The notes under the pieces are model-generated. The model saw nothing but the letters and a program-made list of their open reading frames with translations. It had not been told where the DNA came from and did not search any database. This document shows positions 1 through 64,000 of a stretch of DNA of 64,000 nt, in pieces; position 1 is the stretch's first letter, and every line of letters begins with the position of its first letter. A program made the translations under genes and the position numbers. Source of the DNA: Dehalococcoidia bacterium. GTDB lineage: Bacteria; Chloroflexota; Dehalococcoidia; Dehalococcoidales; Fen-1064. The stretch covers positions 1 through 64,000 of the forward strand of contig DUFD01000044.1 of assembly GCA_011171075.1 (NCBI GenBank), in the 5' to 3' direction.

Positions 1-248
1 AGGTTTCTATCAAGAATAACCCTGCTGTTAAATACCTCTGAGAAAGCCTCGGCCGTCTCTGCACACCTTTTCAGGTCAGATGAGTATATTGGTATCTTTT
101 GCTCTCCTATCTCACTGTAAAGAGCTAACGCAATTTTCCTGGCCTGATTTCTACCGTTCTCCGTGAGAGAAGTGTCATACCATCCTCCAGCCAGACCTTG
201 GACGTGATGGGTGGCTTCAGTGTGTGTAACGACATAGACATTTTTCAT
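1..248 (-). CDS. Histidine phosphatase family protein, partial (3' end outside window)
   Basis: This gene is not in the ORF track because it runs off the window edge. Reading back from an ATG at 248 gives a protein beginning MKNVYVVTHTEATHHVQG, followed by GGWYDTSLTENGRNQAR and a later IYSSDLKRCAETAEAF. This is the phosphoglycerate-mutase/histidine-phosphatase N-terminal layout: beta strand, catalytic motif, LTENGRxQA helix, then S(D)LxRCxET. The usual RHG triad reads T-H-T, so the phospho-accepting His is kept but the preceding Arg is replaced. Only about 82 residues are visible. It lies 37 bp downstream of a second family member and is probably cotranscribed with it. Substrate unknown. Confidence 0.75.
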   Translation of the reverse strand, partial: MKNVYVVTHTEATHHVQGLAGGWYDTSLTENGRNQARKIALALYSEIGEQKIPIYSSDLKRCAETAEAFSEVFNSRVILDRN

Positions 249-285
249 AGCGGTTAATTATAGCATGGATTAAAACTTGAGAATT

Positions 286-822
286 TCAGATTTTTGAATT
301 TTCAAATGTAAGCAGTCCACCGTGTTTGATGATGGTTGTTTTAATGAAATCATAGTCCTCGGGCTTGCCCTTGAAATAATAGTCAATTACCCTTACATTT
401 CCAGCGTGAGTAACGATTAAGACGTTCTTGTCTTTGTAATCTTTCACAACCATATCACAAAAATCGCAGGTCCGTTTTAGAAATTCTTTCCAACTTTCCG
501 TGCCCTTATCGCCACTCATAATTGCTTGCCAAGCCAGTTTCGCCAATTCGGCATCAGTTTCGTCCATGCCCTCAAACTCACCAAGGTTAATTTCGACGAG
601 CCTGTCATCAAACACAATCGGTCCTCTGTAGACAATTTCGCAGGTTTGGCGTGCTCGTGTTTGGGGACTGCAAATACACGCATCAAAACTAACACTCCTC
701 AAATTTTCAGCCTGCAGTTTTGCCTGCGCTATTCCTGTTTGATTCAAAAAAGTATCTGTTACACCGTTGGCCCTCTTGAATAAGTTCCAATCGGTTTCAC
801 CCTGACGGACGAGGTATATCAT
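286..822 (-). CDS. Histidine phosphatase family protein with RQG in place of RHG
   Basis: The 178-residue length and motif order fit the phosphoglycerate-mutase-like histidine phosphatase family. The N-terminus MIYLVRQGETDWN aligns with the canonical LVRHGETDWN. It is followed by LNQTGIAQA, ICSPQTRARQT and VTHAGNVRVI, the second conserved His region. The codon at the catalytic position is CAG (Gln) instead of CAC/CAT, so the nucleophilic histidine is missing while the surrounding Arg, Glu and distal His remain. Either the enzyme is inactive and acts as a binding protein, or another residue substitutes. It lies downstream of speE, 84 bp away, on the same strand. Confidence 0.8.
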   Translation of the reverse strand: MIYLVRQGETDWNLFKRANGVTDTFLNQTGIAQAKLQAENLRSVSFDACICSPQTRARQTCEIVYRGPIVFDDRLVEINLGEFEGMDETDAELAKLAWQAIMSGDKGTESWKEFLKRTCDFCDMVVKDYKDKNVLIVTHAGNVRVIDYYFKGKPEDYDFIKTTIIKHGGLLTFENSKI

Positions 823-906
823 AACTATTTATCCTCCTTTAATATAAATAAAGCATATCGCAACAGCTGATGTCAGGTGAGACGGGTTCCGAGGGATGAG
901 CAGTAA

Positions 907-1827
907 CTAACTCTGGTACATAAACAGGGGAGAGCCGTCGGTTATCAGTCGGTCCGGCTTTGAGAGTGCATTTCTCAGGTGCTTTGGCAGGGAGAAAATT
1001 GCCTGGTGGGTCAGGCCGTCATAGAATTTCAGGTGAGTTAATCCTCTGGCTGCAATCAGGTCGTCGACCTTACTCACCGACAGCGCCGCGGGGTCGAGGT
1101 CGGACGAAGCCTGGCAGAAGCCCCAGGGACCGCCAAATGATGGTATATCCGCCTGGTAGACGCGTACTATGGGGAAAACGCTCTTCAGCGTGTAGTTGAC
1201 TGCGGAAAGGTTCTCCAGCTCGGTCCAGGATGCCGAACCGGACTGTACGGAGATAATGCCGTTCGGTGCAAGTTTGCTCTTAACTGTTTCGTAGAACTCC
1301 CTGGTATAGAGGAGATAGGCAGGGCCTTCTTCGATGGGTTCCGGCAGGTCAATGATAATAATATCGAAAGATTCACTGGTATTGGCCAGGTACTCCCTGG
1401 CGTCTGTGTGGATAACCTCGGCACGCGGGTCCTGAAAGGAACCGCGACTGTAGTCCGGCAGGAATTGCTGGCAGATGTCTATCACCTCTTTGTCGATGTC
1501 GACCATTACCGTCCTTTTCACGGTTTCGTGATACAAAACTTCCCTGAGGGTGGCTCCCTCACCACCCCCGGCGATGAACACTGTCTCTGGGCAGGGATGG
1601 GTCAGCATCGGCGGCTGCACGAGTGCCTCGTGATAGATAAATTCGTCAGCGTCACTGGACTGGATTTTACTGTCCAGCACCAGAAACCTGCCATAGTTAC
1701 CGCTGCGAATGATTTCGATGGTCTGGAATTTTGTCCGGCCGGTATACAGCACCTCTTCGATGCTGTGTAATTGGACCAGGTGCTTATTTACTCTATCCCA
1801 GAACCATTTATCAGGGTCGCTATCCAT
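907..1827 (-). CDS. speE: Polyamine aminopropyltransferase (spermidine synthase family)
   Basis: The 306-residue enzyme should transfer the aminopropyl group from decarboxylated AdoMet to a diamine or agmatine in the cytoplasm. It has the Rossmann nucleotide motif GGGEGATLREVL (about residues 87-98), an acidic residue ending VMVDID (110), and a DLPEP loop (160-164) where classical spermidine synthases have D-[ST]-x-DP. This loop and the C-terminus (THLKFYDGLTHQAIFSLP) look more like the Thermus agmatine/triamine or ACL5-like branch than E. coli SpeE, so the acceptor is uncertain. The ATG follows a good GGATAGGAG site, and the gene starts 5 bp after speD, indicating one operon. Confidence 0.93.
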   Translation of the reverse strand: MDSDPDKWFWDRVNKHLVQLHSIEEVLYTGRTKFQTIEIIRSGNYGRFLVLDSKIQSSDADEFIYHEALVQPPMLTHPCPETVFIAGGGEGATLREVLYHETVKRTVMVDIDKEVIDICQQFLPDYSRGSFQDPRAEVIHTDAREYLANTSESFDIIIIDLPEPIEEGPAYLLYTREFYETVKSKLAPNGIISVQSGSASWTELENLSAVNYTLKSVFPIVRVYQADIPSFGGPWGFCQASSDLDPAALSVSKVDDLIAARGLTHLKFYDGLTHQAIFSLPKHLRNALSKPDRLITDGSPLFMYQS

Positions 1828-1832
1828 GACTC

Positions 1833-2204
1833 CTATCCTAACCTGGCGCGCTCGGTGACCCTTAGACCTCTCGGTATCTCCTGTAGAGAGTGTTTCCTGG
1901 CTCCGAGCTTCTCGACAAGCACCTCGGCGGCTTTCTCTGGTTGTACGGTGGTGCCGCAGGTAAAGATGTCGGCGGCGGCGTAGCCATATTCGGGCCAGGT
2001 ATGAATACAGAGATGAGACTCGGCAATGACTACCACTCCACTGATACCGTGGGGAGAAAACCGGTGAAAAGACTCACCCATTACGGTAGCCCCTGCCTCA
2101 TCGGCGGCCGTCAGCATGGCTGCCTTGAGAGCCTCCAGGTTATTAAGGGTTTCCTCATTGCAATCTTCCAGTTCCATAAGTAAATGTCGTCCTAGTGCAT
2201 TCAA
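1833..2204 (-). CDS. speD: S-adenosylmethionine decarboxylase proenzyme
   Basis: This 123-residue proenzyme of the prokaryotic class 1b type makes decarboxylated AdoMet for the adjacent aminopropyltransferase. The self-cleavage site is in AESHLCIHTWPE: Ser63 becomes the pyruvoyl group, with His68 and Cys83 (FTCG) in the same positions as in the Thermotoga enzyme. The start codon is TTG, supported by an AAGGAGG site 8 nt upstream and by family alignment (N-A-L-G-R-H-L-L). It is the first gene of the speD-speE pair. The low-efficiency start codon may limit its expression. Confidence 0.95.
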   Translation of the reverse strand: MNALGRHLLMELEDCNEETLNNLEALKAAMLTAADEAGATVMGESFHRFSPHGISGVVVIAESHLCIHTWPEYGYAAADIFTCGTTVQPEKAAEVLVEKLGARKHSLQEIPRGLRVTERARLG

Positions 2205-2315
2205 TCACCTACCCTCCTTAGAAGATTTTACGTACTGCCTAGCTCTCTAAGTAAAACCAGACATGCAAGCCAGATTGTACTGCAAGATGACTCTGGTATC
2301 AATCCCCTGTCAGTA

Positions 2316-3317
2316 CTATTTTTTACTACTCAGGCCAAGCTCTTTACAGAGTGTTCCGAAATCGACGTGTTGCTCCATAAGCTCGGCAAGTCTTGGCAGT
2401 TTCTGTGTCTGGTTGAAACGGTTCCTGGCCAGGGCGTCTTCGATGCCCGATATGATGCTGGCCACATCATCGTCGGTCTGGATTATGGGGACCTCTTTCT
2501 CCTCGGCCTCGTTCATGACCTGTGGCAGTAACTCCCGCTTGCCACTGAGGACAAGGCATCTGGTCGGGGTCTGCAGTGCCGCCAGTTGCATATCGGAGCG
2601 CTCACTCCTGAGTAACACTGCCTTGTTCGCTTTCAGACCATAGTACAGCGGTCCGGTATCAACCGTCATCGCGCCCAGCATCAGGTTCTCGACCAGTTCC
2701 TCTGATTTATCGGCATTGTTCAGAAACTCCCCTTGGACCTGAGCGGCGACCTCGCCGACTGTCAGGGTGAACAGGGCACGGTCTTCCGGCAGTACTGCCA
2801 GAACATTCATACCCTTTTGTGAAAAGGTATCTGGTGCCTGGCTGTGGACTTCTTCTACTTGTTTTGCCGGTATTTTGTTCAGAATCACGCCGAGGAGAAG
2901 GCTATCGAAAGCCTTACTGGCACTTACCAGTTTCCTTCCCGGTGAATCTACCGTGGTATCAACAATTATTACTTTGGCCTTGAGGGCTTTGGCAATCTCG
3001 GGGGAGTTACCACCTTCGATAATCAACACGTCTTTGCCCTTCGAGACCTGGTTAACGGCTTTTTTAACGCGGTCAGGCAGGCTGCCGGATTTTCCGGGTG
3101 GTGGGCAAATCTGCTCTAACGGTTCCTTAAGCTTGAGAATTCTCTGCATGAAAACAGCGTCGCTATCATTGCCCTCGGCGGTTGTGTCCTGGTCATCGGG
3201 AGCAACCTTGAAGTAGCCCACCTTCTTACCTTCATTAAGAAGGCGCTGGCCAATACCGGCACAGACCGTGGTCTTACCGCTACCCTTTGCTAAAGAGGTG
3301 ACATACAAAGTAACCAC
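2316..3317 (-). CDS. BioD/phosphotransacetylase-N-like P-loop protein with DRTGG domain
   Basis: The 333-residue cytoplasmic protein has an N-terminal P-loop domain of the dethiobiotin synthetase/cobyrinate synthase type (Walker A SLAKGSGKTT, residues 8-17; then KVGYFKVAPD). A DRTGG-like domain follows (about 205-310: LMLGAMTVDT, VLLRSERSDMQLAAL, CLVLSGK). The combination matches the N-terminal regulatory part of long phosphotransacetylases, here as a stand-alone protein with no phosphotransacetylase catalytic domain. A nucleotide-sensing or regulatory role is inference. The GTG start has a strong AAAGGAGG site. It lies upstream of speD on the same strand, about 110 bp away. Confidence 0.8.
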   Translation of the reverse strand: MVTLYVTSLAKGSGKTTVCAGIGQRLLNEGKKVGYFKVAPDDQDTTAEGNDSDAVFMQRILKLKEPLEQICPPPGKSGSLPDRVKKAVNQVSKGKDVLIIEGGNSPEIAKALKAKVIIVDTTVDSPGRKLVSASKAFDSLLLGVILNKIPAKQVEEVHSQAPDTFSQKGMNVLAVLPEDRALFTLTVGEVAAQVQGEFLNNADKSEELVENLMLGAMTVDTGPLYYGLKANKAVLLRSERSDMQLAALQTPTRCLVLSGKRELLPQVMNEAEEKEVPIIQTDDDVASIISGIEDALARNRFNQTQKLPRLAELMEQHVDFGTLCKELGLSSKK

Positions 3318-3463
3318 GTTATCCCCCTCCTTTGTTTTAAGACGTGCGTGTCCATTATAGCGCTTCGGGGCAGATTGGTAAAGTGAATGTTTGTCGATGT
3401 GAGGTTAGTGGACAGACGAGAAAGGGCTTTCTGTCAGGTTGGGGTGACTGGTCGGCCTTCGGT

Positions 3464-3955
3464 TTACCTGACCGGGGCTGGTTCGTCGTTTGCCGGCGTG
3501 GCCAGTATGCGACCATCAAAGAGCGAAGATACCTTGTTGAGGTCAATGAGAAAGACCTGCCTGGGACCCAGAGTAGCGGTGCCGGATAGATAATTGCTGC
3601 GGACTTCGGAGACTGGGGCCTCGTTAATTGAGGAGGTGGGAATGGGCGATACCCCGGTTACAGCGTCAACAATGAAGCCGATATACTGTCCAGCGGTACT
3701 GGCGATTACGATACGGCTTTCTGCGGTCTGTCTGGTTTTCGGGAGGTCAAGCCTGGTCCTGAGGTCGAGAACCGGTACAGACACCCCGCGGAGGTTCACG
3801 ACACCCTTAAGGAAAGGTGGCATGTGGGACACTCTGATTAGGGCGTCCATCGGTAAGACGCGGTAGCTATCTTTCATATCAGTCCCATAGTATTCTGACG
3901 AGAGGACGAAGACTACATATAGGATGCTGGCTGTTTTACCTCGTTGCCTGTTCAC
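3464..3955 (-). CDS. CheW-like coupling protein
   Basis: A 163-residue single CheW domain protein. Conserved stretches include VVFVLSSEYYG, the hinge MPPFLKGVVNLRGVSVPVLDLRTRL, and IGFIVDAVTGV near residue 100. CheW proteins link receptors to the CheA kinase, but no CheA or methyl-accepting receptor gene is in this window. It is third in a same-strand set after a NarX-like kinase and a receiver, so it may couple a non-chemotactic pathway or work with partners encoded elsewhere. The GTG start is supported by AGGAG 6 nt upstream. Confidence 0.85.
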   Translation of the reverse strand: MNRQRGKTASILYVVFVLSSEYYGTDMKDSYRVLPMDALIRVSHMPPFLKGVVNLRGVSVPVLDLRTRLDLPKTRQTAESRIVIASTAGQYIGFIVDAVTGVSPIPTSSINEAPVSEVRSNYLSGTATLGPRQVFLIDLNKVSSLFDGRILATPANDEPAPVR

Positions 3956-3979
3956 TGTTGCTCCTGTAGTACCGGGGCT

Positions 3980-4405
3980 CTAGGCGACTGCGTATTCTGG
4001 CGCTGAACGGTGCAGGAGAGAAGGGGTTATCGGATACCCACCACTTGATACCTGATGAATCGCCTGAATTATCTGGTCGTAATCGCTGTCTTTGAGTATG
4101 TAACCGGAGACACCCGCATCAATGGCGTCACGTATCCTGGATTCACCGTACATGGTCAGCGCCAGCACGTTTAGATGAGGCATTTTTGCCTTCAGCTGCC
4201 GGGTAGCGGCAATACCGTCCAGACCGCACATCTGGATGTCCATGGTAACGACGTCTGGCGATAGTGCCATGGCTTTGCTGATTGCCTCTTCGCCGCTTTG
4301 GGCAACGCCGACTACCTCGATTGTCTCGTCCATAGCCAGCATTCGCTGTAGTCCTTCCAGCACTGCCTGGTAATCATCTACTAAGAGTACCCGGATAGCG
4401 TGCAA
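3980..4405 (-). CDS. Stand-alone response regulator receiver (NarL-like, no HTH)
   Basis: The 141-residue protein is almost entirely a receiver domain: acidic pair D10/D11, phospho-acceptor D56 (VVTMDIQM), T84 (ALTMYG) and K105 (YILKD). The sequence resembles NarL/LuxR-family regulators, but after a short tail it stops where the LuxR helix-turn-helix would begin. It therefore cannot bind DNA by itself through that fold. It sits directly downstream of a HisKA_3 kinase that is probably its phosphodonor, and upstream of cheW. The output may be protein-protein. Confidence 0.88.
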   Translation of the reverse strand: MHAIRVLLVDDYQAVLEGLQRMLAMDETIEVVGVAQSGEEAISKAMALSPDVVTMDIQMCGLDGIAATRQLKAKMPHLNVLALTMYGESRIRDAIDAGVSGYILKDSDYDQIIQAIHQVSSGGYPITPSLLHRSAPEYAVA

Positions 4406-4430
4406 TTCATACCTCCATGGACTACCGGCA

Positions 4431-5147
4431 TCAGCGCTGCGATGCCGGGCAAAAAGTAAAACTGATTGATGTTCCTTCTCCGGGGTGGCTGTTTATCTCG
4501 AGATAAGCACCAATCAGTTCTGCTCTGTCTTTCATGCTGAGAAGACCGATGTGTTCTGGCCGAAGTCGATTGTCAATCGTGTCCTCAGGACTAAAGCCAT
4601 GGCCGTCATCAGTCACCTCCACGGATACGGCATCGTCCTGAAAACTGAGAAGAAGGTGTACGTTGCTTGCCCCGGAGTGCTTCCTGATATTATTCAGGGC
4701 TTCCTGGACTATACCGAATAAGGCCCTTTCCTCACATGGCGTCAGCTTTATTGGCTCGCCGTGGGACTCGAAATGGCAGGCAACACCAGATTCCTCGAGG
4801 GCAATAATGGCCTGTTGCAGGGCGGGGATCAGTCCCAGCTTCTCCAGTGGAGGCGGGCGGAGGTCGGCGATTATACGTCGGAGCTCCCCGACACTCTGCT
4901 TCAACGTCGTGGCGATATAGGTTAACTCATCACTCAGGTCGCCCGACTTTAGCGGTAACATGCTCTGGCGACACGCATTTATGCGGTAAAGGGCACCGAC
5001 CATCCACTGTACAACGCCGTCATGGATTTCGGCTGACAATCGGCGTCGCTCATTGTCACGAGCGAGATGGACCTCCTCCAGTATCTGTCCTCTGGGAATG
5101 GTTTGTCTGTCGTGACTATCAAACAAGTGGGCGTCAGTAAGGACCAT
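4431..5147 (-). CDS. Cytoplasmic NarX/DegS-type sensor histidine kinase
   Basis: The 238-residue kinase has a HisKA_3 dimerization domain with phospho-acceptor His42 in RRLSAEIHDGVVQ, followed by a GHKL ATPase domain (ALNNIRKHSGASNV N-box; TDDGHGFSPED and HIGLLSMKDRAELIGA G-boxes). There is no membrane segment or recognisable sensor domain; about 25 residues precede the kinase core. Signal input probably comes from a partner protein, plausibly through the CheW-like protein two genes downstream. The start follows AGAGG 7 nt upstream. Three CTGACA repeats lie upstream and may control the operon. Confidence 0.9.
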   Translation of the reverse strand: MVLTDAHLFDSHDRQTIPRGQILEEVHLARDNERRRLSAEIHDGVVQWMVGALYRINACRQSMLPLKSGDLSDELTYIATTLKQSVGELRRIIADLRPPPLEKLGLIPALQQAIIALEESGVACHFESHGEPIKLTPCEERALFGIVQEALNNIRKHSGASNVHLLLSFQDDAVSVEVTDDGHGFSPEDTIDNRLRPEHIGLLSMKDRAELIGAYLEINSHPGEGTSISFTFCPASQR

Positions 5148-5231
5148 ACGGTTGCCTCTTTTGGCTTACTCCTTTTGGACTCATCCACGTACTACTAATG
5201 GTCTAGTGTAGTCGGATTGGATGACGCCCGT

Positions 5232-5269
5232 CTGACAATGAGGCGGTACAGTCTGACAAAAACCTGACA
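5232..5269. promoter_or_regulatory. CTGACA direct repeats, putative OmpR/PhoB-type operator
   Basis: CTGACA occurs at 5232, 5253 and 5264. The last two are exactly 11 bp apart with an A-rich spacer, the geometry of PhoB-like tandem half-sites. The array lies in the 217-bp space upstream of the NarX-like kinase operon and downstream of the gene for an OmpR-family regulator. That regulator could bind here; this is inference. A TACACT element on the minus strand (5210-5205) could be the -10. Confidence 0.45.
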
Positions 5270-5364
5270 ATGAGAGTTAGCTGGTATGTAACTAGAGTGA
5301 GGTTTGTACGCTGAAAAAGGAAATACCTTATTTCGTAAAATATGTCTGGAGAAGTGGGAGGTTG

Positions 5365-6081
5365 TCAGGAGGGTTGCTTATCGTTATCGCCCTTGGCGAA
5401 GATATACCCGATACCGGCCCTGGTGAAGATGAACCTGGAGTTGCGGGCATCATCCTTAAGTTTCTTTCTGAGGCGGGCGATATTTGCCTGGAGAACGTTG
5501 GTCTCACCGATGTATTCGTCACCCCAGACCTTATTCAGTATCTGGTTCGGAGTAACCACACGGTCGGCATTCTGGGTCAGGTAGGAGAGTACCTTGTACT
5601 CGGTAGCTGTCAGGTTCACGTCCTCACCTTTGAGGGTGACCCTCTGTCGGAAGAAGTCGACCTCGAGGTCCTGGCAGCGAAAGGCAGGCTCAGGGGATTT
5701 TTCCGGGAGTGAGGAACGACGCAGGACAGCCCTGACGCGTGCCGTTAGTTCGCTGGCCGAAAATGGCTTGGTTACGTAATCGTCCGCCCCGGCGTCCAGT
5801 CCCTTGACCTTCTCCTCGTCGGCGCCCTTGGCTGTGACCATGATTATCGGCATCTGTGAGTATTCGCGGATACGCTGGCAGACAGTATGGCCTTCCATGC
5901 CGGGCAACATGACATCCAGCAGTAGCAGGTCCGGGGTATCGTGCTCCATCATCTCAAGGGCGGTCTGACCATCCGGGGAAGTAACTACCCGGTAGCCTTC
6001 CAGTTCCAGCATGCGACGCATCATGCGCAGAATACGCACGTCGTCATCGACCACCATGATTACTGTTTTACGAGACGGCAC
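5365..6081 (-). CDS. OmpR/PhoB-family DNA-binding response regulator
   Basis: A 238-residue two-domain regulator. The receiver has D12-D14, phospho-acceptor D56 in LLLLDVMLP and VTKPFSASEL (Lys switch). The C-terminal winged helix contains the typical LTATEYKVLSYL and the recognition segment VLQANIARLRKKL. It is the third gene of a set with a PAS/GAF kinase and a single receiver, overlapping the preceding receiver gene by 14 nt, so translation is coupled. The GTG start has AGAGG 9 nt upstream. Likely phosphodonor: the adjacent 971-residue kinase. Confidence 0.93.
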   Translation of the reverse strand: MPSRKTVIMVVDDDVRILRMMRRMLELEGYRVVTSPDGQTALEMMEHDTPDLLLLDVMLPGMEGHTVCQRIREYSQMPIIMVTAKGADEEKVKGLDAGADDYVTKPFSASELTARVRAVLRRSSLPEKSPEPAFRCQDLEVDFFRQRVTLKGEDVNLTATEYKVLSYLTQNADRVVTPNQILNKVWGDEYIGETNVLQANIARLRKKLKDDARNSRFIFTRAGIGYIFAKGDNDKQPS

Positions 6082-6481
6082 CTGACATTACCTCTTCCCA
6101 GTGCGTTGTTGAGGCGATTGCTTGTCTCAGGCTGGCGGCATCCAGGGGCTTTACCAGATAGCCGATAGCCCCCTTGCTGAGTGCCTTTTTTCTCTGCCAC
6201 TCGGCGGCAGAGGCGCTGAAGACAACCACCGGAATCCTCCGGAGCTTCGGGTCTTTTTTCATTTCGTCCATGACCTCCCAGCCATCGCGACCGGGCAGTC
6301 TCAGGTCGAGGAGTACCATAGAGAGGTCTTGGGTTCTTTTAATTAGTCGCAGGGCTTCGTCACCGTTGGCAGCTTCAAGGACGTCGTATCTTTCAAGCTC
6401 GAGCAGGCGGCGGGCGAATCTCCTGATATCGGCCTCGTCCTCGACGACAAGGACTGTTTTTGCCTTATTACTTTTAACCAT
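6068..6481 (-). CDS. Single-domain response regulator receiver
   Basis: A 137-residue CheY/Spo0F-like receiver: ED pair at 14-15 (LVVEDEAD), phospho-acceptor D59 (VLLDLRLPG), Ser/Ala switch in VVVFSASAAE, and K in YLVKPLDAA. No output domain is present. It lies between the PAS/GAF kinase gene (17 bp upstream) and the OmpR-type regulator gene, with which it overlaps. A role as a phosphorelay intermediate or phosphate sink between these two is plausible. Confidence 0.9.
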   Translation of the reverse strand: MVKSNKAKTVLVVEDEADIRRFARRLLELERYDVLEAANGDEALRLIKRTQDLSMVLLDLRLPGRDGWEVMDEMKKDPKLRRIPVVVFSASAAEWQRKKALSKGAIGYLVKPLDAASLRQAIASTTHWEEVMSGAVS

Positions 6482-6498
6482 AATCGTGAGTCTGCGGT

Positions 6499-9414
6499 CT
6501 ATAACGGCAGCTTGAAGAAGACCGTAGTCCCCTTTCCCTCTTCGCTTTCAATCCAGATATTTCCACCGTGGGCCTCGACGAGTCCGCGGCAGATTGCCAG
6601 CCCCAGGCCGACCCCGCCCGTTTCCTGGTTTTTCCTGTGCTCGGCGCGATACATGCGGTCGAAAACCTTGTCCAGGTCTGCAGCCGGGATACCGATTCCC
6701 TGGTCGGAGATACTGACGAGCATATCCTGGTCCTGTCGCTCGGCGGAGATGACTATTTCCGTTCCTTCATCGGAGTACTTGATGGCGTTGTCAAGAATGT
6801 TGTCCAGCACCTGCCGAATACGCTTGGTGTCAATACGTACCCTTGGCAGGCCGGCAGCCAGGTTCAGCTGGATGTTGTGCCCTGGCGCCCTTATTCGGGC
6901 TTCGGCGGCTGCCTCTCTGATAAGCCTGGCGATACTTACTGAAGTACGCTCCAGTTGCAGCAGGCCTGAGTCGAGTCGAGACATATCCAGGATATGGTTG
7001 ACAAGGTCTACCAGGCGGCTGGTCGCCTTATCGATTGATTCAACGTATTCGTGTTTCTCGTCCTGTTCCAGTTTATCTTCGTAGTCCAGGAGCAAGGTGG
7101 AATACCCCTTGATGATGGCCAGGGGGGTCCGCAACTCGTGAGAAACTGTGGACAAGAGATTGCTCTTCATGTCGTTCAGTTCCTGGTATTCGACCACCTT
7201 CTTCTCCAGGGTGCGGTGCTCGGTGATGTCCTGTATTGTACCGGATGCCCGTATCGGCTTTTCATTCTCATCAAACATCACCTCACCGCGTACGTGGGCG
7301 ATACCCTCGGAACCGTCGGGTCGTACGATGCGGTACTCGTAATCGTAGGGTTTGCCTTCAAAAAGGGCCTGAACGATGGACTTCTGAACGAATTCGCGGT
7401 CGTCGGGATGAACGAGCCTGGACAGTATCTCGTACGGTTCGCCTTCCTCACCGGGTTCCAGGGCGAAGATGCGGCTGGCTTCCTCGGACAGGTGGAAGGT
7501 GTTGCTCTGGATATCCCAGTCCCAGTTACCCAGATGGGCAATTCGCTGCGCATTGGCGAGGCTGGCCTCACTGTTCCGCAGTGTTTCCTCCGCTTGCTTG
7601 CGTTCGGTAATGTCACGCGCGATACCGAAGATGAAATGACCGTTGAGGCGGGTTGCGGCCAGCAGGGCTGTTCGCTTGGTGCCATCCGGACGTGTAAAGG
7701 TCACTTCACCCGGGTCCTGGATGTTCTCAGCCATCGTTAGCCGCTGCAATTGCTGGAGGCCGTCCGGTATATCGCTGACCTCGGGCAGCAGCTCTCTGAT
7801 TTCGGCGGCGCTCCGTCCGGTGAGACGTTCAGCAGCGGCGTTACAGTCTAGGAAGCGGCCGGTGGTCTGGTCGAGGAGGAAGATGGCGTCGCTGGAACGC
7901 TCGAAGAGGAGCCGGTACCTTTCCTCCGATTCCATCCGCTGTTGCTCCGCCCGTTTGCGGTCGGTGATATCCTGATATATCACCTGGAACTGCGGTTCGC
8001 CATCCCAGAGCACCCTGTCCCAGGATACCGAGAGGTCACGGACTTCTCCGTCTTTGCGAAGAACGCTTAATTCGTAGTGGGCGGCCACAGACTCACCGAG
8101 CCTCATTCGCCGCCTCCTGGCACGGTGCTGGGCGTAGCTCTGGCGGGTGTACCGCTTCCTCAAGGGCACGGCTTTCAGCGCCTCGACATCATCGTAGCCG
8201 TAGATATCAAGAAAAGCCTGGTTGGCATATATAAGCCTGCCGTCTCTGGTTACAATTGATGTCCCCAGTGGGGAGCTATCGATGGAGTTTCGGAAGTTCC
8301 GTTCTGATTTTTGCAGCTCTTCCTCGGCCTGCTGGCGCTGCTGGACATTACGATGGGCTTGGATGATGTTGCCGCAGGTGAGCAGGAAGGGCTGGAGGAA
8401 TTCAATCAGAGCGGTATCGTAGCCCCGGGGACGGTTGGCAATACCGACCATGCCAATCAGTTCCTGACCACTGTACAGCGGTAATCCGAGGAAGGAATCA
8501 AGTGGCGGCTGGGTGGTCACGCCTTCACAACGGGGGTCATTAGCTGGGTCGTGAATGATAACATGCTTGCCGGATGTCATCACGGCATTTATAATCGGTT
8601 TCAGGTTGGAAAACTCGCCGCCTGCGCTGGCGTTCTTTTCATAAAGCTGCCCTGAATCCTCACTCCAGACAATGTTGGTAACGGCATGGGTCTTCAGGTA
8701 GGGTTTGCCGTCGGCTGCCCTCAGGACCTGTCCGATGAAGCCGAGTTTGCTCTCGGTCAGGGAAAGGAGGTCATCCAGTAGTCGGTCGAAGAGGACACGG
8801 GGGTCAGCTTCTGCAATGAACTGGCTCTGTATGTGACTCAGTGCACTCAGCAGCTTGTTGCGTTGCGCCAGCTGTTCATTGGTAACCCTGAGCTCGGTGG
8901 CGCGTGCTTCAACCAGCTCTTCGAGGTGGTCGCGGTGTTCTCTCAGCTGCTCCTGCACCCTTTTGCGTGTGGTGATATCGAGGCAGGTATAGAGTGTCCT
9001 GCCTTTGCCGATTGAGACAGTCTTAATATTTATTAACAGGACCCGACGCCGACCTGCTTTATCGGTTATCTCGTGCTCAATATCGCGTATTTCTCCCAGG
9101 GTTTCAAGCTCTTTGGCGTTAAAGGGGACATCACCGAGTAGCTTGGTAATTTTACCCATACGGCGTATTTCAGCAGGGGAGTAGCCGAAAATAACATGTA
9201 CATTTGGCGAGATGAAGGTGAAACTGCCGGCACCGTTGGTGATAAAGACGGCTTCCGAGACATTGTTCAGCGCCACCAGAAGCGATTCTTCCGATTGACG
9301 CATTGCCTCTTCTATGCGGTCGACCTCGGCCCTTGATGCCTCAAGCTCAGCTCTACGCCGACGCAGTGCATCCAGTTCTTCAGGTTGTTCGTTGTCTATT
9401 CCGGCATCCCTCAT
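6499..9414 (-). CDS. Soluble hybrid-input sensor histidine kinase (PAS-GAF-PAS-PAS-PAS-HisKA-HATPase)
   Basis: The 971-residue kinase has no membrane segment. Domain order: short coiled coil (10-45), PAS1 (about 45-155), coiled coil, GAF (about 200-350, VLFDRLLDDLLSLTES ... SFLGLPLYSG), PAS2 (RNFRNSIDSSPLG), PAS3 (RYRLLFERSSDAIF), PAS4 (LGNWDWDIQSNTFHLSEEA), then HisKA with STVSHELRTPLAIIKGY and HATPase with N-box DNILDNAIKYSD and GGVGLGLAICRGLVEAHGG. PAS2 is clearly paralogous to a PAS in the kinase at 14175-16472. It starts the operon that includes the receiver and OmpR-type regulator. Ligands cannot be told from sequence. Confidence 0.93.
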   Translation of the reverse strand: MRDAGIDNEQPEELDALRRRRAELEASRAEVDRIEEAMRQSEESLLVALNNVSEAVFITNGAGSFTFISPNVHVIFGYSPAEIRRMGKITKLLGDVPFNAKELETLGEIRDIEHEITDKAGRRRVLLINIKTVSIGKGRTLYTCLDITTRKRVQEQLREHRDHLEELVEARATELRVTNEQLAQRNKLLSALSHIQSQFIAEADPRVLFDRLLDDLLSLTESKLGFIGQVLRAADGKPYLKTHAVTNIVWSEDSGQLYEKNASAGGEFSNLKPIINAVMTSGKHVIIHDPANDPRCEGVTTQPPLDSFLGLPLYSGQELIGMVGIANRPRGYDTALIEFLQPFLLTCGNIIQAHRNVQQRQQAEEELQKSERNFRNSIDSSPLGTSIVTRDGRLIYANQAFLDIYGYDDVEALKAVPLRKRYTRQSYAQHRARRRRMRLGESVAAHYELSVLRKDGEVRDLSVSWDRVLWDGEPQFQVIYQDITDRKRAEQQRMESEERYRLLFERSSDAIFLLDQTTGRFLDCNAAAERLTGRSAAEIRELLPEVSDIPDGLQQLQRLTMAENIQDPGEVTFTRPDGTKRTALLAATRLNGHFIFGIARDITERKQAEETLRNSEASLANAQRIAHLGNWDWDIQSNTFHLSEEASRIFALEPGEEGEPYEILSRLVHPDDREFVQKSIVQALFEGKPYDYEYRIVRPDGSEGIAHVRGEVMFDENEKPIRASGTIQDITEHRTLEKKVVEYQELNDMKSNLLSTVSHELRTPLAIIKGYSTLLLDYEDKLEQDEKHEYVESIDKATSRLVDLVNHILDMSRLDSGLLQLERTSVSIARLIREAAAEARIRAPGHNIQLNLAAGLPRVRIDTKRIRQVLDNILDNAIKYSDEGTEIVISAERQDQDMLVSISDQGIGIPAADLDKVFDRMYRAEHRKNQETGGVGLGLAICRGLVEAHGGNIWIESEEGKGTTVFFKLPL

Positions 9415-9666
9415 TACGCTCGTTTGTCCTTATAAAGATGCCCAAGTTTCGGGTATCACTGCTAGAGCGCCTGCATGAGCCCCAAACGACTATAGCCAGG
9501 GTTCAGCTCACGCTTAAACGCCCCGGCTAACATAACAACACAGGTTACACGTTAGATTACCACTAGTTATGCCGTTTGTCAACAGCCCTGACGTTTTTGG
9601 TGGTATGGTATTGTCTGGATGGGTTAGCCCAGATGTGGGTATTATCTTTTTCTGCGTTTGGATTAG

Positions 9667-10422
9667 CTAGAGTTCACGACGTCGCAATACGAATGTTGAG
9701 AAGTAAAGGCAGGCGACAATCAGAGCGATGCTCACGCCTACCGAACCCCATGCAGCCGTGGCCGTGTCTCCTAAGATATCGGTACCCCAGATTATCAGAT
9801 TGGCAGGTAGGTAGTCGCCGAAACCGGGTATCGATACCAGTAGCGCCTGCACGATGATAATTGCCAGGGCAATACCGCCGGCAGCAAGCTGGTTTCGGAA
9901 GATGCTGGAAAAGAACAGCGTTATTGCAAGGCAAAACACCAGGAAAAGCGCTACCAGCAGGTTCACGGCCAGGAAAGTGGTTATATCGGCTGGCTCGATG
10001 AGAATGACGGTGTAAGTATAGCAGGCAACTGAACCGAGGATAAGCGAAACGATAAAGGTGGCGCTCATAGCAGTTAGCTTGGCGATAATGAATGCCCCCG
10101 TACCGACCGGTTTGCTCAGCACCATGGCGGCGGTGCCTCGTGAGCGTTCCCTGGCTACGGTACCCATGGCGACCAGCACGGCTACCAGCACACCTATCTG
10201 CCCGATGGTAGAGGCGTATTCTGCGATGGCCATTGCCGCCGTCGGCGGTGGCATCTCTATTATGAGGTCTTCACCGGCCATCTCGATGAGCTGCGGAGTA
10301 TATTTAATAAGCAACGGCGTGCCCAGTCCGAACACCAGGAATATAGCCGCGGCAATCAGCAGCCGGTATGTCCTGAGTTGCTCTTTAAGCTCCTTCTTGA
10401 GCAGCACACCAAATCCGGTCAT
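9667..10422 (-). CDS. ABC-2 type transporter permease
   Basis: A 251-residue membrane protein with about six hydrophobic segments: LLIAAAIFLVFGLG, IGQIGVLVAVLVAMG, MSATFIVSLILGSVACY, FLAVNLLVALFLVFCLAITLFF, LAAGGIALAIIIVQALL and a C-terminal segment. A short motif after the second segment (ARERSRGTAAMVLSKPVG) is typical of the ABC-2 permease family. The start overlaps the stop of the upstream ATPase gene by 4 nt. Together they form a minimal exporter; the substrate is unknown. Confidence 0.88.
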   Translation of the reverse strand: MTGFGVLLKKELKEQLRTYRLLIAAAIFLVFGLGTPLLIKYTPQLIEMAGEDLIIEMPPPTAAMAIAEYASTIGQIGVLVAVLVAMGTVARERSRGTAAMVLSKPVGTGAFIIAKLTAMSATFIVSLILGSVACYTYTVILIEPADITTFLAVNLLVALFLVFCLAITLFFSSIFRNQLAAGGIALAIIIVQALLVSIPGFGDYLPANLIIWGTDILGDTATAAWGSVGVSIALIVACLYFSTFVLRRREL

Positions 10423-11360
10423 TCTTTGCCTCCGCCGGCCATCAACTCAACGAAGATATCTTCGAGGCTGGGTAGCGTCAGTTCATAGCGGAGCAGGGTC
10501 AGGCCGCTGGCAGCGACCAGCTGAAGCAGTTCCTGCTTGGCTATATCGACGTCCCTGGCCTGGATATGGAGGACGGGTGTTTCGTTTACGTTCGCCATTT
10601 CCCATTTTTCCAGCCACGGTATGGAATCTAACCTGGCAAGCAGGGGGGCGGCGTCTTCTTCGAACTCAAGCTCGAAGGCAGAGCGTGCGTAACGCTGCCG
10701 CAGTTCCTCCACCGTCGATTCAATGACCAGCCTACCGCGGTCGATGATACCAACCGTATCACAGACCCGCTCTACGTCCGACAGGATGTGAGTTGACATA
10801 AAGACAGTCGTTTCTCGACTGAGGCGTTCTATCAATAGAAGTACGTCACGCCGCCCGATGGGGTCGAGGGCTGATGTCGGCTCGTCCATAAACAGTACCT
10901 CGGGACGGTTCATCAGTGCCTGCGCGATGCCGAGTCGCTGCTTCATGCCACGCGAGTAACCACCGATACGGCGTCCGGCAGCTTCCTGCAGGTCTACCAG
11001 TTCTAGGATTTCTTCGGTTCGTTGGTCGCGTTCCTGTTCTGATAGACTGTGCAGTTCTCCGACGAAGTGCAGGAATTCACGCCCGCTCATCCACTCGTAG
11101 AAGGCGGGTACGTCGGGGAGATAACCCACCTTCCTACGTAGAGTCAGCGGATTGGACGTAACCTCCTCACCGGCCACCCAGGCAGTACCAGATGAGGGCA
11201 GGCTGAGGCCGGTCAGTAGCCGTATGGTAGTCGTCTTACCCGCACCATTGGGACCGAGGAAACCGAATACACTTTGCTCTTCGATTTCGAGATTGAGGTT
11301 GTCAAGGGCAACAATGTTACCGTAGCGTTTGGTCAGGCCCTGGCAGCGGATGGTCTCCAT
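10419..11360 (-). CDS. ABC transporter ATP-binding protein (ABC-2 exporter type)
   Basis: A 313-residue ATPase with Walker A GPNGAGKTTT, signature SRGMKQRLGIAQAL, Walker B VLFMDEP and the H-loop MSTHIL. About 90 extra C-terminal residues form the accessory domain usual for drug/antibiotic and NatA-type exporters. ATG preceded by GGGAGC. It directly abuts the small PLDc_N-type gene upstream and overlaps the permease gene downstream, giving a three-gene operon. Confidence 0.93.
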   Translation of the reverse strand: METIRCQGLTKRYGNIVALDNLNLEIEEQSVFGFLGPNGAGKTTTIRLLTGLSLPSSGTAWVAGEEVTSNPLTLRRKVGYLPDVPAFYEWMSGREFLHFVGELHSLSEQERDQRTEEILELVDLQEAAGRRIGGYSRGMKQRLGIAQALMNRPEVLFMDEPTSALDPIGRRDVLLLIERLSRETTVFMSTHILSDVERVCDTVGIIDRGRLVIESTVEELRQRYARSAFELEFEEDAAPLLARLDSIPWLEKWEMANVNETPVLHIQARDVDIAKQELLQLVAASGLTLLRYELTLPSLEDIFVELMAGGGKE

Positions 11361-11570
11361 CTAGTATTGCTCCCGCCCGACTAGAAGGTAGAAGATGGGA
11401 CCGATAATGCCCAGCAGGACGATTACCAGCACCCAGGGCCACTTCTGGCCACCTTTGACAACCTGTCTCCGGGCAAGGTCTACCAGTGCGAAAACCATCA
11501 GTCCCAGTTCAATCACTGCTAGCGGAATCAGGAACGGGAGTGCATCTTTCAGGGCTTCCCAGTCATTCAT
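11361..11570 (-). CDS. Small membrane protein, PLDc N-terminal (PLDc_N) domain family
   Basis: A 69-residue protein with two transmembrane helices (FLIPLAVIELGLMVFALVDLAR and WPWVLVIVLLGIIGPIFYLLVGR). The helix-DLxRR-helix-GPxxYLxxGR layout matches the PLDc_N family, which also occurs as single small proteins next to ABC transporters. It is the first gene of the exporter operon; its stop is immediately adjacent to the ATPase start. Probably a membrane accessory subunit; function unproven. Confidence 0.8.
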   Translation of the reverse strand: MNDWEALKDALPFLIPLAVIELGLMVFALVDLARRQVVKGGQKWPWVLVIVLLGIIGPIFYLLVGREQY

Positions 11571-11689
11571 GGTATGTTTTCCTCATCGAATTGGATTCTA
11601 TATGGCATATTAGCGTTGCTCGTCCCCGGCTGTCAACATGAGGTATTTAACACTGAAGAGGGCTCTTTCTCTTGAGTAAAACAATTCAT

Positions 11690-11950
11690 ACATTTCCAAG
11701 GGGGGCACCCCCTTGGAATCCCCCGTCCAAAGGGGTTACACCCCTCTGGACACCCCAAAACGGTGTGGGGACTTATTTCAGGGCAAGTGTCTTCTCACCT
11801 AAAAGAGGAGCGAGATAGGGGGCCTGAATGCATCTTACTGATGGCAAAGTATCGAAATCCCTTGAAGAGAGTAGGAGAGGGGCGTAGCCCCTCTTACCAT
11901 ATCTTCCCCTTCCCCTCTGGGGAAGGGGATTAAGGGGATGGGGCCACCAC
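11690..11950. repeat. Cluster of GC-rich palindromes in a gene-free interval
   Basis: The 435-bp gap between 11571 and the HAD gene contains a run of perfect or near-perfect hairpins: 11696-11716 (CCAAGGGGG/CCCCCTTGG), 11725-11751 (GTCCA.AGGGG/CCCCT.TGGAC), 11753-11770, 11877-11893 (GAGGGGC/GCCCCTC) and 11907-11929 (CCCCTTCCCC/GGGGAAGGGG). No convincing ORF is present. The palindromes may act as bidirectional terminators between the minus-strand exporter operon and plus-strand genes, or represent copies of a dispersed intergenic element. No second copy was noticed in the window. Confidence 0.7.
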
Positions 11951-11967
11951 CACTGAATAGCCTGGCA

Positions 11968-11996
11968 TTGCAAATACTACCTCGTCAATGCATAAT
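11968..11996 (+). promoter_or_regulatory. Promoter of the HAD hydrolase gene, possibly leaderless
   Basis: TTGCAA (11968-11973), a 17-bp spacer, and CATAAT (11991-11996) form a good sigma70-type promoter. The first ATG of the track ORF (11988) falls inside it. The next in-frame ATG (12006) is 9 nt past the -10, close to the expected transcription start. No Shine-Dalgarno sequence precedes either ATG. Confidence 0.55.
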
Positions 11997-12005
11997 GTCA
12001 GTGCC

Positions 12006-12857
12006 ATGGAAGAAAAGGGATTAAGGCTCCCTTCTTTTAATAAGATTCCCGGTGCAGTGGCTATCGACCTTGACGGGACGCTGCTGAACAGACAGACTCA
12101 GCTATCGAAACGTAATCTTGCTGCTATTGAGGCATGTGTGGCCCGGGGCATTCCGGTGGTCATTGCCACCTCGCGTCCAGCCAGAACAACACGTCGAGCC
12201 CTTGGTTATAGTTTGGCTGATAAGTGCTCACTGGTCATCATGAACGGGGCGCTGGCACTGGGCGTACCTCCCTTATCTGGTGTGTTCAGAGAACCACTGC
12301 CTCCTGATGTGGCACGGGGCACAATTAACCTCCTGATGGACTTAGAACCGGAGGTGCGGTTGACCATTGAGCTTGACGGCTGGGAGTTTGGCAGAAACTG
12401 GCACAGTAGTCCTGAAGAGCTCTGGCAGTACAACGCGGCTACGCCCGATATGGTGATGACGCTGGAGGAAGCCTTGGAGCGGAATCCGGCCAAGATAGCA
12501 GCCAGCCGGATGGGGAAAGATGTCTCCGACCTTGCCGATGCGGTCTTGCAGCGGTTCGGCGGTACGGCCTCGGTTCTATCTGCAAATGATATGACGTTTC
12601 TTAACATTGTAAGTGCCCGGACATCCAAGTCCGAAGCCTTAAGAATACTACTCCAGTCTTGTGATATTCTGCTGGAAGATGTGCTTGCCTTCGGTGATGA
12701 TGTCCCAGACCTTGACCTGCTGGAGGCATGTGGCATCCCGGTGGCAATGGCTAACTGCGTGCCGGAGGTGAGGGCGGTCACCAGCTACACCACCGCCAGT
12801 AATGATGAGGATGGGGTTGCCATCGTGCTGGAGAAGATGCTGGCTACAGGCTGGTAG
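12006..12857 (+). CDS. HAD-superfamily hydrolase, Cof type
   Basis: A 283-residue cytosolic phosphatase-like protein. HAD motif I is VAIDLDGTLL, motif II ATSRP, a type II (C2B) cap lies in the middle, and motif IV is FGDDVPDLDLL near the C-terminus, with Lys in the SKSEAL segment. Cof-type proteins dephosphorylate sugar phosphates, nucleotides or PLP; the exact substrate is not predictable. The start at 12006 is chosen because the upstream ATG at 11988 overlaps the -10 element. The next gene has its own promoter. Confidence 0.85.
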   Translation: MEEKGLRLPSFNKIPGAVAIDLDGTLLNRQTQLSKRNLAAIEACVARGIPVVIATSRPARTTRRALGYSLADKCSLVIMNGALALGVPPLSGVFREPLPPDVARGTINLLMDLEPEVRLTIELDGWEFGRNWHSSPEELWQYNAATPDMVMTLEEALERNPAKIAASRMGKDVSDLADAVLQRFGGTASVLSANDMTFLNIVSARTSKSEALRILLQSCDILLEDVLAFGDDVPDLDLLEACGIPVAMANCVPEVRAVTSYTTASNDEDGVAIVLEKMLATGW

Positions 12858-12873
12858 CAGACATACAGGACGC

Positions 12874-12902
12874 TTGACACTCTTCGTGACAGACGGTAGA
12901 AT
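12874..12902 (+). promoter_or_regulatory. Promoter of the O-methyltransferase gene
   Basis: A consensus -35 TTGACA (12874-12879), 17-bp spacer and TAGAAT -10 (12897-12902) sit between the HAD stop and the methyltransferase ATG at 12931. The predicted leader is about 20 nt and includes the AAGGAG ribosome site (12919-12924). Confidence 0.75.
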
Positions 12903-12930
12903 CTCGTCAATTCTAAGCAAGGAGAGTGAG

Positions 12931-13944
12931 ATGACGACCGAACCTGACGGGCAGGTACCAAGACGTAATCCTATTAATCGTGCGCTGGGGGGCTGGCAGC
13001 CGGCTGCCGTGGTAATGGCCGCCAACAAACTTGATTTTTTCACTGCTATCGGAGAAGAGGCAGTCACTGCTGAGGAGGTCGCTTCTCGCTGCGGTACTCC
13101 CCCCCGCCCTACCCGGGTACTGCTCAACGCTTGTGTCGCCCTTGACATTCTGGAGAAGGAAGGCGAGGTTTACCGTAATTCGCCTGAGGCTTTACAGGCT
13201 CTGGTGCGCGGCAAGTCTACCTTCATGGGTGATGGCATTGCCCATCAGCATGACCTCTGGCAGGCCTGGGGGAGACTTCATGAGGCGGTGCGCAATAATC
13301 GCCGCGTGGGGGAGCGTTATAACCTTACGGAAGTGGGCGATGTTCACCGGAACTTCATCCTGGCGATGCATGACCGGGCAAGGCTGGATGCCCCTTTTCT
13401 GGCAGAGACACTGGACCTCACCGGCAGGCATCAGCTCTTTGATGCCGGCGGCGGTCCCGGTACTTACTCCATATATTTAGTCAAACGCTATCCCGGCCTG
13501 CGGGCTATTGTCTTTGACCTCCCTCAGACAATCGAAATAGCCAAAGAAGTTATCGCAGAGTTTGGCATGAGTGACCTGATAGCTACCCGTGCGGGTGACT
13601 ACTTCAAGGACGACTTCGGACAGGGTAATGATGTTGTGTTACTGTCGGCGATTTTACACTCTATGAGCCCGGAGCGGAGCAGGGGGCTACTTGCCAAGGC
13701 ATACGATTCCCTGGTTTCTGTTGGCGACGTAGTAGTCCACGAAGGTCTGATAGATGATGAGGGTACATCACCAATGCGGGCGGTTATGTTCTCGTTGAAT
13801 ATGCTGGTAAACACCGGAGAAGGGCAGTCCTATTCCGGGAGTGAGATTATGGGCTTGATGGAGGAAGTGGGCTTCACAAACCCGAGGGTCGTCAGACTTC
13901 CGGAGCCGGCACGTACCTCTCTGGTTATTGCCACCAAGCCCTGA
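12931..13944 (+). CDS. SAM-dependent O-methyltransferase (acetylserotonin O-methyltransferase-like)
   Basis: A 337-residue class I methyltransferase of the Methyltransf_2 type. An N-terminal winged-helix dimerization domain (about 10-100: AANKLDFFTAIGEEAVTAEEVASRCG) is followed by a Rossmann domain with motif I LFDAGGGPGTYSIYL and acidic motif IVFDLPQTI. Relatives methylate hydroxylated aromatics, polyketides or tetrapyrrole-like substrates; the acceptor here is unknown. The ORF-track start at 12802 lies inside the preceding gene. The ATG at 12931 has AAGGAG 6 nt upstream and a strong promoter, so it is the supported start. Confidence 0.88.
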   Translation: MTTEPDGQVPRRNPINRALGGWQPAAVVMAANKLDFFTAIGEEAVTAEEVASRCGTPPRPTRVLLNACVALDILEKEGEVYRNSPEALQALVRGKSTFMGDGIAHQHDLWQAWGRLHEAVRNNRRVGERYNLTEVGDVHRNFILAMHDRARLDAPFLAETLDLTGRHQLFDAGGGPGTYSIYLVKRYPGLRAIVFDLPQTIEIAKEVIAEFGMSDLIATRAGDYFKDDFGQGNDVVLLSAILHSMSPERSRGLLAKAYDSLVSVGDVVVHEGLIDDEGTSPMRAVMFSLNMLVNTGEGQSYSGSEIMGLMEEVGFTNPRVVRLPEPARTSLVIATKP

Positions 13945-14030
13945 ATGGAAACGCATAATCCCCTGTTCTGACTATTAACCTGTCGTTATCGGCGGCTATG
14001 TTGTCTGGTGTCTCCAGCTTCAGTAACTCT

Positions 14031-14074
14031 CTCGGCCCTTTTTTGACCGCATAAGGCCGAGGTTTCTACTCTTT
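14031..14074 (+). terminator. Rho-independent terminator after the methyltransferase gene
   Basis: CTCGGCC (14031-14037) pairs with GGCCGAG (14055-14061) around a 17-nt loop, followed by a T-rich stretch (GTTTCTACTCTTTT). It separates the methyltransferase from the next kinase gene. Confidence 0.6.
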
Positions 14075-14174
14075 TGGGCCTTCCCTGTTTGTTCGGGTAT
14101 GCTAGAGTTTGGTTATACTCAACCACTGTTTAAGGGTGGTATTTGTCAATTTAACCCTCGGCGGTGGTAAAGAG

Positions 14175-16472
14175 ATGATTATGAATAACGTCAAAAGGCA
14201 CTTCCACTTCTGGTTCCTCGCGGTCGTGTTGACTATTTTCGTGGTTGTGTCGGCTGCCAGTCTGGCAGGACTCGACTGGATTGTCCTTGGAAATAACCTC
14301 ACCTTCACTTATGCGTCTATTGCGATACCAGTTTTCCTTGCCTCGATTATTCTCTCCGTCTGGAGATACGGACTGAAAACAGGACTGGCGGTTTGTCTTG
14401 TCCTCGGGGCGTCAATGCTGATAATCACCATCACAGGCATGCAGGATTACGGCAATCTGTACGGTACTATCACTGTTATTATCATTGGCGTCGGTTCTAT
14501 CTACTGGATTAACTGGCAGCGGAGAGGTCGTAAGTTGCTTGAGCAGGATGTTGAAGAAGTTGATGGTCGGGTAGTTGAGCTCCAGCAAGAGTTGCTAGAA
14601 AAGCAGCGTACCGAGGACGAGTTGGTGGAAAGTCGGCGCAGGTTCAGAGATTTAGCCAATCTCCTGCCTCAGATTATTTGGGAGATTGATACAGACGGCA
14701 ATGTTACCTTCGCTAATAGGCAGGCTCTTGAGGCCTTCGGCTATTCTATGGAAGGGGATAGTACTGTTATCCCCAGCGCTGTTCAGGCTGTTATTCCCGA
14801 GGACCAGGAGCGGATGAGGCGGGGTATTCAGAAGGTACTCAGTGGTGAGGAACTGGGCGGTGTTGAATACACTGCTATAAAGAAGGACGGCAGCACGTTC
14901 CCCGTACTGATATACGCGGCTCGGGTTATGCGTAATGGCAGGCCCGTTGGTCTGAGAGGAGTTGCCATCGACATCACCGAGCGTAAGCAGACAGAAGAGA
15001 AGATAGAGCACGCCGCTAAAGAGTGGCGGATGACTTTTGACTCCGCTACCAATATGATATCCATCCATGATAAAGACTTCAGACTGACCAGGGTAAACAT
15101 GGCCTTTGCCGAGGCGTTCCATATGCAGCCGAAGGAGCTAATTGGCAGGCCATGTTATCAGGTGGTGCATGGGACGGATAGACCTGTTGCGGGCTGTCCT
15201 TGTGTGAAGACGCTGACGACAAAGCAACCGGCTACGGCGGAGCTCTTTGACCAGCACCTGGGGATTCATCTCCAGGTATCTTCCTCGCCCGTGTTCGACG
15301 AGAATGGAGAGGTACTGTCTTGCGTTCATGTTGCCAGTGACATCACCGAACGTAAAGAGATGGAGAAAGCGCTACGCGATTCTGAGAAGAACTTCCGGAA
15401 CTCAATTTATAGCTCCCCCCTGGGCATTCGTATCGTGAGCGCCGAAGGCGAATTACTCTACGCAAACCGTGCTATTCTGGACATGTGTGGTTATGACAGT
15501 GTCGAGGAGTTAAGGGAAACCCCGCTCAGCAAACTGTATACACCGGAGAGCTATCAGCAACATCTCGAGAGAAAAGAGAAGAAGCGGCGTGGAGAATCTG
15601 TTCCCTCCGAGTATGAAATCAGTATCGTACGTAAAGATGGTGAGGTACGGCATCTGGCTATAATTCGCGAGAAGGTCATCTGGGACGGAGAGACCCAGTT
15701 CCAGGTGCTGTACCAGGATGTCACTGAGTTGAGAAAGGCTCAAGAGCAATTGCAGCACTCTCAACTGTTGGCTTCACTCGGGGAGATGACGGCGGGCATC
15801 GCCCACGAGGTAAACAACCCTCTGGGGAGTATTTTACTCTATTCCGAATTACTGATGGCGGGAGACGTTCCCAGACCGCTTAAAAAGGACTTAAGGGTAA
15901 TTCATGACGAGGCCAAGCGTGCTGCCCGGATTATGACTGACCTGCTTACCTACAGTCGTCGAATGGGCTCCCAGGGACGTCGTCTGGACCTGCATAAGGT
16001 TCTGAAAAAGGTTATCGACATGCGGCGTTATACAGAGATGGTGCGGAACATTGATATTACGCTAGACCTCCATAATGAGCCGATTCATGTGGTAGGTAAT
16101 TCGTCCCAGCTTACTCAACTTTTCATGAATCTCATACTCAATGCCGAGGAAGCTCTCGGAGTATCGAACGGAGGGAGTATATCAATCACTACCCGGACGG
16201 ATAATGAGTGGGCAAAGATATCGGTTGCTGATAACGGCCCGGGAATACCGGCGGAAAACCTGCAGCAGATATTTTATCCGTTCTTTACCACCAAGCCAAC
16301 CGGTAAGGGTACCGGACTCGGCCTGAGCACCTGCTACGGTATCGTCACCGCTCACAAAGGGCTTATCCGTGCTGAAAAGAACAAAACGGGCGGTGCTACC
16401 TTTGTCATTGAGCTACCGCTGGCCAGGCCCAGGAAGCAAAAAAAACACCGTAAGGTAGTGGCAGTAGCTTAG
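14175..16472 (+). CDS. Membrane-anchored PAS sensor histidine kinase (NtrB-like core)
   Basis: About 765 residues. Three or four N-terminal membrane helices (FWFLAVVLTIFVVVSAASLAG ... YASIAIPVFLASIILSVW ... LIITITG) resemble a DUF4118-type sensor. A coiled coil and three PAS domains follow, then HisKA with GEMTAGIAHEVNNPLGSILLY and HATPase with N-box LMNLILNAEEAL and GKGTGLGLSTCYGIV. This HEVNNPL core is the NtrB/AtoS type. The second PAS carries a Cys-rich loop (CYQVVHGTDRPVAGCPC), which may bind metal or a cofactor. The ATG at 14175 is preferred over the track start (14109), whose 22-residue extension is not membrane-like. No partner regulator is adjacent. Confidence 0.88.
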   Translation: MIMNNVKRHFHFWFLAVVLTIFVVVSAASLAGLDWIVLGNNLTFTYASIAIPVFLASIILSVWRYGLKTGLAVCLVLGASMLIITITGMQDYGNLYGTITVIIIGVGSIYWINWQRRGRKLLEQDVEEVDGRVVELQQELLEKQRTEDELVESRRRFRDLANLLPQIIWEIDTDGNVTFANRQALEAFGYSMEGDSTVIPSAVQAVIPEDQERMRRGIQKVLSGEELGGVEYTAIKKDGSTFPVLIYAARVMRNGRPVGLRGVAIDITERKQTEEKIEHAAKEWRMTFDSATNMISIHDKDFRLTRVNMAFAEAFHMQPKELIGRPCYQVVHGTDRPVAGCPCVKTLTTKQPATAELFDQHLGIHLQVSSSPVFDENGEVLSCVHVASDITERKEMEKALRDSEKNFRNSIYSSPLGIRIVSAEGELLYANRAILDMCGYDSVEELRETPLSKLYTPESYQQHLERKEKKRRGESVPSEYEISIVRKDGEVRHLAIIREKVIWDGETQFQVLYQDVTELRKAQEQLQHSQLLASLGEMTAGIAHEVNNPLGSILLYSELLMAGDVPRPLKKDLRVIHDEAKRAARIMTDLLTYSRRMGSQGRRLDLHKVLKKVIDMRRYTEMVRNIDITLDLHNEPIHVVGNSSQLTQLFMNLILNAEEALGVSNGGSISITTRTDNEWAKISVADNGPGIPAENLQQIFYPFFTTKPTGKGTGLGLSTCYGIVTAHKGLIRAEKNKTGGATFVIELPLARPRKQKKHRKVVAVA

Positions 16473-16501
16473 ATTATTTCTGTTATCGGCAAATTCATCC
16501 G

Positions 16502-16540
16502 GGGACTACTACATCTGATTGGTAGTAGTTCCTTATTTTA
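16502..16540 (+). terminator. Rho-independent terminator after the membrane PAS kinase
   Basis: GGGACTACTAC (16502-16512) pairs with GTAGTAGTTCC (16522-16532), with a 9-nt loop and one G-U pair, followed by TTATTTTA. It closes the kinase transcript 30 nt after its stop. Confidence 0.75.
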
Positions 16541-16562
16541 TGTGCAGAGCTGAAGCTGGCTC

Positions 16563-16571
16563 TGGTATAAT
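16563..16571 (+). promoter_or_regulatory. Extended -10 promoter of the nitroreductase gene
   Basis: A perfect TATAAT (16566-16571) is preceded by TG one base upstream (TGGTATAAT), an extended -10 element. The -35 region is poor, as is common for this class. The predicted leader is about 30 nt and includes GGAGG at 16596-16600. Confidence 0.6.
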
Positions 16572-16607
16572 GCCAAGTAGTAGAGTTACTTTTCTGGAGG
16601 AATAGCA

Positions 16608-17243
16608 ATGTTGACCGTGCGTGAAGCAATACAGAAACGTCGTAGTACGCGTAGTTTTAAGCCGACACCCGTGCCTGATGAGATGATTCTAGAGATGCTG
16701 GAGGCAGCTCGTCTGGCACCTTCGGCGAGCAACAATCAGCCGTGGCGATTTGTCGTTGTTACTGATGCCGAGGAGAAGAAGGCACTCCGTAAAATATGTT
16801 TCAACCAGTCTTTCATCGAGGATGCCGGTGTGGACTTTGTTTTCTGTGCCGACCCCTCCTCATACTCTGTCGAGTCACGCCGGAGAAGGATACAGGAGGC
16901 CGTGGACTCCGGCCTGATATCCGAGGGGAACCTCAGTGATTCGACATTGCAGCGCTACCAGGAGATGGCTGCAAATGAACCTGACCTGCCGTCGTTACTT
17001 ACTCCACTAACCGCCAATACTTACATCGCCGTGGAGCACATGGTTTTGATGGCGACTGGCTTGGGGCTGGGCTCGTGCTGGGTGGGTGGTATCAGTAGCT
17101 ATAAGGACATCCGTGATATGCTGCAAATCCCCAGGGGTATTCTGGTCCTCGGTGTCCTGGCCGTCGGTTATACCAACATAGAGCCGAAGGCGAGACCCCA
17201 CCATCCACTGGAGAAGATAATGCTGAGGCCTTTCCCGGCCTAG
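16608..17243 (+). CDS. Nitroreductase family FMN-dependent oxidoreductase
   Basis: A 211-residue protein of the NADH:FMN nitroreductase fold. The N-terminal AIQKRRSTRSF supplies the Arg/Ser cluster that binds the FMN phosphate; APSASNNQPWRFVVV is the second FMN-contact block; GLGLGSCWVGGI is the C-terminal glycine-rich motif. Enzymes of this family reduce nitroaromatics, quinones or flavins, and some dehalogenate; the substrate is not evident. GGAGG lies 7 nt before the ATG. Single-gene transcript with an extended -10 promoter. Confidence 0.92.
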   Translation: MLTVREAIQKRRSTRSFKPTPVPDEMILEMLEAARLAPSASNNQPWRFVVVTDAEEKKALRKICFNQSFIEDAGVDFVFCADPSSYSVESRRRRIQEAVDSGLISEGNLSDSTLQRYQEMAANEPDLPSLLTPLTANTYIAVEHMVLMATGLGLGSCWVGGISSYKDIRDMLQIPRGILVLGVLAVGYTNIEPKARPHHPLEKIMLRPFPA

Positions 17244-17279
17244 ACAACGGCGGCAAGATATCACTGGATAGCTGGCAGA

Positions 17280-17768
17280 TTACGCACGCCTGAACTGGAT
17301 GATGCAGCTCTCAGAGCCTTCGCAGACACGACAGAGCTGCTTCCAGCGTATGTCATCACCGAATTCGGATGCCCAGACAGAGTATTCCGTGGGGCAGATG
17401 GTACTGCCCACCCTTGCTGATAATGTCTTGCGGTCGGAGTCGACCATAATGTCGTGCCATGGACACCGGTCGATGGTTACCTGGAAACCGCCTTTATCAT
17501 CTAGGCCCTCTACCTTATAGGAGTGGCCTTCCAGTGAGAGCTTGGTGGTAAAGCACTCGCGGAGGGCCTCTATTCCGTTGCCCAGTTTCGTCAGTTCCTT
17601 AAGCTTGCGGGCCTGTATCTTGGGGAAGACCTGCCAGACAGCATTATCAACCTCGAGGGCGGTGTCGAATCCATATCTCTCCTCGACCTTCATACACCAC
17701 AGGCCGTCAACGGCCGCATAGCAGCGTTGAAAGAAATCGGCAGCTTGCTTATCCGTTAGTTCTATCAT
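17280..17768 (-). CDS. DUF6125 / L-2-amino-thiazoline-4-carboxylate hydrolase-like protein
   Basis: A 162-residue soluble protein beginning IELTDKQAADFFQRCYAAVDGLWCMKVEERYGFDTAL. This start, with LWxMKVEE and a Cys-containing C-terminal half (VTIDRCPWHDIM, STICPTEY, CRVCEGSESC), fits the DUF6125 family, related to bacterial L-2-amino-thiazoline-4-carboxylate hydrolase-like proteins. The several cysteines (RCPW, ICP, CRVCEG) could bind a metal. Family assignment is from recollection of the pattern; no function should be asserted. Convergent with the nitroreductase gene. Confidence 0.6.
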   Translation of the reverse strand: MIELTDKQAADFFQRCYAAVDGLWCMKVEERYGFDTALEVDNAVWQVFPKIQARKLKELTKLGNGIEALRECFTTKLSLEGHSYKVEGLDDKGGFQVTIDRCPWHDIMVDSDRKTLSARVGSTICPTEYSVWASEFGDDIRWKQLCRVCEGSESCIIQFRRA

Positions 17769-18005
17769 GTTGACTTCCCCTCTTGATTACTATTCTGAGG
17801 CGCGGCGTATCAGCATATTATCACATGGCTGTAATCAGAACAAAGGCCCTGTACTATTATCTGCTCTCGTGACGGCTACTCGGACGCGGTGCTGGTATGT
17901 CAGGCTGACCATGTCCAGACTACCGGGTTGCTGCTAGAAATGCTTGAGGCGGCAGCTGTCGCTGCCACCCGTTCGATAATTCCTGTGATGTATACGTGAG
18001 GTAAG

Positions 18006-18024
18006 AAGCCTCTTCTGAAGGCTT
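18006..18024 (-). terminator. Weak hairpin after the pilus operon
   Basis: AAGCCT (18006-18011) and AGGCTT (18019-18024) form a 6-bp stem with a 7-nt loop, about 27 nt after the stop of the last pilus gene. On the minus strand it is followed by only a short CTTACC stretch, so termination strength is doubtful. Confidence 0.35.
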
Positions 18025-18050
18025 GATGTACCCACTTGTGACATGACCTT

Positions 18051-19520
18051 CTAGCGTGTCGTCACTACTGTAAAAGCTACGTTATATTCCGTGCTCTCCG
18101 ATGGTTCGGTAGTATCGCCGACCTCAACATCGGCAATGCGGACTTCGGAGTAATACCCCAGCTCTTCGAGGGCGGCTACGTAAGTGGTTACGGTGGCAAT
18201 CGAATCTGTTTGTCCGCATGTAATCACCCCGTCAACTCCAATGTTTATCGAAGTTAGATAACCTATCTGAGTAATGGCGTTAGTTATCATTTCCAGGTTG
18301 TCGGCTATGTCATCGGTGCGCGCTAATAATTGGTGATGCTGCTGTAAAACTTCCAGGTCAGCGGACAGCTGTGTAATGACCTCTTCTATCGCTGCTGCCT
18401 CATCGGCTCGTATACGGACCTGGTATAACTCGTCGCTGACGATAACCGCCTGGCTTCCGAGACGGGCTGTTTCTGTTCTGGTGATATCAAAAGTCTGATA
18501 TGCGGGAAGCATGAGTACGGTGGCAATAACCAGCATCGCAGGTACAAAAAGACGCCTGAACGCTGCTCGGTTGCTCTCCGCTCTGTACTTCTCAGGCATC
18601 AGATTGATGTCGATATCGTGGTAATCACCTACTCCGGCCTTAGCAGTGGACTTCAGTCTCATCTTTTTAAGGGCAAGACCTATGTTATTGGTATACAGGT
18701 CAAGCGGGAAGTCCGGGGGTAGTATGATAGGTGGTAATACAGGTTCGACTGGGTATCCGGTCTCTGCCTGGACAAGCTGGCGGGCAGTCGGGTCCACTGA
18801 GAGTTCACCAGTGAGTATCAGAGGAGTGTCTGGTTTTAGTGGTTCCTCTGGACGACTGTTGTTGTAGAACCCTATTGTTTTGTTAAGTTCGTCCACAGCC
18901 CGCATCACATTATCCTCTATATTAGCGCCTTCACCCCTGGGCATGGCTGTGTGCATGGTAGCAGGTTTTCCGTTGGCTACCACCACGATATCGAAGTAGT
19001 CTGGCTCCAGACTGAGCAATATGGCATCTGGCTGATTAACGGCCCTGGCGAGTGCCAGTCCTCTGAGGTCCATCATGTAAGGTTTTATTCCTGCTTCCGT
19101 CAGTGTCTGTACCAGGGAATCAATGAGATTCCGCGGTACGCCTACTATGAAATAACTCAACTCATCGTTGCTTTCACCAATCTGGTGCCAGGTAAGATAC
19201 AGGTTCTCTATTGGCACCGGTATTTCCTTCTTGGCGCCGCGTAGAATGGCTTCCTCCCGAATGGATTGTGGTGTTACAGGCAGATTCAGTGTGCGGTAAG
19301 TGAACGACATGCCGGAAAGGCTGACAATTACCTTATTGCGGCTGACCTTCAAGGATTCGAATAAGCCATTGATGGCGGCGGCAACAGCAGTAGTGTGCAG
19401 GATGAATCCGTCCTGTACCAGTCCCGACTCGAGTGGCACCTCACCCCATGTCCTCACCCGTTTACCCTGTAAGGCGAGTAATCTGATACTGGCACTACCT
19501 ATATTTAATGTAACTAACAT
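18051..19520 (-). CDS. Type IV pilus assembly protein, PilM-PilN fusion
   Basis: A 489-residue fusion. The first 300 residues form a PilM-like actin-fold ATPase (LVTLNIGSASIRLLAL at the start; VIVSLSGMSFTYRTLNLP; MMDLRGLALARAV). After ESNRAAFRRLFVPAMLVIATVLMLPAYQTF, a single membrane helix at about residue 320-345, comes a periplasm-side coiled coil and a PilN-like domain. PilM and PilN are normally separate proteins whose interaction joins the cytoplasmic and membrane parts of the pilus platform. The fusion keeps them tethered. Followed in the same complex by PilO encoded 18 bp upstream. Last gene of the operon. Confidence 0.85.
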   Translation of the reverse strand: MLVTLNIGSASIRLLALQGKRVRTWGEVPLESGLVQDGFILHTTAVAAAINGLFESLKVSRNKVIVSLSGMSFTYRTLNLPVTPQSIREEAILRGAKKEIPVPIENLYLTWHQIGESNDELSYFIVGVPRNLIDSLVQTLTEAGIKPYMMDLRGLALARAVNQPDAILLSLEPDYFDIVVVANGKPATMHTAMPRGEGANIEDNVMRAVDELNKTIGFYNNSRPEEPLKPDTPLILTGELSVDPTARQLVQAETGYPVEPVLPPIILPPDFPLDLYTNNIGLALKKMRLKSTAKAGVGDYHDIDINLMPEKYRAESNRAAFRRLFVPAMLVIATVLMLPAYQTFDITRTETARLGSQAVIVSDELYQVRIRADEAAAIEEVITQLSADLEVLQQHHQLLARTDDIADNLEMITNAITQIGYLTSINIGVDGVITCGQTDSIATVTTYVAALEELGYYSEVRIADVEVGDTTEPSESTEYNVAFTVVTTR

Positions 19521-19538
19521 TTCGCAGCCCCCTGTCCC

Positions 19539-20144
19539 TTAGTAATTGTCCTCTTCTTCCATGAAGTCCTCCTCATCCTGTGCAAGCTCTTCGTCATCAT
19601 CGACCGGAGCCGGGGCATAGATGGCTATCTCCAGACGGGCTGTTAATTGTGCGGGTTCTGTTATCTGTTCAACATCGCTGGTGACCGTGAGGTGTTGCAC
19701 GCTGACGGATTTCGGTAACTCACTTTCCAGCGTCCTGAGGAGGGCTAAGAGATTATCTGAATTTCCTTTGACGTCCAGGTGTATCGTAAAGACCAGATAG
19801 ACGTAATCCTCGATATTTATCAGTGACCATGGTATCGTTGTCAGAGATATCACGTTGACCTGATTCGCATCTGCTATATCAAGTAATCCATTAATAACCT
19901 GGGTGGTGTTTACCTGTCCTAGCAAGATGCTTTGCTCGGTAACAAGGCTTGTCTCAGCGTCAGTCAGACGCTGCTGAAGGTCGGATGGCACCTCGGGTAT
20001 CAGGGCTATCATTTCGATAGCATCCGTAATTTGTGTTCTGAGTGCCTCCTGCTCGCTCTGCTGTGATATCGAATCCACAAGGAAATAAACGCAGATTATT
20101 AGCAATCCGATACTCAGAACGGTGATTAATAATTTTCTTGTCAC
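19539..20144 (-). CDS. PilO-like pilus assembly protein
   Basis: A 201-residue protein with one N-terminal membrane helix (LLITVLSIGLLIICVYFLV), a coiled coil to about residue 75, and a small alpha/beta domain (VNVISLTTIPWSL ... LVFTIHLDVKGNSDNLLALLRTLESEL) typical of the PilO ferredoxin-like fold. An acidic tail ends DDDEELAQDEEDFMEEEDNY. It should pair with the PilN half of the next protein to form the inner platform of the pilus machine. Sequence identity in this family is low, so the name rests on fold pattern and position. Confidence 0.78.
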   Translation of the reverse strand: MTRKLLITVLSIGLLIICVYFLVDSISQQSEQEALRTQITDAIEMIALIPEVPSDLQQRLTDAETSLVTEQSILLGQVNTTQVINGLLDIADANQVNVISLTTIPWSLINIEDYVYLVFTIHLDVKGNSDNLLALLRTLESELPKSVSVQHLTVTSDVEQITEPAQLTARLEIAIYAPAPVDDDEELAQDEEDFMEEEDNY

Positions 20145-20196
20145 TGTCTTTCCTCCCCGTGCTATATTCTAATGGCCCCCTGTCCTGATAATGACC

Positions 20197-21042
20197 CTAC
20201 TGAGGAGTGATGTCCCATGAAAGTATCGAATACGCTCCTTCACCGAATGTAAATATAGGACACCCGGTATAAGTGAGGGGATAGTCACCCAGGATTTTAG
20301 CTTTATTAAAAAGTGTGACGGTACCGCCTACATAGGCGTCCTGGTGTATCTTTGTCTGGTTATACATCGTGATATTCCCCAGAACATGAGCATCGCCTCT
20401 TATTTGACCATAGCTTCGCATGATTAAATTTTCACCGACACAGACATTTCCTTGAATATCCGTCTGGTCATTTATCGTGAGGGTACCAGCAGTGACGATA
20501 TCACCGTTTATTACCGTGGAGTGGTTATTCAGTGTGATATCCCCTTCTGCATAGATACTGCCATCAATCACGACATGATTTTCAAGACTAACGTCCCCTG
20601 TAACGTAATAATCCCCCGTGTAGGTTGCATGGCCGCTGAAGGTCTTATCACCTTCGATGACTTCGAAACCTGCCGGTAAGCCGTACGTTACTTCTGCAGT
20701 GATGATAATCAGTGAGCCGTCACTGCAGTGAGCCGTTGAGGTAATTTCGTAGGTCTCACCCAGGTCACGTATGGTGACATTCACAGGCGTGCTATTCAGC
20801 GTTAAGGTCGGCAGCTCCACCTGGCCTCCTTCAGGTACTACCGTAGTTCCACTGAGAAGATGCCATATACCAAATTCAATTCCGGCATCGGCCGCATACT
20901 GTTCTTCCACAACCTCCCCGTAAATTCTGGAGCCGATGAGGTTGGCACTGACGTGACCGAGGAACGGAGCCAGCATCAGCCCGCCTAGCCCAAGAACTAC
21001 GAGGGCTATGGGAAGAGCCTGCCCTTTTTCACCGCCAAACAT
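20197..21042 (-). CDS. PilX/TadE-like membrane protein with polymer-forming (bactofilin-like) beta-helix
   Basis: A 281-residue protein. The N-terminus GEKGQALPIALVVLGLGGLMLAPFLGH is a single helix resembling PilX/TadE pseudopilin-like proteins, without the canonical Gly-Phe-Thr-Leu-x-Glu cleavage site. Residues 150-260 are short repeats of the form GDYYVTGDVSLENHVVIDGSIYAEGDI, the six-residue-per-strand right-handed beta-helix seen in polymer-forming cytoskeletal proteins. It overlaps the upstream prepilin stop by one base, placing it in the pilus operon. It may form a surface or periplasmic beta-helical cap; this is inference. Confidence 0.75.
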   Translation of the reverse strand: MFGGEKGQALPIALVVLGLGGLMLAPFLGHVSANLIGSRIYGEVVEEQYAADAGIEFGIWHLLSGTTVVPEGGQVELPTLTLNSTPVNVTIRDLGETYEITSTAHCSDGSLIIITAEVTYGLPAGFEVIEGDKTFSGHATYTGDYYVTGDVSLENHVVIDGSIYAEGDITLNNHSTVINGDIVTAGTLTINDQTDIQGNVCVGENLIMRSYGQIRGDAHVLGNITMYNQTKIHQDAYVGGTVTLFNKAKILGDYPLTYTGCPIFTFGEGAYSILSWDITPQ

Positions 21043-21494
21043 CAGTCAACTCCTCCAGAAGGTCTGAGGTATACCTGGTAAGTACCCTGCTGGCTGGCAC
21101 CCTGTCGCCCGACAGGGGCCGAGGTAATATCCAGGGTGACCATACGACCACTGACAGAAAAGGTTGCCGATGTGATGTTCCAGGCTACTGTTATCTGCGA
21201 GCTGCCATCGTCACGCTGGAGCTCGGTGCCGATGAGCTTATAGGTGACTGTTGAGGCGTCGGGCATGGTCAGTACCAGCTGGCTGCCGCCGGTAGCGGTA
21301 GAAGCAATCTGTCCGTCACGGTTGAGCCAGCTCGAGATGTTCTGAAGGTCATGAATAGCGGTTATCTTGCTGTTACCGTATTCGGCTACGGTGAACATCT
21401 GATAGACGGTGGAGCCCAAAAAACTGGCAATCAGCCCGGTTATCGATATCACCACCAGCAGTTCAACCAGTGTAAAACCCTGCTGTCCCTTCAT
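21042..21494 (-). CDS. Minor pseudopilin / prepilin-type N-terminal methylation protein
   Basis: A 150-residue prepilin with a six-residue leader and a class III cleavage site (QQG/FTLVELLVVISITGLIASFLG), Glu at +5 and a long hydrophobic helix. The remaining part is beta-rich (QLVLTMPDASTVTYKLIGTELQRDD), like GspJ/GspH-type minor pilins. Overlaps its neighbours by 1-4 nt on each side, so it is translationally coupled within the pilus operon. Confidence 0.88.
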   Translation of the reverse strand: MKGQQGFTLVELLVVISITGLIASFLGSTVYQMFTVAEYGNSKITAIHDLQNISSWLNRDGQIASTATGGSQLVLTMPDASTVTYKLIGTELQRDDGSSQITVAWNITSATFSVSGRMVTLDITSAPVGRQGASQQGTYQVYLRPSGGVD

Positions 21495-21916
21495 CTTTTC
21501 ACCTTGTAGGCGTCTACGGTAAGTATCGTTTCGCTATCGCGGTATATAGTTACGGTCAATTCCTGAATGTCTGTATCGGTATAGACAGAGGCGTCCGTCT
21601 CCAGGGAGATGGTATAGCCCGATGGCGTGTCCATTGTTAGATAAGTGGCGCCGGTAGCATCATAGGGAAGGCTCTTGACGTACTCGAGCTGGGTCCTGGC
21701 CAGTTGCTGGGCCACGGCTTCCTGATCGGACTCACGTACTGCCAGTGCTCCGGTCGAAAGCGCAGTTATAAAGGCGACTGCTGTAATCCCGATGATAGCG
21801 ATGGCCACCAGTGTTTCAGCCAGTCCAATGCCTCTTTCATCCCGGATACAGTTATGGGATGCTGCTAACCGCTGGCTAGCTAATTGTTTCGCTTTTATGA
21901 ATCCAAGCAGGTTCAT
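21491..21916 (-). CDS. Minor pseudopilin, PilV/GspI-like
   Basis: A 141-residue protein with an unusually long leader (about 29 residues) before the cleavage site RDERG/IGLAETLVAIAIIGITAVAFI; Glu is at +5. The mature part includes AVRESDQEAVAQQLARTQLEYVKSLPYD, a pattern common in PilV/GspI minor pilins. It overlaps pilC and the next pseudopilin by 4 nt each. Likely primes pilus assembly at the platform. Confidence 0.82.
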   Translation of the reverse strand: MNLLGFIKAKQLASQRLAASHNCIRDERGIGLAETLVAIAIIGITAVAFITALSTGALAVRESDQEAVAQQLARTQLEYVKSLPYDATGATYLTMDTPSGYTISLETDASVYTDTDIQELTVTIYRDSETILTVDAYKVKR

Positions 21917-23127
21917 GATAGCGACCCCATTATCGAGTACATCGGCATAACTATCGATGTGGCCAGGAAGGCAATCATAAGACCGATTACGATTGTTAGA
22001 GTCGGCTCTATCATTCCTATCAGGGCATTGACCTTTTGGTCGACCCTTTGCTCATAGTAATCGGCCAGGGTAGCCAGAGTGCTGTCTATAGTGCCGGTGG
22101 TTTCACCAACGACAACCATCTTGATCATCAGGTCCGGGAAAAGGCTATCCTGAGACATGGGCTGTGACAGGCCCTGTCCCTGAATGAGTTTCTCCCTTAC
22201 GGTTACAAATGACTCACGGACAACCTGATTTCCCATGGAGTTGTTCACAATCTCCATTATCTGAGGTAGTTGCAGGCCTGCTTGCAGCATCATAGAGGTT
22301 GTCTGACAGAAATAGAACATGCTGTGCTGCACGGTTATAGGGCCAATCAGCGGCGCTTTCAGCAAGAACCTGTCCTTGGCCAGCTTGCCGCTGGGTAGTC
22401 TCAAATAGATGATAGTAGCGGCGACGACAACAAGAATTACTCCCAGAATAACGAGTTTATAATCAATAACGAAGCCGGTTACGGCCAATAATATCCTGGT
22501 CGTTATGGGTAACTCGGCGTCGAGGGAAGTGAATAGTCCGATTAAGGGTGGTAGCACTACCGTTATCAATAGGGCAATCACCCCGATTGCCATAACCACA
22601 ATCACAGTCGGATAGGTCATGGCACGTTTCATTTTTTTCTTGGTCTGGACCTGTTTTTCCAGAGCATCGGCCACCTGTTTCAGACCAGCTTCCAGGTTTC
22701 CCGTCTGTTCACTGGCCCTTATTACCTGAACGAAGTACAGGGGGAATACATCCGGGTGTCTGGATAGGGACTCGGAGAAGGAACTGCCTCCCTGGAGCTC
22801 CTCGACCAGGTCTGAGATGATATCACTCAGAGTGGCCTTAGATACATTTCCTTCCAGTGCTCGTAATGCAGTAAGTAGCGGGATACCGGATTCTATCAGC
22901 GTGGCGAGCTGACGGGCAAAATCGATTAAATCAGGGGTCTTCACACCGAAAAGGAAGGGTATCTGGCTCTTGAGGGTCTTGCGCGTGGGTAACTCCTTAA
23001 GGCTGAGGATATGATTATAGCCAGCATGATACAGGGCGTCCTCAGCCGCACTTTCGGAGGGGGCTTCAATTGTGCCCTGTACTATTTTTTTATCAATGGT
23101 ATAGGCCTGATAACGGTATCCCATCAA
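21913..23127 (-). CDS. pilC: Type IV pilus inner-membrane platform protein
   Basis: A 404-residue GspF/PilC family protein with two GspF repeats: residues about 65-190 (DFARQLATLIESGIPLLTALRALE) and 270-395 (FCQTTSMMLQAGLQLPQIMEIV). Three membrane segments (YPTVIVVMAIGVIALLITVVLPPLIGLF; VILGVILVVVAATIIYL; LTIVIGLMIAFLATSIVMPMYSI) match the family. It anchors the extension ATPase encoded just upstream. N-terminus starts MMGYRYQAYTIDKKIVQGTIEA. Confidence 0.95.
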   Translation of the reverse strand: MMGYRYQAYTIDKKIVQGTIEAPSESAAEDALYHAGYNHILSLKELPTRKTLKSQIPFLFGVKTPDLIDFARQLATLIESGIPLLTALRALEGNVSKATLSDIISDLVEELQGGSSFSESLSRHPDVFPLYFVQVIRASEQTGNLEAGLKQVADALEKQVQTKKKMKRAMTYPTVIVVMAIGVIALLITVVLPPLIGLFTSLDAELPITTRILLAVTGFVIDYKLVILGVILVVVAATIIYLRLPSGKLAKDRFLLKAPLIGPITVQHSMFYFCQTTSMMLQAGLQLPQIMEIVNNSMGNQVVRESFVTVREKLIQGQGLSQPMSQDSLFPDLMIKMVVVGETTGTIDSTLATLADYYEQRVDQKVNALIGMIEPTLTIVIGLMIAFLATSIVMPMYSIMGSLS

Positions 23128-23153
23128 TCTCCTCCTCTATGAAAACCGGCTAA

Positions 23154-24863
23154 TCAACCAATTGAGTGAACACTTCGCAATACCTCGCTAACTGATGTAA
23201 TGCCCTTTCTCACCTTCGACATACCATCACGCCTCATGGTAATCATTCCCTCTTTAAGTGCTTCGGCGCGGAGTTCCTCCGTACTGGCCCCGCCGGTGAG
23301 CATTACTCTCAGTTTTTCGGTAATAACCATAATCTCAAAAAGGCCGGTTCTCCCCTGATAGCCGGTGTTGGCACAGACATTGCACCCGGTTCCCGGTCCG
23401 TATATCAGGGCCGGCAGCTCGGCCATTTCCTCGTGATAGGCGACCTCTTCTTCTGCCACCGGCTTGTAGGGAACGCGACAGTGGCTGCAGAGTCGGCGTA
23501 CCATTCTCTGGGTAACAGTCCCAACCAGTGTTGAGGAGATAAGATACGGTTCAATACCGAGTTCTATCAGTCGGAAGAGTACCCCAACAGCGTCATTGGC
23601 GTGAATCGATGAAAGCACCAGATGGCCGGTAAGGGCTGCCTGGACTCCTGTACTTGCCGTGTCCCGGTCGCGGATTTCCCCCACGAGTATTACGTCGGGG
23701 TCCTGCCGCATGGCGGAGCGAAGGCCGCTGGCGAATGTGAGCCCGGCCTTGATGTTGACCTGGGTCTGGCTGATATCGGCAAAGTGGTACTCCACCGGGT
23801 CTTCAATGGTCAGGATGTTATGCTCCTTTCGGTCGAGGGCGTTGATAGATGCGTATAGTGTGGTTGTCTTACCCGAACCGGTAGGGCCACCCACCAGTAT
23901 CAGACCGAAGGGGCTTTTCATCATCAGCTGGTATGTCTCCAGGGATTCGGGCAGCATACCCAGTTCCACTAGGGTGAGGAAGGACAAGGACTTGAGCAGG
24001 ATTCGCAATGTCACCCGTTCACCGTACACTGTCTCCATGCTGGCAGCGCGTATGTCGACATCTTTATCCCTCACCTTGACCTGAAACTGGCCGTCCTGGG
24101 GGCGTCTCTGTTCGGCGATGTTCATACCTGCCAGGATTTTTACCCGCGAGATTAATGGCGCATGTACCGACAATGGCAGGGGGGACATATCATGTAAAAT
24201 GCCGTCAATCCGGTAGCGGATACGCAGGTAGGTCTCTTGTGGTTCGATGTGGACATCGGATGCTCTGTCCTTGACTGCCTGGGCGATGAGTAGGTCTAAT
24301 GTCTGGGCAATGGGAGTCCGGGCAACCAGCTCGGGGGTTACTTCAGTCTCCACCGCTTCGGCGGGCGTCATCTGACTGACCTGCTTCTCTATTTCGGCGC
24401 TGGACTTGTAGTTGCGGTCGATGGCGTGCTCAATTTCACTGGGGATACCAAGCGCCGGTTCAACCTTCATCTTCACCTGGGTATTGATATCTTCAATCGC
24501 CTGGATGTCCTCCGGGTTTGCCATAACGACTACCAGTGAGTTGCCGGAGACGCTTAGGGGGATGAGGGTGTATTTCCTGGCGGTATCCTCCGGGATTAGC
24601 TGGAGCGCCTGGCGTTGTACGGAATGGCGCTTCAGGTCTATCAGTGGTACGTTGAGCCATATGCTGAGCACGGGGGCCAGTTCATCGAAACTGACCACTC
24701 CCTGTTTGATCAGAATATCAGTAAGATTACCACCATGCTCATGCTGCTGTTTGAGGGCGTCTTCGAGTTGCTCGGTGGTAATAAGCCCGTCCTCAACCAG
24801 CAGCTTGCCAAGATTTTTCCTGGCTACTCTTTCAGCGAATATCTCACTGCCGTTTATACTCAT
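23154..24863 (-). CDS. pilB: Type IV pilus extension ATPase (GspE/PilB family)
   Basis: A 569-residue hexameric ATPase. The N-terminal MshEN domain (NLGKLLVEDGLITTEQLEDALKQQ) is followed by the motor with Walker A GGPTGSGKTTTLYASI, Asp box TIEDPVEY, Walker B DPDVILVGEIRD and the His box. A four-Cys zinc motif (CSHCRVPY ... CNVCANTG) is complete. The ORF-track start (24935) adds 24 residues not seen in the family; the ATG at 24863 follows GAGAAGGAT and matches the usual N-terminus. No PilT retraction ATPase gene is present in the window. Confidence 0.95.
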   Translation of the reverse strand: MSINGSEIFAERVARKNLGKLLVEDGLITTEQLEDALKQQHEHGGNLTDILIKQGVVSFDELAPVLSIWLNVPLIDLKRHSVQRQALQLIPEDTARKYTLIPLSVSGNSLVVVMANPEDIQAIEDINTQVKMKVEPALGIPSEIEHAIDRNYKSSAEIEKQVSQMTPAEAVETEVTPELVARTPIAQTLDLLIAQAVKDRASDVHIEPQETYLRIRYRIDGILHDMSPLPLSVHAPLISRVKILAGMNIAEQRRPQDGQFQVKVRDKDVDIRAASMETVYGERVTLRILLKSLSFLTLVELGMLPESLETYQLMMKSPFGLILVGGPTGSGKTTTLYASINALDRKEHNILTIEDPVEYHFADISQTQVNIKAGLTFASGLRSAMRQDPDVILVGEIRDRDTASTGVQAALTGHLVLSSIHANDAVGVLFRLIELGIEPYLISSTLVGTVTQRMVRRLCSHCRVPYKPVAEEEVAYHEEMAELPALIYGPGTGCNVCANTGYQGRTGLFEIMVITEKLRVMLTGGASTEELRAEALKEGMITMRRDGMSKVRKGITSVSEVLRSVHSIG

Positions 24864-24960
24864 TTTTATATCCTTCTCAGGGAAGCCACATTCAGCGCAG
24901 TTCAGAAGAGTACCGACTGCTGCCCCTGATACCACGAGGATATCGATTCATTCCAGTTGG

Positions 24961-25326
24961 TTACGACAAGAGGCTTTCCACCCGACGTATTATCTCTGAG
25001 GGCTCTGCTGGTTTGGTTAGGTAATCGTCAGCACCCACCTGCCGCCCGACTGCCTTGTCCTTGTCCTGACTCCTTGCAGAGAACATCAGGATGGGCAGCC
25101 GGGCAGTAGCTGGTTCAGCGCGCAGGCGATGGCAGATTTCGTAGCCATCCATTCCTGGGAGCATGACGTCCAGGATAACGAGGTCAGGTTCTTCTGTCCG
25201 GGCTTTACGAAGCCCTTCAAGCCCGTTGCCCGCAGTGATTACCTGGTAACCATGTTTTTCCAGGGTGAACCTGATGTACCTCAGGCCCACGGGGTCGTCT
25301 TCAATTATTAAAATCTTCGTTTCCAT
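24961..25326 (-). CDS. Single-domain response regulator within the pilus operon
   Basis: A 121-residue receiver: D10/D11 (LIIEDDP), phospho-acceptor D53 (VILDVMLPGMDG) and K in YLTKPAEPSE. The track start is too long: GGGGA sits directly on the upstream ATG but 9 nt before the ATG at 25326, which also gives the classical METKILIIEDD start. Located between the major pilin and pilB, so phospho-signalling probably feeds directly on the pilus machine, as CheY-like PilG/PilH do elsewhere. Confidence 0.88.
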   Translation of the reverse strand: METKILIIEDDPVGLRYIRFTLEKHGYQVITAGNGLEGLRKARTEEPDLVILDVMLPGMDGYEICHRLRAEPATARLPILMFSARSQDKDKAVGRQVGADDYLTKPAEPSEIIRRVESLLS

Positions 25327-25463
25327 GCTAATCATTCCCCAGTCTGTGCCAGGGATTAACGCCAGATTCGAGCTAGCGTCTGTGGCCAGCATGCCCCCTC
25401 GAAGCTATTACAGGCATGCGGTCAGCTCTAAGCCCCTGCCGTTTTCTCGTCCTGCGTCAATTT

Positions 25464-25832
25464 CTAGTATCCGGTGGTTGCCTGAGTAACCAGCCCGGTA
25501 GTACTGCATGTATAAGTCCCCTTGGTCTCTGACATGCGCAGGTAGTCCGGGTAGAGAGGATAGTTCCTGTGCGGGAACCTCGTCATGTCCTTGGTGGCCG
25601 TAGTTACGGCGGTTACGCTGCTCCTCCCTTCCTTGGCCATCATTGTGTCCATAGCCGACTGGACCGTTATCAGTTCAGCCTTGGCGGCTTCTGTCTCGCC
25701 GCTGCCGACAAGCCCCGTAACATTGGGGATGATAATGGCAGCCAGTACACCGATGATTGCGATAACAATCAGCAGCTCTACCAGGGTAAAACCCCGGTCG
25801 TTTTTGAAAACCTTTCTTAGTAACGTGGTCAT
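25464..25832 (-). CDS. Type IV major pilin-like protein
   Basis: A 122-residue prepilin with a 14-residue leader and the cleavage site NDRG/FTLVELLIVIAIIGVLAAIIIPN (Glu at +5). The mature protein is about 108 residues: the hydrophobic helix, an amphipathic helix (ETEAAKAELITVQSAMDTMMAKEG) and a short Tyr-rich C-terminus (HRNYPLYPDYLRMSETKGTY). The GspG/PilA type is favoured because of size and isolation from the minor pilins. Aromatic residues are not dense enough to suggest a conductive pilin. It is flanked by two receiver genes. Confidence 0.9.
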   Translation of the reverse strand: MTTLLRKVFKNDRGFTLVELLIVIAIIGVLAAIIIPNVTGLVGSGETEAAKAELITVQSAMDTMMAKEGRSSVTAVTTATKDMTRFPHRNYPLYPDYLRMSETKGTYTCSTTGLVTQATTGY

Positions 25833-25914
25833 TTCTTCAGTCCCTCCAGTTTTTTGCCTGTTGCAGGTGTGGTTTTATCATTATTCCCCCATTTTCCTCA
25901 CCACCTTTTCCCCT

Positions 25915-26322
25915 CTATTCTTTTTTGGCGACTTCACTTTCGATTATCTCGTTCTGCATCTCTGCCAGGTATCTGTTGACCTCGGCAATGAAAGTCTGGA
26001 CATCAATTGGCTTGGTCAGGTAGCTGTTGCAGCCGGCGGCTATAGCCAGTTCTTTATCCACAGGCATGGCAAAGGACGTCAGGGCGATAATGGGGAGGTC
26101 CTCCTCGCTTTCTTGGCCACGAATCCTGCGGGTTGCCTCATGTCCGTCGATACCCGGTAGCTGGATATCCATAATAACGAGGTCTGGCTTTTCGTCGAGT
26201 GCCAACTTCACACCTTCAAGGCCGTCCCTGGCCTCGATTACCTCGTGTCCGCCTTTTTGCAGGATGAAACGGATTAAATACAGATTGGTATCGTTGTCAT
26301 CCACTACCAGTATTTTCTTCAT
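25915..26322 (-). CDS. Response regulator receiver paired with the 12-PAS kinase
   Basis: A 135-residue receiver: D8/D9 (LVVDDND), phospho-acceptor D52 (VIMDIQLPGIDG), switch ALTSFAMP and K in YLTKPIDVQTF. This DivK-like sequence is typical of cognates of large PAS kinases. GAGGAG is directly before the track start MRTMKK but 9 nt before the ATG at 26322, which is preferred. The gene overlaps the 3' end of the kinase gene by 26 nt, indicating coupled translation and a likely cognate pair. Confidence 0.9.
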   Translation of the reverse strand: MKKILVVDDNDTNLYLIRFILQKGGHEVIEARDGLEGVKLALDEKPDLVIMDIQLPGIDGHEATRRIRGQESEEDLPIIALTSFAMPVDKELAIAAGCNSYLTKPIDVQTFIAEVNRYLAEMQNEIIESEVAKKE

Positions 26323-29300
26323 TGTTCTCATCTCCTCTGTATTCCAGTGGTAGAGTTAAACCAAAATCACTGCCTTTGCCGTACTCACTCTTTATCCAGA
26401 TGTCACCCCCCAGCATTTGTAAGATTTTCCTGCTGTGGTGCAGTCCGAGACCGGTGCCTTCAAATCTGCGGGTAAGGCTTCCGTCGACCTGCTGGAAGGG
26501 CGCAAAGAGCTTGTCGATGTCCTCATTTTCAATCCCGATGCCGGTATCGATAACATGGACTTCTAGGGTGTCATCGTGTGTGTGACCGTTTTCCTCGTGC
26601 AAAGCAGCGATAATTCTGACGCTCCCTTGCTCGGTAAATTTGACAGCATTACCTCCCAGGTTTATCAGGACCTGTTTGAAGCGACGTCGGTCGGTGTAGA
26701 GCTGGATTTCCCCATCGGTTTCTGCTGTAAGTTCAATGCCTTTCGTTTGCGCGGCCGGGGTCAGTATATCCACCACTTCAGATATGAGTTCATTAAGGGG
26801 GAATTCCTCCAGTGAAAGCTCGACCTTTCCGGCTTCAATCTTTGAGATGTCTAAAACATCGTTAATAAGGCTCAGTAGGTGGTTACTGCTGCTCTTTACC
26901 AGGCTGAGTTGCTCTCTCTGCTCTTCGTTGATGTCTCCCGTCATGCCATCCAGAATCAGGCTGGTGAACCCGATGATTGAGTTCAGCGGCGTCCTGAGCT
27001 CATGGCTCATGCTTGACAGGAAGATGGACTTAAGGCGGTCTACTTCCTGGAGCCGGGCGTTGGCCTCTTCGAGTTCGCGGTTTTTCTCGGCAATCTCCCG
27101 CTCCGCTTCTTTTTGCTCGGTGACGTCAATAGTCACGGTTCGCAGTCCGACTGCCTTGCCGTCTTGAAGGATTGGCGCAGAATATGTGACAACCGGGTAA
27201 GTGCTGCCGTCCCTCCTCGTCTGGGTATATTCAACACGACCAAGGGTCTCTCCATTTAATATCCTCTGGATATTTTCCTTGACCCTTTCACGGTCCTCGA
27301 GGATGAAGACATCAAGCGGATTGAGGGGGGCAGCATTAACTTCACTCTCGTTATAGCCTGAATCTTCGATGGCTTTCTTGTTGGCGAAGGTGATGTTAAG
27401 CTTGTCGTCCATCTCGGTGACACTCAGTGGCAGGAGATTGACCAGGTCACGGAAGCGTCGGCGGGTATCCCGTAGTCTCTCCTCATTTTTCTTGCGTTCG
27501 GTAATGTCGAGGACGCTTCCCAGGACAGCCCGTTTCCCCTGGTACTGGATGGGCGCTACCGTTTCCATGAACCACCTGCTCTCACCGTCTCTGCTGGTGA
27601 CCGCGTACTCATAAGGCGTGGTACGTTCTCCTTTCAGCATGGCTCTCGCGTTTTTCCTTACCGTTTCCCTGTCTTCGCGACGTACTCTGGCCAGGGATCT
27701 CCTGCCAAGCACCCTGTCCTCAGTCATGCCTAAATCACTGATAAACTGTGGATTGGCAAAGACAAATTTTCCGTCCTGAACTATGTACATGCCGACCGGT
27801 GAGCTTAGTGACAGGGTCTGGAAGATTTCCTCCGCCTGCTTACGCTCGGTATTGTTGAGGGCACTCCCCAGGATAGCTCGTTTTCCCTGATACTGTATGG
27901 AGGCAATCGTTTCGGTAACCCACATAGTGTCGCCGTTTTTATTGAGGGCCCGGTACTCATAAGGTGTAGTACGTTCTCCCTTCAGCATGGCTATCGCGTT
28001 CTGCCTCACCATTTCCCTGTCTTCTGGATGAATTATGTCTTGAGGGTCAGTGTTGAGTATCTCATCTTTGCTGTAGCCGGCGTTTTTGAGGAATTCGTCA
28101 TTGTTGAAGACATACTTCCCGTCCTGCAGTATGTATATACTTGCCGGCGAGCTTAGCACTATAGTCTGGAAGATTTCCTCTGCCTGCTTACGCTCGGTGA
28201 TATCCATAGAGGCGATGAGCACGTTGGTTACCTTGCCCTGTGAATCAGATATCGGAGACAGATTGGCGAGGATGTTGATATAGGAGCCGTTTTTACGCAT
28301 AGTGCGGCACTCGATGTTTGCCACGCTTTGTCCTCTCATCACGCGGGCGAACGCAGCTTTCACAGCACGCGTGTCATCGGGGTGTAGCATTGAGAGAATG
28401 CTAATTCGTTTGATTTCCCTATCTGAATATCCGTGGTGCTTTTTCCATTCCTTGTTGGCAAAGAGGAGGTTAGCTTTCAGGTCTGTAGTGGCTATCATGT
28501 CCGGAGAGGTTTCTACCAGCTGTCGGTACCTCAGCTCGCTCTCCCGCAACCTCTCTTCAGCCTGTTTTTGCACGGTGATATCACGACTGATATAAGTAAA
28601 GAACGTTTCTTTCCCTGCTTGCCACTTGGCTAGGGTCATGCCTACCGGGATTTCAGTCCCGTCTTTTCTCAGCCTGACTGTCTCCGTCATGCCGCTTGGA
28701 GGGCTTGAGTTCTGAGATGAAAGCATGGCTTCGATCTCATCCTGGAAGGCCTGATGTAAACGCTCTGGCATTATCAGGGTTAATGGCTGACCGACAGCTT
28801 CGTCGGCAGAGTAGCCGTAAATTTTCTCAGCTGCCTTATTCCAGAGGACGATACGTGTCTGGGCATCAATTGTAATGATTGCCTGGTGGGCCGATTCTGT
28901 AACTGCACGGAAGCTCTCTTCGCTGTGACGCAGTGCCTCCTCCATCCGCCTGCGTTCAGTAATGTTGAAAGGAGTTGCCAGCACGGCTGGTCTACCCCGG
29001 TACTCGATGGGCGCGACAGACGTGATAATCCACTGGACACTACCGTCTTTATTAATACCCCTGAACTCGAAAGGTCTGGTCAGCTTTCCTTTAAGCATCT
29101 CAGCCATTTTCTCCGTGACCATTTCCACGTCGTCGGGGTGGATAAGCTTGCTCGGGTCCATGGCAAGAAGTTCAGCCTCGGTGTAGCCGGTGTTCCGACT
29201 GAAAGCTGGATTTACTAACTGAAATCTGTCGTCCTGGAGGATATAGACGCTGACAGGCGAGTTTTTCAATATGTCACTGAGTAGATTTTCGGCCTGTTTG

Positions 29301-32293
29301 CGTTCGGTGATATCCAGGATGCTGCCGAGGACAGCCCGCCTCCCCTGATACTCGATTGGGGCAACGGTCTCGGCGACCCATAGCATTTCACCGGTATTTG
29401 TAAAGGAGCGGTACTCATACGGTGTGGTACGTTCTCCTTTCAGCATGGCTATTGCGTTCTGCCTCACCATTTCCCTGTCATCCCGGTGGATGAGGTCTTG
29501 GGGTTCAATATTAGAAAGCCCTTCTTCGGTATAACTGATACGGTTGCGGAGCCGAGGATTGGTAAAAACGAACTTACCGTCCTGTGCTATATAGATACTC
29601 GCCGGCGAATTGAGCGCTATAGTCTGGAAAATTTCCTCTGCCTGCTTCTGCTCGGTGATATCCACAACGTTTCCCAGAACAGCTCGTTTCCCATGGTACT
29701 GGATTGATACCACCGTCTCTGAGAGCCATGCCTCAACCTCACCGTTCTCGTTGACAATCCGGTACTCATAAGGTGTGGTACGTTCTCCTTTCAGCATGGC
29801 TATCGCGTTCTGCCTCACCATTTCCCTGTCATCCGGGTGAACCCGGTCTAAAGAATGGGTACCGAGTAATTCGTCTTCGGTGGTGCCCCCGTTCATGAAA
29901 AACCGGGGATTGGCGAAGACAAACTCTCCGTCCTGGACAACATACATGCCGGCCGGCGACCTGAGTGATACCGTACGGAAAATCTCCTCTGTCTGCTTGC
30001 GCTCGGTGATATCTTCAAATACCGCTGTGAAATAACCTTTCTCAGGGCTGTATATTGAGCTTGCAACCCATTTCCCCAGCGGCTCGAAGTAATCTTCATA
30101 TCTGGCGCTTTCGCCGGTTGCGGCAACTTCTCCGAGGACATCGAACAGGTCGGCATTTGATACTGTTAAAGCGGGCATTATTTCGCTAAATCGTCTACCG
30201 ATTAATTGCTCCTTCTTAATTCCGACCAGCCCTTCAATACTGTCATTTGCCTCAAGGCATAACGCATCTACTGGTTTATCATTTTCATCCGTGATTATCT
30301 TTCCGTAAACAAAGCCCCCAGGCATATTTTCAAAGAGGGAGCGGTATCTCTGGGCACTTTGTGCTATCGCCTCTGCCATTCGCTTACGGTCTGTGATATC
30401 TCTGGTAGAGATAATGCCGATTGGTTTGCCGTTATATTCGGTCCGTACCCCGGTTACACTTACCCATATCTCGTCACCATTCTTTTTCATGCACCGGATT
30501 TCGTATAAACCCCGCCGGTCTTCCTTGAACAACCCCACAGTGATATGCTCAATTGCCCAGTCCTGGAACTCTGGCATAACGTAGTCGAGCAGATTGGCTT
30601 CGTATAGCTCGCCGATAGAGTCGAAGCCGAACATATCTGCGACAGCTTGATTGGCGAGTACAATTTTCATTGTTTCATCAATGACGAAAGTGCCCTCGAG
30701 CTTGGTCTCGAACAGGGCCCGGTACCTCGCTTCCGACTCGGATAATTTCTCTTCTGCCTGCTTCTGTGCGGTGACGTCTCTTATAACAGAAATAAAGCCG
30801 GTAGGCCTGCCGGTGGCATCTTTCAGTACGCTGGTGCTGGTTTCCGAGGGGAATCTGGAGCCGTCTTTTCTAGTGACGCCGTATTCGATACCTCTATCTG
30901 CCCCTGTTTCCAGTACGGAGTTCATGTCTGCCATTACTTTCGGGAGGTCCGTAGGGTCTACCAGTTTAAGGGAATTAGCCCCGATTAGCTCTCTGGGGGT
31001 CTTACAACCGTACATCTGTACTGCTTTTTCATTAGCATCGGTGATGATACCGTCGAGGTTGGTGACCACTATCCCGTCGGTCACCGATGAAAACATACGG
31101 CGTAGTTCTTCCTCACTCTCTCTTAAGGCTTCCTCTGCCCGTTGACGCTCGGTGATATCCTCCCCGGAACTGAGGTGACCAACGATAGTTCCGTCTTCAT
31201 CCCTAAGCAGGACATTATGCCAGGCGATAGTCCTCTCCTTACCACTCTTGGTCAAGACAGGATTTTCATAATACTCGGTTGCCTCTACTTCTCCGCTCAG
31301 AAGTTTCCGGGCAACTGACTTAACCTCTTCTCTTAATCTCGGTGGCAGGAAGTTATCAAACCAGTCCTTGCCTACGATTTTTTCCTCTGGATACCCAAGA
31401 ATCTCACAGCCCTTTCGATTTATCAGGGTGACCTTACCGCTGGTATCTATTGCCACAAAAACAACTCCGGCAACATCGAGATATTTCTGGGCAGTATCTC
31501 TTTCATGCCGCAATGCTTCCCTGCTCTGGCTTAAGTCTCTGAGGATAAGCTGATAGGGACGGGTGAGCCCGGCATCAACAACGGCTTGGAATATACAGCC
31601 GAGTGATACCAGTTGGGCCAGATGGGCTACCATATTGATTAACTCGTCATTGGTCTTAATAAAAGCGTAAACAATGCCAGCACCGGCGGTTATGGTCATG
31701 GCTGCAATTAGAAGTCTCAGGACACTGGAATTAAAGGAGCGGCGCTTCTGGAGTAGTAAAAGTATGGCACTGGCGTAGATGAGGGCAATAAGGTACTGGC
31801 TGGTATCTGTAAACAGGGCTTGACCCCCACCTCTGGTATTGGCTGCTGGTGACAAATTCCACAATATGACGGTTATTAGTAAGACCGGAGCAATGATGGC
31901 GTAAGCAAGGAAGACAGAGCGCGGTCTTAGCTTGTGGCCGATAAACAGGGGGGCAGCCAGGAAGGTGAGGCTCTCCATGTAACGGGTGGCTACCCAGAGA
32001 TGTTCCGCAGTGCTGTCACCGTATCCATAAATAGCTTCTAGGGAAAGTGTATGTGCCATCTGCAGACCACCGATGAACAGGTAGGCAATACCAATGAATA
32101 GAAGATAGTTATTACCTAGGTAGTTACGCGAGGTCCAGACGAGGATGAAAATCCCTAGGGCAATCGCTATACTGAACAAGCTGGCCAGACTGAGAAAAAG
32201 GTCATAGTTGTAGACGCTGGCTGCATAGAGCCCGCCCAGAGCGAGTGCCATCAAGAAAAAGGGTAAGTAGGTTCTGCGGTAGGGTATTCTCAT
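26297..32293 (-). CDS. Giant membrane histidine kinase: MASE3, 12 PAS domains, HisKA, HATPase
   Basis: About 1,998 residues. The N-terminal 250 residues form a multi-helix MASE3 sensor (FFLMALALGGLYAASVYNYD ... LLFIGIAYLFIGGLQMAHT). Twelve PAS units of about 119 residues follow, each closing with an ITERKQAEE-type linker, to about residue 1700. Then come HisKA (SSMSHELRTPLNSIIGF) and a complete HATPase (GGNAVKFTEQG, EGTGLGLHHSRKIL). Five PAS units are very similar and share MVRQNAIAMLKGERTTPYEY, so the gene grew by internal duplication. The track start (TTG at 32422) lacks a ribosome site; the ATG at 32293 follows AGAGGAG and gives a normal membrane start. First large gene of the pilus operon. 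Confidence 0.92.
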   Translation of the reverse strand: MRIPYRRTYLPFFLMALALGGLYAASVYNYDLFLSLASLFSIAIALGIFILVWTSRNYLGNNYLLFIGIAYLFIGGLQMAHTLSLEAIYGYGDSTAEHLWVATRYMESLTFLAAPLFIGHKLRPRSVFLAYAIIAPVLLITVILWNLSPAANTRGGGQALFTDTSQYLIALIYASAILLLLQKRRSFNSSVLRLLIAAMTITAGAGIVYAFIKTNDELINMVAHLAQLVSLGCIFQAVVDAGLTRPYQLILRDLSQSREALRHERDTAQKYLDVAGVVFVAIDTSGKVTLINRKGCEILGYPEEKIVGKDWFDNFLPPRLREEVKSVARKLLSGEVEATEYYENPVLTKSGKERTIAWHNVLLRDEDGTIVGHLSSGEDITERQRAEEALRESEEELRRMFSSVTDGIVVTNLDGIITDANEKAVQMYGCKTPRELIGANSLKLVDPTDLPKVMADMNSVLETGADRGIEYGVTRKDGSRFPSETSTSVLKDATGRPTGFISVIRDVTAQKQAEEKLSESEARYRALFETKLEGTFVIDETMKIVLANQAVADMFGFDSIGELYEANLLDYVMPEFQDWAIEHITVGLFKEDRRGLYEIRCMKKNGDEIWVSVTGVRTEYNGKPIGIISTRDITDRKRMAEAIAQSAQRYRSLFENMPGGFVYGKIITDENDKPVDALCLEANDSIEGLVGIKKEQLIGRRFSEIMPALTVSNADLFDVLGEVAATGESARYEDYFEPLGKWVASSIYSPEKGYFTAVFEDITERKQTEEIFRTVSLRSPAGMYVVQDGEFVFANPRFFMNGGTTEDELLGTHSLDRVHPDDREMVRQNAIAMLKGERTTPYEYRIVNENGEVEAWLSETVVSIQYHGKRAVLGNVVDITEQKQAEEIFQTIALNSPASIYIAQDGKFVFTNPRLRNRISYTEEGLSNIEPQDLIHRDDREMVRQNAIAMLKGERTTPYEYRSFTNTGEMLWVAETVAPIEYQGRRAVLGSILDITERKQAENLLSDILKNSPVSVYILQDDRFQLVNPAFSRNTGYTEAELLAMDPSKLIHPDDVEMVTEKMAEMLKGKLTRPFEFRGINKDGSVQWIITSVAPIEYRGRPAVLATPFNITERRRMEEALRHSEESFRAVTESAHQAIITIDAQTRIVLWNKAAEKIYGYSADEAVGQPLTLIMPERLHQAFQDEIEAMLSSQNSSPPSGMTETVRLRKDGTEIPVGMTLAKWQAGKETFFTYISRDITVQKQAEERLRESELRYRQLVETSPDMIATTDLKANLLFANKEWKKHHGYSDREIKRISILSMLHPDDTRAVKAAFARVMRGQSVANIECRTMRKNGSYINILANLSPISDSQGKVTNVLIASMDITERKQAEEIFQTIVLSSPASIYILQDGKYVFNNDEFLKNAGYSKDEILNTDPQDIIHPEDREMVRQNAIAMLKGERTTPYEYRALNKNGDTMWVTETIASIQYQGKRAILGSALNNTERKQAEEIFQTLSLSSPVGMYIVQDGKFVFANPQFISDLGMTEDRVLGRRSLARVRREDRETVRKNARAMLKGERTTPYEYAVTSRDGESRWFMETVAPIQYQGKRAVLGSVLDITERKKNEERLRDTRRRFRDLVNLLPLSVTEMDDKLNITFANKKAIEDSGYNESEVNAAPLNPLDVFILEDRERVKENIQRILNGETLGRVEYTQTRRDGSTYPVVTYSAPILQDGKAVGLRTVTIDVTEQKEAEREIAEKNRELEEANARLQEVDRLKSIFLSSMSHELRTPLNSIIGFTSLILDGMTGDINEEQREQLSLVKSSSNHLLSLINDVLDISKIEAGKVELSLEEFPLNELISEVVDILTPAAQTKGIELTAETDGEIQLYTDRRRFKQVLINLGGNAVKFTEQGSVRIIAALHEENGHTHDDTLEVHVIDTGIGIENEDIDKLFAPFQQVDGSLTRRFEGTGLGLHHSRKILQMLGGDIWIKSEYGKGSDFGLTLPLEYRGDENNEENTGSG

Positions 32294-32297
32294 AGGA

Positions 32298-32438
32298 CTA
32301 CCAGTCTCCTCTGGTAGAAAGTGAGGCAGGCATGTGTCGGTCGTAGCTGTCAACTGCGTATAGTGGGCATCGACCGATGAGGTTACCGTTGGGCCGGTTT
32401 GTGGATAGTGGCGGAACAACAAGGAACCTGTAACTCAT
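32298..32438 (-). CDS. Possible 46-residue leader peptide or small protein upstream of the giant kinase
   Basis: This ORF is too short for the track. The ATG at 32438 has a strong GGGAGGTAGGTG site with 6-nt spacing. The frame encodes about 46 residues beginning MSYRFLVVPPLSTNRPNG and ends at a TAG only 4 nt before the kinase ATG. The kinase ribosome site (AGAGGAG) lies inside the last codons of this ORF. The arrangement suggests translational coupling. No membrane helix or known family is visible, so it could also be a fortuitous ORF in the leader. Confidence 0.4.
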   Translation of the reverse strand: MSYRFLVVPPLSTNRPNGNLIGRCPLYAVDSYDRHMPASLSTRGDW

Positions 32439-32859
32439 CACCTACCTCCCATGCCACCTTACAGGTTTCCGCTATTATAGCTTTCTTTGTTTGTTTTCCT
32501 TTGAAATCACTGACCGTGTATAGATGTCAGGATATCGCGAATCACTAGTGCCTACATGACTATCGTAGGATACGGTACTACCTGTTTACAATACGTTGAC
32601 GCCCCTATTCGGCCATTGCGCTTTACGTACTTTAAGGCTAGCTATGAGGGCAAAAGAGCACTGTTAGGACCTTATAAAGGTGTGCCTGTCATTGTTTTTG
32701 GCCGCTTTAACCCCCGGTACTACGTACGTTTGCAGAAGGCCAATTCCCATTGTGATACTTTATCGTGGGCAGCGTATAAACCTGTAAATCGGGAAGATGA
32801 TTCCTGTCTATTCTATTGTTAAAGTGGATAAGGCATCCCTAGTTTCCAAGGAGGAAATC
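32439..32859. other. Divergent intergenic region between the pilus/kinase operon and the A2M gene
   Basis: The 421-bp interval holds no convincing gene; the track ORF 32556-32822 has no ribosome site or familiar features. On the minus strand, TATAAT at 32479-32474 could be the -10 of the kinase-pilus operon, with no clear -35. On the plus strand, TTGTGA (32750-32755) and TATAAA (32775-32780), 19 bp apart, are a weak candidate promoter for the A2M gene. The AAGGAGG-type site at 32848-32855 serves the A2M start. Confidence 0.4.
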
Positions 32860-35800
32860 ATGAAAACGCACTGGTTTAAACTGACAGTCATTATACTGGC
32901 GCTGGTAGTAGTCGGTTCGGTTCTGCCGGCCTGTCAGCCACTGGAGGCTGCCGAAAGCTACCTGGCAGTGATACCGCGAGTGCTATTGAGTGGTAGTACG
33001 GAGTCCATTTCCATAGCACTGTTTAAGGGTGACAATCTGATTAGAAGTAAGGTCGAGGTTACCCTGCTGAAGGATGGCGAGGAGATAGCGCGGAGCAACC
33101 AGACAGTAAATGGCAAAGGCACTATCGAGCTGGACATCCCTAGTGATATCGACGAGGGCGAGTATCAGGTCAGGGTATCGGGTGTCGGTTTTGAAGATGA
33201 GGCATCGGTACTGGTTGACGCCAGCTTCGTAGTCTTCCTCGAGACGGATAAACCCATCTATAAACCGGGTCAGACCATTCACATCAGGACGATTACCCTG
33301 ACTCCCGAGCTCAAGCCGGTAGAAGGTCTGGTCACAGTGGAAGTCCTAGATGCCAAGGGCATCAAGATATTCCGCAAAGATGTGCAGACAGACGAGTTCG
33401 GTATGACCAGTGTCGACCTGCCAATATCTAGTGAGCCAAACGAAGGTGCCTGGAAGATAACGGCCATCACGGAAGAGGGGAGGACGCAGCTCGATGTCAG
33501 GGTCGAGAAGTATGTGCTTCCTAAGTACGAGGTCAAGGTAGAATTACCCAAGGAGTGGTTCCTGGTGGACGAGCCAATCACCGGCACTGTTCTGTCGGAG
33601 TACAGCTTTGGAAAGCCGGTTACAGGCGAGCTGGAAATCAGGGCGTCCCACTACATCGGCGAGTGGCGTGAATACGCCATCTTCACCAAGCCGATTGACG
33701 GCGAGACCGACTTTCAAATCCCTGCCGTTGGCTATGTTGCCGGGGTACCGGGTGCAGGCGGGCAGGGCAATGTAATACTGGACATAACTGTTAGAGAGAC
33801 GGCTACCGGATACGAAGGAACCACCAGCCGACTGCTGACAGTTTCGCAGTCGCCCCTTAACCTCCAGTTGATTCCAGAGAGTATGGTCTTTAAGCCGGGT
33901 CTACCGTTTGGCATGCTGATAGTGACGGAGACCCCCGATAATCAACCTCTAAATGCCGAGGTAGCACTGGAACTGACCTATCTTGATAGTGAGTATAACG
34001 AGATAGAGAAAGAGGAGCAACTGATAAATACCAGCAATGGCAAGGCACTGTACAGCACCAATCCTCCGGCGGAGGCAGTTGCCCTGCTGATAGAGGCTTA
34101 TACCGAAGGGGAATGGGAAAGCCTGACGTTACTGGCTTCCTACTCACCGTCCGGGAACTTCATACACGTGGAGCAGGTGAGTGAAGGTATTCCGGCGGTG
34201 GGCGAGATAATCCAGTTCAAGGTGAACTCAACCAGGCGGGCATCCAACTTTTATTACGAGGTTGTGTCCCGTGATAAAGTGGTCTTTTCCGATTATACCA
34301 GGAGCAGCACTATTTCCTTCCGCACCACCCCGATGATGGCGTCGTCTGCCAGGCTGCTTGTTTATCAGATACTGCCTAACAGTGAGGTCGCTGCAGACTA
34401 CATTCCGTTTGAAGTAAGCCCGGTATACCCTCACTACGTGACCGCCGAGTTCAGTCAGGATGAAGCCGAACCCGGTGACGACATTCAGATTGATATCAGG
34501 GCAGAAGGTCAGGCAAGAGTGGGTATTGCCGCCGTGGACAGGTCTGTCTATATCCTTGCCGAGAACCGTCTCAACCTGCAGCAGGTCTTTGACAAGCTGG
34601 AGGAACTCTACATGCAACCTCAGGTTGAGCTGCACGAGGTCTCAATCTATCCCAGGATAACCACCAGGGGAGCGATGGACGTCTTCGAGGATGCCGGGGT
34701 AGTGGTGCTGAGCAACAACGACATTCCAGAAGGCAAGGAGTATGAGGCCGGTGATAAGGGTGGTTTCTGGGGTGGTTTTTGGAGAGGAATAGGAGTGATG
34801 GAGGCTGCCGGAGAGCAGGAGGAGGAAGATTTTTCCGCTCCGCAGGCGACCAATGGTGATGACGGTGGTGCCGGACTTGCCGAGGTTGAGAGGGTAAGGC
34901 AGTTCTTCCCCGAGACCTGGCTCTGGATAGAAGACACCACCGGGACTAACGGTCGGTTGTTACTTGATGTGACGGTACCGGATACTATCACCACCTGGAT
35001 GCTGCGGGCGGTGGCCATATCAAAGGAGCAGGGTCTCGGCATTGCCGAGGACGAGCTGGTGGCGTTCCAGCCATTTTTCCTGACGATTGACCTGCCGTAC
35101 TCGGCGATAAGGGGCGAGGAATTCCCCGTTCAGGTAGCTATTTACAACTACCTCGATGAGCCTCAGGAAGTTTTAGTGGAGATTGAAGACGCCGGCTGGT
35201 TCGACCTGCTGGATAACGCAAGTCAGACGGTGGAGATTGATGCCAACGATATCGGCAGTGCCTCGTTCATGATGAGGCCGACAGAACTGGGCATCAGTTC
35301 GGTACAGATAACAGCCAGGAGCACCGAGGCAGCGGATGCCGTAATCAAGACTTTGATAATAGAACCTGAGGGTGTTGCCCGCGAGGTGGTGAGTAACCTC
35401 AATATCTCTGCGGGAGACCCGGAGACGGTCACCACCGATATACCCTTCGATGCGGTTGATGGTTCTGGCAGGGCCTATCTAACGGTCACCTCCAGCTATC
35501 TTACCCAGACGCTTGAGGGGTTGGAGGAGCTTATCCAGATGCCCTTCGGCTGCGGTGAGCAGAACATGCTACTGCTGGCCCCGGATATCTACATAACCAA
35601 GTACCTCCAGGAGAGCGGACAAGTTAAGCCGGAGATAATGGCAAAGGCGGAGCTGCTAATGATTACCGGCTACCAGAGGGAGCTGACCTACCGCCGCAGC
35701 GATGGCAGTTTCTCTGCCTTCGGTGAGAGCGACGATATAGGCAGCCTCTGGCTGACCGCCTTCGTCCTCAAGTCGTTTGCCGAGGCGAGGGACCTTATCT

Positions 35801-36990
35801 ATATTGATGAAAACGTTCTCAGTGAGGCAAAGGCGTGGATTACGGCACACCAGAACGCCGACGGCTCCTTCGACCAGGTCGGTTTTGTACATCATCAGGA
35901 ACTGATAGGTGGCGTCAATGGTAAAGATGCCCTCACTGCCTACGTGGCGATTGCCCTGATGGAGGCCGGAGATAACATTGGTGGAGCGAAGGCTGTAGCC
36001 TACCTTGAGAATCAACTCAGTGGCATGGACGATGACTATACCCTGGCACTCACTGCTTATGCCCTCGAACTGGCCGGCAGCGCCAGGGCCGACGAAGCGT
36101 ACCAGATGCTGATGGCTATTGCTCAGGAGGACGAGGACGGACTGCACTGGGGTACCGGTGGGGATATCCTGCCGGAGCAGACCAGGGGCTTTGCTCCCGG
36201 TATCGGCCGGAGCGCCGACGTCGAGATTACCGCTTACGCCACGCTGGCTCTAATCAAGCACGGCGATAGTTACAACGCTTCGCGCGCTGCCAAGTGGCTG
36301 TCGTCACGGAGAAACGCCTACGGTGGCTACGGTTCAACACAGGATACGGTGGTTGCCCTGCAGGCCCTTACCGAATACTCCACGGGCACCAGGGCCGATG
36401 TTGACCTGACGATAAACATTACCGGTGACGGTATTAACGAACAGGTGCGGCTGACTGCGGACAACTTCGATGTACTCCAGGTGATTGAAATTCCGGTGAA
36501 CACAGAAATCGAGATTACGGCTACCGGACAGGGCGAAGCGGTTGCCCAGGTAGTGCGGAGGTTTAACCTGCCACAGGCCGAGACCGCAGAAAGCATACTG
36601 AATATCGAAGTCGACTATGACGTCACCGAGGTCGCCGTGAACGACCTGGTAACGGTGTCGGTGGAGCTGAGCTTTAACCCGCTTGAGCCGATGGAAGCCG
36701 GCATGATAGTAGCCGACATCTCCGTGCCGACCGGTTTCACGGCGGTTACCGACACCATTGCGGCGGCCCTTGCGCAGGAGGCCAAGATAAAGCGTTACGA
36801 GATTGCCGGACGAAAGGTCATATTCTATATCGAGAACATGCTTCCCGGCGAGAGTCTGTCCTGGAGCTTCCAGGTGAAGGCGGCTTACCCGGTGAGGGCT
36901 AAGGGAGTCTCCTCTCAGGTGTATTCCTACTACAAACCGGATATCAGGGGAGAGACGCTCGGGGAAAACGTTACTGTCTCGGGAGATTAG
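32860..36990 (+). CDS. Alpha-2-macroglobulin lipoprotein of the animal-like type
   Basis: A 1,376-residue broad-spectrum protease-trap protein. The signal peptide ends in lipobox VLPAC (Cys25), so it is a lipoprotein on the outer face of the cell membrane. MG domains follow (DKPIYKPGQTIHIRT, residues about 129-143). A Gly/acid-rich insertion near 628-680 could be the bait region. Then come FFPETWLWIEDTTG and VPDTITTWMLRAVAISKEQGLGI (A2M domain) and the thioester GCGEQNM with Cys898 and Gln901. The alpha-alpha toroid (NADGSFDQVG, GGYGSTQDTVVALQAL) and a C-terminal receptor-binding-like domain (ENMLPGESLSW ... SYYKPD) complete it. This layout is closer to vertebrate A2M/C3 than to E. coli YfhM. 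AAGGAGG lies just before the ATG at 32860. Confidence 0.95.
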   Translation: MKTHWFKLTVIILALVVVGSVLPACQPLEAAESYLAVIPRVLLSGSTESISIALFKGDNLIRSKVEVTLLKDGEEIARSNQTVNGKGTIELDIPSDIDEGEYQVRVSGVGFEDEASVLVDASFVVFLETDKPIYKPGQTIHIRTITLTPELKPVEGLVTVEVLDAKGIKIFRKDVQTDEFGMTSVDLPISSEPNEGAWKITAITEEGRTQLDVRVEKYVLPKYEVKVELPKEWFLVDEPITGTVLSEYSFGKPVTGELEIRASHYIGEWREYAIFTKPIDGETDFQIPAVGYVAGVPGAGGQGNVILDITVRETATGYEGTTSRLLTVSQSPLNLQLIPESMVFKPGLPFGMLIVTETPDNQPLNAEVALELTYLDSEYNEIEKEEQLINTSNGKALYSTNPPAEAVALLIEAYTEGEWESLTLLASYSPSGNFIHVEQVSEGIPAVGEIIQFKVNSTRRASNFYYEVVSRDKVVFSDYTRSSTISFRTTPMMASSARLLVYQILPNSEVAADYIPFEVSPVYPHYVTAEFSQDEAEPGDDIQIDIRAEGQARVGIAAVDRSVYILAENRLNLQQVFDKLEELYMQPQVELHEVSIYPRITTRGAMDVFEDAGVVVLSNNDIPEGKEYEAGDKGGFWGGFWRGIGVMEAAGEQEEEDFSAPQATNGDDGGAGLAEVERVRQFFPETWLWIEDTTGTNGRLLLDVTVPDTITTWMLRAVAISKEQGLGIAEDELVAFQPFFLTIDLPYSAIRGEEFPVQVAIYNYLDEPQEVLVEIEDAGWFDLLDNASQTVEIDANDIGSASFMMRPTELGISSVQITARSTEAADAVIKTLIIEPEGVAREVVSNLNISAGDPETVTTDIPFDAVDGSGRAYLTVTSSYLTQTLEGLEELIQMPFGCGEQNMLLLAPDIYITKYLQESGQVKPEIMAKAELLMITGYQRELTYRRSDGSFSAFGESDDIGSLWLTAFVLKSFAEARDLIYIDENVLSEAKAWITAHQNADGSFDQVGFVHHQELIGGVNGKDALTAYVAIALMEAGDNIGGAKAVAYLENQLSGMDDDYTLALTAYALELAGSARADEAYQMLMAIAQEDEDGLHWGTGGDILPEQTRGFAPGIGRSADVEITAYATLALIKHGDSYNASRAAKWLSSRRNAYGGYGSTQDTVVALQALTEYSTGTRADVDLTINITGDGINEQVRLTADNFDVLQVIEIPVNTEIEITATGQGEAVAQVVRRFNLPQAETAESILNIEVDYDVTEVAVNDLVTVSVELSFNPLEPMEAGMIVADISVPTGFTAVTDTIAAALAQEAKIKRYEIAGRKVIFYIENMLPGESLSWSFQVKAAYPVRAKGVSSQVYSYYKPDIRGETLGENVTVSGD

Positions 36991-37058
36991 TGTCGTGGTC
37001 AGACGGGAAGTTGAGCAGTTGACCCCTTAAGGACAATAGTGCCTCCCCCCTGATAGAA

Positions 37059-37090
37059 GTGAGGTCGGAGGGATACCCCTCCGACCTCAC
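37059..37090 (+). terminator. 14-bp perfect hairpin after the A2M gene
   Basis: GTGAGGTCGGAGGG (37059-37072) pairs perfectly with CCCTCCGACCTCAC (37077-37090) around a 4-nt loop, about 70 nt after the A2M stop. No U-run follows, so it may be a processing or mRNA-stabilizing structure rather than a classical intrinsic terminator. Confidence 0.6.
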
Positions 37091-37132
37091 ACCTTCATGC
37101 AAACAGTAGATAATTGCGCTATACTGGTAGGG

Positions 37133-38056
37133 ATGAATCCCTACGACTATACCAGCACCACTCCTCAGTTCAACCTTCAACTGAAGAGAAAGAACACGGA
37201 CTGGCAACATTACGCGGTTGACTTCCCGACGGCGTTCCCCACTCGCTACGAGGAGCACCACACTGCCATGGGTGAGTACTTCCAGCCCCAGGGGACAGAC
37301 AAGGCGCCGCTGGTTATTATGCTTCACGGCGTGGGTGACCACAGCGTTGTTCCCTGTAGATTCCTGGCACGAGACCTGGCCAGTCAGGGGATTGCCTGCT
37401 TGATATTGTATCTGGCGGTCCATTCGAGTCGGATGCCGAAGGTATTGCGGAAGGCGATGCCACGTCTCGGTACTGACGAGTGGTTCGAGATATACCGGAC
37501 ATCGGTGATTGAGGTACGCCAGGTAGCGGACTGGGCGGGTAGTCGGCCCGAGATTGATGAGGAGCGATTGGCTATCTTTGGCATCAGTCTGGGTGGTTTC
37601 GTCTCGGCAATTACTATGGGGGTCGATGAGAGGATAGGTGCCGGCATTCTTTTTGTCAGCGGTGGCAATTCGGGTAAGATTGCCCAGAAAGCAAGGTCGG
37701 GTATTCTCCAGCGGAACTACCGGAGCAGTGAGGCGGAGTACCGCGAGAACCAGGAAAACTATGCCAGTTATCTGGCCGAGGTGGCGGAGAAGGGTCTTGA
37801 GGAGGTTGCTGCGCCAACGAGCAACTATCTTATGGACCCGTTAACATATGCCCATCGCCTCCGGAATCGACAGCTACTTATGATGAATGCAAAGTGGGAC
37901 GTGTTCATTCCCAGGGAGGCTACCGAGGATTTCTGGCAGGGGTGCGGGCAGCCGGAGATTGTCTGGTTCGCGGCAGGGCACAGCAGCATCTGGTTCTGGT
38001 ATCCGGCTATCAAGCGGAGAATGAACAATTTTCTCCGGTCAGCCTTCGGGATGTAG
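37133..38056 (+). CDS. Alpha/beta hydrolase (dienelactone hydrolase/prolyl-oligopeptidase-like)
   Basis: About 307 residues of an alpha/beta-hydrolase fold. The oxyanion region is VIMLHGVGDHS; the nucleophile elbow is FGISLGGFV (Ser in GISLG); acid and base candidates are Asp in NAKWDVFIP and His in FAAGHSSIW. No signal peptide is apparent, so it acts in the cytoplasm. Esterase/peptidase substrate unknown. The track start (37097) has no ribosome site. An ATG at 37133 lies 7 nt after a TATACT -10-like element, so this may be a leaderless transcript starting at that ATG; this is inference. Confidence 0.78.
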   Translation: MNPYDYTSTTPQFNLQLKRKNTDWQHYAVDFPTAFPTRYEEHHTAMGEYFQPQGTDKAPLVIMLHGVGDHSVVPCRFLARDLASQGIACLILYLAVHSSRMPKVLRKAMPRLGTDEWFEIYRTSVIEVRQVADWAGSRPEIDEERLAIFGISLGGFVSAITMGVDERIGAGILFVSGGNSGKIAQKARSGILQRNYRSSEAEYRENQENYASYLAEVAEKGLEEVAAPTSNYLMDPLTYAHRLRNRQLLMMNAKWDVFIPREATEDFWQGCGQPEIVWFAAGHSSIWFWYPAIKRRMNNFLRSAFGM

Positions 38057-38090
38057 TGTAGCTCTGTAATTGTGGTGGCTGGCCATCCGT

Positions 38091-38119
38091 TTGACTTGTA
38101 ATGGTGGCTGTATTACAGT
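38091..38119 (+). promoter_or_regulatory. Promoter of rnpB
   Basis: TTGACT (38091-38096), a 17-bp spacer, and TACAGT (38114-38119) lie immediately before the predicted 5' end of the RNase P RNA. Confidence 0.6.
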
Positions 38120-38121
38120 TT

Positions 38122-38510
38122 AGGCGGGGCAAGTAAACCGGGTGGCTGCTCGTCGGGGCGGTACTCGCCCTGAGCGGGAGGAAAGTCCGAGCTCCACCGG
38201 GCAGGATGCTGGGTAACGCCCAGGGGGGGTGACCCTACGGAAAGTGCCACAGAAACACACCGCCAGCGGCCGGTTTCCGGTGCGGGCAAGGGTGAAATGG
38301 TGAGGTAAGAGCTCACCAGCGGCTGGGTGACCAGTCGGCTGGGTAAACCCCATCCGGAGCAAGACCAAATAGAGGGAGATAAGGTGCCCGGCCTGTTCCC
38401 CGGGTTGGTCGCTTGACCCTGATGGTAACAGCAGGGCTAGATAGATGGCCACCGTCCTTCCCTTCGGGGAAGGATACAGAACTCGGCTTACAGGTTTACT
38501 TGGCCCGCCT
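38122..38510 (+). ncRNA. rnpB: RNase P RNA, bacterial class A
   Basis: About 389 nt with the universal elements of the catalytic RNA. The conserved 5' block GAGGAAAGTCCGAGCTCC begins the core; GGTAAACCCCATCCGGAGCAAG and CCAAATAGAG form the specificity/J region; ACAGAACTCGGCTTACAG is near the 3' end. The two ends (AGGCGGGGCAAGTAAACC and GGTTTACTTGGCCCGCCT) pair over 18 positions with one mismatch, forming P1 and defining the boundaries. Processes tRNA 5' ends. The ORF-track frame starting at 38445 lies inside it and is not coding there. Confidence 0.96.
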
Positions 38511-38523
38511 TGTCATATGCTCT

Positions 38524-38548
38524 CGCCCTCCCGAAAAGCGGGAGGGCG
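38524..38548 (+). terminator. Hairpin downstream of rnpB
   Basis: CGCCCTCCCG (38524-38533) pairs perfectly with CGGGAGGGCG (38539-38548) around AAAAG, 13 nt after the P1 stem. There is no U-tract, so it may define the 3' end through processing or terminate weakly. Confidence 0.5.
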
Positions 38549-38600
38549 GTGGCTCCTCATACTGTTCATGGTAATATCCCTTCGAGTGGAGAGTGAAATA

Positions 38601-39755
38601 ATGTCAAAGAAAATTGTTATAGCGACGATGGTAGTTCTGTCGTTGGCCGTGAGTCTGCTTATTCTTCCCGGAACTGGCTGTGAACTTATCGCCGACCAGA
38701 CAGCGTCCAAGACTGAGCTGGACGTGACTCTCCTTGAGGAGATATGGGAGATTCTACAGGAGAAGTATGTCGAGCCTGATGAGCTTGATGTCGAAGCCCT
38801 GATTCAGGGAGCGGCCAGAGGGATGGTCAATGCCCTGGGCGACCCGTACAGTGCCTACCTGGACCCCGATGACTTTGAGATATTTGGCACCGGACTTGAA
38901 GGTGAGTTCGAGGGGATAGGTGCCTATGTGGGGGAACGTAACGGCCAGATTACGATTATTGCTCCCATTCCAGGTACCCCTGCCGACGAGGCCGGCATAA
39001 GGCCGGGAGACGTTATCATGGGCGTTAATGGCGAGTCCACCGCAGGGTGGAGCGTGCAGGATGCGGTCATTGTTATTCGCGGTCCCAGCGGTACTTCGGT
39101 AAAGCTCCTTATTCTCCATGAAGGGGATACCGAGCCGGTAGAAATTGAGATAATCAGAGCATCGATTGAGGTACCCAGCGTGTACTTCGAGATGCTGGGT
39201 GAGATTGCCCATGTCACCATTGCCGAATTCACCGACCGCACCGATGACGAACTGGCAACAGTCCTTGACGAGGTCATCGAGCAGGAAGCTACAGGTATAA
39301 TCATCGACCTGCGTAACAATCCTGGTGGCTTAGTGTCGGCTGTGGTCGATGTTACCAGTCGTTTCCTGACTGATGGTATAGTCCTCTCTATAATAAATAA
39401 TGAAGGTAAAAAGACTGATTATCCGGTAGAATCTACCGGTGGTGATATTAAACTACCCATAGTAGTGCTGGTAAACCAGTACAGCGCCAGTAGCAGTGAG
39501 GCAATGGCTGGTGCTTTGCAGGACCATGGCGTGGCGGTTATTGCCGGTACTACTACTTATGGCAAGGGCAGTGCCAATAACCTTTACCGACTCTCCGGGG
39601 GCTCCGGACTGTATCTCACCACTGGTCGCTGGTACACGCCGGAAGGACGTCTCATTGAAGGCGAAGGGATTGAGCCGGACTTTCCACTTGACCTTGAGGA
39701 AGTCGACCCCGTGGAGTGGGCTGTTGATTATCTGGAGAATATCACGCAATCATAG
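38601..39755 (+). CDS. S41 family C-terminal processing peptidase (CtpA-like)
   Basis: A 384-residue secreted or membrane-attached serine protease. The signal helix IVIATMVVLSLAVSLLILPG is followed by GTGCELI, a near-lipobox with a possible acylated Cys. A PDZ domain (GEFEGIGAYVGERNGQITII ... DEAGIRPGDVIMGVNG) recognises protein C-termini. The catalytic part has LRNNPGG, Ser in QYSASSSEAMAGALQDHG and Lys in TYGKGSANNLY. The true start is the ATG at 38601 (GGAGAG upstream), since the longer track ORF runs into rnpB. Members cleave periplasmic proteins at the C-terminus. Confidence 0.93.
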   Translation: MSKKIVIATMVVLSLAVSLLILPGTGCELIADQTASKTELDVTLLEEIWEILQEKYVEPDELDVEALIQGAARGMVNALGDPYSAYLDPDDFEIFGTGLEGEFEGIGAYVGERNGQITIIAPIPGTPADEAGIRPGDVIMGVNGESTAGWSVQDAVIVIRGPSGTSVKLLILHEGDTEPVEIEIIRASIEVPSVYFEMLGEIAHVTIAEFTDRTDDELATVLDEVIEQEATGIIIDLRNNPGGLVSAVVDVTSRFLTDGIVLSIINNEGKKTDYPVESTGGDIKLPIVVLVNQYSASSSEAMAGALQDHGVAVIAGTTTYGKGSANNLYRLSGGSGLYLTTGRWYTPEGRLIEGEGIEPDFPLDLEEVDPVEWAVDYLENITQS

Positions 39756-40169
39756 TCCTGCATTACACATATGGCGGTATCGTGTGCTATGCCTGGGGTG
39801 AAGACTGGAGAAGTCGCTATTTCGTATGAGAACATATATATAAGGTAGTAACTGGTACGGAAATGGAGAGAGGCTAAGCATTCTTTGCTCCGATAAGGAA
39901 CACGTCTCTCCGTCCCCCCACGAAGCCGCGAAAACTCAGCCTCGGCCTAATAATAGCATATATGGAGCGTTTACTCAATCCCTTTTTTATAATCAAAGAA
40001 TGCCCGGGTTTTCCTTAGATTCTACTTTATAGTATTTATGTTTGATGTTTGTTTCGATTGGTATTGTGCAGGTAGTAGTCAAGAGCAGGCAAACTGTGGT
40101 ATATTATTGCTTTTGCCCTTTTGATACATATCTGTCCCGCAACCATAGTGATGACAAGGAGATAGAGAG
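39756..40169. other. Gene-free region with possible structured RNA before the Eis-like gene
   Basis: The 414-bp interval has no ORF with coding character. A candidate structure: GGAGAGA (39865-39871) pairs with TCTCTCC (39905-39911), and the overlapping GAGGCT (39870-39875) can instead pair with AGCCTC (39938-39943), i.e. mutually exclusive folds. TATATT (40100-40105) preceded by TG is a possible extended -10 for the downstream gene, and AAGGAG lies before its ATG. No known riboswitch motif was recognised. Confidence 0.35.
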
Positions 40170-41375
40170 ATGACCGTCGAGTTCCGTCCCGTCACGAAAG
40201 AAGAAATGGAGCGGTTCCAATATATAGCCGCTAATGTTTTCGTGTCTGACCAGAACCCGGATGCTACCACTGTGATGCAGCCGGAGTTGACCTACTGCGC
40301 CTTCGAAGACGGCAAGCTGGCGACTACCTACGCCGAGTGGCCATTGACCATGCGCTTTAATGGCAGTAGCGCCCCGATTGCCGGCGTGACCTTTGTAGGT
40401 ACGCTACCCATCTATCGCCGCCGTGGCTATCTCCGAAAAATAACAACCGACCGTTTTGAAATTCTCCATGAGCAGGGTGAGAGGGTAATTGCTGCCCTTT
40501 ATGCTTCCCGGGCAGCAATTTACCAGCGTTACGGCTACGCGGTGGTCTCTACACAATGTTCGTATAGCTTTGACCCTAAATACCTGCAATTCTCTGTTCC
40601 GCAGGCTGTCCCGGGCAATTTTCGCGAGCTGGCTGATGACGAGTTCCCAACACTGGTAGAACTGTACCGTCATTTTCGTGCCGACAAGACAGGGTATATC
40701 CACCGCGCAAAAGCCATGTGGGACGTTGGAGTGCTTGCTGCACCGCCTACCGGACGAATGCTGAACAAGGTTGTCTATCAGGAAAATGGTGAACCTCTGG
40801 GGTACATGATATACGTCATGGAAACTCCACCGGGTGGTGATGCTCCGGGACCCAATCAGCGCCTCATCATCCGTGATTTTATATGGCTGACCCCAGCAGC
40901 CTACAAGGCAGCGTGGAACTATGTTGCTAATATGGACCTTGTGAGCAATGTCGTATGGCGTCGTGTTCCCAGCGATGACCAGTTGCCGCACCTTCTGCTT
41001 GAACCGCGAATGCTGCGTAAGACTTCCGGTGATGGTCTACTGGGTCGTATTATCGATGTCGAGAAGGCCCTGCCGCAGCGATGCTACGATGAGGAAGGCA
41101 CTCTTACCTTTGAGATAAAAGACGACCTCTGTTCGTGGAACCAGGGGCGATGGAAGCTGGAAGCCTCAACGGAAGGAAGTTCTGCCAGACGTACCAGCGA
41201 AGACCCGCAGGTCACGATGCCGGTCAGCACCCTGGCGATGTTAGTGTTCGGTCAGATAAGTGCCAGTGAAGCCGCCCGGATGGGACGACTGGACGTTAGC
41301 GACGATAGCACTCTTCCGTTGTGGGACAAGGTGATGCGCACGAAGTATCGTCCGTTCTGTGCCGATACCTTCTAG
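40170..41375 (+). CDS. Eis-like GNAT N-acetyltransferase with SCP2-type C-terminal domain
   Basis: A 401-residue protein of the Eis family. The N-terminal GNAT carries the acetyl-CoA loop VTFVGTLPIYRRRGYLRKI and YASRAAIYQRYGYAV. A second GNAT-like domain follows (DFIWLTPAAYKAAWNYVANMD). The C-terminal 100 residues are SCP2-like (GTLTFEIKDDLCSWNQGRWKL ... VTMPVSTLAMLVFG). Known Eis proteins acetylate aminoglycosides or other amines and form hexamers; the substrate here is unknown. The AAGGAG site supports the ATG. Monocistronic, convergent with def. Confidence 0.88.
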   Translation: MTVEFRPVTKEEMERFQYIAANVFVSDQNPDATTVMQPELTYCAFEDGKLATTYAEWPLTMRFNGSSAPIAGVTFVGTLPIYRRRGYLRKITTDRFEILHEQGERVIAALYASRAAIYQRYGYAVVSTQCSYSFDPKYLQFSVPQAVPGNFRELADDEFPTLVELYRHFRADKTGYIHRAKAMWDVGVLAAPPTGRMLNKVVYQENGEPLGYMIYVMETPPGGDAPGPNQRLIIRDFIWLTPAAYKAAWNYVANMDLVSNVVWRRVPSDDQLPHLLLEPRMLRKTSGDGLLGRIIDVEKALPQRCYDEEGTLTFEIKDDLCSWNQGRWKLEASTEGSSARRTSEDPQVTMPVSTLAMLVFGQISASEAARMGRLDVSDDSTLPLWDKVMRTKYRPFCADTF

Positions 41376-41396
41376 TAGACTGATTAACTGCTGCGG

Positions 41397-41888
41397 CTAT
41401 ACCAGAGGCTCTGTGGAGGTGGGCTCGACTGGCTGGAGTTCGTCCATGCTTTCCAGATAGTCGACATAGAGGACACCGTTAAGGTGGTCTATCTCGTGCT
41501 CGAGTGCCTGTGCCAGCAGGTCATCAGCTCGCAGCCGAATTTCTTTGCCGGTGCGGTCCAGTCCCTTAGCCCTGACCTGCTCAGCCCTATGGACCTGTGC
41601 GAAATATCCCGGGATGCTGAGGCAGCCTTCGTTGACGAGACGTTCGCCCATCCGTCGTACTATTTGCGGGTTTATCAGGGCGAGTTCCTCCTCTTCTGGA
41701 ATACCGATGACAATCACGCGGAGGGGAACGCCTACCTGTGGTGCCGCCAGGCCGACCCCCGATGCCGAGTGCATGGTCTCTATCATCTCGTCTATCAGCT
41801 TATCTATTGACTTGTCGATGGACTTGACCCGTCTTGCCTTCTGCCTCAGTATCGGGTCGGGCATGGTACGAATTGGGATTATTGCCAT
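41397..41888 (-). CDS. def: Peptide deformylase
   Basis: A 163-residue metalloenzyme removing the N-formyl group from nascent proteins. All three motifs are intact: GVGLAAPQVG (44-53), EGCLS (87-91, metal ligand Cys89) and HEIDH (131-135, ligands His131/His135 and catalytic Glu132). AAGGAG precedes the ATG by 10 nt. It follows priA on the minus strand; the 88-bp space between them is strikingly AT-rich and may carry its own promoter. Last gene of the trmD-rplS-priA-def block. Confidence 0.97.
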   Translation of the reverse strand: MAIIPIRTMPDPILRQKARRVKSIDKSIDKLIDEMIETMHSASGVGLAAPQVGVPLRVIVIGIPEEEELALINPQIVRRMGERLVNEGCLSIPGYFAQVHRAEQVRAKGLDRTGKEIRLRADDLLAQALEHEIDHLNGVLYVDYLESMDELQPVEPTSTEPLV

Positions 41889-41976
41889 CCCTGATTTGCT
41901 CCTTAGTGGGAAAAAGGGTATTTACCTTCCTTATATATATATGTAGAATATGTGTTCTCTATATATACTATATTCT

Positions 41977-44403
41977 CTACAGGCCTACGGGGTCAATATC
42001 AATCGTCCAGCCCTGCGGAATGGGTATCCGGGAAAGAATAGCTGCTGGGTCACTACCACGGAGCACCAGTTGCCAGCGGTAACGTCCTCTACGGCGATGG
42101 ACAAAGGCCGGTGCCGGACCGATAAGACTGAGGTCGGTGATTCCCTGGCCGTCCCGTTCTTCAGTGATAAGCTGCTTCATGCGCTCTGCCGCCCTCTGAC
42201 AGGCGGCGTCGTTGGTGTGCGTGTAGGTCAGGGTGGCCAGTCGCGTGAACGGTGGATAATAAAGCTGTCTTCGGTAGGCTATCTCTCTCTCGTAGAAATG
42301 AGTATAGTCGTGTCTGGCGGCCATCTCAATGGCGTAGTGCTCCGGTGAGTAAGTCTGGATAATCACCCGCCCTCCCAGGGCGCCTCTGCCGGCCCTGCCG
42401 GCTACCTGACTGAGGAGCTGGAAGGTCCTTTCTCCCGCCCGAAAGTCGGGCAGGTTCAGGGCGGTGTCGGCGCTGATAACACCCACCAGAGTAACGCGGG
42501 GCAGGTCCAGTCCCTTGGCGACCATCTGCGTACCGATGAGGATATCGGCTTCATGGTTACGGAACCTGTCCAGTATTACCTGATGCGAGTTCTTCCCCCG
42601 GGTAACGTCACTGTCCCAGCGCAGCAGTCTGGCATTGGGGAAAGCCTGCCTGACTTCCTGCTCCAGCTTCTGGGTACCGAGTCCGAGGTACCTTATGCGG
42701 CGACTATCGCAGCGGGGGCAGGTCTGCGGTACCGGCGACCGCTGGTTGCACTGGTGACAGAGGAGGAGGTCTTCGGCCAGGTGGTAGCTGAGTGGCGTAT
42801 CGCAACGACGGCAGGCGAGGACATATCCGCAATCGCGGCACTGGACGGAGGTGGCAGCGCCGCGTCGGTTCAGGAAAAGGATTGCCTGCTCGCGGTTGGC
42901 GAGGACAGTCTCGAGTGCTCTGGCGAGAGAGGTGCTGAATATGCTACGGTTGCCCAGTTTCAGTTCCTCTCTGAGGTCGACCACCTCGGCCGGAGGCATT
43001 GACGTGTCACCGCCGGGGACGATACGCTCGGGGAGGCGGAGCAGTTGATAGTCTCCCTGTTGAGTGTGGTAGTATGTCTCGACATCCGGGGTGGCGCTGC
43101 CGAGGATAACCACTGAGCCGGTCAGCTCCGCCAACCTGATTGCGACGTCGCGGGTATGGTAGTGGGGTGATTGGTCTTGCTGCTTGTAGGTCCATTCGTG
43201 CTCTTCATCGATGACGATGAGGCCCAGGTCAGGTTGTGGGGCAAAGATGGCGCTCCTCGGGCCGATGACGACGTCAAACTCACCGTCCCTGATGGACTGC
43301 CATTCGTCGAACTGCTCCCTTAGCGAGAGTTGACTATGGAGCACGGCCACCCGGTCGGGGAAGCGGGAGGCGAAGCGTTCTATTGTCTGCGGTGTCAACG
43401 AAATCTCCGGCACGAGGACAATACCCCGCTTGCCCAGCCTTACCGTCTCGGCCAGGGCCTGCAGGTATATCTCGGTCTTGCCGCTGCCGGTAACCCCATG
43501 GAGCAGGAAGACCTGCGGCGAGCCACTGTCCGTTCCCCTAAGGCTCAATCGAATAGCGTGGAGGGCTGATTCCTGAGCAGGCGTCAGGTGCAGCGGTTGC
43601 GTCGGGGCGATTCCTTGGTGGGCAAAGGGCTGCTGTCTGACCTCGACCTGCCGGGTTTCAATCAGGCCTTTCTTTGTCAGGGCATTGACCACCGAACTGT
43701 CACTGCCGGTATTCTGCCTTGCCTCTGAAATCGATATTAGCTCATCTTGCTTGACCAGGAACTCTAGTAGAGAAGCCTGCCTGCTGGCGCCCTTTTCTCG
43801 CAACCGGGCTACTTCCTGCTGGGCTTGAGTGGCATTGATGGCCAGGTTCAGGTGAATCTCTGTCTTTGGTCTGACCCTGACTTTCTCCAGCTCGTAACTT
43901 CGTGTGATGAGCCCTCTTCTGACGAGCTGTGCAACCGCCGTGGCGGCGCTTTTCTTACCCAGCGCCCTTTCCAGCGCTCTGAGGCTGACCCGACCGCGCT
44001 GGGCAAGTCTGAGGACGTGTTGCTGCTGCTGGGTGAGAAGGGTATCGTCATGCTCACGGTCGGTCGGTGAAATAAAGGTTATAGTTCTCCGCTCAAAACC
44101 GGGCGGCAGCATGGTGGCAACAGCATCGAAAAGCGGAGATAGATAGCGTTCGCTGAGCCACTGCGCCAGCGCTACCCGCTCTGGAGATAGCAGGGGATAC
44201 GGGTCAATCGTGCTGGAAATCTCCCGGGTCTCTTCCACGGCGGGGTACTCTGTCAGCTCGACAACAATACCCTGAAGGACCTTTTCTCCGAATGGTACCC
44301 AAACGGCCTGTCCGACAGTAATGTTCAGCCCTGAGGGTATTTCATAGCTGAAGGTCCGGCGCTGGGCCACCGGTGAATTAACGCTAACCTCGGCATACCT
44401 CAT
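41977..44403 (-). CDS. priA: Primosomal replication restart helicase PriA
   Basis: An 808-residue replication-restart helicase. The N-terminal DNA-binding domain starts RYAEVSVNSPVAQRRTFSYEIP; the helicase core has Walker A HGVTGSGKTEIYLQAL and the DEEH box (VIDEEHEW). The eight-Cys zinc region (CRDCGYVLACRRCDTPLSYH ... CHQCNQRS ... CPRC) is intact, followed by GTQMVAKGLDLPRVTLVGV and QVAGRAGRG. It reloads the replisome at stalled forks. Located 26 bp downstream of rplS. Confidence 0.96.
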   Translation of the reverse strand: MRYAEVSVNSPVAQRRTFSYEIPSGLNITVGQAVWVPFGEKVLQGIVVELTEYPAVEETREISSTIDPYPLLSPERVALAQWLSERYLSPLFDAVATMLPPGFERRTITFISPTDREHDDTLLTQQQQHVLRLAQRGRVSLRALERALGKKSAATAVAQLVRRGLITRSYELEKVRVRPKTEIHLNLAINATQAQQEVARLREKGASRQASLLEFLVKQDELISISEARQNTGSDSSVVNALTKKGLIETRQVEVRQQPFAHQGIAPTQPLHLTPAQESALHAIRLSLRGTDSGSPQVFLLHGVTGSGKTEIYLQALAETVRLGKRGIVLVPEISLTPQTIERFASRFPDRVAVLHSQLSLREQFDEWQSIRDGEFDVVIGPRSAIFAPQPDLGLIVIDEEHEWTYKQQDQSPHYHTRDVAIRLAELTGSVVILGSATPDVETYYHTQQGDYQLLRLPERIVPGGDTSMPPAEVVDLREELKLGNRSIFSTSLARALETVLANREQAILFLNRRGAATSVQCRDCGYVLACRRCDTPLSYHLAEDLLLCHQCNQRSPVPQTCPRCDSRRIRYLGLGTQKLEQEVRQAFPNARLLRWDSDVTRGKNSHQVILDRFRNHEADILIGTQMVAKGLDLPRVTLVGVISADTALNLPDFRAGERTFQLLSQVAGRAGRGALGGRVIIQTYSPEHYAIEMAARHDYTHFYEREIAYRRQLYYPPFTRLATLTYTHTNDAACQRAAERMKQLITEERDGQGITDLSLIGPAPAFVHRRRGRYRWQLVLRGSDPAAILSRIPIPQGWTIDIDPVGL

Positions 44404-44429
44404 CCTGTACCCCGCGAGGCAGCTCGGTC

Positions 44430-44798
44430 TTATTCATCCCCCCGGGACTTTTCCCTGGGGTTCCTCTTCTCCTTGATTCGGGCCTTCTTGGCACTGAGTC
44501 CGCGCAGGTAGTATAGCTTGGCCCGGCGTACCTTACCGTGCCGGACGACCTCGACCTTATCAACGAGGGGTGAATACAGAGGAAATGTACGCTCGACGCC
44601 GACCCCGTAGGCGACCCGCCTCACGGTGAAACTGGAGCCGGCCCCGCTGTTCCGGATGCGGATAACCACCCCCTGGAACACCTGGATGCGTTCTTTATCA
44701 CCTTCAACCACCTTGGTGCTGACCTTGACCGTATCACCGGCAGCCAGGATCGGGATATTGGGATTAGCTTTTTGTTCAACCAGTGTATCCATATTCAT
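44430..44798 (-). CDS. rplS: 50S ribosomal protein L19
   Basis: A 122-residue ribosomal protein at the 30S-50S interface. Recognised by [59 protein letters not shown] and the terminal [24 protein letters not shown]. It lies 40 bp downstream of trmD, the standard bacterial order, although rpsP and rimM are not next to it here. Confidence 0.97.
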
Positions 44799-44838
44799 CT
44801 CACAAGACTCCCTGTAGTTGGTGCGGTTGATGTAACCT

Positions 44839-45585
44839 TCAGTGAGGTTGCTTCAACCGCTCAATTATGTGCTCTTCCTTCCTGTTCAGCTGTGCCCGTT
44901 CCAGCATCTCGGGGCGACGCTGTAGTGTTCGTATAATTGCTTGCTCACGACGCCACGCCTCAATCTGGGCGTGGTTGCCCGAAAGCAAGACCTCCGGCAC
45001 CGGCCAGTCACGGTACACCGGCGGGCGGGTGTACTGAGGGTATTCCAGCAACCCGGCAGTGTGGGACTCGTCCAGTGCTGACTCATCTGAGCCGAGTACT
45101 CCCGGCAATAACCTGATGATGGCATCGATGATGACCATGGCGGCCAGTTCACCACCCCCGAGGACATAATCGCCGATACTTATCTCATCGGTTGCCAGAT
45201 GCTCGCGTACCCGTTCATCGACGCCTTCGTAGCGCCCGCATATCAGGGCAAGGTCGTTATGCTGGGAAAGCTCCGCGGCAACTTCCTGTGAGAAAAGGCG
45301 CCCCTGTGGGGTGAGTAGGATTACTGGCAACGCCGCGGCCTTTTCGGGAGACATCTCGACACGTAATGATTCTACTGCCTCGAAGATTGGCTCCGGCTTG
45401 AGTACCATGCCGGCCCCACCCCCGTAAGGGTAATCGTCGACCGTGCGGTGTCGGTCGTGTGTATAATCCCTGATATTATGCAGGTTCACGGTAACCAGCC
45501 CGTGAGAGACTGCCCGCTGGAAGAGTCCGGTACTCAGCGGGCCCTGGAACATCTCAGGGAAAAGGGTCAGGATATCAAAGCGCAT
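44839..45585 (-). CDS. trmD: tRNA (guanine-37 N1)-methyltransferase TrmD
   Basis: A 248-residue SPOUT enzyme that methylates G37 of tRNAs to prevent frameshifting. Motifs: [13 protein letters not shown] at the start, [25 protein letters not shown] and the knot segment [23 protein letters not shown]. The track start (45711) adds 42 residues without family counterpart; the ATG at 45585 with AGAGGG upstream matches TrmD length. First gene of the trmD-rplS-priA-def block, divergent from mraZ. Confidence 0.96.
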
Positions 45586-45816
45586 TAAACTTAGCCCTCT
45601 AGGTCTATCGAGTCCTGGCCTGGTTACCAACCGTCCGTGAGTACTCCCGGTATTGTGGGAAATTTCAGTGGAACGCCATACACCAGTACCCTGAGGCACT
45701 CGACCTCCCATTTTACCATAAATAATACCATCATAAAAATAGGTGGGGATTGAGCGTAAAGTTGTGGGTCTGACTAACGAATTTTAACGAATTTTGAAAA
45801 AAGTTCAAAAAAGGTA

Positions 45817-45845
45817 TTGACAAATGGATTTTTGTGTGGCAGAAT
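45817..45845 (+). promoter_or_regulatory. Promoter of the mraZ division cluster
   Basis: Consensus TTGACA (45817-45822), 17-bp spacer, CAGAAT (45840-45845). The start point should be near 45852, within the row of GTGG boxes, so MraZ binding would block initiation or early elongation. The 357-bp gap between trmD and mraZ contains this promoter and no other gene. Confidence 0.75.
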
Positions 45846-45846
45846 G

Positions 45847-45879
45847 GTGAGAATTAGTGGATTGTGGGGAAAAGTGGGG
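45847..45879 (+). promoter_or_regulatory. MraZ-binding GTGG repeats upstream of mraZ
   Basis: GTG-type boxes occur at 45847 (GTGAGA), 45857 (GTGGAT), 45864 (GTGGGG) and 45874 (GTGGGG); 45847-45857 and 45864-45874 are each exactly 10 bp apart, the known period for MraZ octamer/dodecamer sites. They lie just after the -10 of the cluster promoter. Autorepression by MraZ is the expected function. Confidence 0.7.
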
Positions 45880-45942
45880 AATATTTAGCTTGGGTTTGAA
45901 CCGGGAACCTGAATCCTCATTTAAGCTGGGGGGAGTGAGTGA

Positions 45943-46368
45943 ATGTTCCTCGGTGAATATGAATACAAAATAGATGACAAGGGCAGGGTGCCCATTCCGC
46001 CCAAGTTCCGCAGGGACTTAAAGGACGGTCTGGTGCTGGCACCCGGCCCTGAAGCGTGTATTGTTGCCTACGGGTTGGCGGAGTGGACGAAGATGTCGGA
46101 AAGCCTGCCCGCTGGTTCGCTGGCACCTTCCAAAGTGAGGAGATTGAGCAGGGCAACATTCGCCACTGCCTTTAGCCTGACTCTCGACGGACAGGGAAGG
46201 GTAGCTCTACCGATTACTCTGAGAGAATATGCACGAATTGGTGATGAGCTAGTTGTCGTCGGGGTAAATACATACCTTGAGATGTGGAATAGGGAACTCT
46301 GGGTGGCAGAGAAGGCGGCTGCTCAGGAGCAAGCCTGGCAGATTATCGAGGGGCTAGAACGGCGGTGA
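45943..46368 (+). CDS. mraZ: Transcriptional regulator MraZ
   Basis: A 141-residue protein with two AbrB/SpoVT-like swapped-hairpin domains. The first starts [25 protein letters not shown]; the second contains [29 protein letters not shown]. MraZ forms rings that bind repeated GTGG boxes and control the dcw cluster. Such boxes lie about 65-95 bp upstream. First gene of mraZ-rsmH-ftsA-ftsZ, ATG preceded by GGGGGGAGTGAG. Confidence 0.97.
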
Positions 46369-46385
46369 GGAGTTCGGGAGTGGTA

Positions 46386-47363
46386 ATGACTGACCATGTG
46401 CCTGTCCTCGTCAAGGAGGTCATTGAGGCGTTGGCTGTCCAGCCTGGAGGTCGTTATATCGACTGTACTGTTGGTGGTGGCGGTCACGCAGCGGCTGTCC
46501 TGGCGCACAGCTCACCCGGTGGGCAGTTATTAGGCCTGGATGCAGACCCGGAGGCAATCGGTATTGCCCGCGCGAAACTCGGTGATTACCGGGATTCTGT
46601 TCTGCTCCTGAATGAGAATTTCATTAATTTAGATTCCGTGGCTGCTGAGCACGGTTTCTATCCTGTAAACGGCATCCTTTTCGACCTGGGACTATCTTCC
46701 TTCCAGCTAAGCAGTGATGCGCGGGGATTCAGCTTCCAGCATGAAGCTGCTCTGGATATGCGCCTTAGTCCGGAGCAGGAAGATACCGCCGAGGATATCG
46801 TCAACAAGCTACCGGAGGCAGAACTTGCCCATCTGATAAAGACGTATGGCGAGGAGTCTTACAGTCACAGAATAGCCCAGCGAATTGTTGAGGAACGCCC
46901 TATCAAGACGACCCTTCAGCTTGCCAGAACAGTCGAGCTGGCAGTTGGCGGAAAGCGGGGCAAGATACACCCGGCAACCAGGACGTTCCAGGCGTTGCGG
47001 ATTGCGGTAAACCGCGAGCTTCAGCATCTGGAGATTGGCCTTGAGAAGGCACTCCACCTGCTGGGGTACGGCGGGCGGCTGGTCGTTATCAGCTATCACT
47101 CACTGGAGGACCGCATTGTGAAACGGTTCATGCACAGGGAATCAAGTGACTGTATCTGCCCTCCGAATACGCCAGCCTGTGTTTGCGGGCACAAGGCCAG
47201 TCTTAGACTGGTCAGCAAGCGAGTGATTACCCCTGCTGCCGATGAGGTTCAGCTTAACCCGCGCAGCCGGAGTGCCAAATTGAGGGTGGCTGAACGCATT
47301 ACCGAGTGGGAAGGTCAAACCGGAATAACGAACGGAAAAGGCCCCGGTTTTACCGGGAAGTAA
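46386..47363 (+). CDS. rsmH: 16S rRNA (cytosine-1402 N4)-methyltransferase RsmH
   Basis: A 325-residue methyltransferase modifying the ribosomal P-site. Motifs: [16 protein letters not shown] motif [27 protein letters not shown] and the conserved C-terminal [15 protein letters not shown]. The track start is a GTG at 46365 overlapping mraZ; the ATG at 46386 has GGGAG 5 nt upstream and matches the family N-terminus. In most bacteria ftsL and ftsI follow; here ftsA follows after 115 bp. Confidence 0.96.
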
Positions 47364-47478
47364 CATTTTTCAAAGAACTAGCAGGCAGCTAATCCTGCCA
47401 GAAAAAGGGGGGGAACTTGAAATGTGAGAAGGCAAACAGGCTCAAATGGATAAAATGAACCTTAGTAAGGAGGGGTGA

Positions 47479-48696
47479 ATGAGTAAGCGTAATACAATGT
47501 GTGCCATAGATGTCGGCACTACTAAAGTATGCACCATTGTCGCCGAGGTAAATGAAGGGGGCCTCATGCGAGTCGCCGGCGTAGGCCTTACTCCGTCGAC
47601 GGGCTTACACAAGGGGCTGGTGGTAAACATTAATGAGGCCAAAGAATCCATCCGCGAATCCGTAAGGAAAGCGGAACATGCCAGCGGGTACAAGGTTGAA
47701 TCGGCCTACGTGGGTGTTACCGGGAGACACATCAATGCCCGAAATAATCGGGGTGTGGTGGCCATCGCCCGGAATGACCGACTGGTACGTACAGATGACC
47801 TGAAACGCGTCCTGCAAACGGCCCAGAACGTCAGACTCTCAAATGATGAACGGTTGCTCCACCTTATTCCTCGTGGCTATACCGTTGATGGTCAGGAGGG
47901 TGTGCGTAATCCGGTAGGAATGCATGGTTTCAGACTGGATGTCGAGACCCATGTTATCACCACGGCCGTGTCCTCCGTACAGAATCTGGTCAAGTGCATC
48001 CGGTCTGTCGGGGTTGACATTGACGACCTGGTATTCGAGCCACTTGCCAGTAGTGAGGCTGTACTGACTGATGATGAGAAAGAAGCAGGCATCATTCTGG
48101 CAGACATCGGCGGAGGTACGACGGATATCTCTGTATTCAAAGACGGAAGCATCTGGCACAGTGCCATCATTCCGGTAGCTGGCTACCAGCTTACCCGTGA
48201 TATTGCCATCGGTCTGGGCCTGCCGTTTGAGGTGGCCGAGGAGATGAAACGGAAGTATGGTAGTGTCATGCCGGTCTATGAAGGCAAGGTGGACACTAAC
48301 GAGTCTATCGCGCAGAATGGCCACAGTATCTCCTATCAGGACCTGTGCGACATCGTGCGGGCCAGGGTTGAGGAACTCATCCGGCTCATCATGCTGGAGC
48401 TGCCGCGTAATGAAACGGCATCACTGGTTCCGGCTGGCCTGGTACTTACCGGAGGTACATCCAACCTATCCGGTATTGATGTCCTCGGACGTGACATCAC
48501 ACAGTTGCCGGTACGGATTGGTACGCCAGTGGACATCTACGGAATCTCCGAAGTCCTGCACAACCCGGCATACGCTACCAGCGTTGGTCTCCTGCTCTGG
48601 GGTATGAAACCCAACAACACTTCTACCTGGAAGAGGGGAATGCTTGGTGGTGGCCTGCGAGGTTTCATGTCCCGAATCAGAAGACTGTTCGGGTAG
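47479..48696 (+). CDS. ftsA: Cell division protein FtsA
   Basis: A 405-residue actin-like protein that anchors FtsZ to the membrane. Phosphate-1 motif CAIDVGTTKVCTIVAEV, SHS2 (1C) domain residues about 85-160, phosphate-2 ILADIGGGTTDISVF, adenosine motif VLTGGTSNLSGI. The C-terminal amphipathic helix LRGFMSRIRRLFG is intact. AAGGAGG precedes the ATG. Keeping ftsA directly before ftsZ without mur or ftsQ/W genes fits a wall-less lineage. Confidence 0.97.
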   Translation: MSKRNTMCAIDVGTTKVCTIVAEVNEGGLMRVAGVGLTPSTGLHKGLVVNINEAKESIRESVRKAEHASGYKVESAYVGVTGRHINARNNRGVVAIARNDRLVRTDDLKRVLQTAQNVRLSNDERLLHLIPRGYTVDGQEGVRNPVGMHGFRLDVETHVITTAVSSVQNLVKCIRSVGVDIDDLVFEPLASSEAVLTDDEKEAGIILADIGGGTTDISVFKDGSIWHSAIIPVAGYQLTRDIAIGLGLPFEVAEEMKRKYGSVMPVYEGKVDTNESIAQNGHSISYQDLCDIVRARVEELIRLIMLELPRNETASLVPAGLVLTGGTSNLSGIDVLGRDITQLPVRIGTPVDIYGISEVLHNPAYATSVGLLLWGMKPNNTSTWKRGMLGGGLRGFMSRIRRLFG

Positions 48697-48738
48697 CCAG
48701 TTGCGAGATAGAGAACTGAGGAAAAAGAGGAGGAGAAG

Positions 48739-49866
48739 ATGGCAAAAACTAGTTTTGCTCCAAGTCCGGCAAAGATAAAGGTCATCGGCCTGGGTGGTGG
48801 TGGTTGTAATGCCATAACCCGCATGGTGAGGGATGGTATCAGGGGTGTTGACTTCGTGGCGATGAACACTGATGCCCAGGCCCTGGCGGTCACGGAAGCC
48901 CCGATGCGTGTCCAGCTTGGTGAGAAGCTGGTAAAAGGATTGGGCGTTGGTGGCGACCCGATACAGGGTCAGAAGGCAGCAGAGGAAAGTCGTGACCAGA
49001 TTAGAGAGTTCGTCACGGGAGCGGACATGGTCTTCATCACGGCGGGTATGGGTGGCGGTAGTGGTACGGGGGCAGCGCCGGTGGTGGCTGACATGGCAAT
49101 GCAGGCCGGAGCCCTGACTATCGCTGTGGTGACAAAGCCGTTTGGTTTTGAGGGTACAAATCGGGCACGAGTGGCTAACGAGGGTATCGCCAGACTGCCT
49201 GATAAAGTGGTTGATACCCTGATAATCATCCCGAATGACCGCCTGCTAGAACTCTGTGACCCGAAAACCGGGGTCGATGAAGCCTTTAAACTGGCTGATG
49301 ATGTGCTCAGCCACGGTGTCCAGGCAATTGCTCAGGTAATCACCGTTCCGGGAATGATTAACCTTGACTTTGCTGATGTAAAGGCGGTGATGAAAGACGC
49401 TGGGCCTGCCTGGATGTCTATCGGCAAGGGGACCGGCCAGAACAGGGCGATTGATGCTGCCAAGGAGGCCCTGGCCAGCCCGTTGCTTGATGTTTCTGTG
49501 GCTGGCTCCAAAGGGGTGCTCTTCAATGTGGTTGGTGGTGATAGCCTGTCCTTGTTTGAGGTGAATGAGGCTGCCGATGTAATCAAGGCCTCGGTAGACC
49601 CCGAAGCTAACATTATATTCGGCGTTGTCCATGACCCCGAAATGGAGAAAGAGATAAAGATAACGCTCATTGCCACCGGCTTTACCGCCAAAAACGACAT
49701 AACCGGTGACAACAAAGAGGACGAAATCACGGAATTCCTAAAAGAGTGGAAGAGCGAAGACCAGCTTGATATTCCCGCTTTTCTACGCCGTCCACTTTAT
49801 AACCAGCGACGTCTCTCCGTCCCCCCTAAGACCAGCAGCCCGTCGACACGTATGAAGATACGCTAA
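48739..49866 (+). CDS. ftsZ: Cell division protein FtsZ
   Basis: A 375-residue tubulin-like GTPase forming the division ring. The GTP-binding motif reads [10 protein letters not shown]; the T1 loop is [11 protein letters not shown] and T7 [10 protein letters not shown]. The usual C-terminal peptide that binds FtsA (LDIPAFLRR) is present but not terminal: about 19 further basic, Ser/Pro-rich residues follow ([16 protein letters not shown]). The DNA encoding this tail takes part in a long inverted repeat spanning the stop codon. 42 bp after ftsA. Confidence 0.97.
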
Positions 49867-49883
49867 AGTCGACGGGTTGCTGG
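49832..49883 (+). terminator. Long hairpin spanning the ftsZ stop codon
   Basis: CCAGCAGCCCGTCGAC (49832-49847) can pair with GTCGACGGGTTGCTGG (49868-49883), 16 positions with one G-U; inside it CGTAT/ATACG forms a second stem with a GAAG loop. The ftsZ stop (49864-49866) is inside the structure. A U-tract is absent. Termination, mRNA protection or translational effect are all possible. Confidence 0.5.
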
Positions 49884-49897
49884 GCAGAATATCAGTT

Positions 49898-49927
49898 CGG
49901 GCCGGGAGTGACCTAGCCCCCGGCCCG
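49898..49927 (+). terminator. GC-rich hairpin after ftsZ
   Basis: CGGGCCGGG (49898-49906) pairs with CCCGGCCCG (49919-49927), 9 perfect GC pairs and a 12-nt loop. No clear U-run follows. It is the second of three stems between ftsZ and nrdR. Confidence 0.5.
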
Positions 49928-49951
49928 TTACTGAAAAACCGGAATATAACC

Positions 49952-49999
49952 GATGAACCGCCTTGATAAACAAGCGGTTCATCCGGCTTGTCTTTATTT
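49952..49999 (+). terminator. Probable intrinsic terminator of the ftsZ operon
   Basis: GATGAACCGC (49952-49961) pairs perfectly with GCGGTTCATC (49974-49983); a T-rich stretch (CTTGTCTTTATTTC) follows. Best candidate for the end of the mraZ-ftsZ transcript, ahead of the nrdR promoter. Confidence 0.65.
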
Positions 50000-50067
50000 C
50001 TCCGCATTCCCTTTATCAGGCGTGAAAAATTAGTCATTTTTTGCCACATATTTTACCCTAAAAGTAC

Positions 50068-50121
50068 TTGACACACACCATATATTGTGGTTTAATGACA
50101 GTCTGCCCCCATATATGGGTA
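50068..50121 (+). promoter_or_regulatory. nrdR-nrdJ promoter with two NrdR boxes
   Basis: -35 TTGACA (50068-50073) and -10 TTTAAT (50091-50096) are separated by 17 bp. NrdR box 1, ACACCATATATTGTGG (50075-50090), fills the spacer almost exactly. Box 2, centred on CCCATATATGGG (50108-50119), lies over the transcription start. Box centres are 31 bp apart, three helical turns, the known spacing for cooperative NrdR binding. Confidence 0.85.
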
Positions 50122-50146
50122 ATCGAAAAGGGTAAGCGCAGTTATT

Positions 50147-50686
50147 ATGGATTGTCCGTATTGTGGCTTTAATGACTCAAGGGTAATTGATTCGCGGGAC
50201 GTTGATGAAGGCATCCGCCGTCGTCGACAGTGCCTGAGGTGTGAATCGCGTTTCACCACCTATGAGCGTATTCAACCGGTTAATCTGTTTGTAATCAAGA
50301 AAGATAAACGTCGTGAGTTGTTTGACCGGCAGAAGGTATTAAACGGGATTCGTAAGGCCTGCGAAAAGAGGCCATTACCAGCTGATACGTTGGACAAAGT
50401 GACCGACGATATCGAGGCTGAGATTTATCATCTGGGGAAGGCAGAGGTTGACAGCAGGATGGTTGGCGATATGGTGATGAAACGCCTGAAAGAGCTGGAC
50501 CACATTGCCTACATCCGTTTTGCCAGCGTGTATCGTGAGTTTGCTGATATCACAGCCTTGAAAGAAGAGGTGGATACCCTGCTCAGCAATAAAGAAATAG
50601 AGGGGCCGTCAATTGCCCAGCTACCTCTTCTGCCGGATGCCGAACCGGCACTGGTAACCGGCAGACGCCGGAGGAATCGGAAGTGA
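50147..50686 (+). CDS. nrdR: Transcriptional repressor NrdR
   Basis: A 179-residue regulator of ribonucleotide reductase genes. N-terminal zinc ribbon MDCPYCGFNDSRVIDSRDVDEG ... CLRCESRFTTYER, then an ATP-cone (NLFVIKKDKRRELFDRQKVLNGIRKACEKR) that senses dATP/ATP. About 25 residues longer than the typical 150, with a basic tail GRRRRNRK. Its own promoter carries two NrdR boxes. It overlaps nrdJ by 4 nt, so the regulator and reductase are produced together. Confidence 0.96.
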   Translation: MDCPYCGFNDSRVIDSRDVDEGIRRRRQCLRCESRFTTYERIQPVNLFVIKKDKRRELFDRQKVLNGIRKACEKRPLPADTLDKVTDDIEAEIYHLGKAEVDSRMVGDMVMKRLKELDHIAYIRFASVYREFADITALKEEVDTLLSNKEIEGPSIAQLPLLPDAEPALVTGRRRRNRK

Positions 50687-53286
50687 GTACATCGGACGAG
50701 AAAGGGCGCCAGAAGATAAGCCAGCTGAGCAGTACTCAGATTGCACGGGCTACATTTGCCGCTGCCGAGAGCATGGGTATATCCGACAGGAAGCGGATTG
50801 AGCAACTGACACGGCAGGTAATCGAGCGACTGGAGCAAAAGAGGACAGTTATCAGTTCGGGGTATATGGGCCCGGCTCAACCGCTGCCCGGTATGGAAGA
50901 CCTGATGCCCAAGTATTACCGTCAGCGGAAGCACCTGACCAGTGAGTCCGAAATCCTGGCGCTGGTAAAGGAGTTTCTAGATGCCGGAGAACCGGCGCAG
51001 ACGGAGGAGGTCAAGTCAACAGTGAAGGTTAGAAAAAACGTAAACGTCGAACGACCGCCGGTTTCTGGCATACAGCTTACAGAAAACGCGCTTCGTGTTT
51101 TAGAGAAGAGGTATCTTAGCAAAGACAGAACGGGGCAGGTCATCGAAAAACCCGAGGAACTGTTCCGACGGGTGGCACGGGCTATCGCAGGGGCTGAGGC
51201 TAATTATGGCAGCAATGTCGATGTCGAAAAATGGGAAGCCGAGTTTTATCGGATGATGACCAGCCTGGAATTTTTACCCAACTCACCGACACTGATGAAC
51301 GCTGGTCGCGAGCTGGGGCAGCTGTCCGCCTGCTTCGTGCTGCCGGTAGAGGACTCGATGGAGTCCATCTTTGACGCCGTGAAGAATACTGCCCTTATTC
51401 ACAAGAGCGGCGGCGGTACTGGTTTTTCCTTCTCCCGGCTCAGGCCGGCAACCGACCGCGTTGGCTCTACCGGCGGTGTCGCCAGTGGTCCGGTGTCCTT
51501 TATGAGGGCCTTCGACACAGCTACCGACGTCATCAAGCAGGGAGGAATGCGACGCGGGGCGAACATGGCCATCTTGAGGGTCGACCACCCCGATATAGAG
51601 CTGTTTATCAGGGCCAAGGACAACCCCACGGCTTTCACAAATTTCAATCTCTCCGTGGCCGTTACCAATGAGTTCATGGATGCTGTCAAGAGCGGGAGCG
51701 ATTATGACCTGATAAATCCCCGGACGGGCGAGGTTGCAGGAAAGCGTAATGCCAGGGAGATATTTGACATAATAGTGGCCAATGCCTGGAAGACGGGCGA
51801 CCCCGGTGTGGTCTTTATTGACCGGATAAACCAGTATAACCCGACGCCGCAGTTGGGAAAGATTGAAAGCACCAATCCCTGTGGCGAGCAGCCGTTGCTG
51901 CCTTACGAATCATGTAATCTAGGTTCCATCAACCTGGCGAAGATGATTAAGTTTATTGATGATAAGGCAGAGATTGACTATCCACGGCTGGCTGAGACTG
52001 TCAGGATGGCGGTTCGCTTCCTCGATGACGTTATTGATGTAAACCAGTTCCCGATACCGGAGATAGAAAAGATGACCAGGAGCTCCCGGAAGATAGGACT
52101 GGGGGTGATGGGATTCGCCGATATGATGATTCAGCTTGGTCTGCCGTACGATTCCGAGGAAGCGTTGCAGGTTGCTTCGGAGGTGATGCGTTTTCTGAGT
52201 GAGGAGTCGGACCGGGCTTCAGTCGAGCTGGCAGAAGAGCGTGGGGTATTCCCTGCCTTCGAGGGCAGTATCTATGATGCCCCGGGTGCTCCCAGGGTAA
52301 GGAACGCATCACGCACTACCATTGCGCCAACCGGTACCCTGTCGATAATTGCCGGTTGTTCCAGCGGGATTGAGCCACTTTTTGCCCTGAGCTATGTCCG
52401 CAATATCCTGGACGGTGCTCACATGGTGGAGGTGAACCCTTACTTTGAGGAGGCGGTTAAAGACGAGGGCTTCTATTCTGAGGAGCTTATGGAGAAATTG
52501 GCTACCGGCATACGGCTTCACACTATTGAGGGTATTCCTGATGACGTCAAGCGGCTGTTCGTGACGGCGCACGAGGTAAGCCCGGAGTGGCACGTGCGGA
52601 TGCAGGCTGCCTTCCAGGACTACACTGATAACGCCGTGTCGAAGACGGTCAACTTCCCTCGCGAGGCCACTAAAGAGGATATCGCCAATGTTTATCTCAT
52701 GGCCTATGAGAAAGGTCTGAAAGGGATAACCATTTACCGCGATGGCAGCCGTGAGGGGCAGCCGATGAGCACCGGTGCTTCGGAAAAGACAGAGGGCGTA
52801 ACGATTGCTCCGCGTAAGCGGGTGAAAACGACCACCGGGGTTACAGAACGGGTGAATACAGGCTGTGGTTCGCTGTATGTGACGGTCAATTACGATGACC
52901 ACGGCATCTGCGAGGTCTTTGCCACCCTCGGTAAATCAGGCGGGTGTGCTTCTGCCCAGCTTGAGGCTATCTGTCGGCTTATTACATTAGCATTCCGATC
53001 TGGGGTGGATGGCGGGGCGGTAATCAAGCATCTCCGTGGTATCCGCTGCCCATCTATTGCCTGGGAAGAGGGTAAATCGGTGCTTTCCTGCGCTGATGCC
53101 ATTGCCGGCGTTCTCGAAAAGCACGTGGAACACGGGAAGGATGATGAGGACAGTGAGACCGAGGCGGTGGTACAGGACTACGGGTTGATACGGAACATTG
53201 CCGGACAGTGTCCCGACTGCGGTGGCCTGCTGGCCTATGAAGAGGGCTGCTTTAAATGCCCGGGGTGTGGATATACGAAGTGTTAG
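50683..53286 (+). CDS. nrdJ: Class II (adenosylcobalamin-dependent) ribonucleotide reductase
   Basis: An 867-residue enzyme making deoxyribonucleotides with B12 instead of a tyrosyl-radical subunit, so it works with or without oxygen. GTG start in the 4-nt overlap with nrdR. The barrel core has FLPNSPTLMNAG, LSACFVLPVEDSMESIF, GGGTGFSFSRLRP and the active-site NPCGEQPLLPYESCNLGSINL. A C-terminal zinc-like region CPDCGGLLAYEEGCFKCPGCGYTKC ends the protein and may carry the redox thiols. The first 110 residues resemble a variant regulatory extension. No NrdA/B or NrdD genes are nearby. Confidence 0.95.
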   Translation: MSTSDEKGRQKISQLSSTQIARATFAAAESMGISDRKRIEQLTRQVIERLEQKRTVISSGYMGPAQPLPGMEDLMPKYYRQRKHLTSESEILALVKEFLDAGEPAQTEEVKSTVKVRKNVNVERPPVSGIQLTENALRVLEKRYLSKDRTGQVIEKPEELFRRVARAIAGAEANYGSNVDVEKWEAEFYRMMTSLEFLPNSPTLMNAGRELGQLSACFVLPVEDSMESIFDAVKNTALIHKSGGGTGFSFSRLRPATDRVGSTGGVASGPVSFMRAFDTATDVIKQGGMRRGANMAILRVDHPDIELFIRAKDNPTAFTNFNLSVAVTNEFMDAVKSGSDYDLINPRTGEVAGKRNAREIFDIIVANAWKTGDPGVVFIDRINQYNPTPQLGKIESTNPCGEQPLLPYESCNLGSINLAKMIKFIDDKAEIDYPRLAETVRMAVRFLDDVIDVNQFPIPEIEKMTRSSRKIGLGVMGFADMMIQLGLPYDSEEALQVASEVMRFLSEESDRASVELAEERGVFPAFEGSIYDAPGAPRVRNASRTTIAPTGTLSIIAGCSSGIEPLFALSYVRNILDGAHMVEVNPYFEEAVKDEGFYSEELMEKLATGIRLHTIEGIPDDVKRLFVTAHEVSPEWHVRMQAAFQDYTDNAVSKTVNFPREATKEDIANVYLMAYEKGLKGITIYRDGSREGQPMSTGASEKTEGVTIAPRKRVKTTTGVTERVNTGCGSLYVTVNYDDHGICEVFATLGKSGGCASAQLEAICRLITLAFRSGVDGGAVIKHLRGIRCPSIAWEEGKSVLSCADAIAGVLEKHVEHGKDDEDSETEAVVQDYGLIRNIAGQCPDCGGLLAYEEGCFKCPGCGYTKC

Positions 53287-53296
53287 CGGGAGTTCC

Positions 53297-53659
53297 TTAC
53301 ACCTCCTCACCCACCACAAAAGCAATCGCGTAATCTCTTGAGTGAGAAAGACTGATGGCCAGCCCTTTCAACCCCAAATCGCTGGCCTTTTCTTGCGCCC
53401 GGCCATAGAGATTGACCAGTGGTTTGCCACTCGGTTCGTGCAGTATCTCAATGTCCTTCCAGCCGATGCCACGCATGCCTGTCCCCAGGGCTTTCACCAC
53501 CGCCTCCTTACCGGCAAAGCGAACGGCCAGTGATTCTGCCTTCCTGTAAAGCCCAACCTCGGTATCGGTATATACCCGGTACAGGAATCTCTCTCCCCAC
53601 CTTGCGACGGCTCTCTGGATGCGGTCTATCTCTATGATATCTACACCGATATATTGCAT
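53297..53659 (-). CDS. acpS: Holo-[acyl-carrier-protein] synthase
   Basis: A 120-residue phosphopantetheinyl transferase activating acyl carrier protein. Motifs IGVDIIEIDRI (metal-binding Asp7), LAVRFAGKEAVVKALGTG and ISLSHSRDYAIAFVV are complete; length is standard. Convergent with nrdJ, the stops being only 10 bp apart. Confidence 0.96.
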   Translation of the reverse strand: MQYIGVDIIEIDRIQRAVARWGERFLYRVYTDTEVGLYRKAESLAVRFAGKEAVVKALGTGMRGIGWKDIEILHEPSGKPLVNLYGRAQEKASDLGLKGLAISLSHSRDYAIAFVVGEEV

Positions 53660-53762
53660 CTTCTACACTTGCCAGCTGTCAGGTCGATTACTATATTTTA
53701 GCATGCAGTGAAACCGATTGTTACCAGCGTGCTAATGGCATTCCTGATTTGCGGGGAACAGT

Positions 53763-54317
53763 TTATTCCTCTTCCTCAAGTAGGTAAGGTGGTACCAGGA
53801 CAAGGTTCTCGACTACGTTATGCCAGCTATAGTCGATGGTGTATACGTCGTTGGAATCTGCCAGACGGAGATAGTAGGCGCTGCCACCCGGGACTGCATT
53901 ACCAAGCTCAACTCTAATAATTTCTTCGTCTTCCTTGGTAAGAGTCAACCTTATTTTTGGCGGAATAAGGCCGAAGTTCTCAAGTTGTTCCTCGGTGGCG
54001 TCTTCGGCAATTTGTCTCTCCATGTATGGACCGCTGAGGATAAAAGGAACGCCTCCTCCCCACCTATCCGGGTCAACCTGAACGCCAGACTCGTTGTCGA
54101 AATACCATTGCCTGTCCTCGTGCTTGACGAACGACTCACTCATTTCCAGTTCGGGTAGTTCTATTGAGATGTGCTTCAACTCATTCATATTGAACTCCCA
54201 GAGGCGTTCTCTCGGTTCTACAACCGGCGGGGACTCTTCGTCAGGTCGGGTGACGAAGTAAACGGCTGCCGCAACAGCCAGGACGGCAATCAGTAGCAGA
54301 ATATTACTCAGTTTCAA
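53763..54317 (-). CDS. DUF4340 domain membrane protein
   Basis: A 184-residue protein with an N-terminal membrane anchor (NILLLIAVLAVAAAVYFVT) and an extracytoplasmic domain beginning RERLWEFNMNELKHISIELPE, then RLTLTKEDEEIIRVELGNAVPGGSAYYLRLAD, the DUF4340 pattern. Such proteins are regularly the last gene of Gld-type ABC operons, as here, after the GldG-like gene. It probably works on the outer face with that complex. Shorter than many DUF4340 proteins, which carry two or more repeats. Confidence 0.85.
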   Translation of the reverse strand: MKLSNILLLIAVLAVAAAVYFVTRPDEESPPVVEPRERLWEFNMNELKHISIELPELEMSESFVKHEDRQWYFDNESGVQVDPDRWGGGVPFILSGPYMERQIAEDATEEQLENFGLIPPKIRLTLTKEDEEIIRVELGNAVPGGSAYYLRLADSNDVYTIDYSWHNVVENLVLVPPYLLEEEE

Positions 54318-54351
54318 GCGCCTGCTCCGCTATAGAAGGTCTTGTTACAAA

Positions 54352-55947
54352 CTACCTTCGTCGCCACCAGACAATTACCCCGGCTACCAGCAGTAATAAT
54401 GGCAACAGCCCGATGCTGGAGATGGTGATAAATCTGGATTCACCTGCACTGATGAGGAACCGGCGGGCTTGCAGTATCTTGCGGTCGATTGAAATTAGCT
54501 CAGTTCCAAAAGTAAGCCATTCTATCGAATTGAGAAAAAGGTCGCTATTATTGCCGTTCAATAAGTGCTTGTTAGTGGCGAAGTCGGAATCACCTATAAC
54601 CAGCAAGCGGGGACCGTACGGTACGGGGGTGTGTGTCCCTTCGGAGGTGTCGATTCGAACGGCAGTGACGAAATAGCCAAGGTTGAGTGGTCCCTTGATA
54701 TCGACATCCTCATCAAACTCCGGGTCAACGCTGGAACCGGAGTTCTCGAGCCAGCTTTCCTGGCTTGTTACGGCCAGTGAGACAAGCATTATGTTCTTAT
54801 CCTCGCCTAACCATACATAGTGTGGTTCTTCCTCAGTTCCCAGGTTGGCGCGCACGTATCCCTCAAGGGGAGTGCTAATACAGGTGGCACCGGGGAAATA
54901 AATAGCCGTAAATTCGAAATAGTTACGGAGACTCGGCACAAGGGGGCTGTCTCTGCTTGGTGCGGCAAACGAGTTCCCGCTCTCCCAGATAAATCCCTGT
55001 TCTACCTTCAGTCCCCAGGGTTGCAGCAGTCGGTCAAAGCCTTCCGGCGAATCAGGATTGACCAGAATTATGAGACGTCCGTCACGGTCCAGGTAGTCCT
55101 GAACGATGTCTATCTCGGCATCACTCAAGCGTTCCTGTGGTGCGGCTATTATCAGTACGGCTGCGTCATCGGGCACGGTACCACTGGCAAGGAGCTCAAT
55201 TGTTGCAGTCTTATAGAGATTATCGCGCAGACCTTGGTTAGCGGTGCTGTAACCAGTGGCCGCTGTGCTGTATATATCAACCTCACCGTGGCCGGTAGTG
55301 AAATAGGCCACTTTCTGGACAGTTCCTGTGACCTCGAGGATGGCGCTGGTGAAGGCGTGCTCAGCCTCGAGTAGAATATAGATAGGGTATACCAGGCGTT
55401 CTCCGTACTCACCTACAAACACGACGGATTGGTACTGTTGGACGTTATATTTTCTTGCCTCCTCTGGATGCTCTTCGGGGTCTATTTCCCTCACATTCAG
55501 CTTGTCAGTGTAGATTGCGTATTTGTCGAGCAGGCTGGTAGCGTAAGTGGCACAGCCATACGGGTCATCGGGCACGAAGAACTTGATAACCTCGACCTCC
55601 TGGTCGAGATTGGCAAGAGCCTCTTTTGTCTGGGATGTCAGGACATACTGCGATAGGCCGGTGACATCCCATTGCTGGTAGTTTGCGTAACTGATGGCAT
55701 TGACCAGGAGGATAATGCCGATAAATACAGAGACCATGACGGTGGCGCCTGTGCCGAACCTGCCCTGTCGGCTGATGATGACTTTACCGACTCGCCGGTA
55801 ATCAACAATGAGGGCAAGTAATATTAATACTGCTCCCAGGGCGATGATACCCCACGAAACAGAACGGAGTTCAGGCAGGATAAAGGTTAGTATCCAGCCG
55901 ATAAACAGGCTGGCCAGTCCGAGTAGTGCGATTAGTCCGGTCTGCAT
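54352..55947 (-). CDS. GldG-like ABC-associated protein
   Basis: A 531-residue protein with two or three N-terminal membrane helices (LIALLGLASLFIGWILTFIL ...), an extracytoplasmic ABC_transp_aux domain (TKEALANLDQEVEVIKFFVP ... YLDRDGRLIILVNPD), and one C-terminal helix (ISSIGLLPLLLLVAGVIVWWRRR). GldG-type proteins accompany a GldA ATPase and GldF permease in Bacteroidetes gliding, and in many non-gliding bacteria form an uncharacterised exporter. The gene order ATPase-permease-GldG-DUF4340 is complete here. Confidence 0.88.
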   Translation of the reverse strand: MQTGLIALLGLASLFIGWILTFILPELRSVSWGIIALGAVLILLALIVDYRRVGKVIISRQGRFGTGATVMVSVFIGIILLVNAISYANYQQWDVTGLSQYVLTSQTKEALANLDQEVEVIKFFVPDDPYGCATYATSLLDKYAIYTDKLNVREIDPEEHPEEARKYNVQQYQSVVFVGEYGERLVYPIYILLEAEHAFTSAILEVTGTVQKVAYFTTGHGEVDIYSTAATGYSTANQGLRDNLYKTATIELLASGTVPDDAAVLIIAAPQERLSDAEIDIVQDYLDRDGRLIILVNPDSPEGFDRLLQPWGLKVEQGFIWESGNSFAAPSRDSPLVPSLRNYFEFTAIYFPGATCISTPLEGYVRANLGTEEEPHYVWLGEDKNIMLVSLAVTSQESWLENSGSSVDPEFDEDVDIKGPLNLGYFVTAVRIDTSEGTHTPVPYGPRLLVIGDSDFATNKHLLNGNNSDLFLNSIEWLTFGTELISIDRKILQARRFLISAGESRFITISSIGLLPLLLLVAGVIVWWRRR

Positions 55948-56667
55948 TTAGCTCCACCTGCTGGTCTCGATAGACCTTATCGTCAGGAAAAGGAAGAGGG
56001 CGGTGACACTTAGATAGTAGATAATTACCCTGGTGTCAATTATGCCTGATATAAAAGCTGGAAAGTGAGAAGATAGGGAAATGTACGACAGGATATCACC
56101 GACTGCGCTGCCCATAGCATCCCCGGCCATGCCGATGAAATAGAGGATGGCCAGCACCCCACCGGCAATAACGGCGGCCACTATCTGGTTGGATGTAACC
56201 GATGAGGCGAATAGTCCGATAGATAGCGAGGTCGCGCCGAGAAGAAAAAGGCCAAGATAGCTGGTGAGAATAGGCCCGGTATCAGGGTCACCGAATATCC
56301 AGAGAAGTAGCGGAAAGTAAAGGGTTAGTGCCAGCATGGAGACGAGCATACCGAGGCTTCCGAGGAACTTTCCCAGGACTATCTCAGTATCCCTGACGGG
56401 GGCGGTAAGCAGCAACTCCCAGGTGCCAAGCTTTTTCTCCTCGGCAATAAGGCGCATTGCCAGTATTGCCGCAAACAGCATCAGTACAAGGTTGCCCCAT
56501 ATGTCCAGGTATCCGGCGATGGTTGTGTCCGAATAATCAATATCGTTGAGATACCAAATAAAAAGGGCTCCTATCAGTACTAGGAAGACACAGGCTACAA
56601 TGTAGGCCATGGGAGATGTCAGGTATGCCCTGAATTCGCGGCGAGCGATGAGCATCGTGTTCTTCAC
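55948..56667 (-). CDS. GldF-like ABC-2 permease
   Basis: A 239-residue membrane protein with about six helices, starting RREFRAYLTSPMAYIVACVFLVLIGALF. The cytosolic loop MRLIAEEKKLGTWELLLTAPVRDTEIVLGKFLG is diagnostic for the ABC-2/GldF permease family. Overlaps the ATPase gene by 4 nt and abuts the GldG-like gene, showing a coupled operon. Confidence 0.9.
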   Translation of the reverse strand: MKNTMLIARREFRAYLTSPMAYIVACVFLVLIGALFIWYLNDIDYSDTTIAGYLDIWGNLVLMLFAAILAMRLIAEEKKLGTWELLLTAPVRDTEIVLGKFLGSLGMLVSMLALTLYFPLLLWIFGDPDTGPILTSYLGLFLLGATSLSIGLFASSVTSNQIVAAVIAGGVLAILYFIGMAGDAMGSAVGDILSYISLSSHFPAFISGIIDTRVIIYYLSVTALFLFLTIRSIETSRWS

Positions 56668-57608
56668 TCTTCAAGCTCCTCGTCATCGGATTCTTCTTCG
56701 GTTGTTAGTTCAAGGAAGATATCCTCCAGGCTCATGTCCACTGTAGCCATGGAAAGTATCGTCCATCCCCCCTGAACGATGGCAGTCATGAGGCTGCTGC
56801 GGAGATCCTGTTCTGCCGGGCATTCCACCAGATGGTACGGCTCCTGGTATTGTACCCTGAGGACTCCAGGTACCTGTTGGAGCTTTATTGTAACGGCTTC
56901 ATGAGGCCCCTGTACTTCCAGTCGAACGTTTTTGGAATTCCTTAAAATGGTGGAGAGGTTTTCAATCCTGTCCTCGGCGACAATCCTCCCTTCATGGATG
57001 ATAACTACCCGGTCGCAGACCATGCTGACTTCCGGCAGGATGTGGCTGGAGATGAGAATAGTATGCTCTTCACCCAGGTCCTTGATAAGCTGTCTGGTCT
57101 GAGCTACCTGAATGGGGTCAATACCAAGGGTCGGCTCATCCAGAATCATCACTTCCGGCTCATGGATGATTGCCTGAGCGACACCGACGCGTTGTCTGAA
57201 GCCCCTTGATAATTTGCCAATGAGCACATCTATGTAATCTTCGAGGTGGCAGAGTTCTACGACGTCGTCAATTCTATTTTTGATTTCGTACTTGTCCAGT
57301 CCCCTGAGCCTGCCGGCAAACTCCAGATACGAGCGGACGGTGACATCAGTGTAGAGCGGGATTGCCTCCGGAAGATATCCGATGTGCTGACGTCCCTCCA
57401 GGGAGTTGGTTACCATATTGCAGTCGGCCACCCAGGCATTACCATTGGTGGGCATCAAGAATCCCGTGAGGATGCGCATCGTAGTTGTTTTGCCAGCGCC
57501 GTTAGGTCCAAGGAGGCCAACAATCTCCCCCTTGGCCACATTGAAACTGATATCATCTACCGCGAGGCGTTCCCCGTAGTATTTGGTGAGGTTTTGAACC
57601 CTTATCAC
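56664..57608 (-). CDS. GldA-like ABC transporter ATPase
   Basis: About 314 residues. Walker A GPNGAGKTTTMRIL, Q-loop with GYLPEAIPLY, signature SRGFRQRVGVAQA, Walker B VMILDEP, H-loop ISSHIL, then an accessory C-terminal domain with an acidic tail. The track start (GTG 57692) overlaps the upstream isomerase gene and adds an unrelated 28-residue leader; a GTG at 57608 with AAGGTGG 10 nt upstream gives the family start IRVQNLTKYYGE. Energises the permease and GldG-like protein downstream. Confidence 0.9.
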   Translation of the reverse strand: MIRVQNLTKYYGERLAVDDISFNVAKGEIVGLLGPNGAGKTTTMRILTGFLMPTNGNAWVADCNMVTNSLEGRQHIGYLPEAIPLYTDVTVRSYLEFAGRLRGLDKYEIKNRIDDVVELCHLEDYIDVLIGKLSRGFRQRVGVAQAIIHEPEVMILDEPTLGIDPIQVAQTRQLIKDLGEEHTILISSHILPEVSMVCDRVVIIHEGRIVAEDRIENLSTILRNSKNVRLEVQGPHEAVTIKLQQVPGVLRVQYQEPYHLVECPAEQDLRSSLMTAIVQGGWTILSMATVDMSLEDIFLELTTEEESDDEELEE

Positions 57609-57661
57609 TCCCTGCTGTCCACCTTGTTCACCAGAATTGGTAGTAATTAGACCGTTCTTGA

Positions 57662-58654
57662 TTATCGTTTTGATAGTTGCAGGTCTATCCACTTCAGGGT
57701 GTATGAATCAAGGACACCGCCGTCAAGACTGAGAAAATCATAGTCAACCGTAACCCATTCAACATCCAGCCAGGCATCGAATATTCCACCCTTAATTACT
57801 TCAAGTTTCTGTTCTTCTATTTCACGGGTCTGCTTTTCTGTGACCATACAAACGGCATAGATTTCATTCTCATCGTCTATGCCAATTATTGGACTGACCT
57901 GGTCAATATCAAGGGTGAAAGCCCAGTATTCGACATTTAGGTGAAGGCCGCCGCCCCTGGGCCACCAGCCTGTATCGCCTCCCTGCTCTGCAGACTCCTC
58001 GTCAATCGATAGCTCCCGGGCCAGCTCCGAGAAATCTTCGCCGTCTTCGAGTCTGGCTATGGCAGCCTCTGTCTCTTCAACCGAGGTCAAAACGATAATA
58101 TACAGGTGAACATGCTCGGTTACTGTCGGTAGCCTGTCAATCAAAAGCTCGTTCAATCTCTCTGCCAGCATGTGTGTACTTACCCACTCACGGTATTCAG
58201 CATCTGAAAGCATAGTTTCGTTCAGTGCATTTCGGTACCATACCTTGAATTCACTCTCAGAGATGGTCTCATTCTCACCGCGGGCAATGTCCCTGAGTAC
58301 CTCATCGACTTCTTCTGGGGTGACCTCGATTCCGTAGCGGGCTGCGCCCTGCCGGGTGAATTCCTCTTCAGTAAGGGCCTCGAGCATGGCTTCGATATTA
58401 TCAGTTCTATCGACATACTTCATCCTCCGGATAAAGTAGTCCATGCTGATAGTCTCGTCGTTTACCCTGATGATGGGACTCCATAGGTCCTGCCAGACGA
58501 AGAAGTAAATACCCAGAACGACAATGGTGGCGATAACGACCATAAAGACCACGGCTATGATAATCGCGTTTCTTATGCCTATTGGTCTTTTTCTCTCCGG
58601 TTTTGGCTCCGGAGTTCTCGTTATTGCCCGTCTGGAGGGTGGTCTTCTGGCCAA
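57662..58654 (-). CDS. Membrane-anchored parvulin-type peptidyl-prolyl isomerase (PpiC/SurA-like)
   Basis: A 330-residue protein. Basic, Pro-rich N-terminus, one membrane helix (AIIIAVVFMVVIATIVVLGIYFFV, about 30-53), a SurA_N-like helical chaperone region with TEEEFTRQGAARYGIEVTPEEVDEVL, and a PpiC domain (HVHLYIIVLTSVEETEAAIARLEDGEDFSELAREL ... GGDTGWWPRGG). Acts on folding of exported proteins at the outer face of the membrane. Upstream neighbour of the Gld-type operon on the same strand. Confidence 0.9.
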   Translation of the reverse strand: MARRPPSRRAITRTPEPKPERKRPIGIRNAIIIAVVFMVVIATIVVLGIYFFVWQDLWSPIIRVNDETISMDYFIRRMKYVDRTDNIEAMLEALTEEEFTRQGAARYGIEVTPEEVDEVLRDIARGENETISESEFKVWYRNALNETMLSDAEYREWVSTHMLAERLNELLIDRLPTVTEHVHLYIIVLTSVEETEAAIARLEDGEDFSELARELSIDEESAEQGGDTGWWPRGGGLHLNVEYWAFTLDIDQVSPIIGIDDENEIYAVCMVTEKQTREIEEQKLEVIKGGIFDAWLDVEWVTVDYDFLSLDGGVLDSYTLKWIDLQLSKR

Positions 58655-58856
58655 TTTAATATGCCTTATGATGGATTGATTCAGCAGGCTACGAGCTTGC
58701 CTGATGATGTGAGGTCCCTATCTATACTAGTGTGAAATGATGACCCTGAAGAAGCATCTATATTGTTGCATAAAGCTGTTAAGAAATTATTAAGATTACA
58801 TTCAGCTGTCTTGGATATCTGGATGGCACTCGGCTGACAGTCCGGAATACCGGATT

Positions 58857-59837
58857 CTACTTGACCAGATGACATGCTACCCAGTGCTCCCCGCCCATGT
58901 TCCTCAGTTCTGGTAGCTCTGTCTTACAGATATCAATTGCCTGCTGGCATCTGGGGTGGAAGTTGCAGCCTGGGGGAGGCATAATTGGGCTGGGTACATC
59001 ACCGGTCAGGATAATCCTTTCCCGCGTGCGGTCTACAACCGGGTCGGGTATTGGCACAGCTGAAAGCAGGGCTATTGTGTACGGATGTAATGGGTTGGCG
59101 TAAAGCTCATCACTGTCTGTGATTTCTACGATTTTGCCCAGGTACATCACGGCTACCCGGTCACTGATATTACGGACCACCGAGAGGTCATGAGCGATAA
59201 ACAGGTAGGTGAGTGATAGCTCTTCGCGGAGCCTTTCTAAGAGTGTGATAATCTGTGCCTGAATGGAAACATCCAGTGCCGAGACAGGCTCGTCGCAGAC
59301 AATAAAACTGGGTCTCACCGATAAGGCCCTGGCGATACCGATGCGTTGCCGCTGGCCACCGCTGAATTCATGAGGAAAACGGTCCATCATGAACGGCTCC
59401 AGTTCCACCATCCGGAACAACTCGGCTACCTGGTCCCTGTATTCCTGGCCCTTGGCCAAATTATGGACCTTAATTGGCTCTCCGATGATATCGCCGGCGC
59501 TCATGCGCGGGTCTAACGATGCGAACGGGTCCTGAAATATCAGCTGCATGTTCCGTCGCATTCTTCTCATCTGTTCAGGTTTCAGCTGTGAAAGGTTCAC
59601 GCCATCGAAGAAGATGTCACCTCGTATGCCGTCGTAGAGCTGGAGGATACATCGCCCCGTGGTGGTCTTGCCACAGCCACTTTCGCCTACCAGGCCGAGG
59701 GTTTCGCCTCTCTTTATGTAGAAGCTAATACCGTCAACCGCCTTTATATCGGCTATTTTTTTCTGCAATACACCAGCTGTAACCGGGAAGTGCATGTACA
59801 GGTTTTCTACATCAATCAGGTGCTCACCATTGCTCAT
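58857..59837 (-). CDS. Oligopeptide/dipeptide ABC transporter ATPase (OppF/DppF type)
   Basis: A 326-residue ATPase. Walker [26 protein letters not shown], signature [15 protein letters not shown], Walker [13 protein letters not shown]. The C-terminal Cys cluster ([21 protein letters not shown]) typical of oligopeptide ATPases is present and may hold an Fe-S cluster. 25 bp downstream of the OppD-like gene. No permease or binding-protein genes are adjacent. Confidence 0.93.
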
Positions 59838-59862
59838 TGTTGGAAAACCCTCTCTTGTCCTT

Positions 59863-60861
59863 CTATTTCCTTAACTTATCTGCATCATAGAAGCAGGAGC
59901 GGAAGTGTCCAGGTGCTACTTCTTCGAGCTGTGGTACTTCTTCACGGCATCTATCAAAGGTGTATTCGCAGCGGGGGTGGAATGAACAGCCACCGGGAAG
60001 GCGGGAAAGGTTCGGTGGAAGACCTTTGATGATGCGCAGGCTCTCTTTGCGTTCGCTGTCGAGCCGTGGGACTGATGCCAGTAGACCAATTGTGTAGGGG
60101 TGTTTCGGGTTGCCGTAGAGTTCGTCGGTTGGTGCCGTTTCTACCAGGCGGCCGGCATACATTACATTGACCCGGTCGACGTAGCGGGCGACCACTCCAA
60201 GGTTATGCGTGATAAGGATTACGGCAGTACCCAGGCGCTCTCGTAGTTCGGCCATTATCTCGAGGAGCTGGGCCTGGACGGTTACATCAAGCGATGTGGT
60301 TGGCTCGTCGGCAATCAGGAGTTCCGGGTCGCAGCTTAATGCCATGGCAATCATGATACGCTGCTGCATACCACCGCTGAACTGGAAGGGATAGGCTTCA
60401 GCCCGGCGCTCTGCATCCGATATCCCTACGAGCCTCAGCAGTCTCACTGTTTCCTGGTGTGATTGCTCTTTATCAAGGCCTCGGTGCAGTTCCAGAGATT
60501 CTGATATCTGACGCCTGATGGTAAGGACCGGATTTAGAGAAGTCGTGGGTTCCTGGAATATCATAGCAATACGATTACCTCTGATGCCACGCATCTCTTC
60601 TTCGGAGAGCTGCAGCAAGTCCTGACCCCGGAATATAATCTGACCACCAACAATAATACCAGGAGGATACGGAATTAGCCGTAAAACAGAAAGAGCGCTT
60701 ACGCTTTTTCCGCAAGCACTCTCACCAACCAGACCAACACTCTCTCCCCTCTTGACATGGTAACTGAGTCTGTCGACTGCTTTGACCTCTCCTTCCTGAG
60801 TGTAAAAATAGGTCTGCAAATCCTTTACTTCCAGGACTACCTCATCAGTTGTTGTTGCCAT
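59863..60861 (-). CDS. Oligopeptide/dipeptide ABC transporter ATPase (OppD/DppD type)
   Basis: A 332-residue ATPase, the partner of the next gene. Walker [16 protein letters not shown] (Ala in place of the usual Gly at the fourth position), [13 protein letters not shown], signature [15 protein letters not shown], Walker [13 protein letters not shown] and the C-terminal Cys cluster [14 protein letters not shown]. Together they would energise a peptide or nickel permease encoded elsewhere. Confidence 0.93.
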
Positions 60862-60975
60862 CTTCCTGAGAATAAACTAGGAATCCCGTTACTAAATAAC
60901 TGGATTCCCACGCTTATACCCCCTTTTCTATATGAAACGTTTGGCTGCAAATCCAAGTATGCACGGGTCTGCGTG

Positions 60976-61004
60976 ATTCTAACACGGAGGCTTGGCTTTG
61001 TCAA
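60976..61004 (-). promoter_or_regulatory. Promoter of the OppD/OppF gene pair
   Basis: On the minus strand, TTGACA (61004-60999), 17-bp spacer and TAGAAT (60981-60976) form a near-consensus promoter. The expected leader to the OppD-like ATG is about 108 nt. Confidence 0.75.
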
Positions 61005-61083
61005 GCATGCTTTTGGGTAGATTTTAGTGTGACGCTAGCCGCACTCTTATGTGGAGTAGCGGATGGTATCATGATGTCTTCAT

Positions 61084-61112
61084 TTGACGTATCAGGGTGC
61101 GTTTGCTAGAAT
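61084..61112 (+). promoter_or_regulatory. Promoter of the enoyl-CoA hydratase gene
   Basis: TTGACG (61084-61089), 17-bp spacer and TAGAAT (61107-61112). Divergent from the opp promoter in the same 313-bp gap. The leader of about 56 nt contains a small GGGG/CCCC hairpin and the AAAGGAGG ribosome site. Confidence 0.75.
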
Positions 61113-61174
61113 CAGTGACCAGACAGGGGTGAATTCCCCGGATTTGTAATAATAGGACAGTAAAGGAGGTCATC

Positions 61175-61939
61175 ATGGCGGTTGTTAACTACGAGAAAGA
61201 GGGCCGGATTGCTATTATGACGCTAAATCGCCCGGAGGCATTGAATGCCCTGAGTGCTGAGTTATCAGCAGAATTACGTGCGGCAATGATAGACTTCCGG
61301 GACGACCCTGAACTGTGGGTTGCTATTGTGACTGGTGCCGGAGACAGGGCGTTTTCTGCAGGTGCAGACATCAAGGGTTTTCGTCCCGGCCCCAGAGAAG
61401 GGCAACCCGAGCTACCAACAGAGGTAGTGCGGGCTGACAAAATATGGAAACCGTTTATTGCGGCGATACATGGCTATTGTCTCGGTGGCGGTCTGGAACT
61501 GGCGATGACCTGTGATATCAGAATAGCCGCCGATGATTCCCAGTTTGGTCAGCCTGAGATAAACATCGGTTTTCTGCCTGGAGCTGGTGGTACTCAGCGC
61601 CTGCCACGTTTTGTGCCCCGGGCTTGGGCTGCCGAGATATTACTCACCGGCGACCGGATAGACGCGCAGACAGCATTAAGTATTGGACTGGTGAGCCGTG
61701 TGGTTCCGCGTGACCAGCTAATGCCCACCGCTATGGAAATGGCGAAGACCATCTGTACCCGGGCGCCGCTGGGTGTCAGGGCGTGCAAGGAAGCCATGAT
61801 TCGGGGGTACGAATTGTCTCTTGAGGAAGGCCTTACGCTCGAACGTGAAAAGGTTGCCGAATGCCGCGCTACCGAGGATTTTGCAGAGGGTGCCCGTGCA
61901 TTTGTTGAGAAGAGGCCACCTAACTACAAGGCAAAATAG
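61175..61939 (+). CDS. Enoyl-CoA hydratase/isomerase family protein (crotonase)
   Basis: A 254-residue crotonase. N-terminal MTLNRPEALNALS, oxyanion/CoA loop FSAGADIKGF, then GGGLELAMTCDIRIAA and FGQPEINIGFLPGAGGTQRLPR. Both catalytic glutamates expected for a true hydratase are present (GGGLEL and GQPEI). Hydrates 2-enoyl-CoA in fatty-acid or related acyl-CoA breakdown. The gene stands alone between divergent and convergent minus-strand genes; the AAAGGAGG site is strong. Confidence 0.95.
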   Translation: MAVVNYEKEGRIAIMTLNRPEALNALSAELSAELRAAMIDFRDDPELWVAIVTGAGDRAFSAGADIKGFRPGPREGQPELPTEVVRADKIWKPFIAAIHGYCLGGGLELAMTCDIRIAADDSQFGQPEINIGFLPGAGGTQRLPRFVPRAWAAEILLTGDRIDAQTALSIGLVSRVVPRDQLMPTAMEMAKTICTRAPLGVRACKEAMIRGYELSLEEGLTLEREKVAECRATEDFAEGARAFVEKRPPNYKAK

Positions 61940-62037
61940 GTAACGAGCGAATAGAGTGCCAGCGGTTGTCTGGCTTAGTTAGCGGATGTATTCTAACTAT
62001 CTGTTGACTATGCAAAACCCGATGGTTTCTATGAGAA

Positions 62038-62883
62038 TTAAGGTAGCGTGCCGCGGGGAGCTAGCGGGGAGACAACCCCGACAAACATAATCTCGAAGGT
62101 AAGGGCTTTACCGGCTAGCGGGTGGTTGGTATCCAGCGTAACCGTTGTTTCCGTTACCTCGACTATTGGTACGTTCTGACTCGTGCCGTTTGAGTAGGTG
62201 ATAGTAACATAGGCACCGACCTCGAGTAATACCCCCGCTGGCAGGTCCTCGCGGTCTACTTCTCTCAGAAGCTCTTCGTCATGGAGGCCGTAGGCGTCTT
62301 CGGGTGGAATGGTCACCGTCTTGGTCTCTCCTGTTTTCATCCCGTAAACGGCGTTCTCAAAGCCGGTTATCATCTGACCGTCACCCAGCGTGAACTCAAG
62401 AGGATCCCCGTCCCAGGAGGACTCCAATTCCGTTCCGTCTTCAAGGGTAAGAATATAATGGACACGTACAACATCGCCGTCTTCGGCAGGTCGGTCGCTG
62501 AGACCACCACCGGCCAGCTTCCAGTCGCCTTCTTCCTTGACAAGCGGAATCTCGATAGACTCCGACTCCTTATCCTGTGGGGATATCTCAGCCAGAATCG
62601 TGGCTGTTGCTTCGGTGATAACCGGCTCTGCCAGGTCTGAAACCGTGAGTTCTCCGATAACCTCTCTGAATGCACTCATATACTCAATGTTGCTCTCAGA
62701 GTAGCCTAAACTGCTCGAGAATAGCTCCAGGCAGCGCTCAAAATCCTCGTCATTCCAGGCATCGTAAAATGAGTTGACCACATCCTTAATAGCCTCACTG
62801 TCGTTACCCCCACACGCGCCAAGGGCTAAAAGGGGCAGGAGCATAAATGCCATCAGGACAGTTAGCCGGGTTATTCTGGCCAC
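62038..62883 (-). CDS. FKBP-type (SlyD-like) isomerase lipoprotein with N-terminal NTF2-like domain
   Basis: A 281-residue lipoprotein: signal peptide ending in lipobox LALGAC. Residues about 28-125 resemble an NTF2-like/DUF4878 fold (EAIKDVVNSFYDAWNDEDFERCLELFS ... EGDWKLAGGG). Residues 130-275 are an FKBP domain with a SlyD-type insert (VRVHYILTLEDGTELESSW, MITGFENAVYGMKTGETKTVTIPPEDAYG, DTNHPLAGKALTFEI). Exposed on the outer face of the membrane, probably assisting folding of secreted proteins. The domain pairing is uncommon. 68 bp downstream of the Lon-type gene. Confidence 0.88.
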   Translation of the reverse strand: MARITRLTVLMAFMLLPLLALGACGGNDSEAIKDVVNSFYDAWNDEDFERCLELFSSSLGYSESNIEYMSAFREVIGELTVSDLAEPVITEATATILAEISPQDKESESIEIPLVKEEGDWKLAGGGLSDRPAEDGDVVRVHYILTLEDGTELESSWDGDPLEFTLGDGQMITGFENAVYGMKTGETKTVTIPPEDAYGLHDEELLREVDREDLPAGVLLEVGAYVTITYSNGTSQNVPIVEVTETTVTLDTNHPLAGKALTFEIMFVGVVSPLAPRGTLP

Positions 62884-62951
62884 CTGATACCTCCTACGAT
62901 TTTGCTCTGGTCTTGTTTGGAGTTATTCTGTTTATTACGTATTTTCGTTCT

Positions 62952-64000
62952 TCACTCGGAGTCGTTGTTTTTCTGCTTCCCGTTATGGCCTTCCTCTCCC
63001 TTGGAGAAGTCGCGGAGCTTTTCCGCCAGGTTTATCAGGCGTTTCTGCACCAGATCGTTGATAGAGCCCGCCTCGAAGTTTCCGTCATCGAGGCGTTTGC
63101 CTGCTTTCTCTCCCGTCAGGACCTCAATTCCCTCGTCGATGGTGCTGATCGGATAGATGTGAAACGTACCTTCCCTGATAGCCTCAGCGACTGCATCTTT
63201 GAGCATCAGGTTTCGGGTATTGCTGGCCGGAATCAGAACTCCCTGTTGGCCGTCCAACCCCCTGGCACGGCATATCTCAAAGAAGCCTTCAATTTTCTCG
63301 TTGATTCCGCCGATTGCCTGTACCTCACCCTTCTGATTAACGGAGCCGGTGACGGCAATACCCTGTTTAACTGGCACACCGGACAACTGTGAGAGGAGGG
63401 CGTAGAGCTCGGTACTTGAGGCACTGTCCCCCTCAACCTCCTCATAGCTCTGCTCGAAAACAAGGCGGGCAGACAGCGACAGGGGGATGTCACGTGCGTA
63501 CTTTTCATTGATGTAGCCATTGAGAATCATTACCCCTTTTGTATGGAGGCGTCCCCCCAGCTTGGCTTCGCGCTCGATATCAATCAGTCCCTCCCTGCCA
63601 ACGCTGACACTGGCCGTTATCCGGCTGGGCCGGCCAAAGGCGAAGTCTCCGAGGTCAATAACAGAAAGTCCGTTTACCTGCCCGACATTCTCGCCGTCAA
63701 TCTCAATCTTAATCATGCCGGTCCCAATCATCTCGTTGATACGTTGCTGGATGAGATTGGAGCGGTAAACCCGCTGCTCTACTGCCTGTTCGATATGTTC
63801 GGCTTCAATCAAATCCGCGCCGGCTTCTCCGGACCAGAAGTTGGCCTCGCGGATGATATCCGCAATATTGGCAAACAGGGTAGAGAGCTTATTACGGTCG
63901 CCAGACAGGCGTGAGCTATGCTCTATAATTCTGGCCAGGGCATCGCTTCTCAGGTGTTTCATATTTTCTTCCTGGCAGAGGCGGCAGATGACGGTAGCGT
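62952..64000 (-). CDS. Lon-type (S16, LonB/YcbZ-like) ATP-dependent protease, partial at 5' end
   Basis: The track ORF starts at an internal ATG (63962), but the frame is open to the window edge (ATVICRLCQEENMKHL), so the gene continues outside. Visible are the end of the AAA part (ARIIEHSSRLSGDRNKLSTLFANIADIIREA), then the S16 protease domain with ASVSVGREGLIDIEREAKLGG, Ser in EGDSASSTELYALLSQL and Lys in GGINEKIEGFFE. This sequence is the LonB-like type with long N-terminal region. A charged tail ends the protein. Degrades misfolded proteins. Confidence 0.92.
   Translation of the reverse strand, partial: ATVICRLCQEENMKHLRSDALARIIEHSSRLSGDRNKLSTLFANIADIIREANFWSGEAGADLIEAEHIEQAVEQRVYRSNLIQQRINEMIGTGMIKIEIDGENVGQVNGLSVIDLGDFAFGRPSRITASVSVGREGLIDIEREAKLGGRLHTKGVMILNGYINEKYARDIPLSLSARLVFEQSYEEVEGDSASSTELYALLSQLSGVPVKQGIAVTGSVNQKGEVQAIGGINEKIEGFFEICRARGLDGQQGVLIPASNTRNLMLKDAVAEAIREGTFHIYPISTIDEGIEVLTGEKAGKRLDDGNFEAGSINDLVQKRLINLAEKLRDFSKGEEGHNGKQKNNDSE

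Follow-up and report, generated by a model that had tools for sequence, protein, structure and literature searches.

A twelve-PAS membrane histidine kinase with an old, shuffled PAS array and a short core probably homogenised by gene-conversion-like exchange in four of its units

Archaeal histidine kinases with multiple PAS or GAF domains have been described, and these are often cytoplasmic (PMC5847659). In the hybrid kinases of Azospirillum, domain duplication and recombination are reported to diversify the sensor kinases, and close paralogues often differ in their input domains (PMC4618731). For the bacterial paralogues RF1 and RF2, partial gene conversion, affecting a part of the gene only, has been found by means of the local phylogenetic signal (PMC4530459). 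Our keyword search of the literature, with partial coverage, returned nothing on point about concerted evolution or gene conversion in PAS units, and a search for papers on MASE3, again with partial coverage, found none. Here we present the analysis of a kinase gene in a window of 64,000 nucleotides (the whole stretch of DNA analysed), which belongs to a 2.1-Mb draft genome in 53 contigs. Hits such as L010 and L022 suggest that this genome comes from the Dehalococcoidia (Chloroflexota). On the whole, its PAS array is best explained, with good though not complete confidence, as an old shuffled array in which a short core of PAS5, PAS6, PAS10 and PAS11 has undergone recent gene-conversion-like homogenisation.

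The gene is a single uninterrupted ORF of 2,041 codons on the minus strand. A previous sequence-only reading had placed a kinase of about 2,000 residues at 26297-32293, and the size stands, but the start is a TTG at 32422, position 32293 being an internal or alternative ATG. Pfam together with an iterated PAS profile gives the domain order MASE3, 12 PAS, HisKA and HATPase_c; the iterated profile counts exactly 12 PAS domains, the number claimed before, and the translation contains SMSHELRTPLN with the phospho-acceptor His. The kinase and its co-directional neighbours are as follows.

26297..32422, minus strand: predicted MASE3 / 12-PAS / HisKA / HATPase_c sensor histidine kinase, 2041 aa (ORF, Pfam and PAS profile)
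31556..32218, minus strand: MASE3 membrane sensor domain, aa 69-289 (Pfam PF17159, E 6.7e-51)
26828..27031, minus strand: HisKA phospho-acceptor domain, aa 1798-1865 (Pfam PF00512, E 1.7e-19)
26342..26692, minus strand: HATPase_c, aa 1911-2027 (Pfam PF02518, E 3.9e-25)
25915..26331, minus strand: single-domain response regulator, overlapping the kinase 3' end by 35 bp (Pfam PF00072)
18051..25832, minus strand: type IV pilus-like genes (pilins, PilB/GspE, PilC/GspF, PilM-like) and a second response regulator, co-directional (Pfam)

The predicted product is a membrane sensor histidine kinase of conventional type whose length is unusual, and its gene heads a type IV pilus-like gene run. Judged from domains and gene order, MASE3 and the PAS units would signal via HisKA to the adjacent response regulators, and the gene order suggests that the kinase may have an effect on pilus function. 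The kinase is adjoined divergently by a gene at window positions 32797-36990, which from our reading of the sequence we take to encode a large alpha-2-macroglobulin-like secreted protein; this gene is 84-85% conserved in both congeners, which have lost the kinase.

Within the array, five units of about 348 bp each (PAS5, 6, 7, 10 and 11) constitute one repeat family, arranged in two clusters, PAS5-7 and PAS10-11, with a spacing of 348-351 bp between neighbours. These units, their cores and PAS1 are located as follows.

31139..31498, minus strand: PAS1, apparent whole-domain copy common to another kinase of the same genome (C12, L092), 78% aa
29648..29998, minus strand: PAS5 unit, aa 809-925 (repeat family comparison)
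29762..29833, minus strand: PAS5 homogenised core, DDREMVRQNAIAMLKGERTTPYEY (identity to the PAS6 and PAS10 cores)
29300..29647, minus strand: PAS6 unit, aa 926-1041, flanks clustering with C3/C7/G002 units (flank tree)
29411..29482, minus strand: PAS6 homogenised core (DNA identity)
28952..29299, minus strand: PAS7 unit, aa 1042-1157, repeat family member whose core is not homogenised (64-68% core nt)
27842..28189, minus strand: PAS10 unit, aa 1412-1527, flanks clustering with C3/C7/G002 units (flank tree)
27953..28024, minus strand: PAS10 homogenised core (DNA identity)
27494..27841, minus strand: PAS11 unit, aa 1528-1643, flanks sister to C3 unit 415, support 100/98 (flank tree)
27605..27676, minus strand: PAS11 core, homogenised tract shorter (about the last 14 codons), upstream part C3-unit-like (sequence comparison)

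A near-identical core of 72 bp is common to PAS5, 6, 10 and 11 only. The sequence-only reading had assigned like cores to all five units, and they do form one family, but PAS7 falls outside the core set, with a match of 10-12 of 24 residues and 64-68% of the DNA. Its observation of near-identical blocks of about 70 bp is borne out by the cores of PAS5, PAS6 and PAS10, which are 93-97% identical in pairs (PAS5 is 97% and 96% identical to PAS6 and PAS10, with the same silent codons at 20/22 and 19/21), and the more diverged copy it noted near 27604-27675 is the PAS11 core, 88-90% identical to the other three. The PAS11 core is a mosaic, reading 'DRETVRKNA' as in C3_415, a unit of another kinase, and then 'AMLKGERTTPYEY' as in the other kinase units. 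Low nucleotide identity between units, named beforehand as evidence against growth by duplication, is found outside the core, where the DNA identity of PAS5, 6, 10 and 11 is 61-66% and their protein identity 49-61%, but not in the four cores (88-97% in DNA). An AlphaFold model of PAS10 (pLDDT 91, pTM 0.81) has a helix at residues 55-69, a loop and a strand from residue 77, and the core occupies residues 56-79; in this model it covers the elements that we take to be the F-alpha helix, the FG loop and the start of G-beta. The PAS unit matched generic PAS domains only in a sequence search of solved structures. No stable RNA fold was found in the core (z between -0.64 and 0.72), and RNA structure is rejected as the cause of its DNA identity.

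The silent codons were compared with those of 17 further units of the same PAS subtype, taken from other kinases of the source genome, two congeners and two family members, the measure being the codon agreement at degenerate codons with identical amino acids. Synonymous divergence among the units, proposed earlier as a check, is low in the core and near the between-gene level in the flanks: PAS5, 6, 10 and 11 use the same codon at 104/122 positions in the core and 152/289 in the flanks, and over pairs of all five units the agreement is 0.81 and 0.50, respectively. Between the kinase and other genes, the agreement is 0.47-0.48 in the flanks, and in the core only 0.46 for the same genome and 0.52 for other genomes, so that neither residue conservation nor codon preference accounts for the core. 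The pooled core value of the four units, 0.85, is reached by none of 715 sets of four non-kinase units, which have a maximum of 0.63. In a column-permutation test on silent codons (p = 0.024), the tract falls in alignment columns 55-72; with 2.8% of control sets under 0.05, the test is not over-liberal, and the silent-site excess is limited to a tract (core 0.85, flank 0.53). When all variable sites are permuted, the three closest pairs have p below 0.001, although this test also counts protein conservation. The single-pair silent tests are modest, with Fisher p of 0.003-0.016 in five of six pairs and the sixth weaker than the 14 best pairs listed; the signal is carried by 72 bp only, and the four units are non-independent. 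At the unit start the codon identity is mildly raised (0.60-0.68, against 0.48-0.60 for the kinase with other genes), which may come from linker conservation or from earlier exchange. Along the unit, orthologues in related species have codon identities of about 0.66-0.95, similar to the 0.85 of the core, and "recent" therefore means about species-level, not strain-level.

The trees of flanks and core give conflicting histories. The flank tree rejects a single clade of the four kinase units, with p-AU of 1.9e-6 from DNA and 1.9e-8 from protein; in it, PAS11 has C3_415 as its sister, with support of 100/98, and PAS6 and PAS10 are placed with C3/C7/G002 units, belonging to other kinases and another species, with support of 96/93. 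With the core data it is the flank topology that is rejected (p-AU 2e-5) and a kinase clade that is accepted, while the flank data reject every tree with a kinase clade (p-AU below 0.001). As each tree rejects the other, the units are old and the core is younger. Silent-site identity in these blocks had been attributed beforehand to recent duplication or gene conversion; the tract of about 72 bp, gene-specific and at odds with the history of its flanks, is in accordance with conversion and not with duplication.

The locus was also examined in relatives. Among 14 family genomes searched, no intact orthologue of the 12-PAS kinase was found, the only remnant being a relic in the congener G002. 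Synteny is kept on both sides of the locus in two congeners (G001 and G002), and both are without the 12-PAS array there. Compared with the window, the single-contig assembly of G002 lacks about 13.6 kb (about 18425-32033) through one deletion, which removed the pilus genes and all of the kinase beyond the first ~130 codons; at the junction (relic L085, G002:C1 about 771535-772275), kinase codon ~130, at the end of a MASE3 stub, continues in frame into the 3' portion of the PilM-like gene, with a stop following. This fusion relic shows that the kinase and pilus genes are ancestral and were lost together. G001 is without even a MASE3 relic. PilB-like genes persist elsewhere in all three genomes, and in MASE3 kinases from elsewhere in the order the MASE3 part is 30-42% identical.

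Whole units are shown to turn over within the genus. At the C7 locus, which has conserved neighbours, the orthologous kinases contain two PAS domains in the source genome (G000), three in G001 and four in G002 (L156, L157 and L158), and at the C32 locus, with conserved neighbours too, four in G000 against three in G001 and G002 (L159, L160 and L161). PAS1 has the look of a whole domain copied between two kinase genes, its nucleotide similarity to the C12 PAS being 0.71-0.87 inside the domain and 0.33-0.47 just after it, with a sharp drop at the linker. The variable PAS number at the two loci and the PAS1 shared with C12 thus indicate whole-unit turnover, and the earlier expectation that the locus is prone to unit gain and loss is supported indirectly, by these sister loci. 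The near-identical cores are not a trace of this turnover. The C7 and C32 orthologues also differ in PAS type, with unit gain, loss or replacement within the genus.

How the cores became alike has to be weighed against this background. The sequence-only reading held that whole units were recently duplicated and that the array is still growing by unequal recombination. The near-identical blocks, the spacing of 348-351 bp between neighbouring units, the PAS number that varies among syntenic sister kinases and the resemblance of PAS1 to a C12 domain would all fit, yet we consider this explanation unlikely. A recently expanded array should have near-identical whole units, silent sites included, and belong to one clade, whereas the flanks are 61-66% identical, their silent agreement of 0.53 is near the 0.47-0.48 between genes, and the subclades of the kinase units are mixed with units of other kinases (p-AU 2e-6). 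Flank divergence and flank tree together refute PAS5, 6, 10 and 11 as recent tandem copies, and the claim of continuing expansion is not supported. Since only about 70 bases of each of the four domains were recently copied, the gene points to small-scale exchange, not to ongoing growth by duplication.

It is very improbable that no exchange took place and that the core merely represents the region of strongest conservation in the PAS subtype, with DNA identity resulting from protein conservation and codon preference. At the protein level the motif is indeed conserved family-wide, with MVRENAIAMLKGERTTPYKY in both G003 and G005, but the kinase cores share 20/24 residues with those of G003 and G005 and only 11-12/18 silent codons, against 15-20 of 19-22 in kinase-kinase pairs; core codon identity elsewhere is 0.44-0.52, equal to the flanks, and the core is without a stable RNA fold. 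Separate introduction of the core into each unit from an outside donor, either another kinase gene or a horizontal source, has some appeal in view of the domain exchange among multi-PAS kinases of the source genome, of which PAS1 and C12 are the example, but has very little chance of being right: no donor with the core DNA is found among same-subtype units of the source genome and four related genomes, nor by DNA search of the 14 family genomes. An assembly artefact might be suspected for a repetitive gene in a draft of 53 contigs; it is extremely improbable, as any two copies are told apart by about 2-9 positions in the 72 bp, a typical short read is longer than the tracts, the ORF stays open through all 2,041 codons, and the units lying in between are different.

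We thus return to the old array with later exchange in its cores. The unit subtypes recur, reshuffled, in several other kinases of the source and related genomes, and the 12-PAS array is an old mosaic, whose repeated units were distinct subtypes before the species of the genus split. A stretch of about 40-80 bp, corresponding to the F-alpha helix, the FG loop and the start of G-beta, would later have been homogenised in PAS5, 6, 10 and 11. The homogenised pattern is observed directly, and we infer behind it intragenic gene conversion or template switching among paralogous units of one gene, presumably by recombination- or replication-associated exchange of short tracts. As a result, the core would evolve in concert, while the remainder of each PAS retains its own identity.

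In the other PAS arrays compared, equivalent homogenisation of the core is not seen; their short self-similar tracts lie mostly in the DITERK..AEEAL linker, or else the similarity is broad and weak. For example, two multi-PAS kinases, L075 (G003:C45) and L012 (on a Methanosarcinales contig), have near-identical short DNA tracts in the DITERK..AEEALRESEE linker, not in the PAS core. An eight-PAS ORF without a kinase domain (L162, G000:C3:11064-15261) overlaps a downstream 432-aa histidine kinase ORF, and the two are possibly a split or frameshifted long kinase. It seems unlikely, as a general rule for large PAS arrays, that repeated short intragenic conversion keeps the F-alpha/FG-loop segment alike while the rest diverges, as a selection-favoured concerted evolution below the domain level; if true, all units would present the same signal-coupling surface with different sensing parts.

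Our analysis distinguishes recent duplication from short-tract conversion, which resemble each other in raw sequence: entire PAS units pass from kinase to kinase, and sub-domain patches are homogenised within one gene. Near-identical cores should not be counted as evidence of array growth. As in the archaeal multi-PAS kinases, a long PAS array precedes the histidine kinase core, but those kinases are often cytoplasmic, whereas here the twelve PAS units stand behind a MASE3 membrane domain (PMC5847659). Diversification by domain duplication and recombination is common to this kinase and the Azospirillum hybrid kinases; the Azospirillum case is built on transmitter and receiver domains (PMC4618731), while here single PAS units are followed from gene to gene and the resolution extends to a sub-domain tract. 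The likeness to RF1 and RF2 is that conversion is limited to a part of the gene and read from the local phylogenetic signal (PMC4530459), with the difference that it took place there between two genes and here would have taken place between repeated units inside one gene. The combination of PAS shuffling and short-tract conversion is a modest new example beside these systems.
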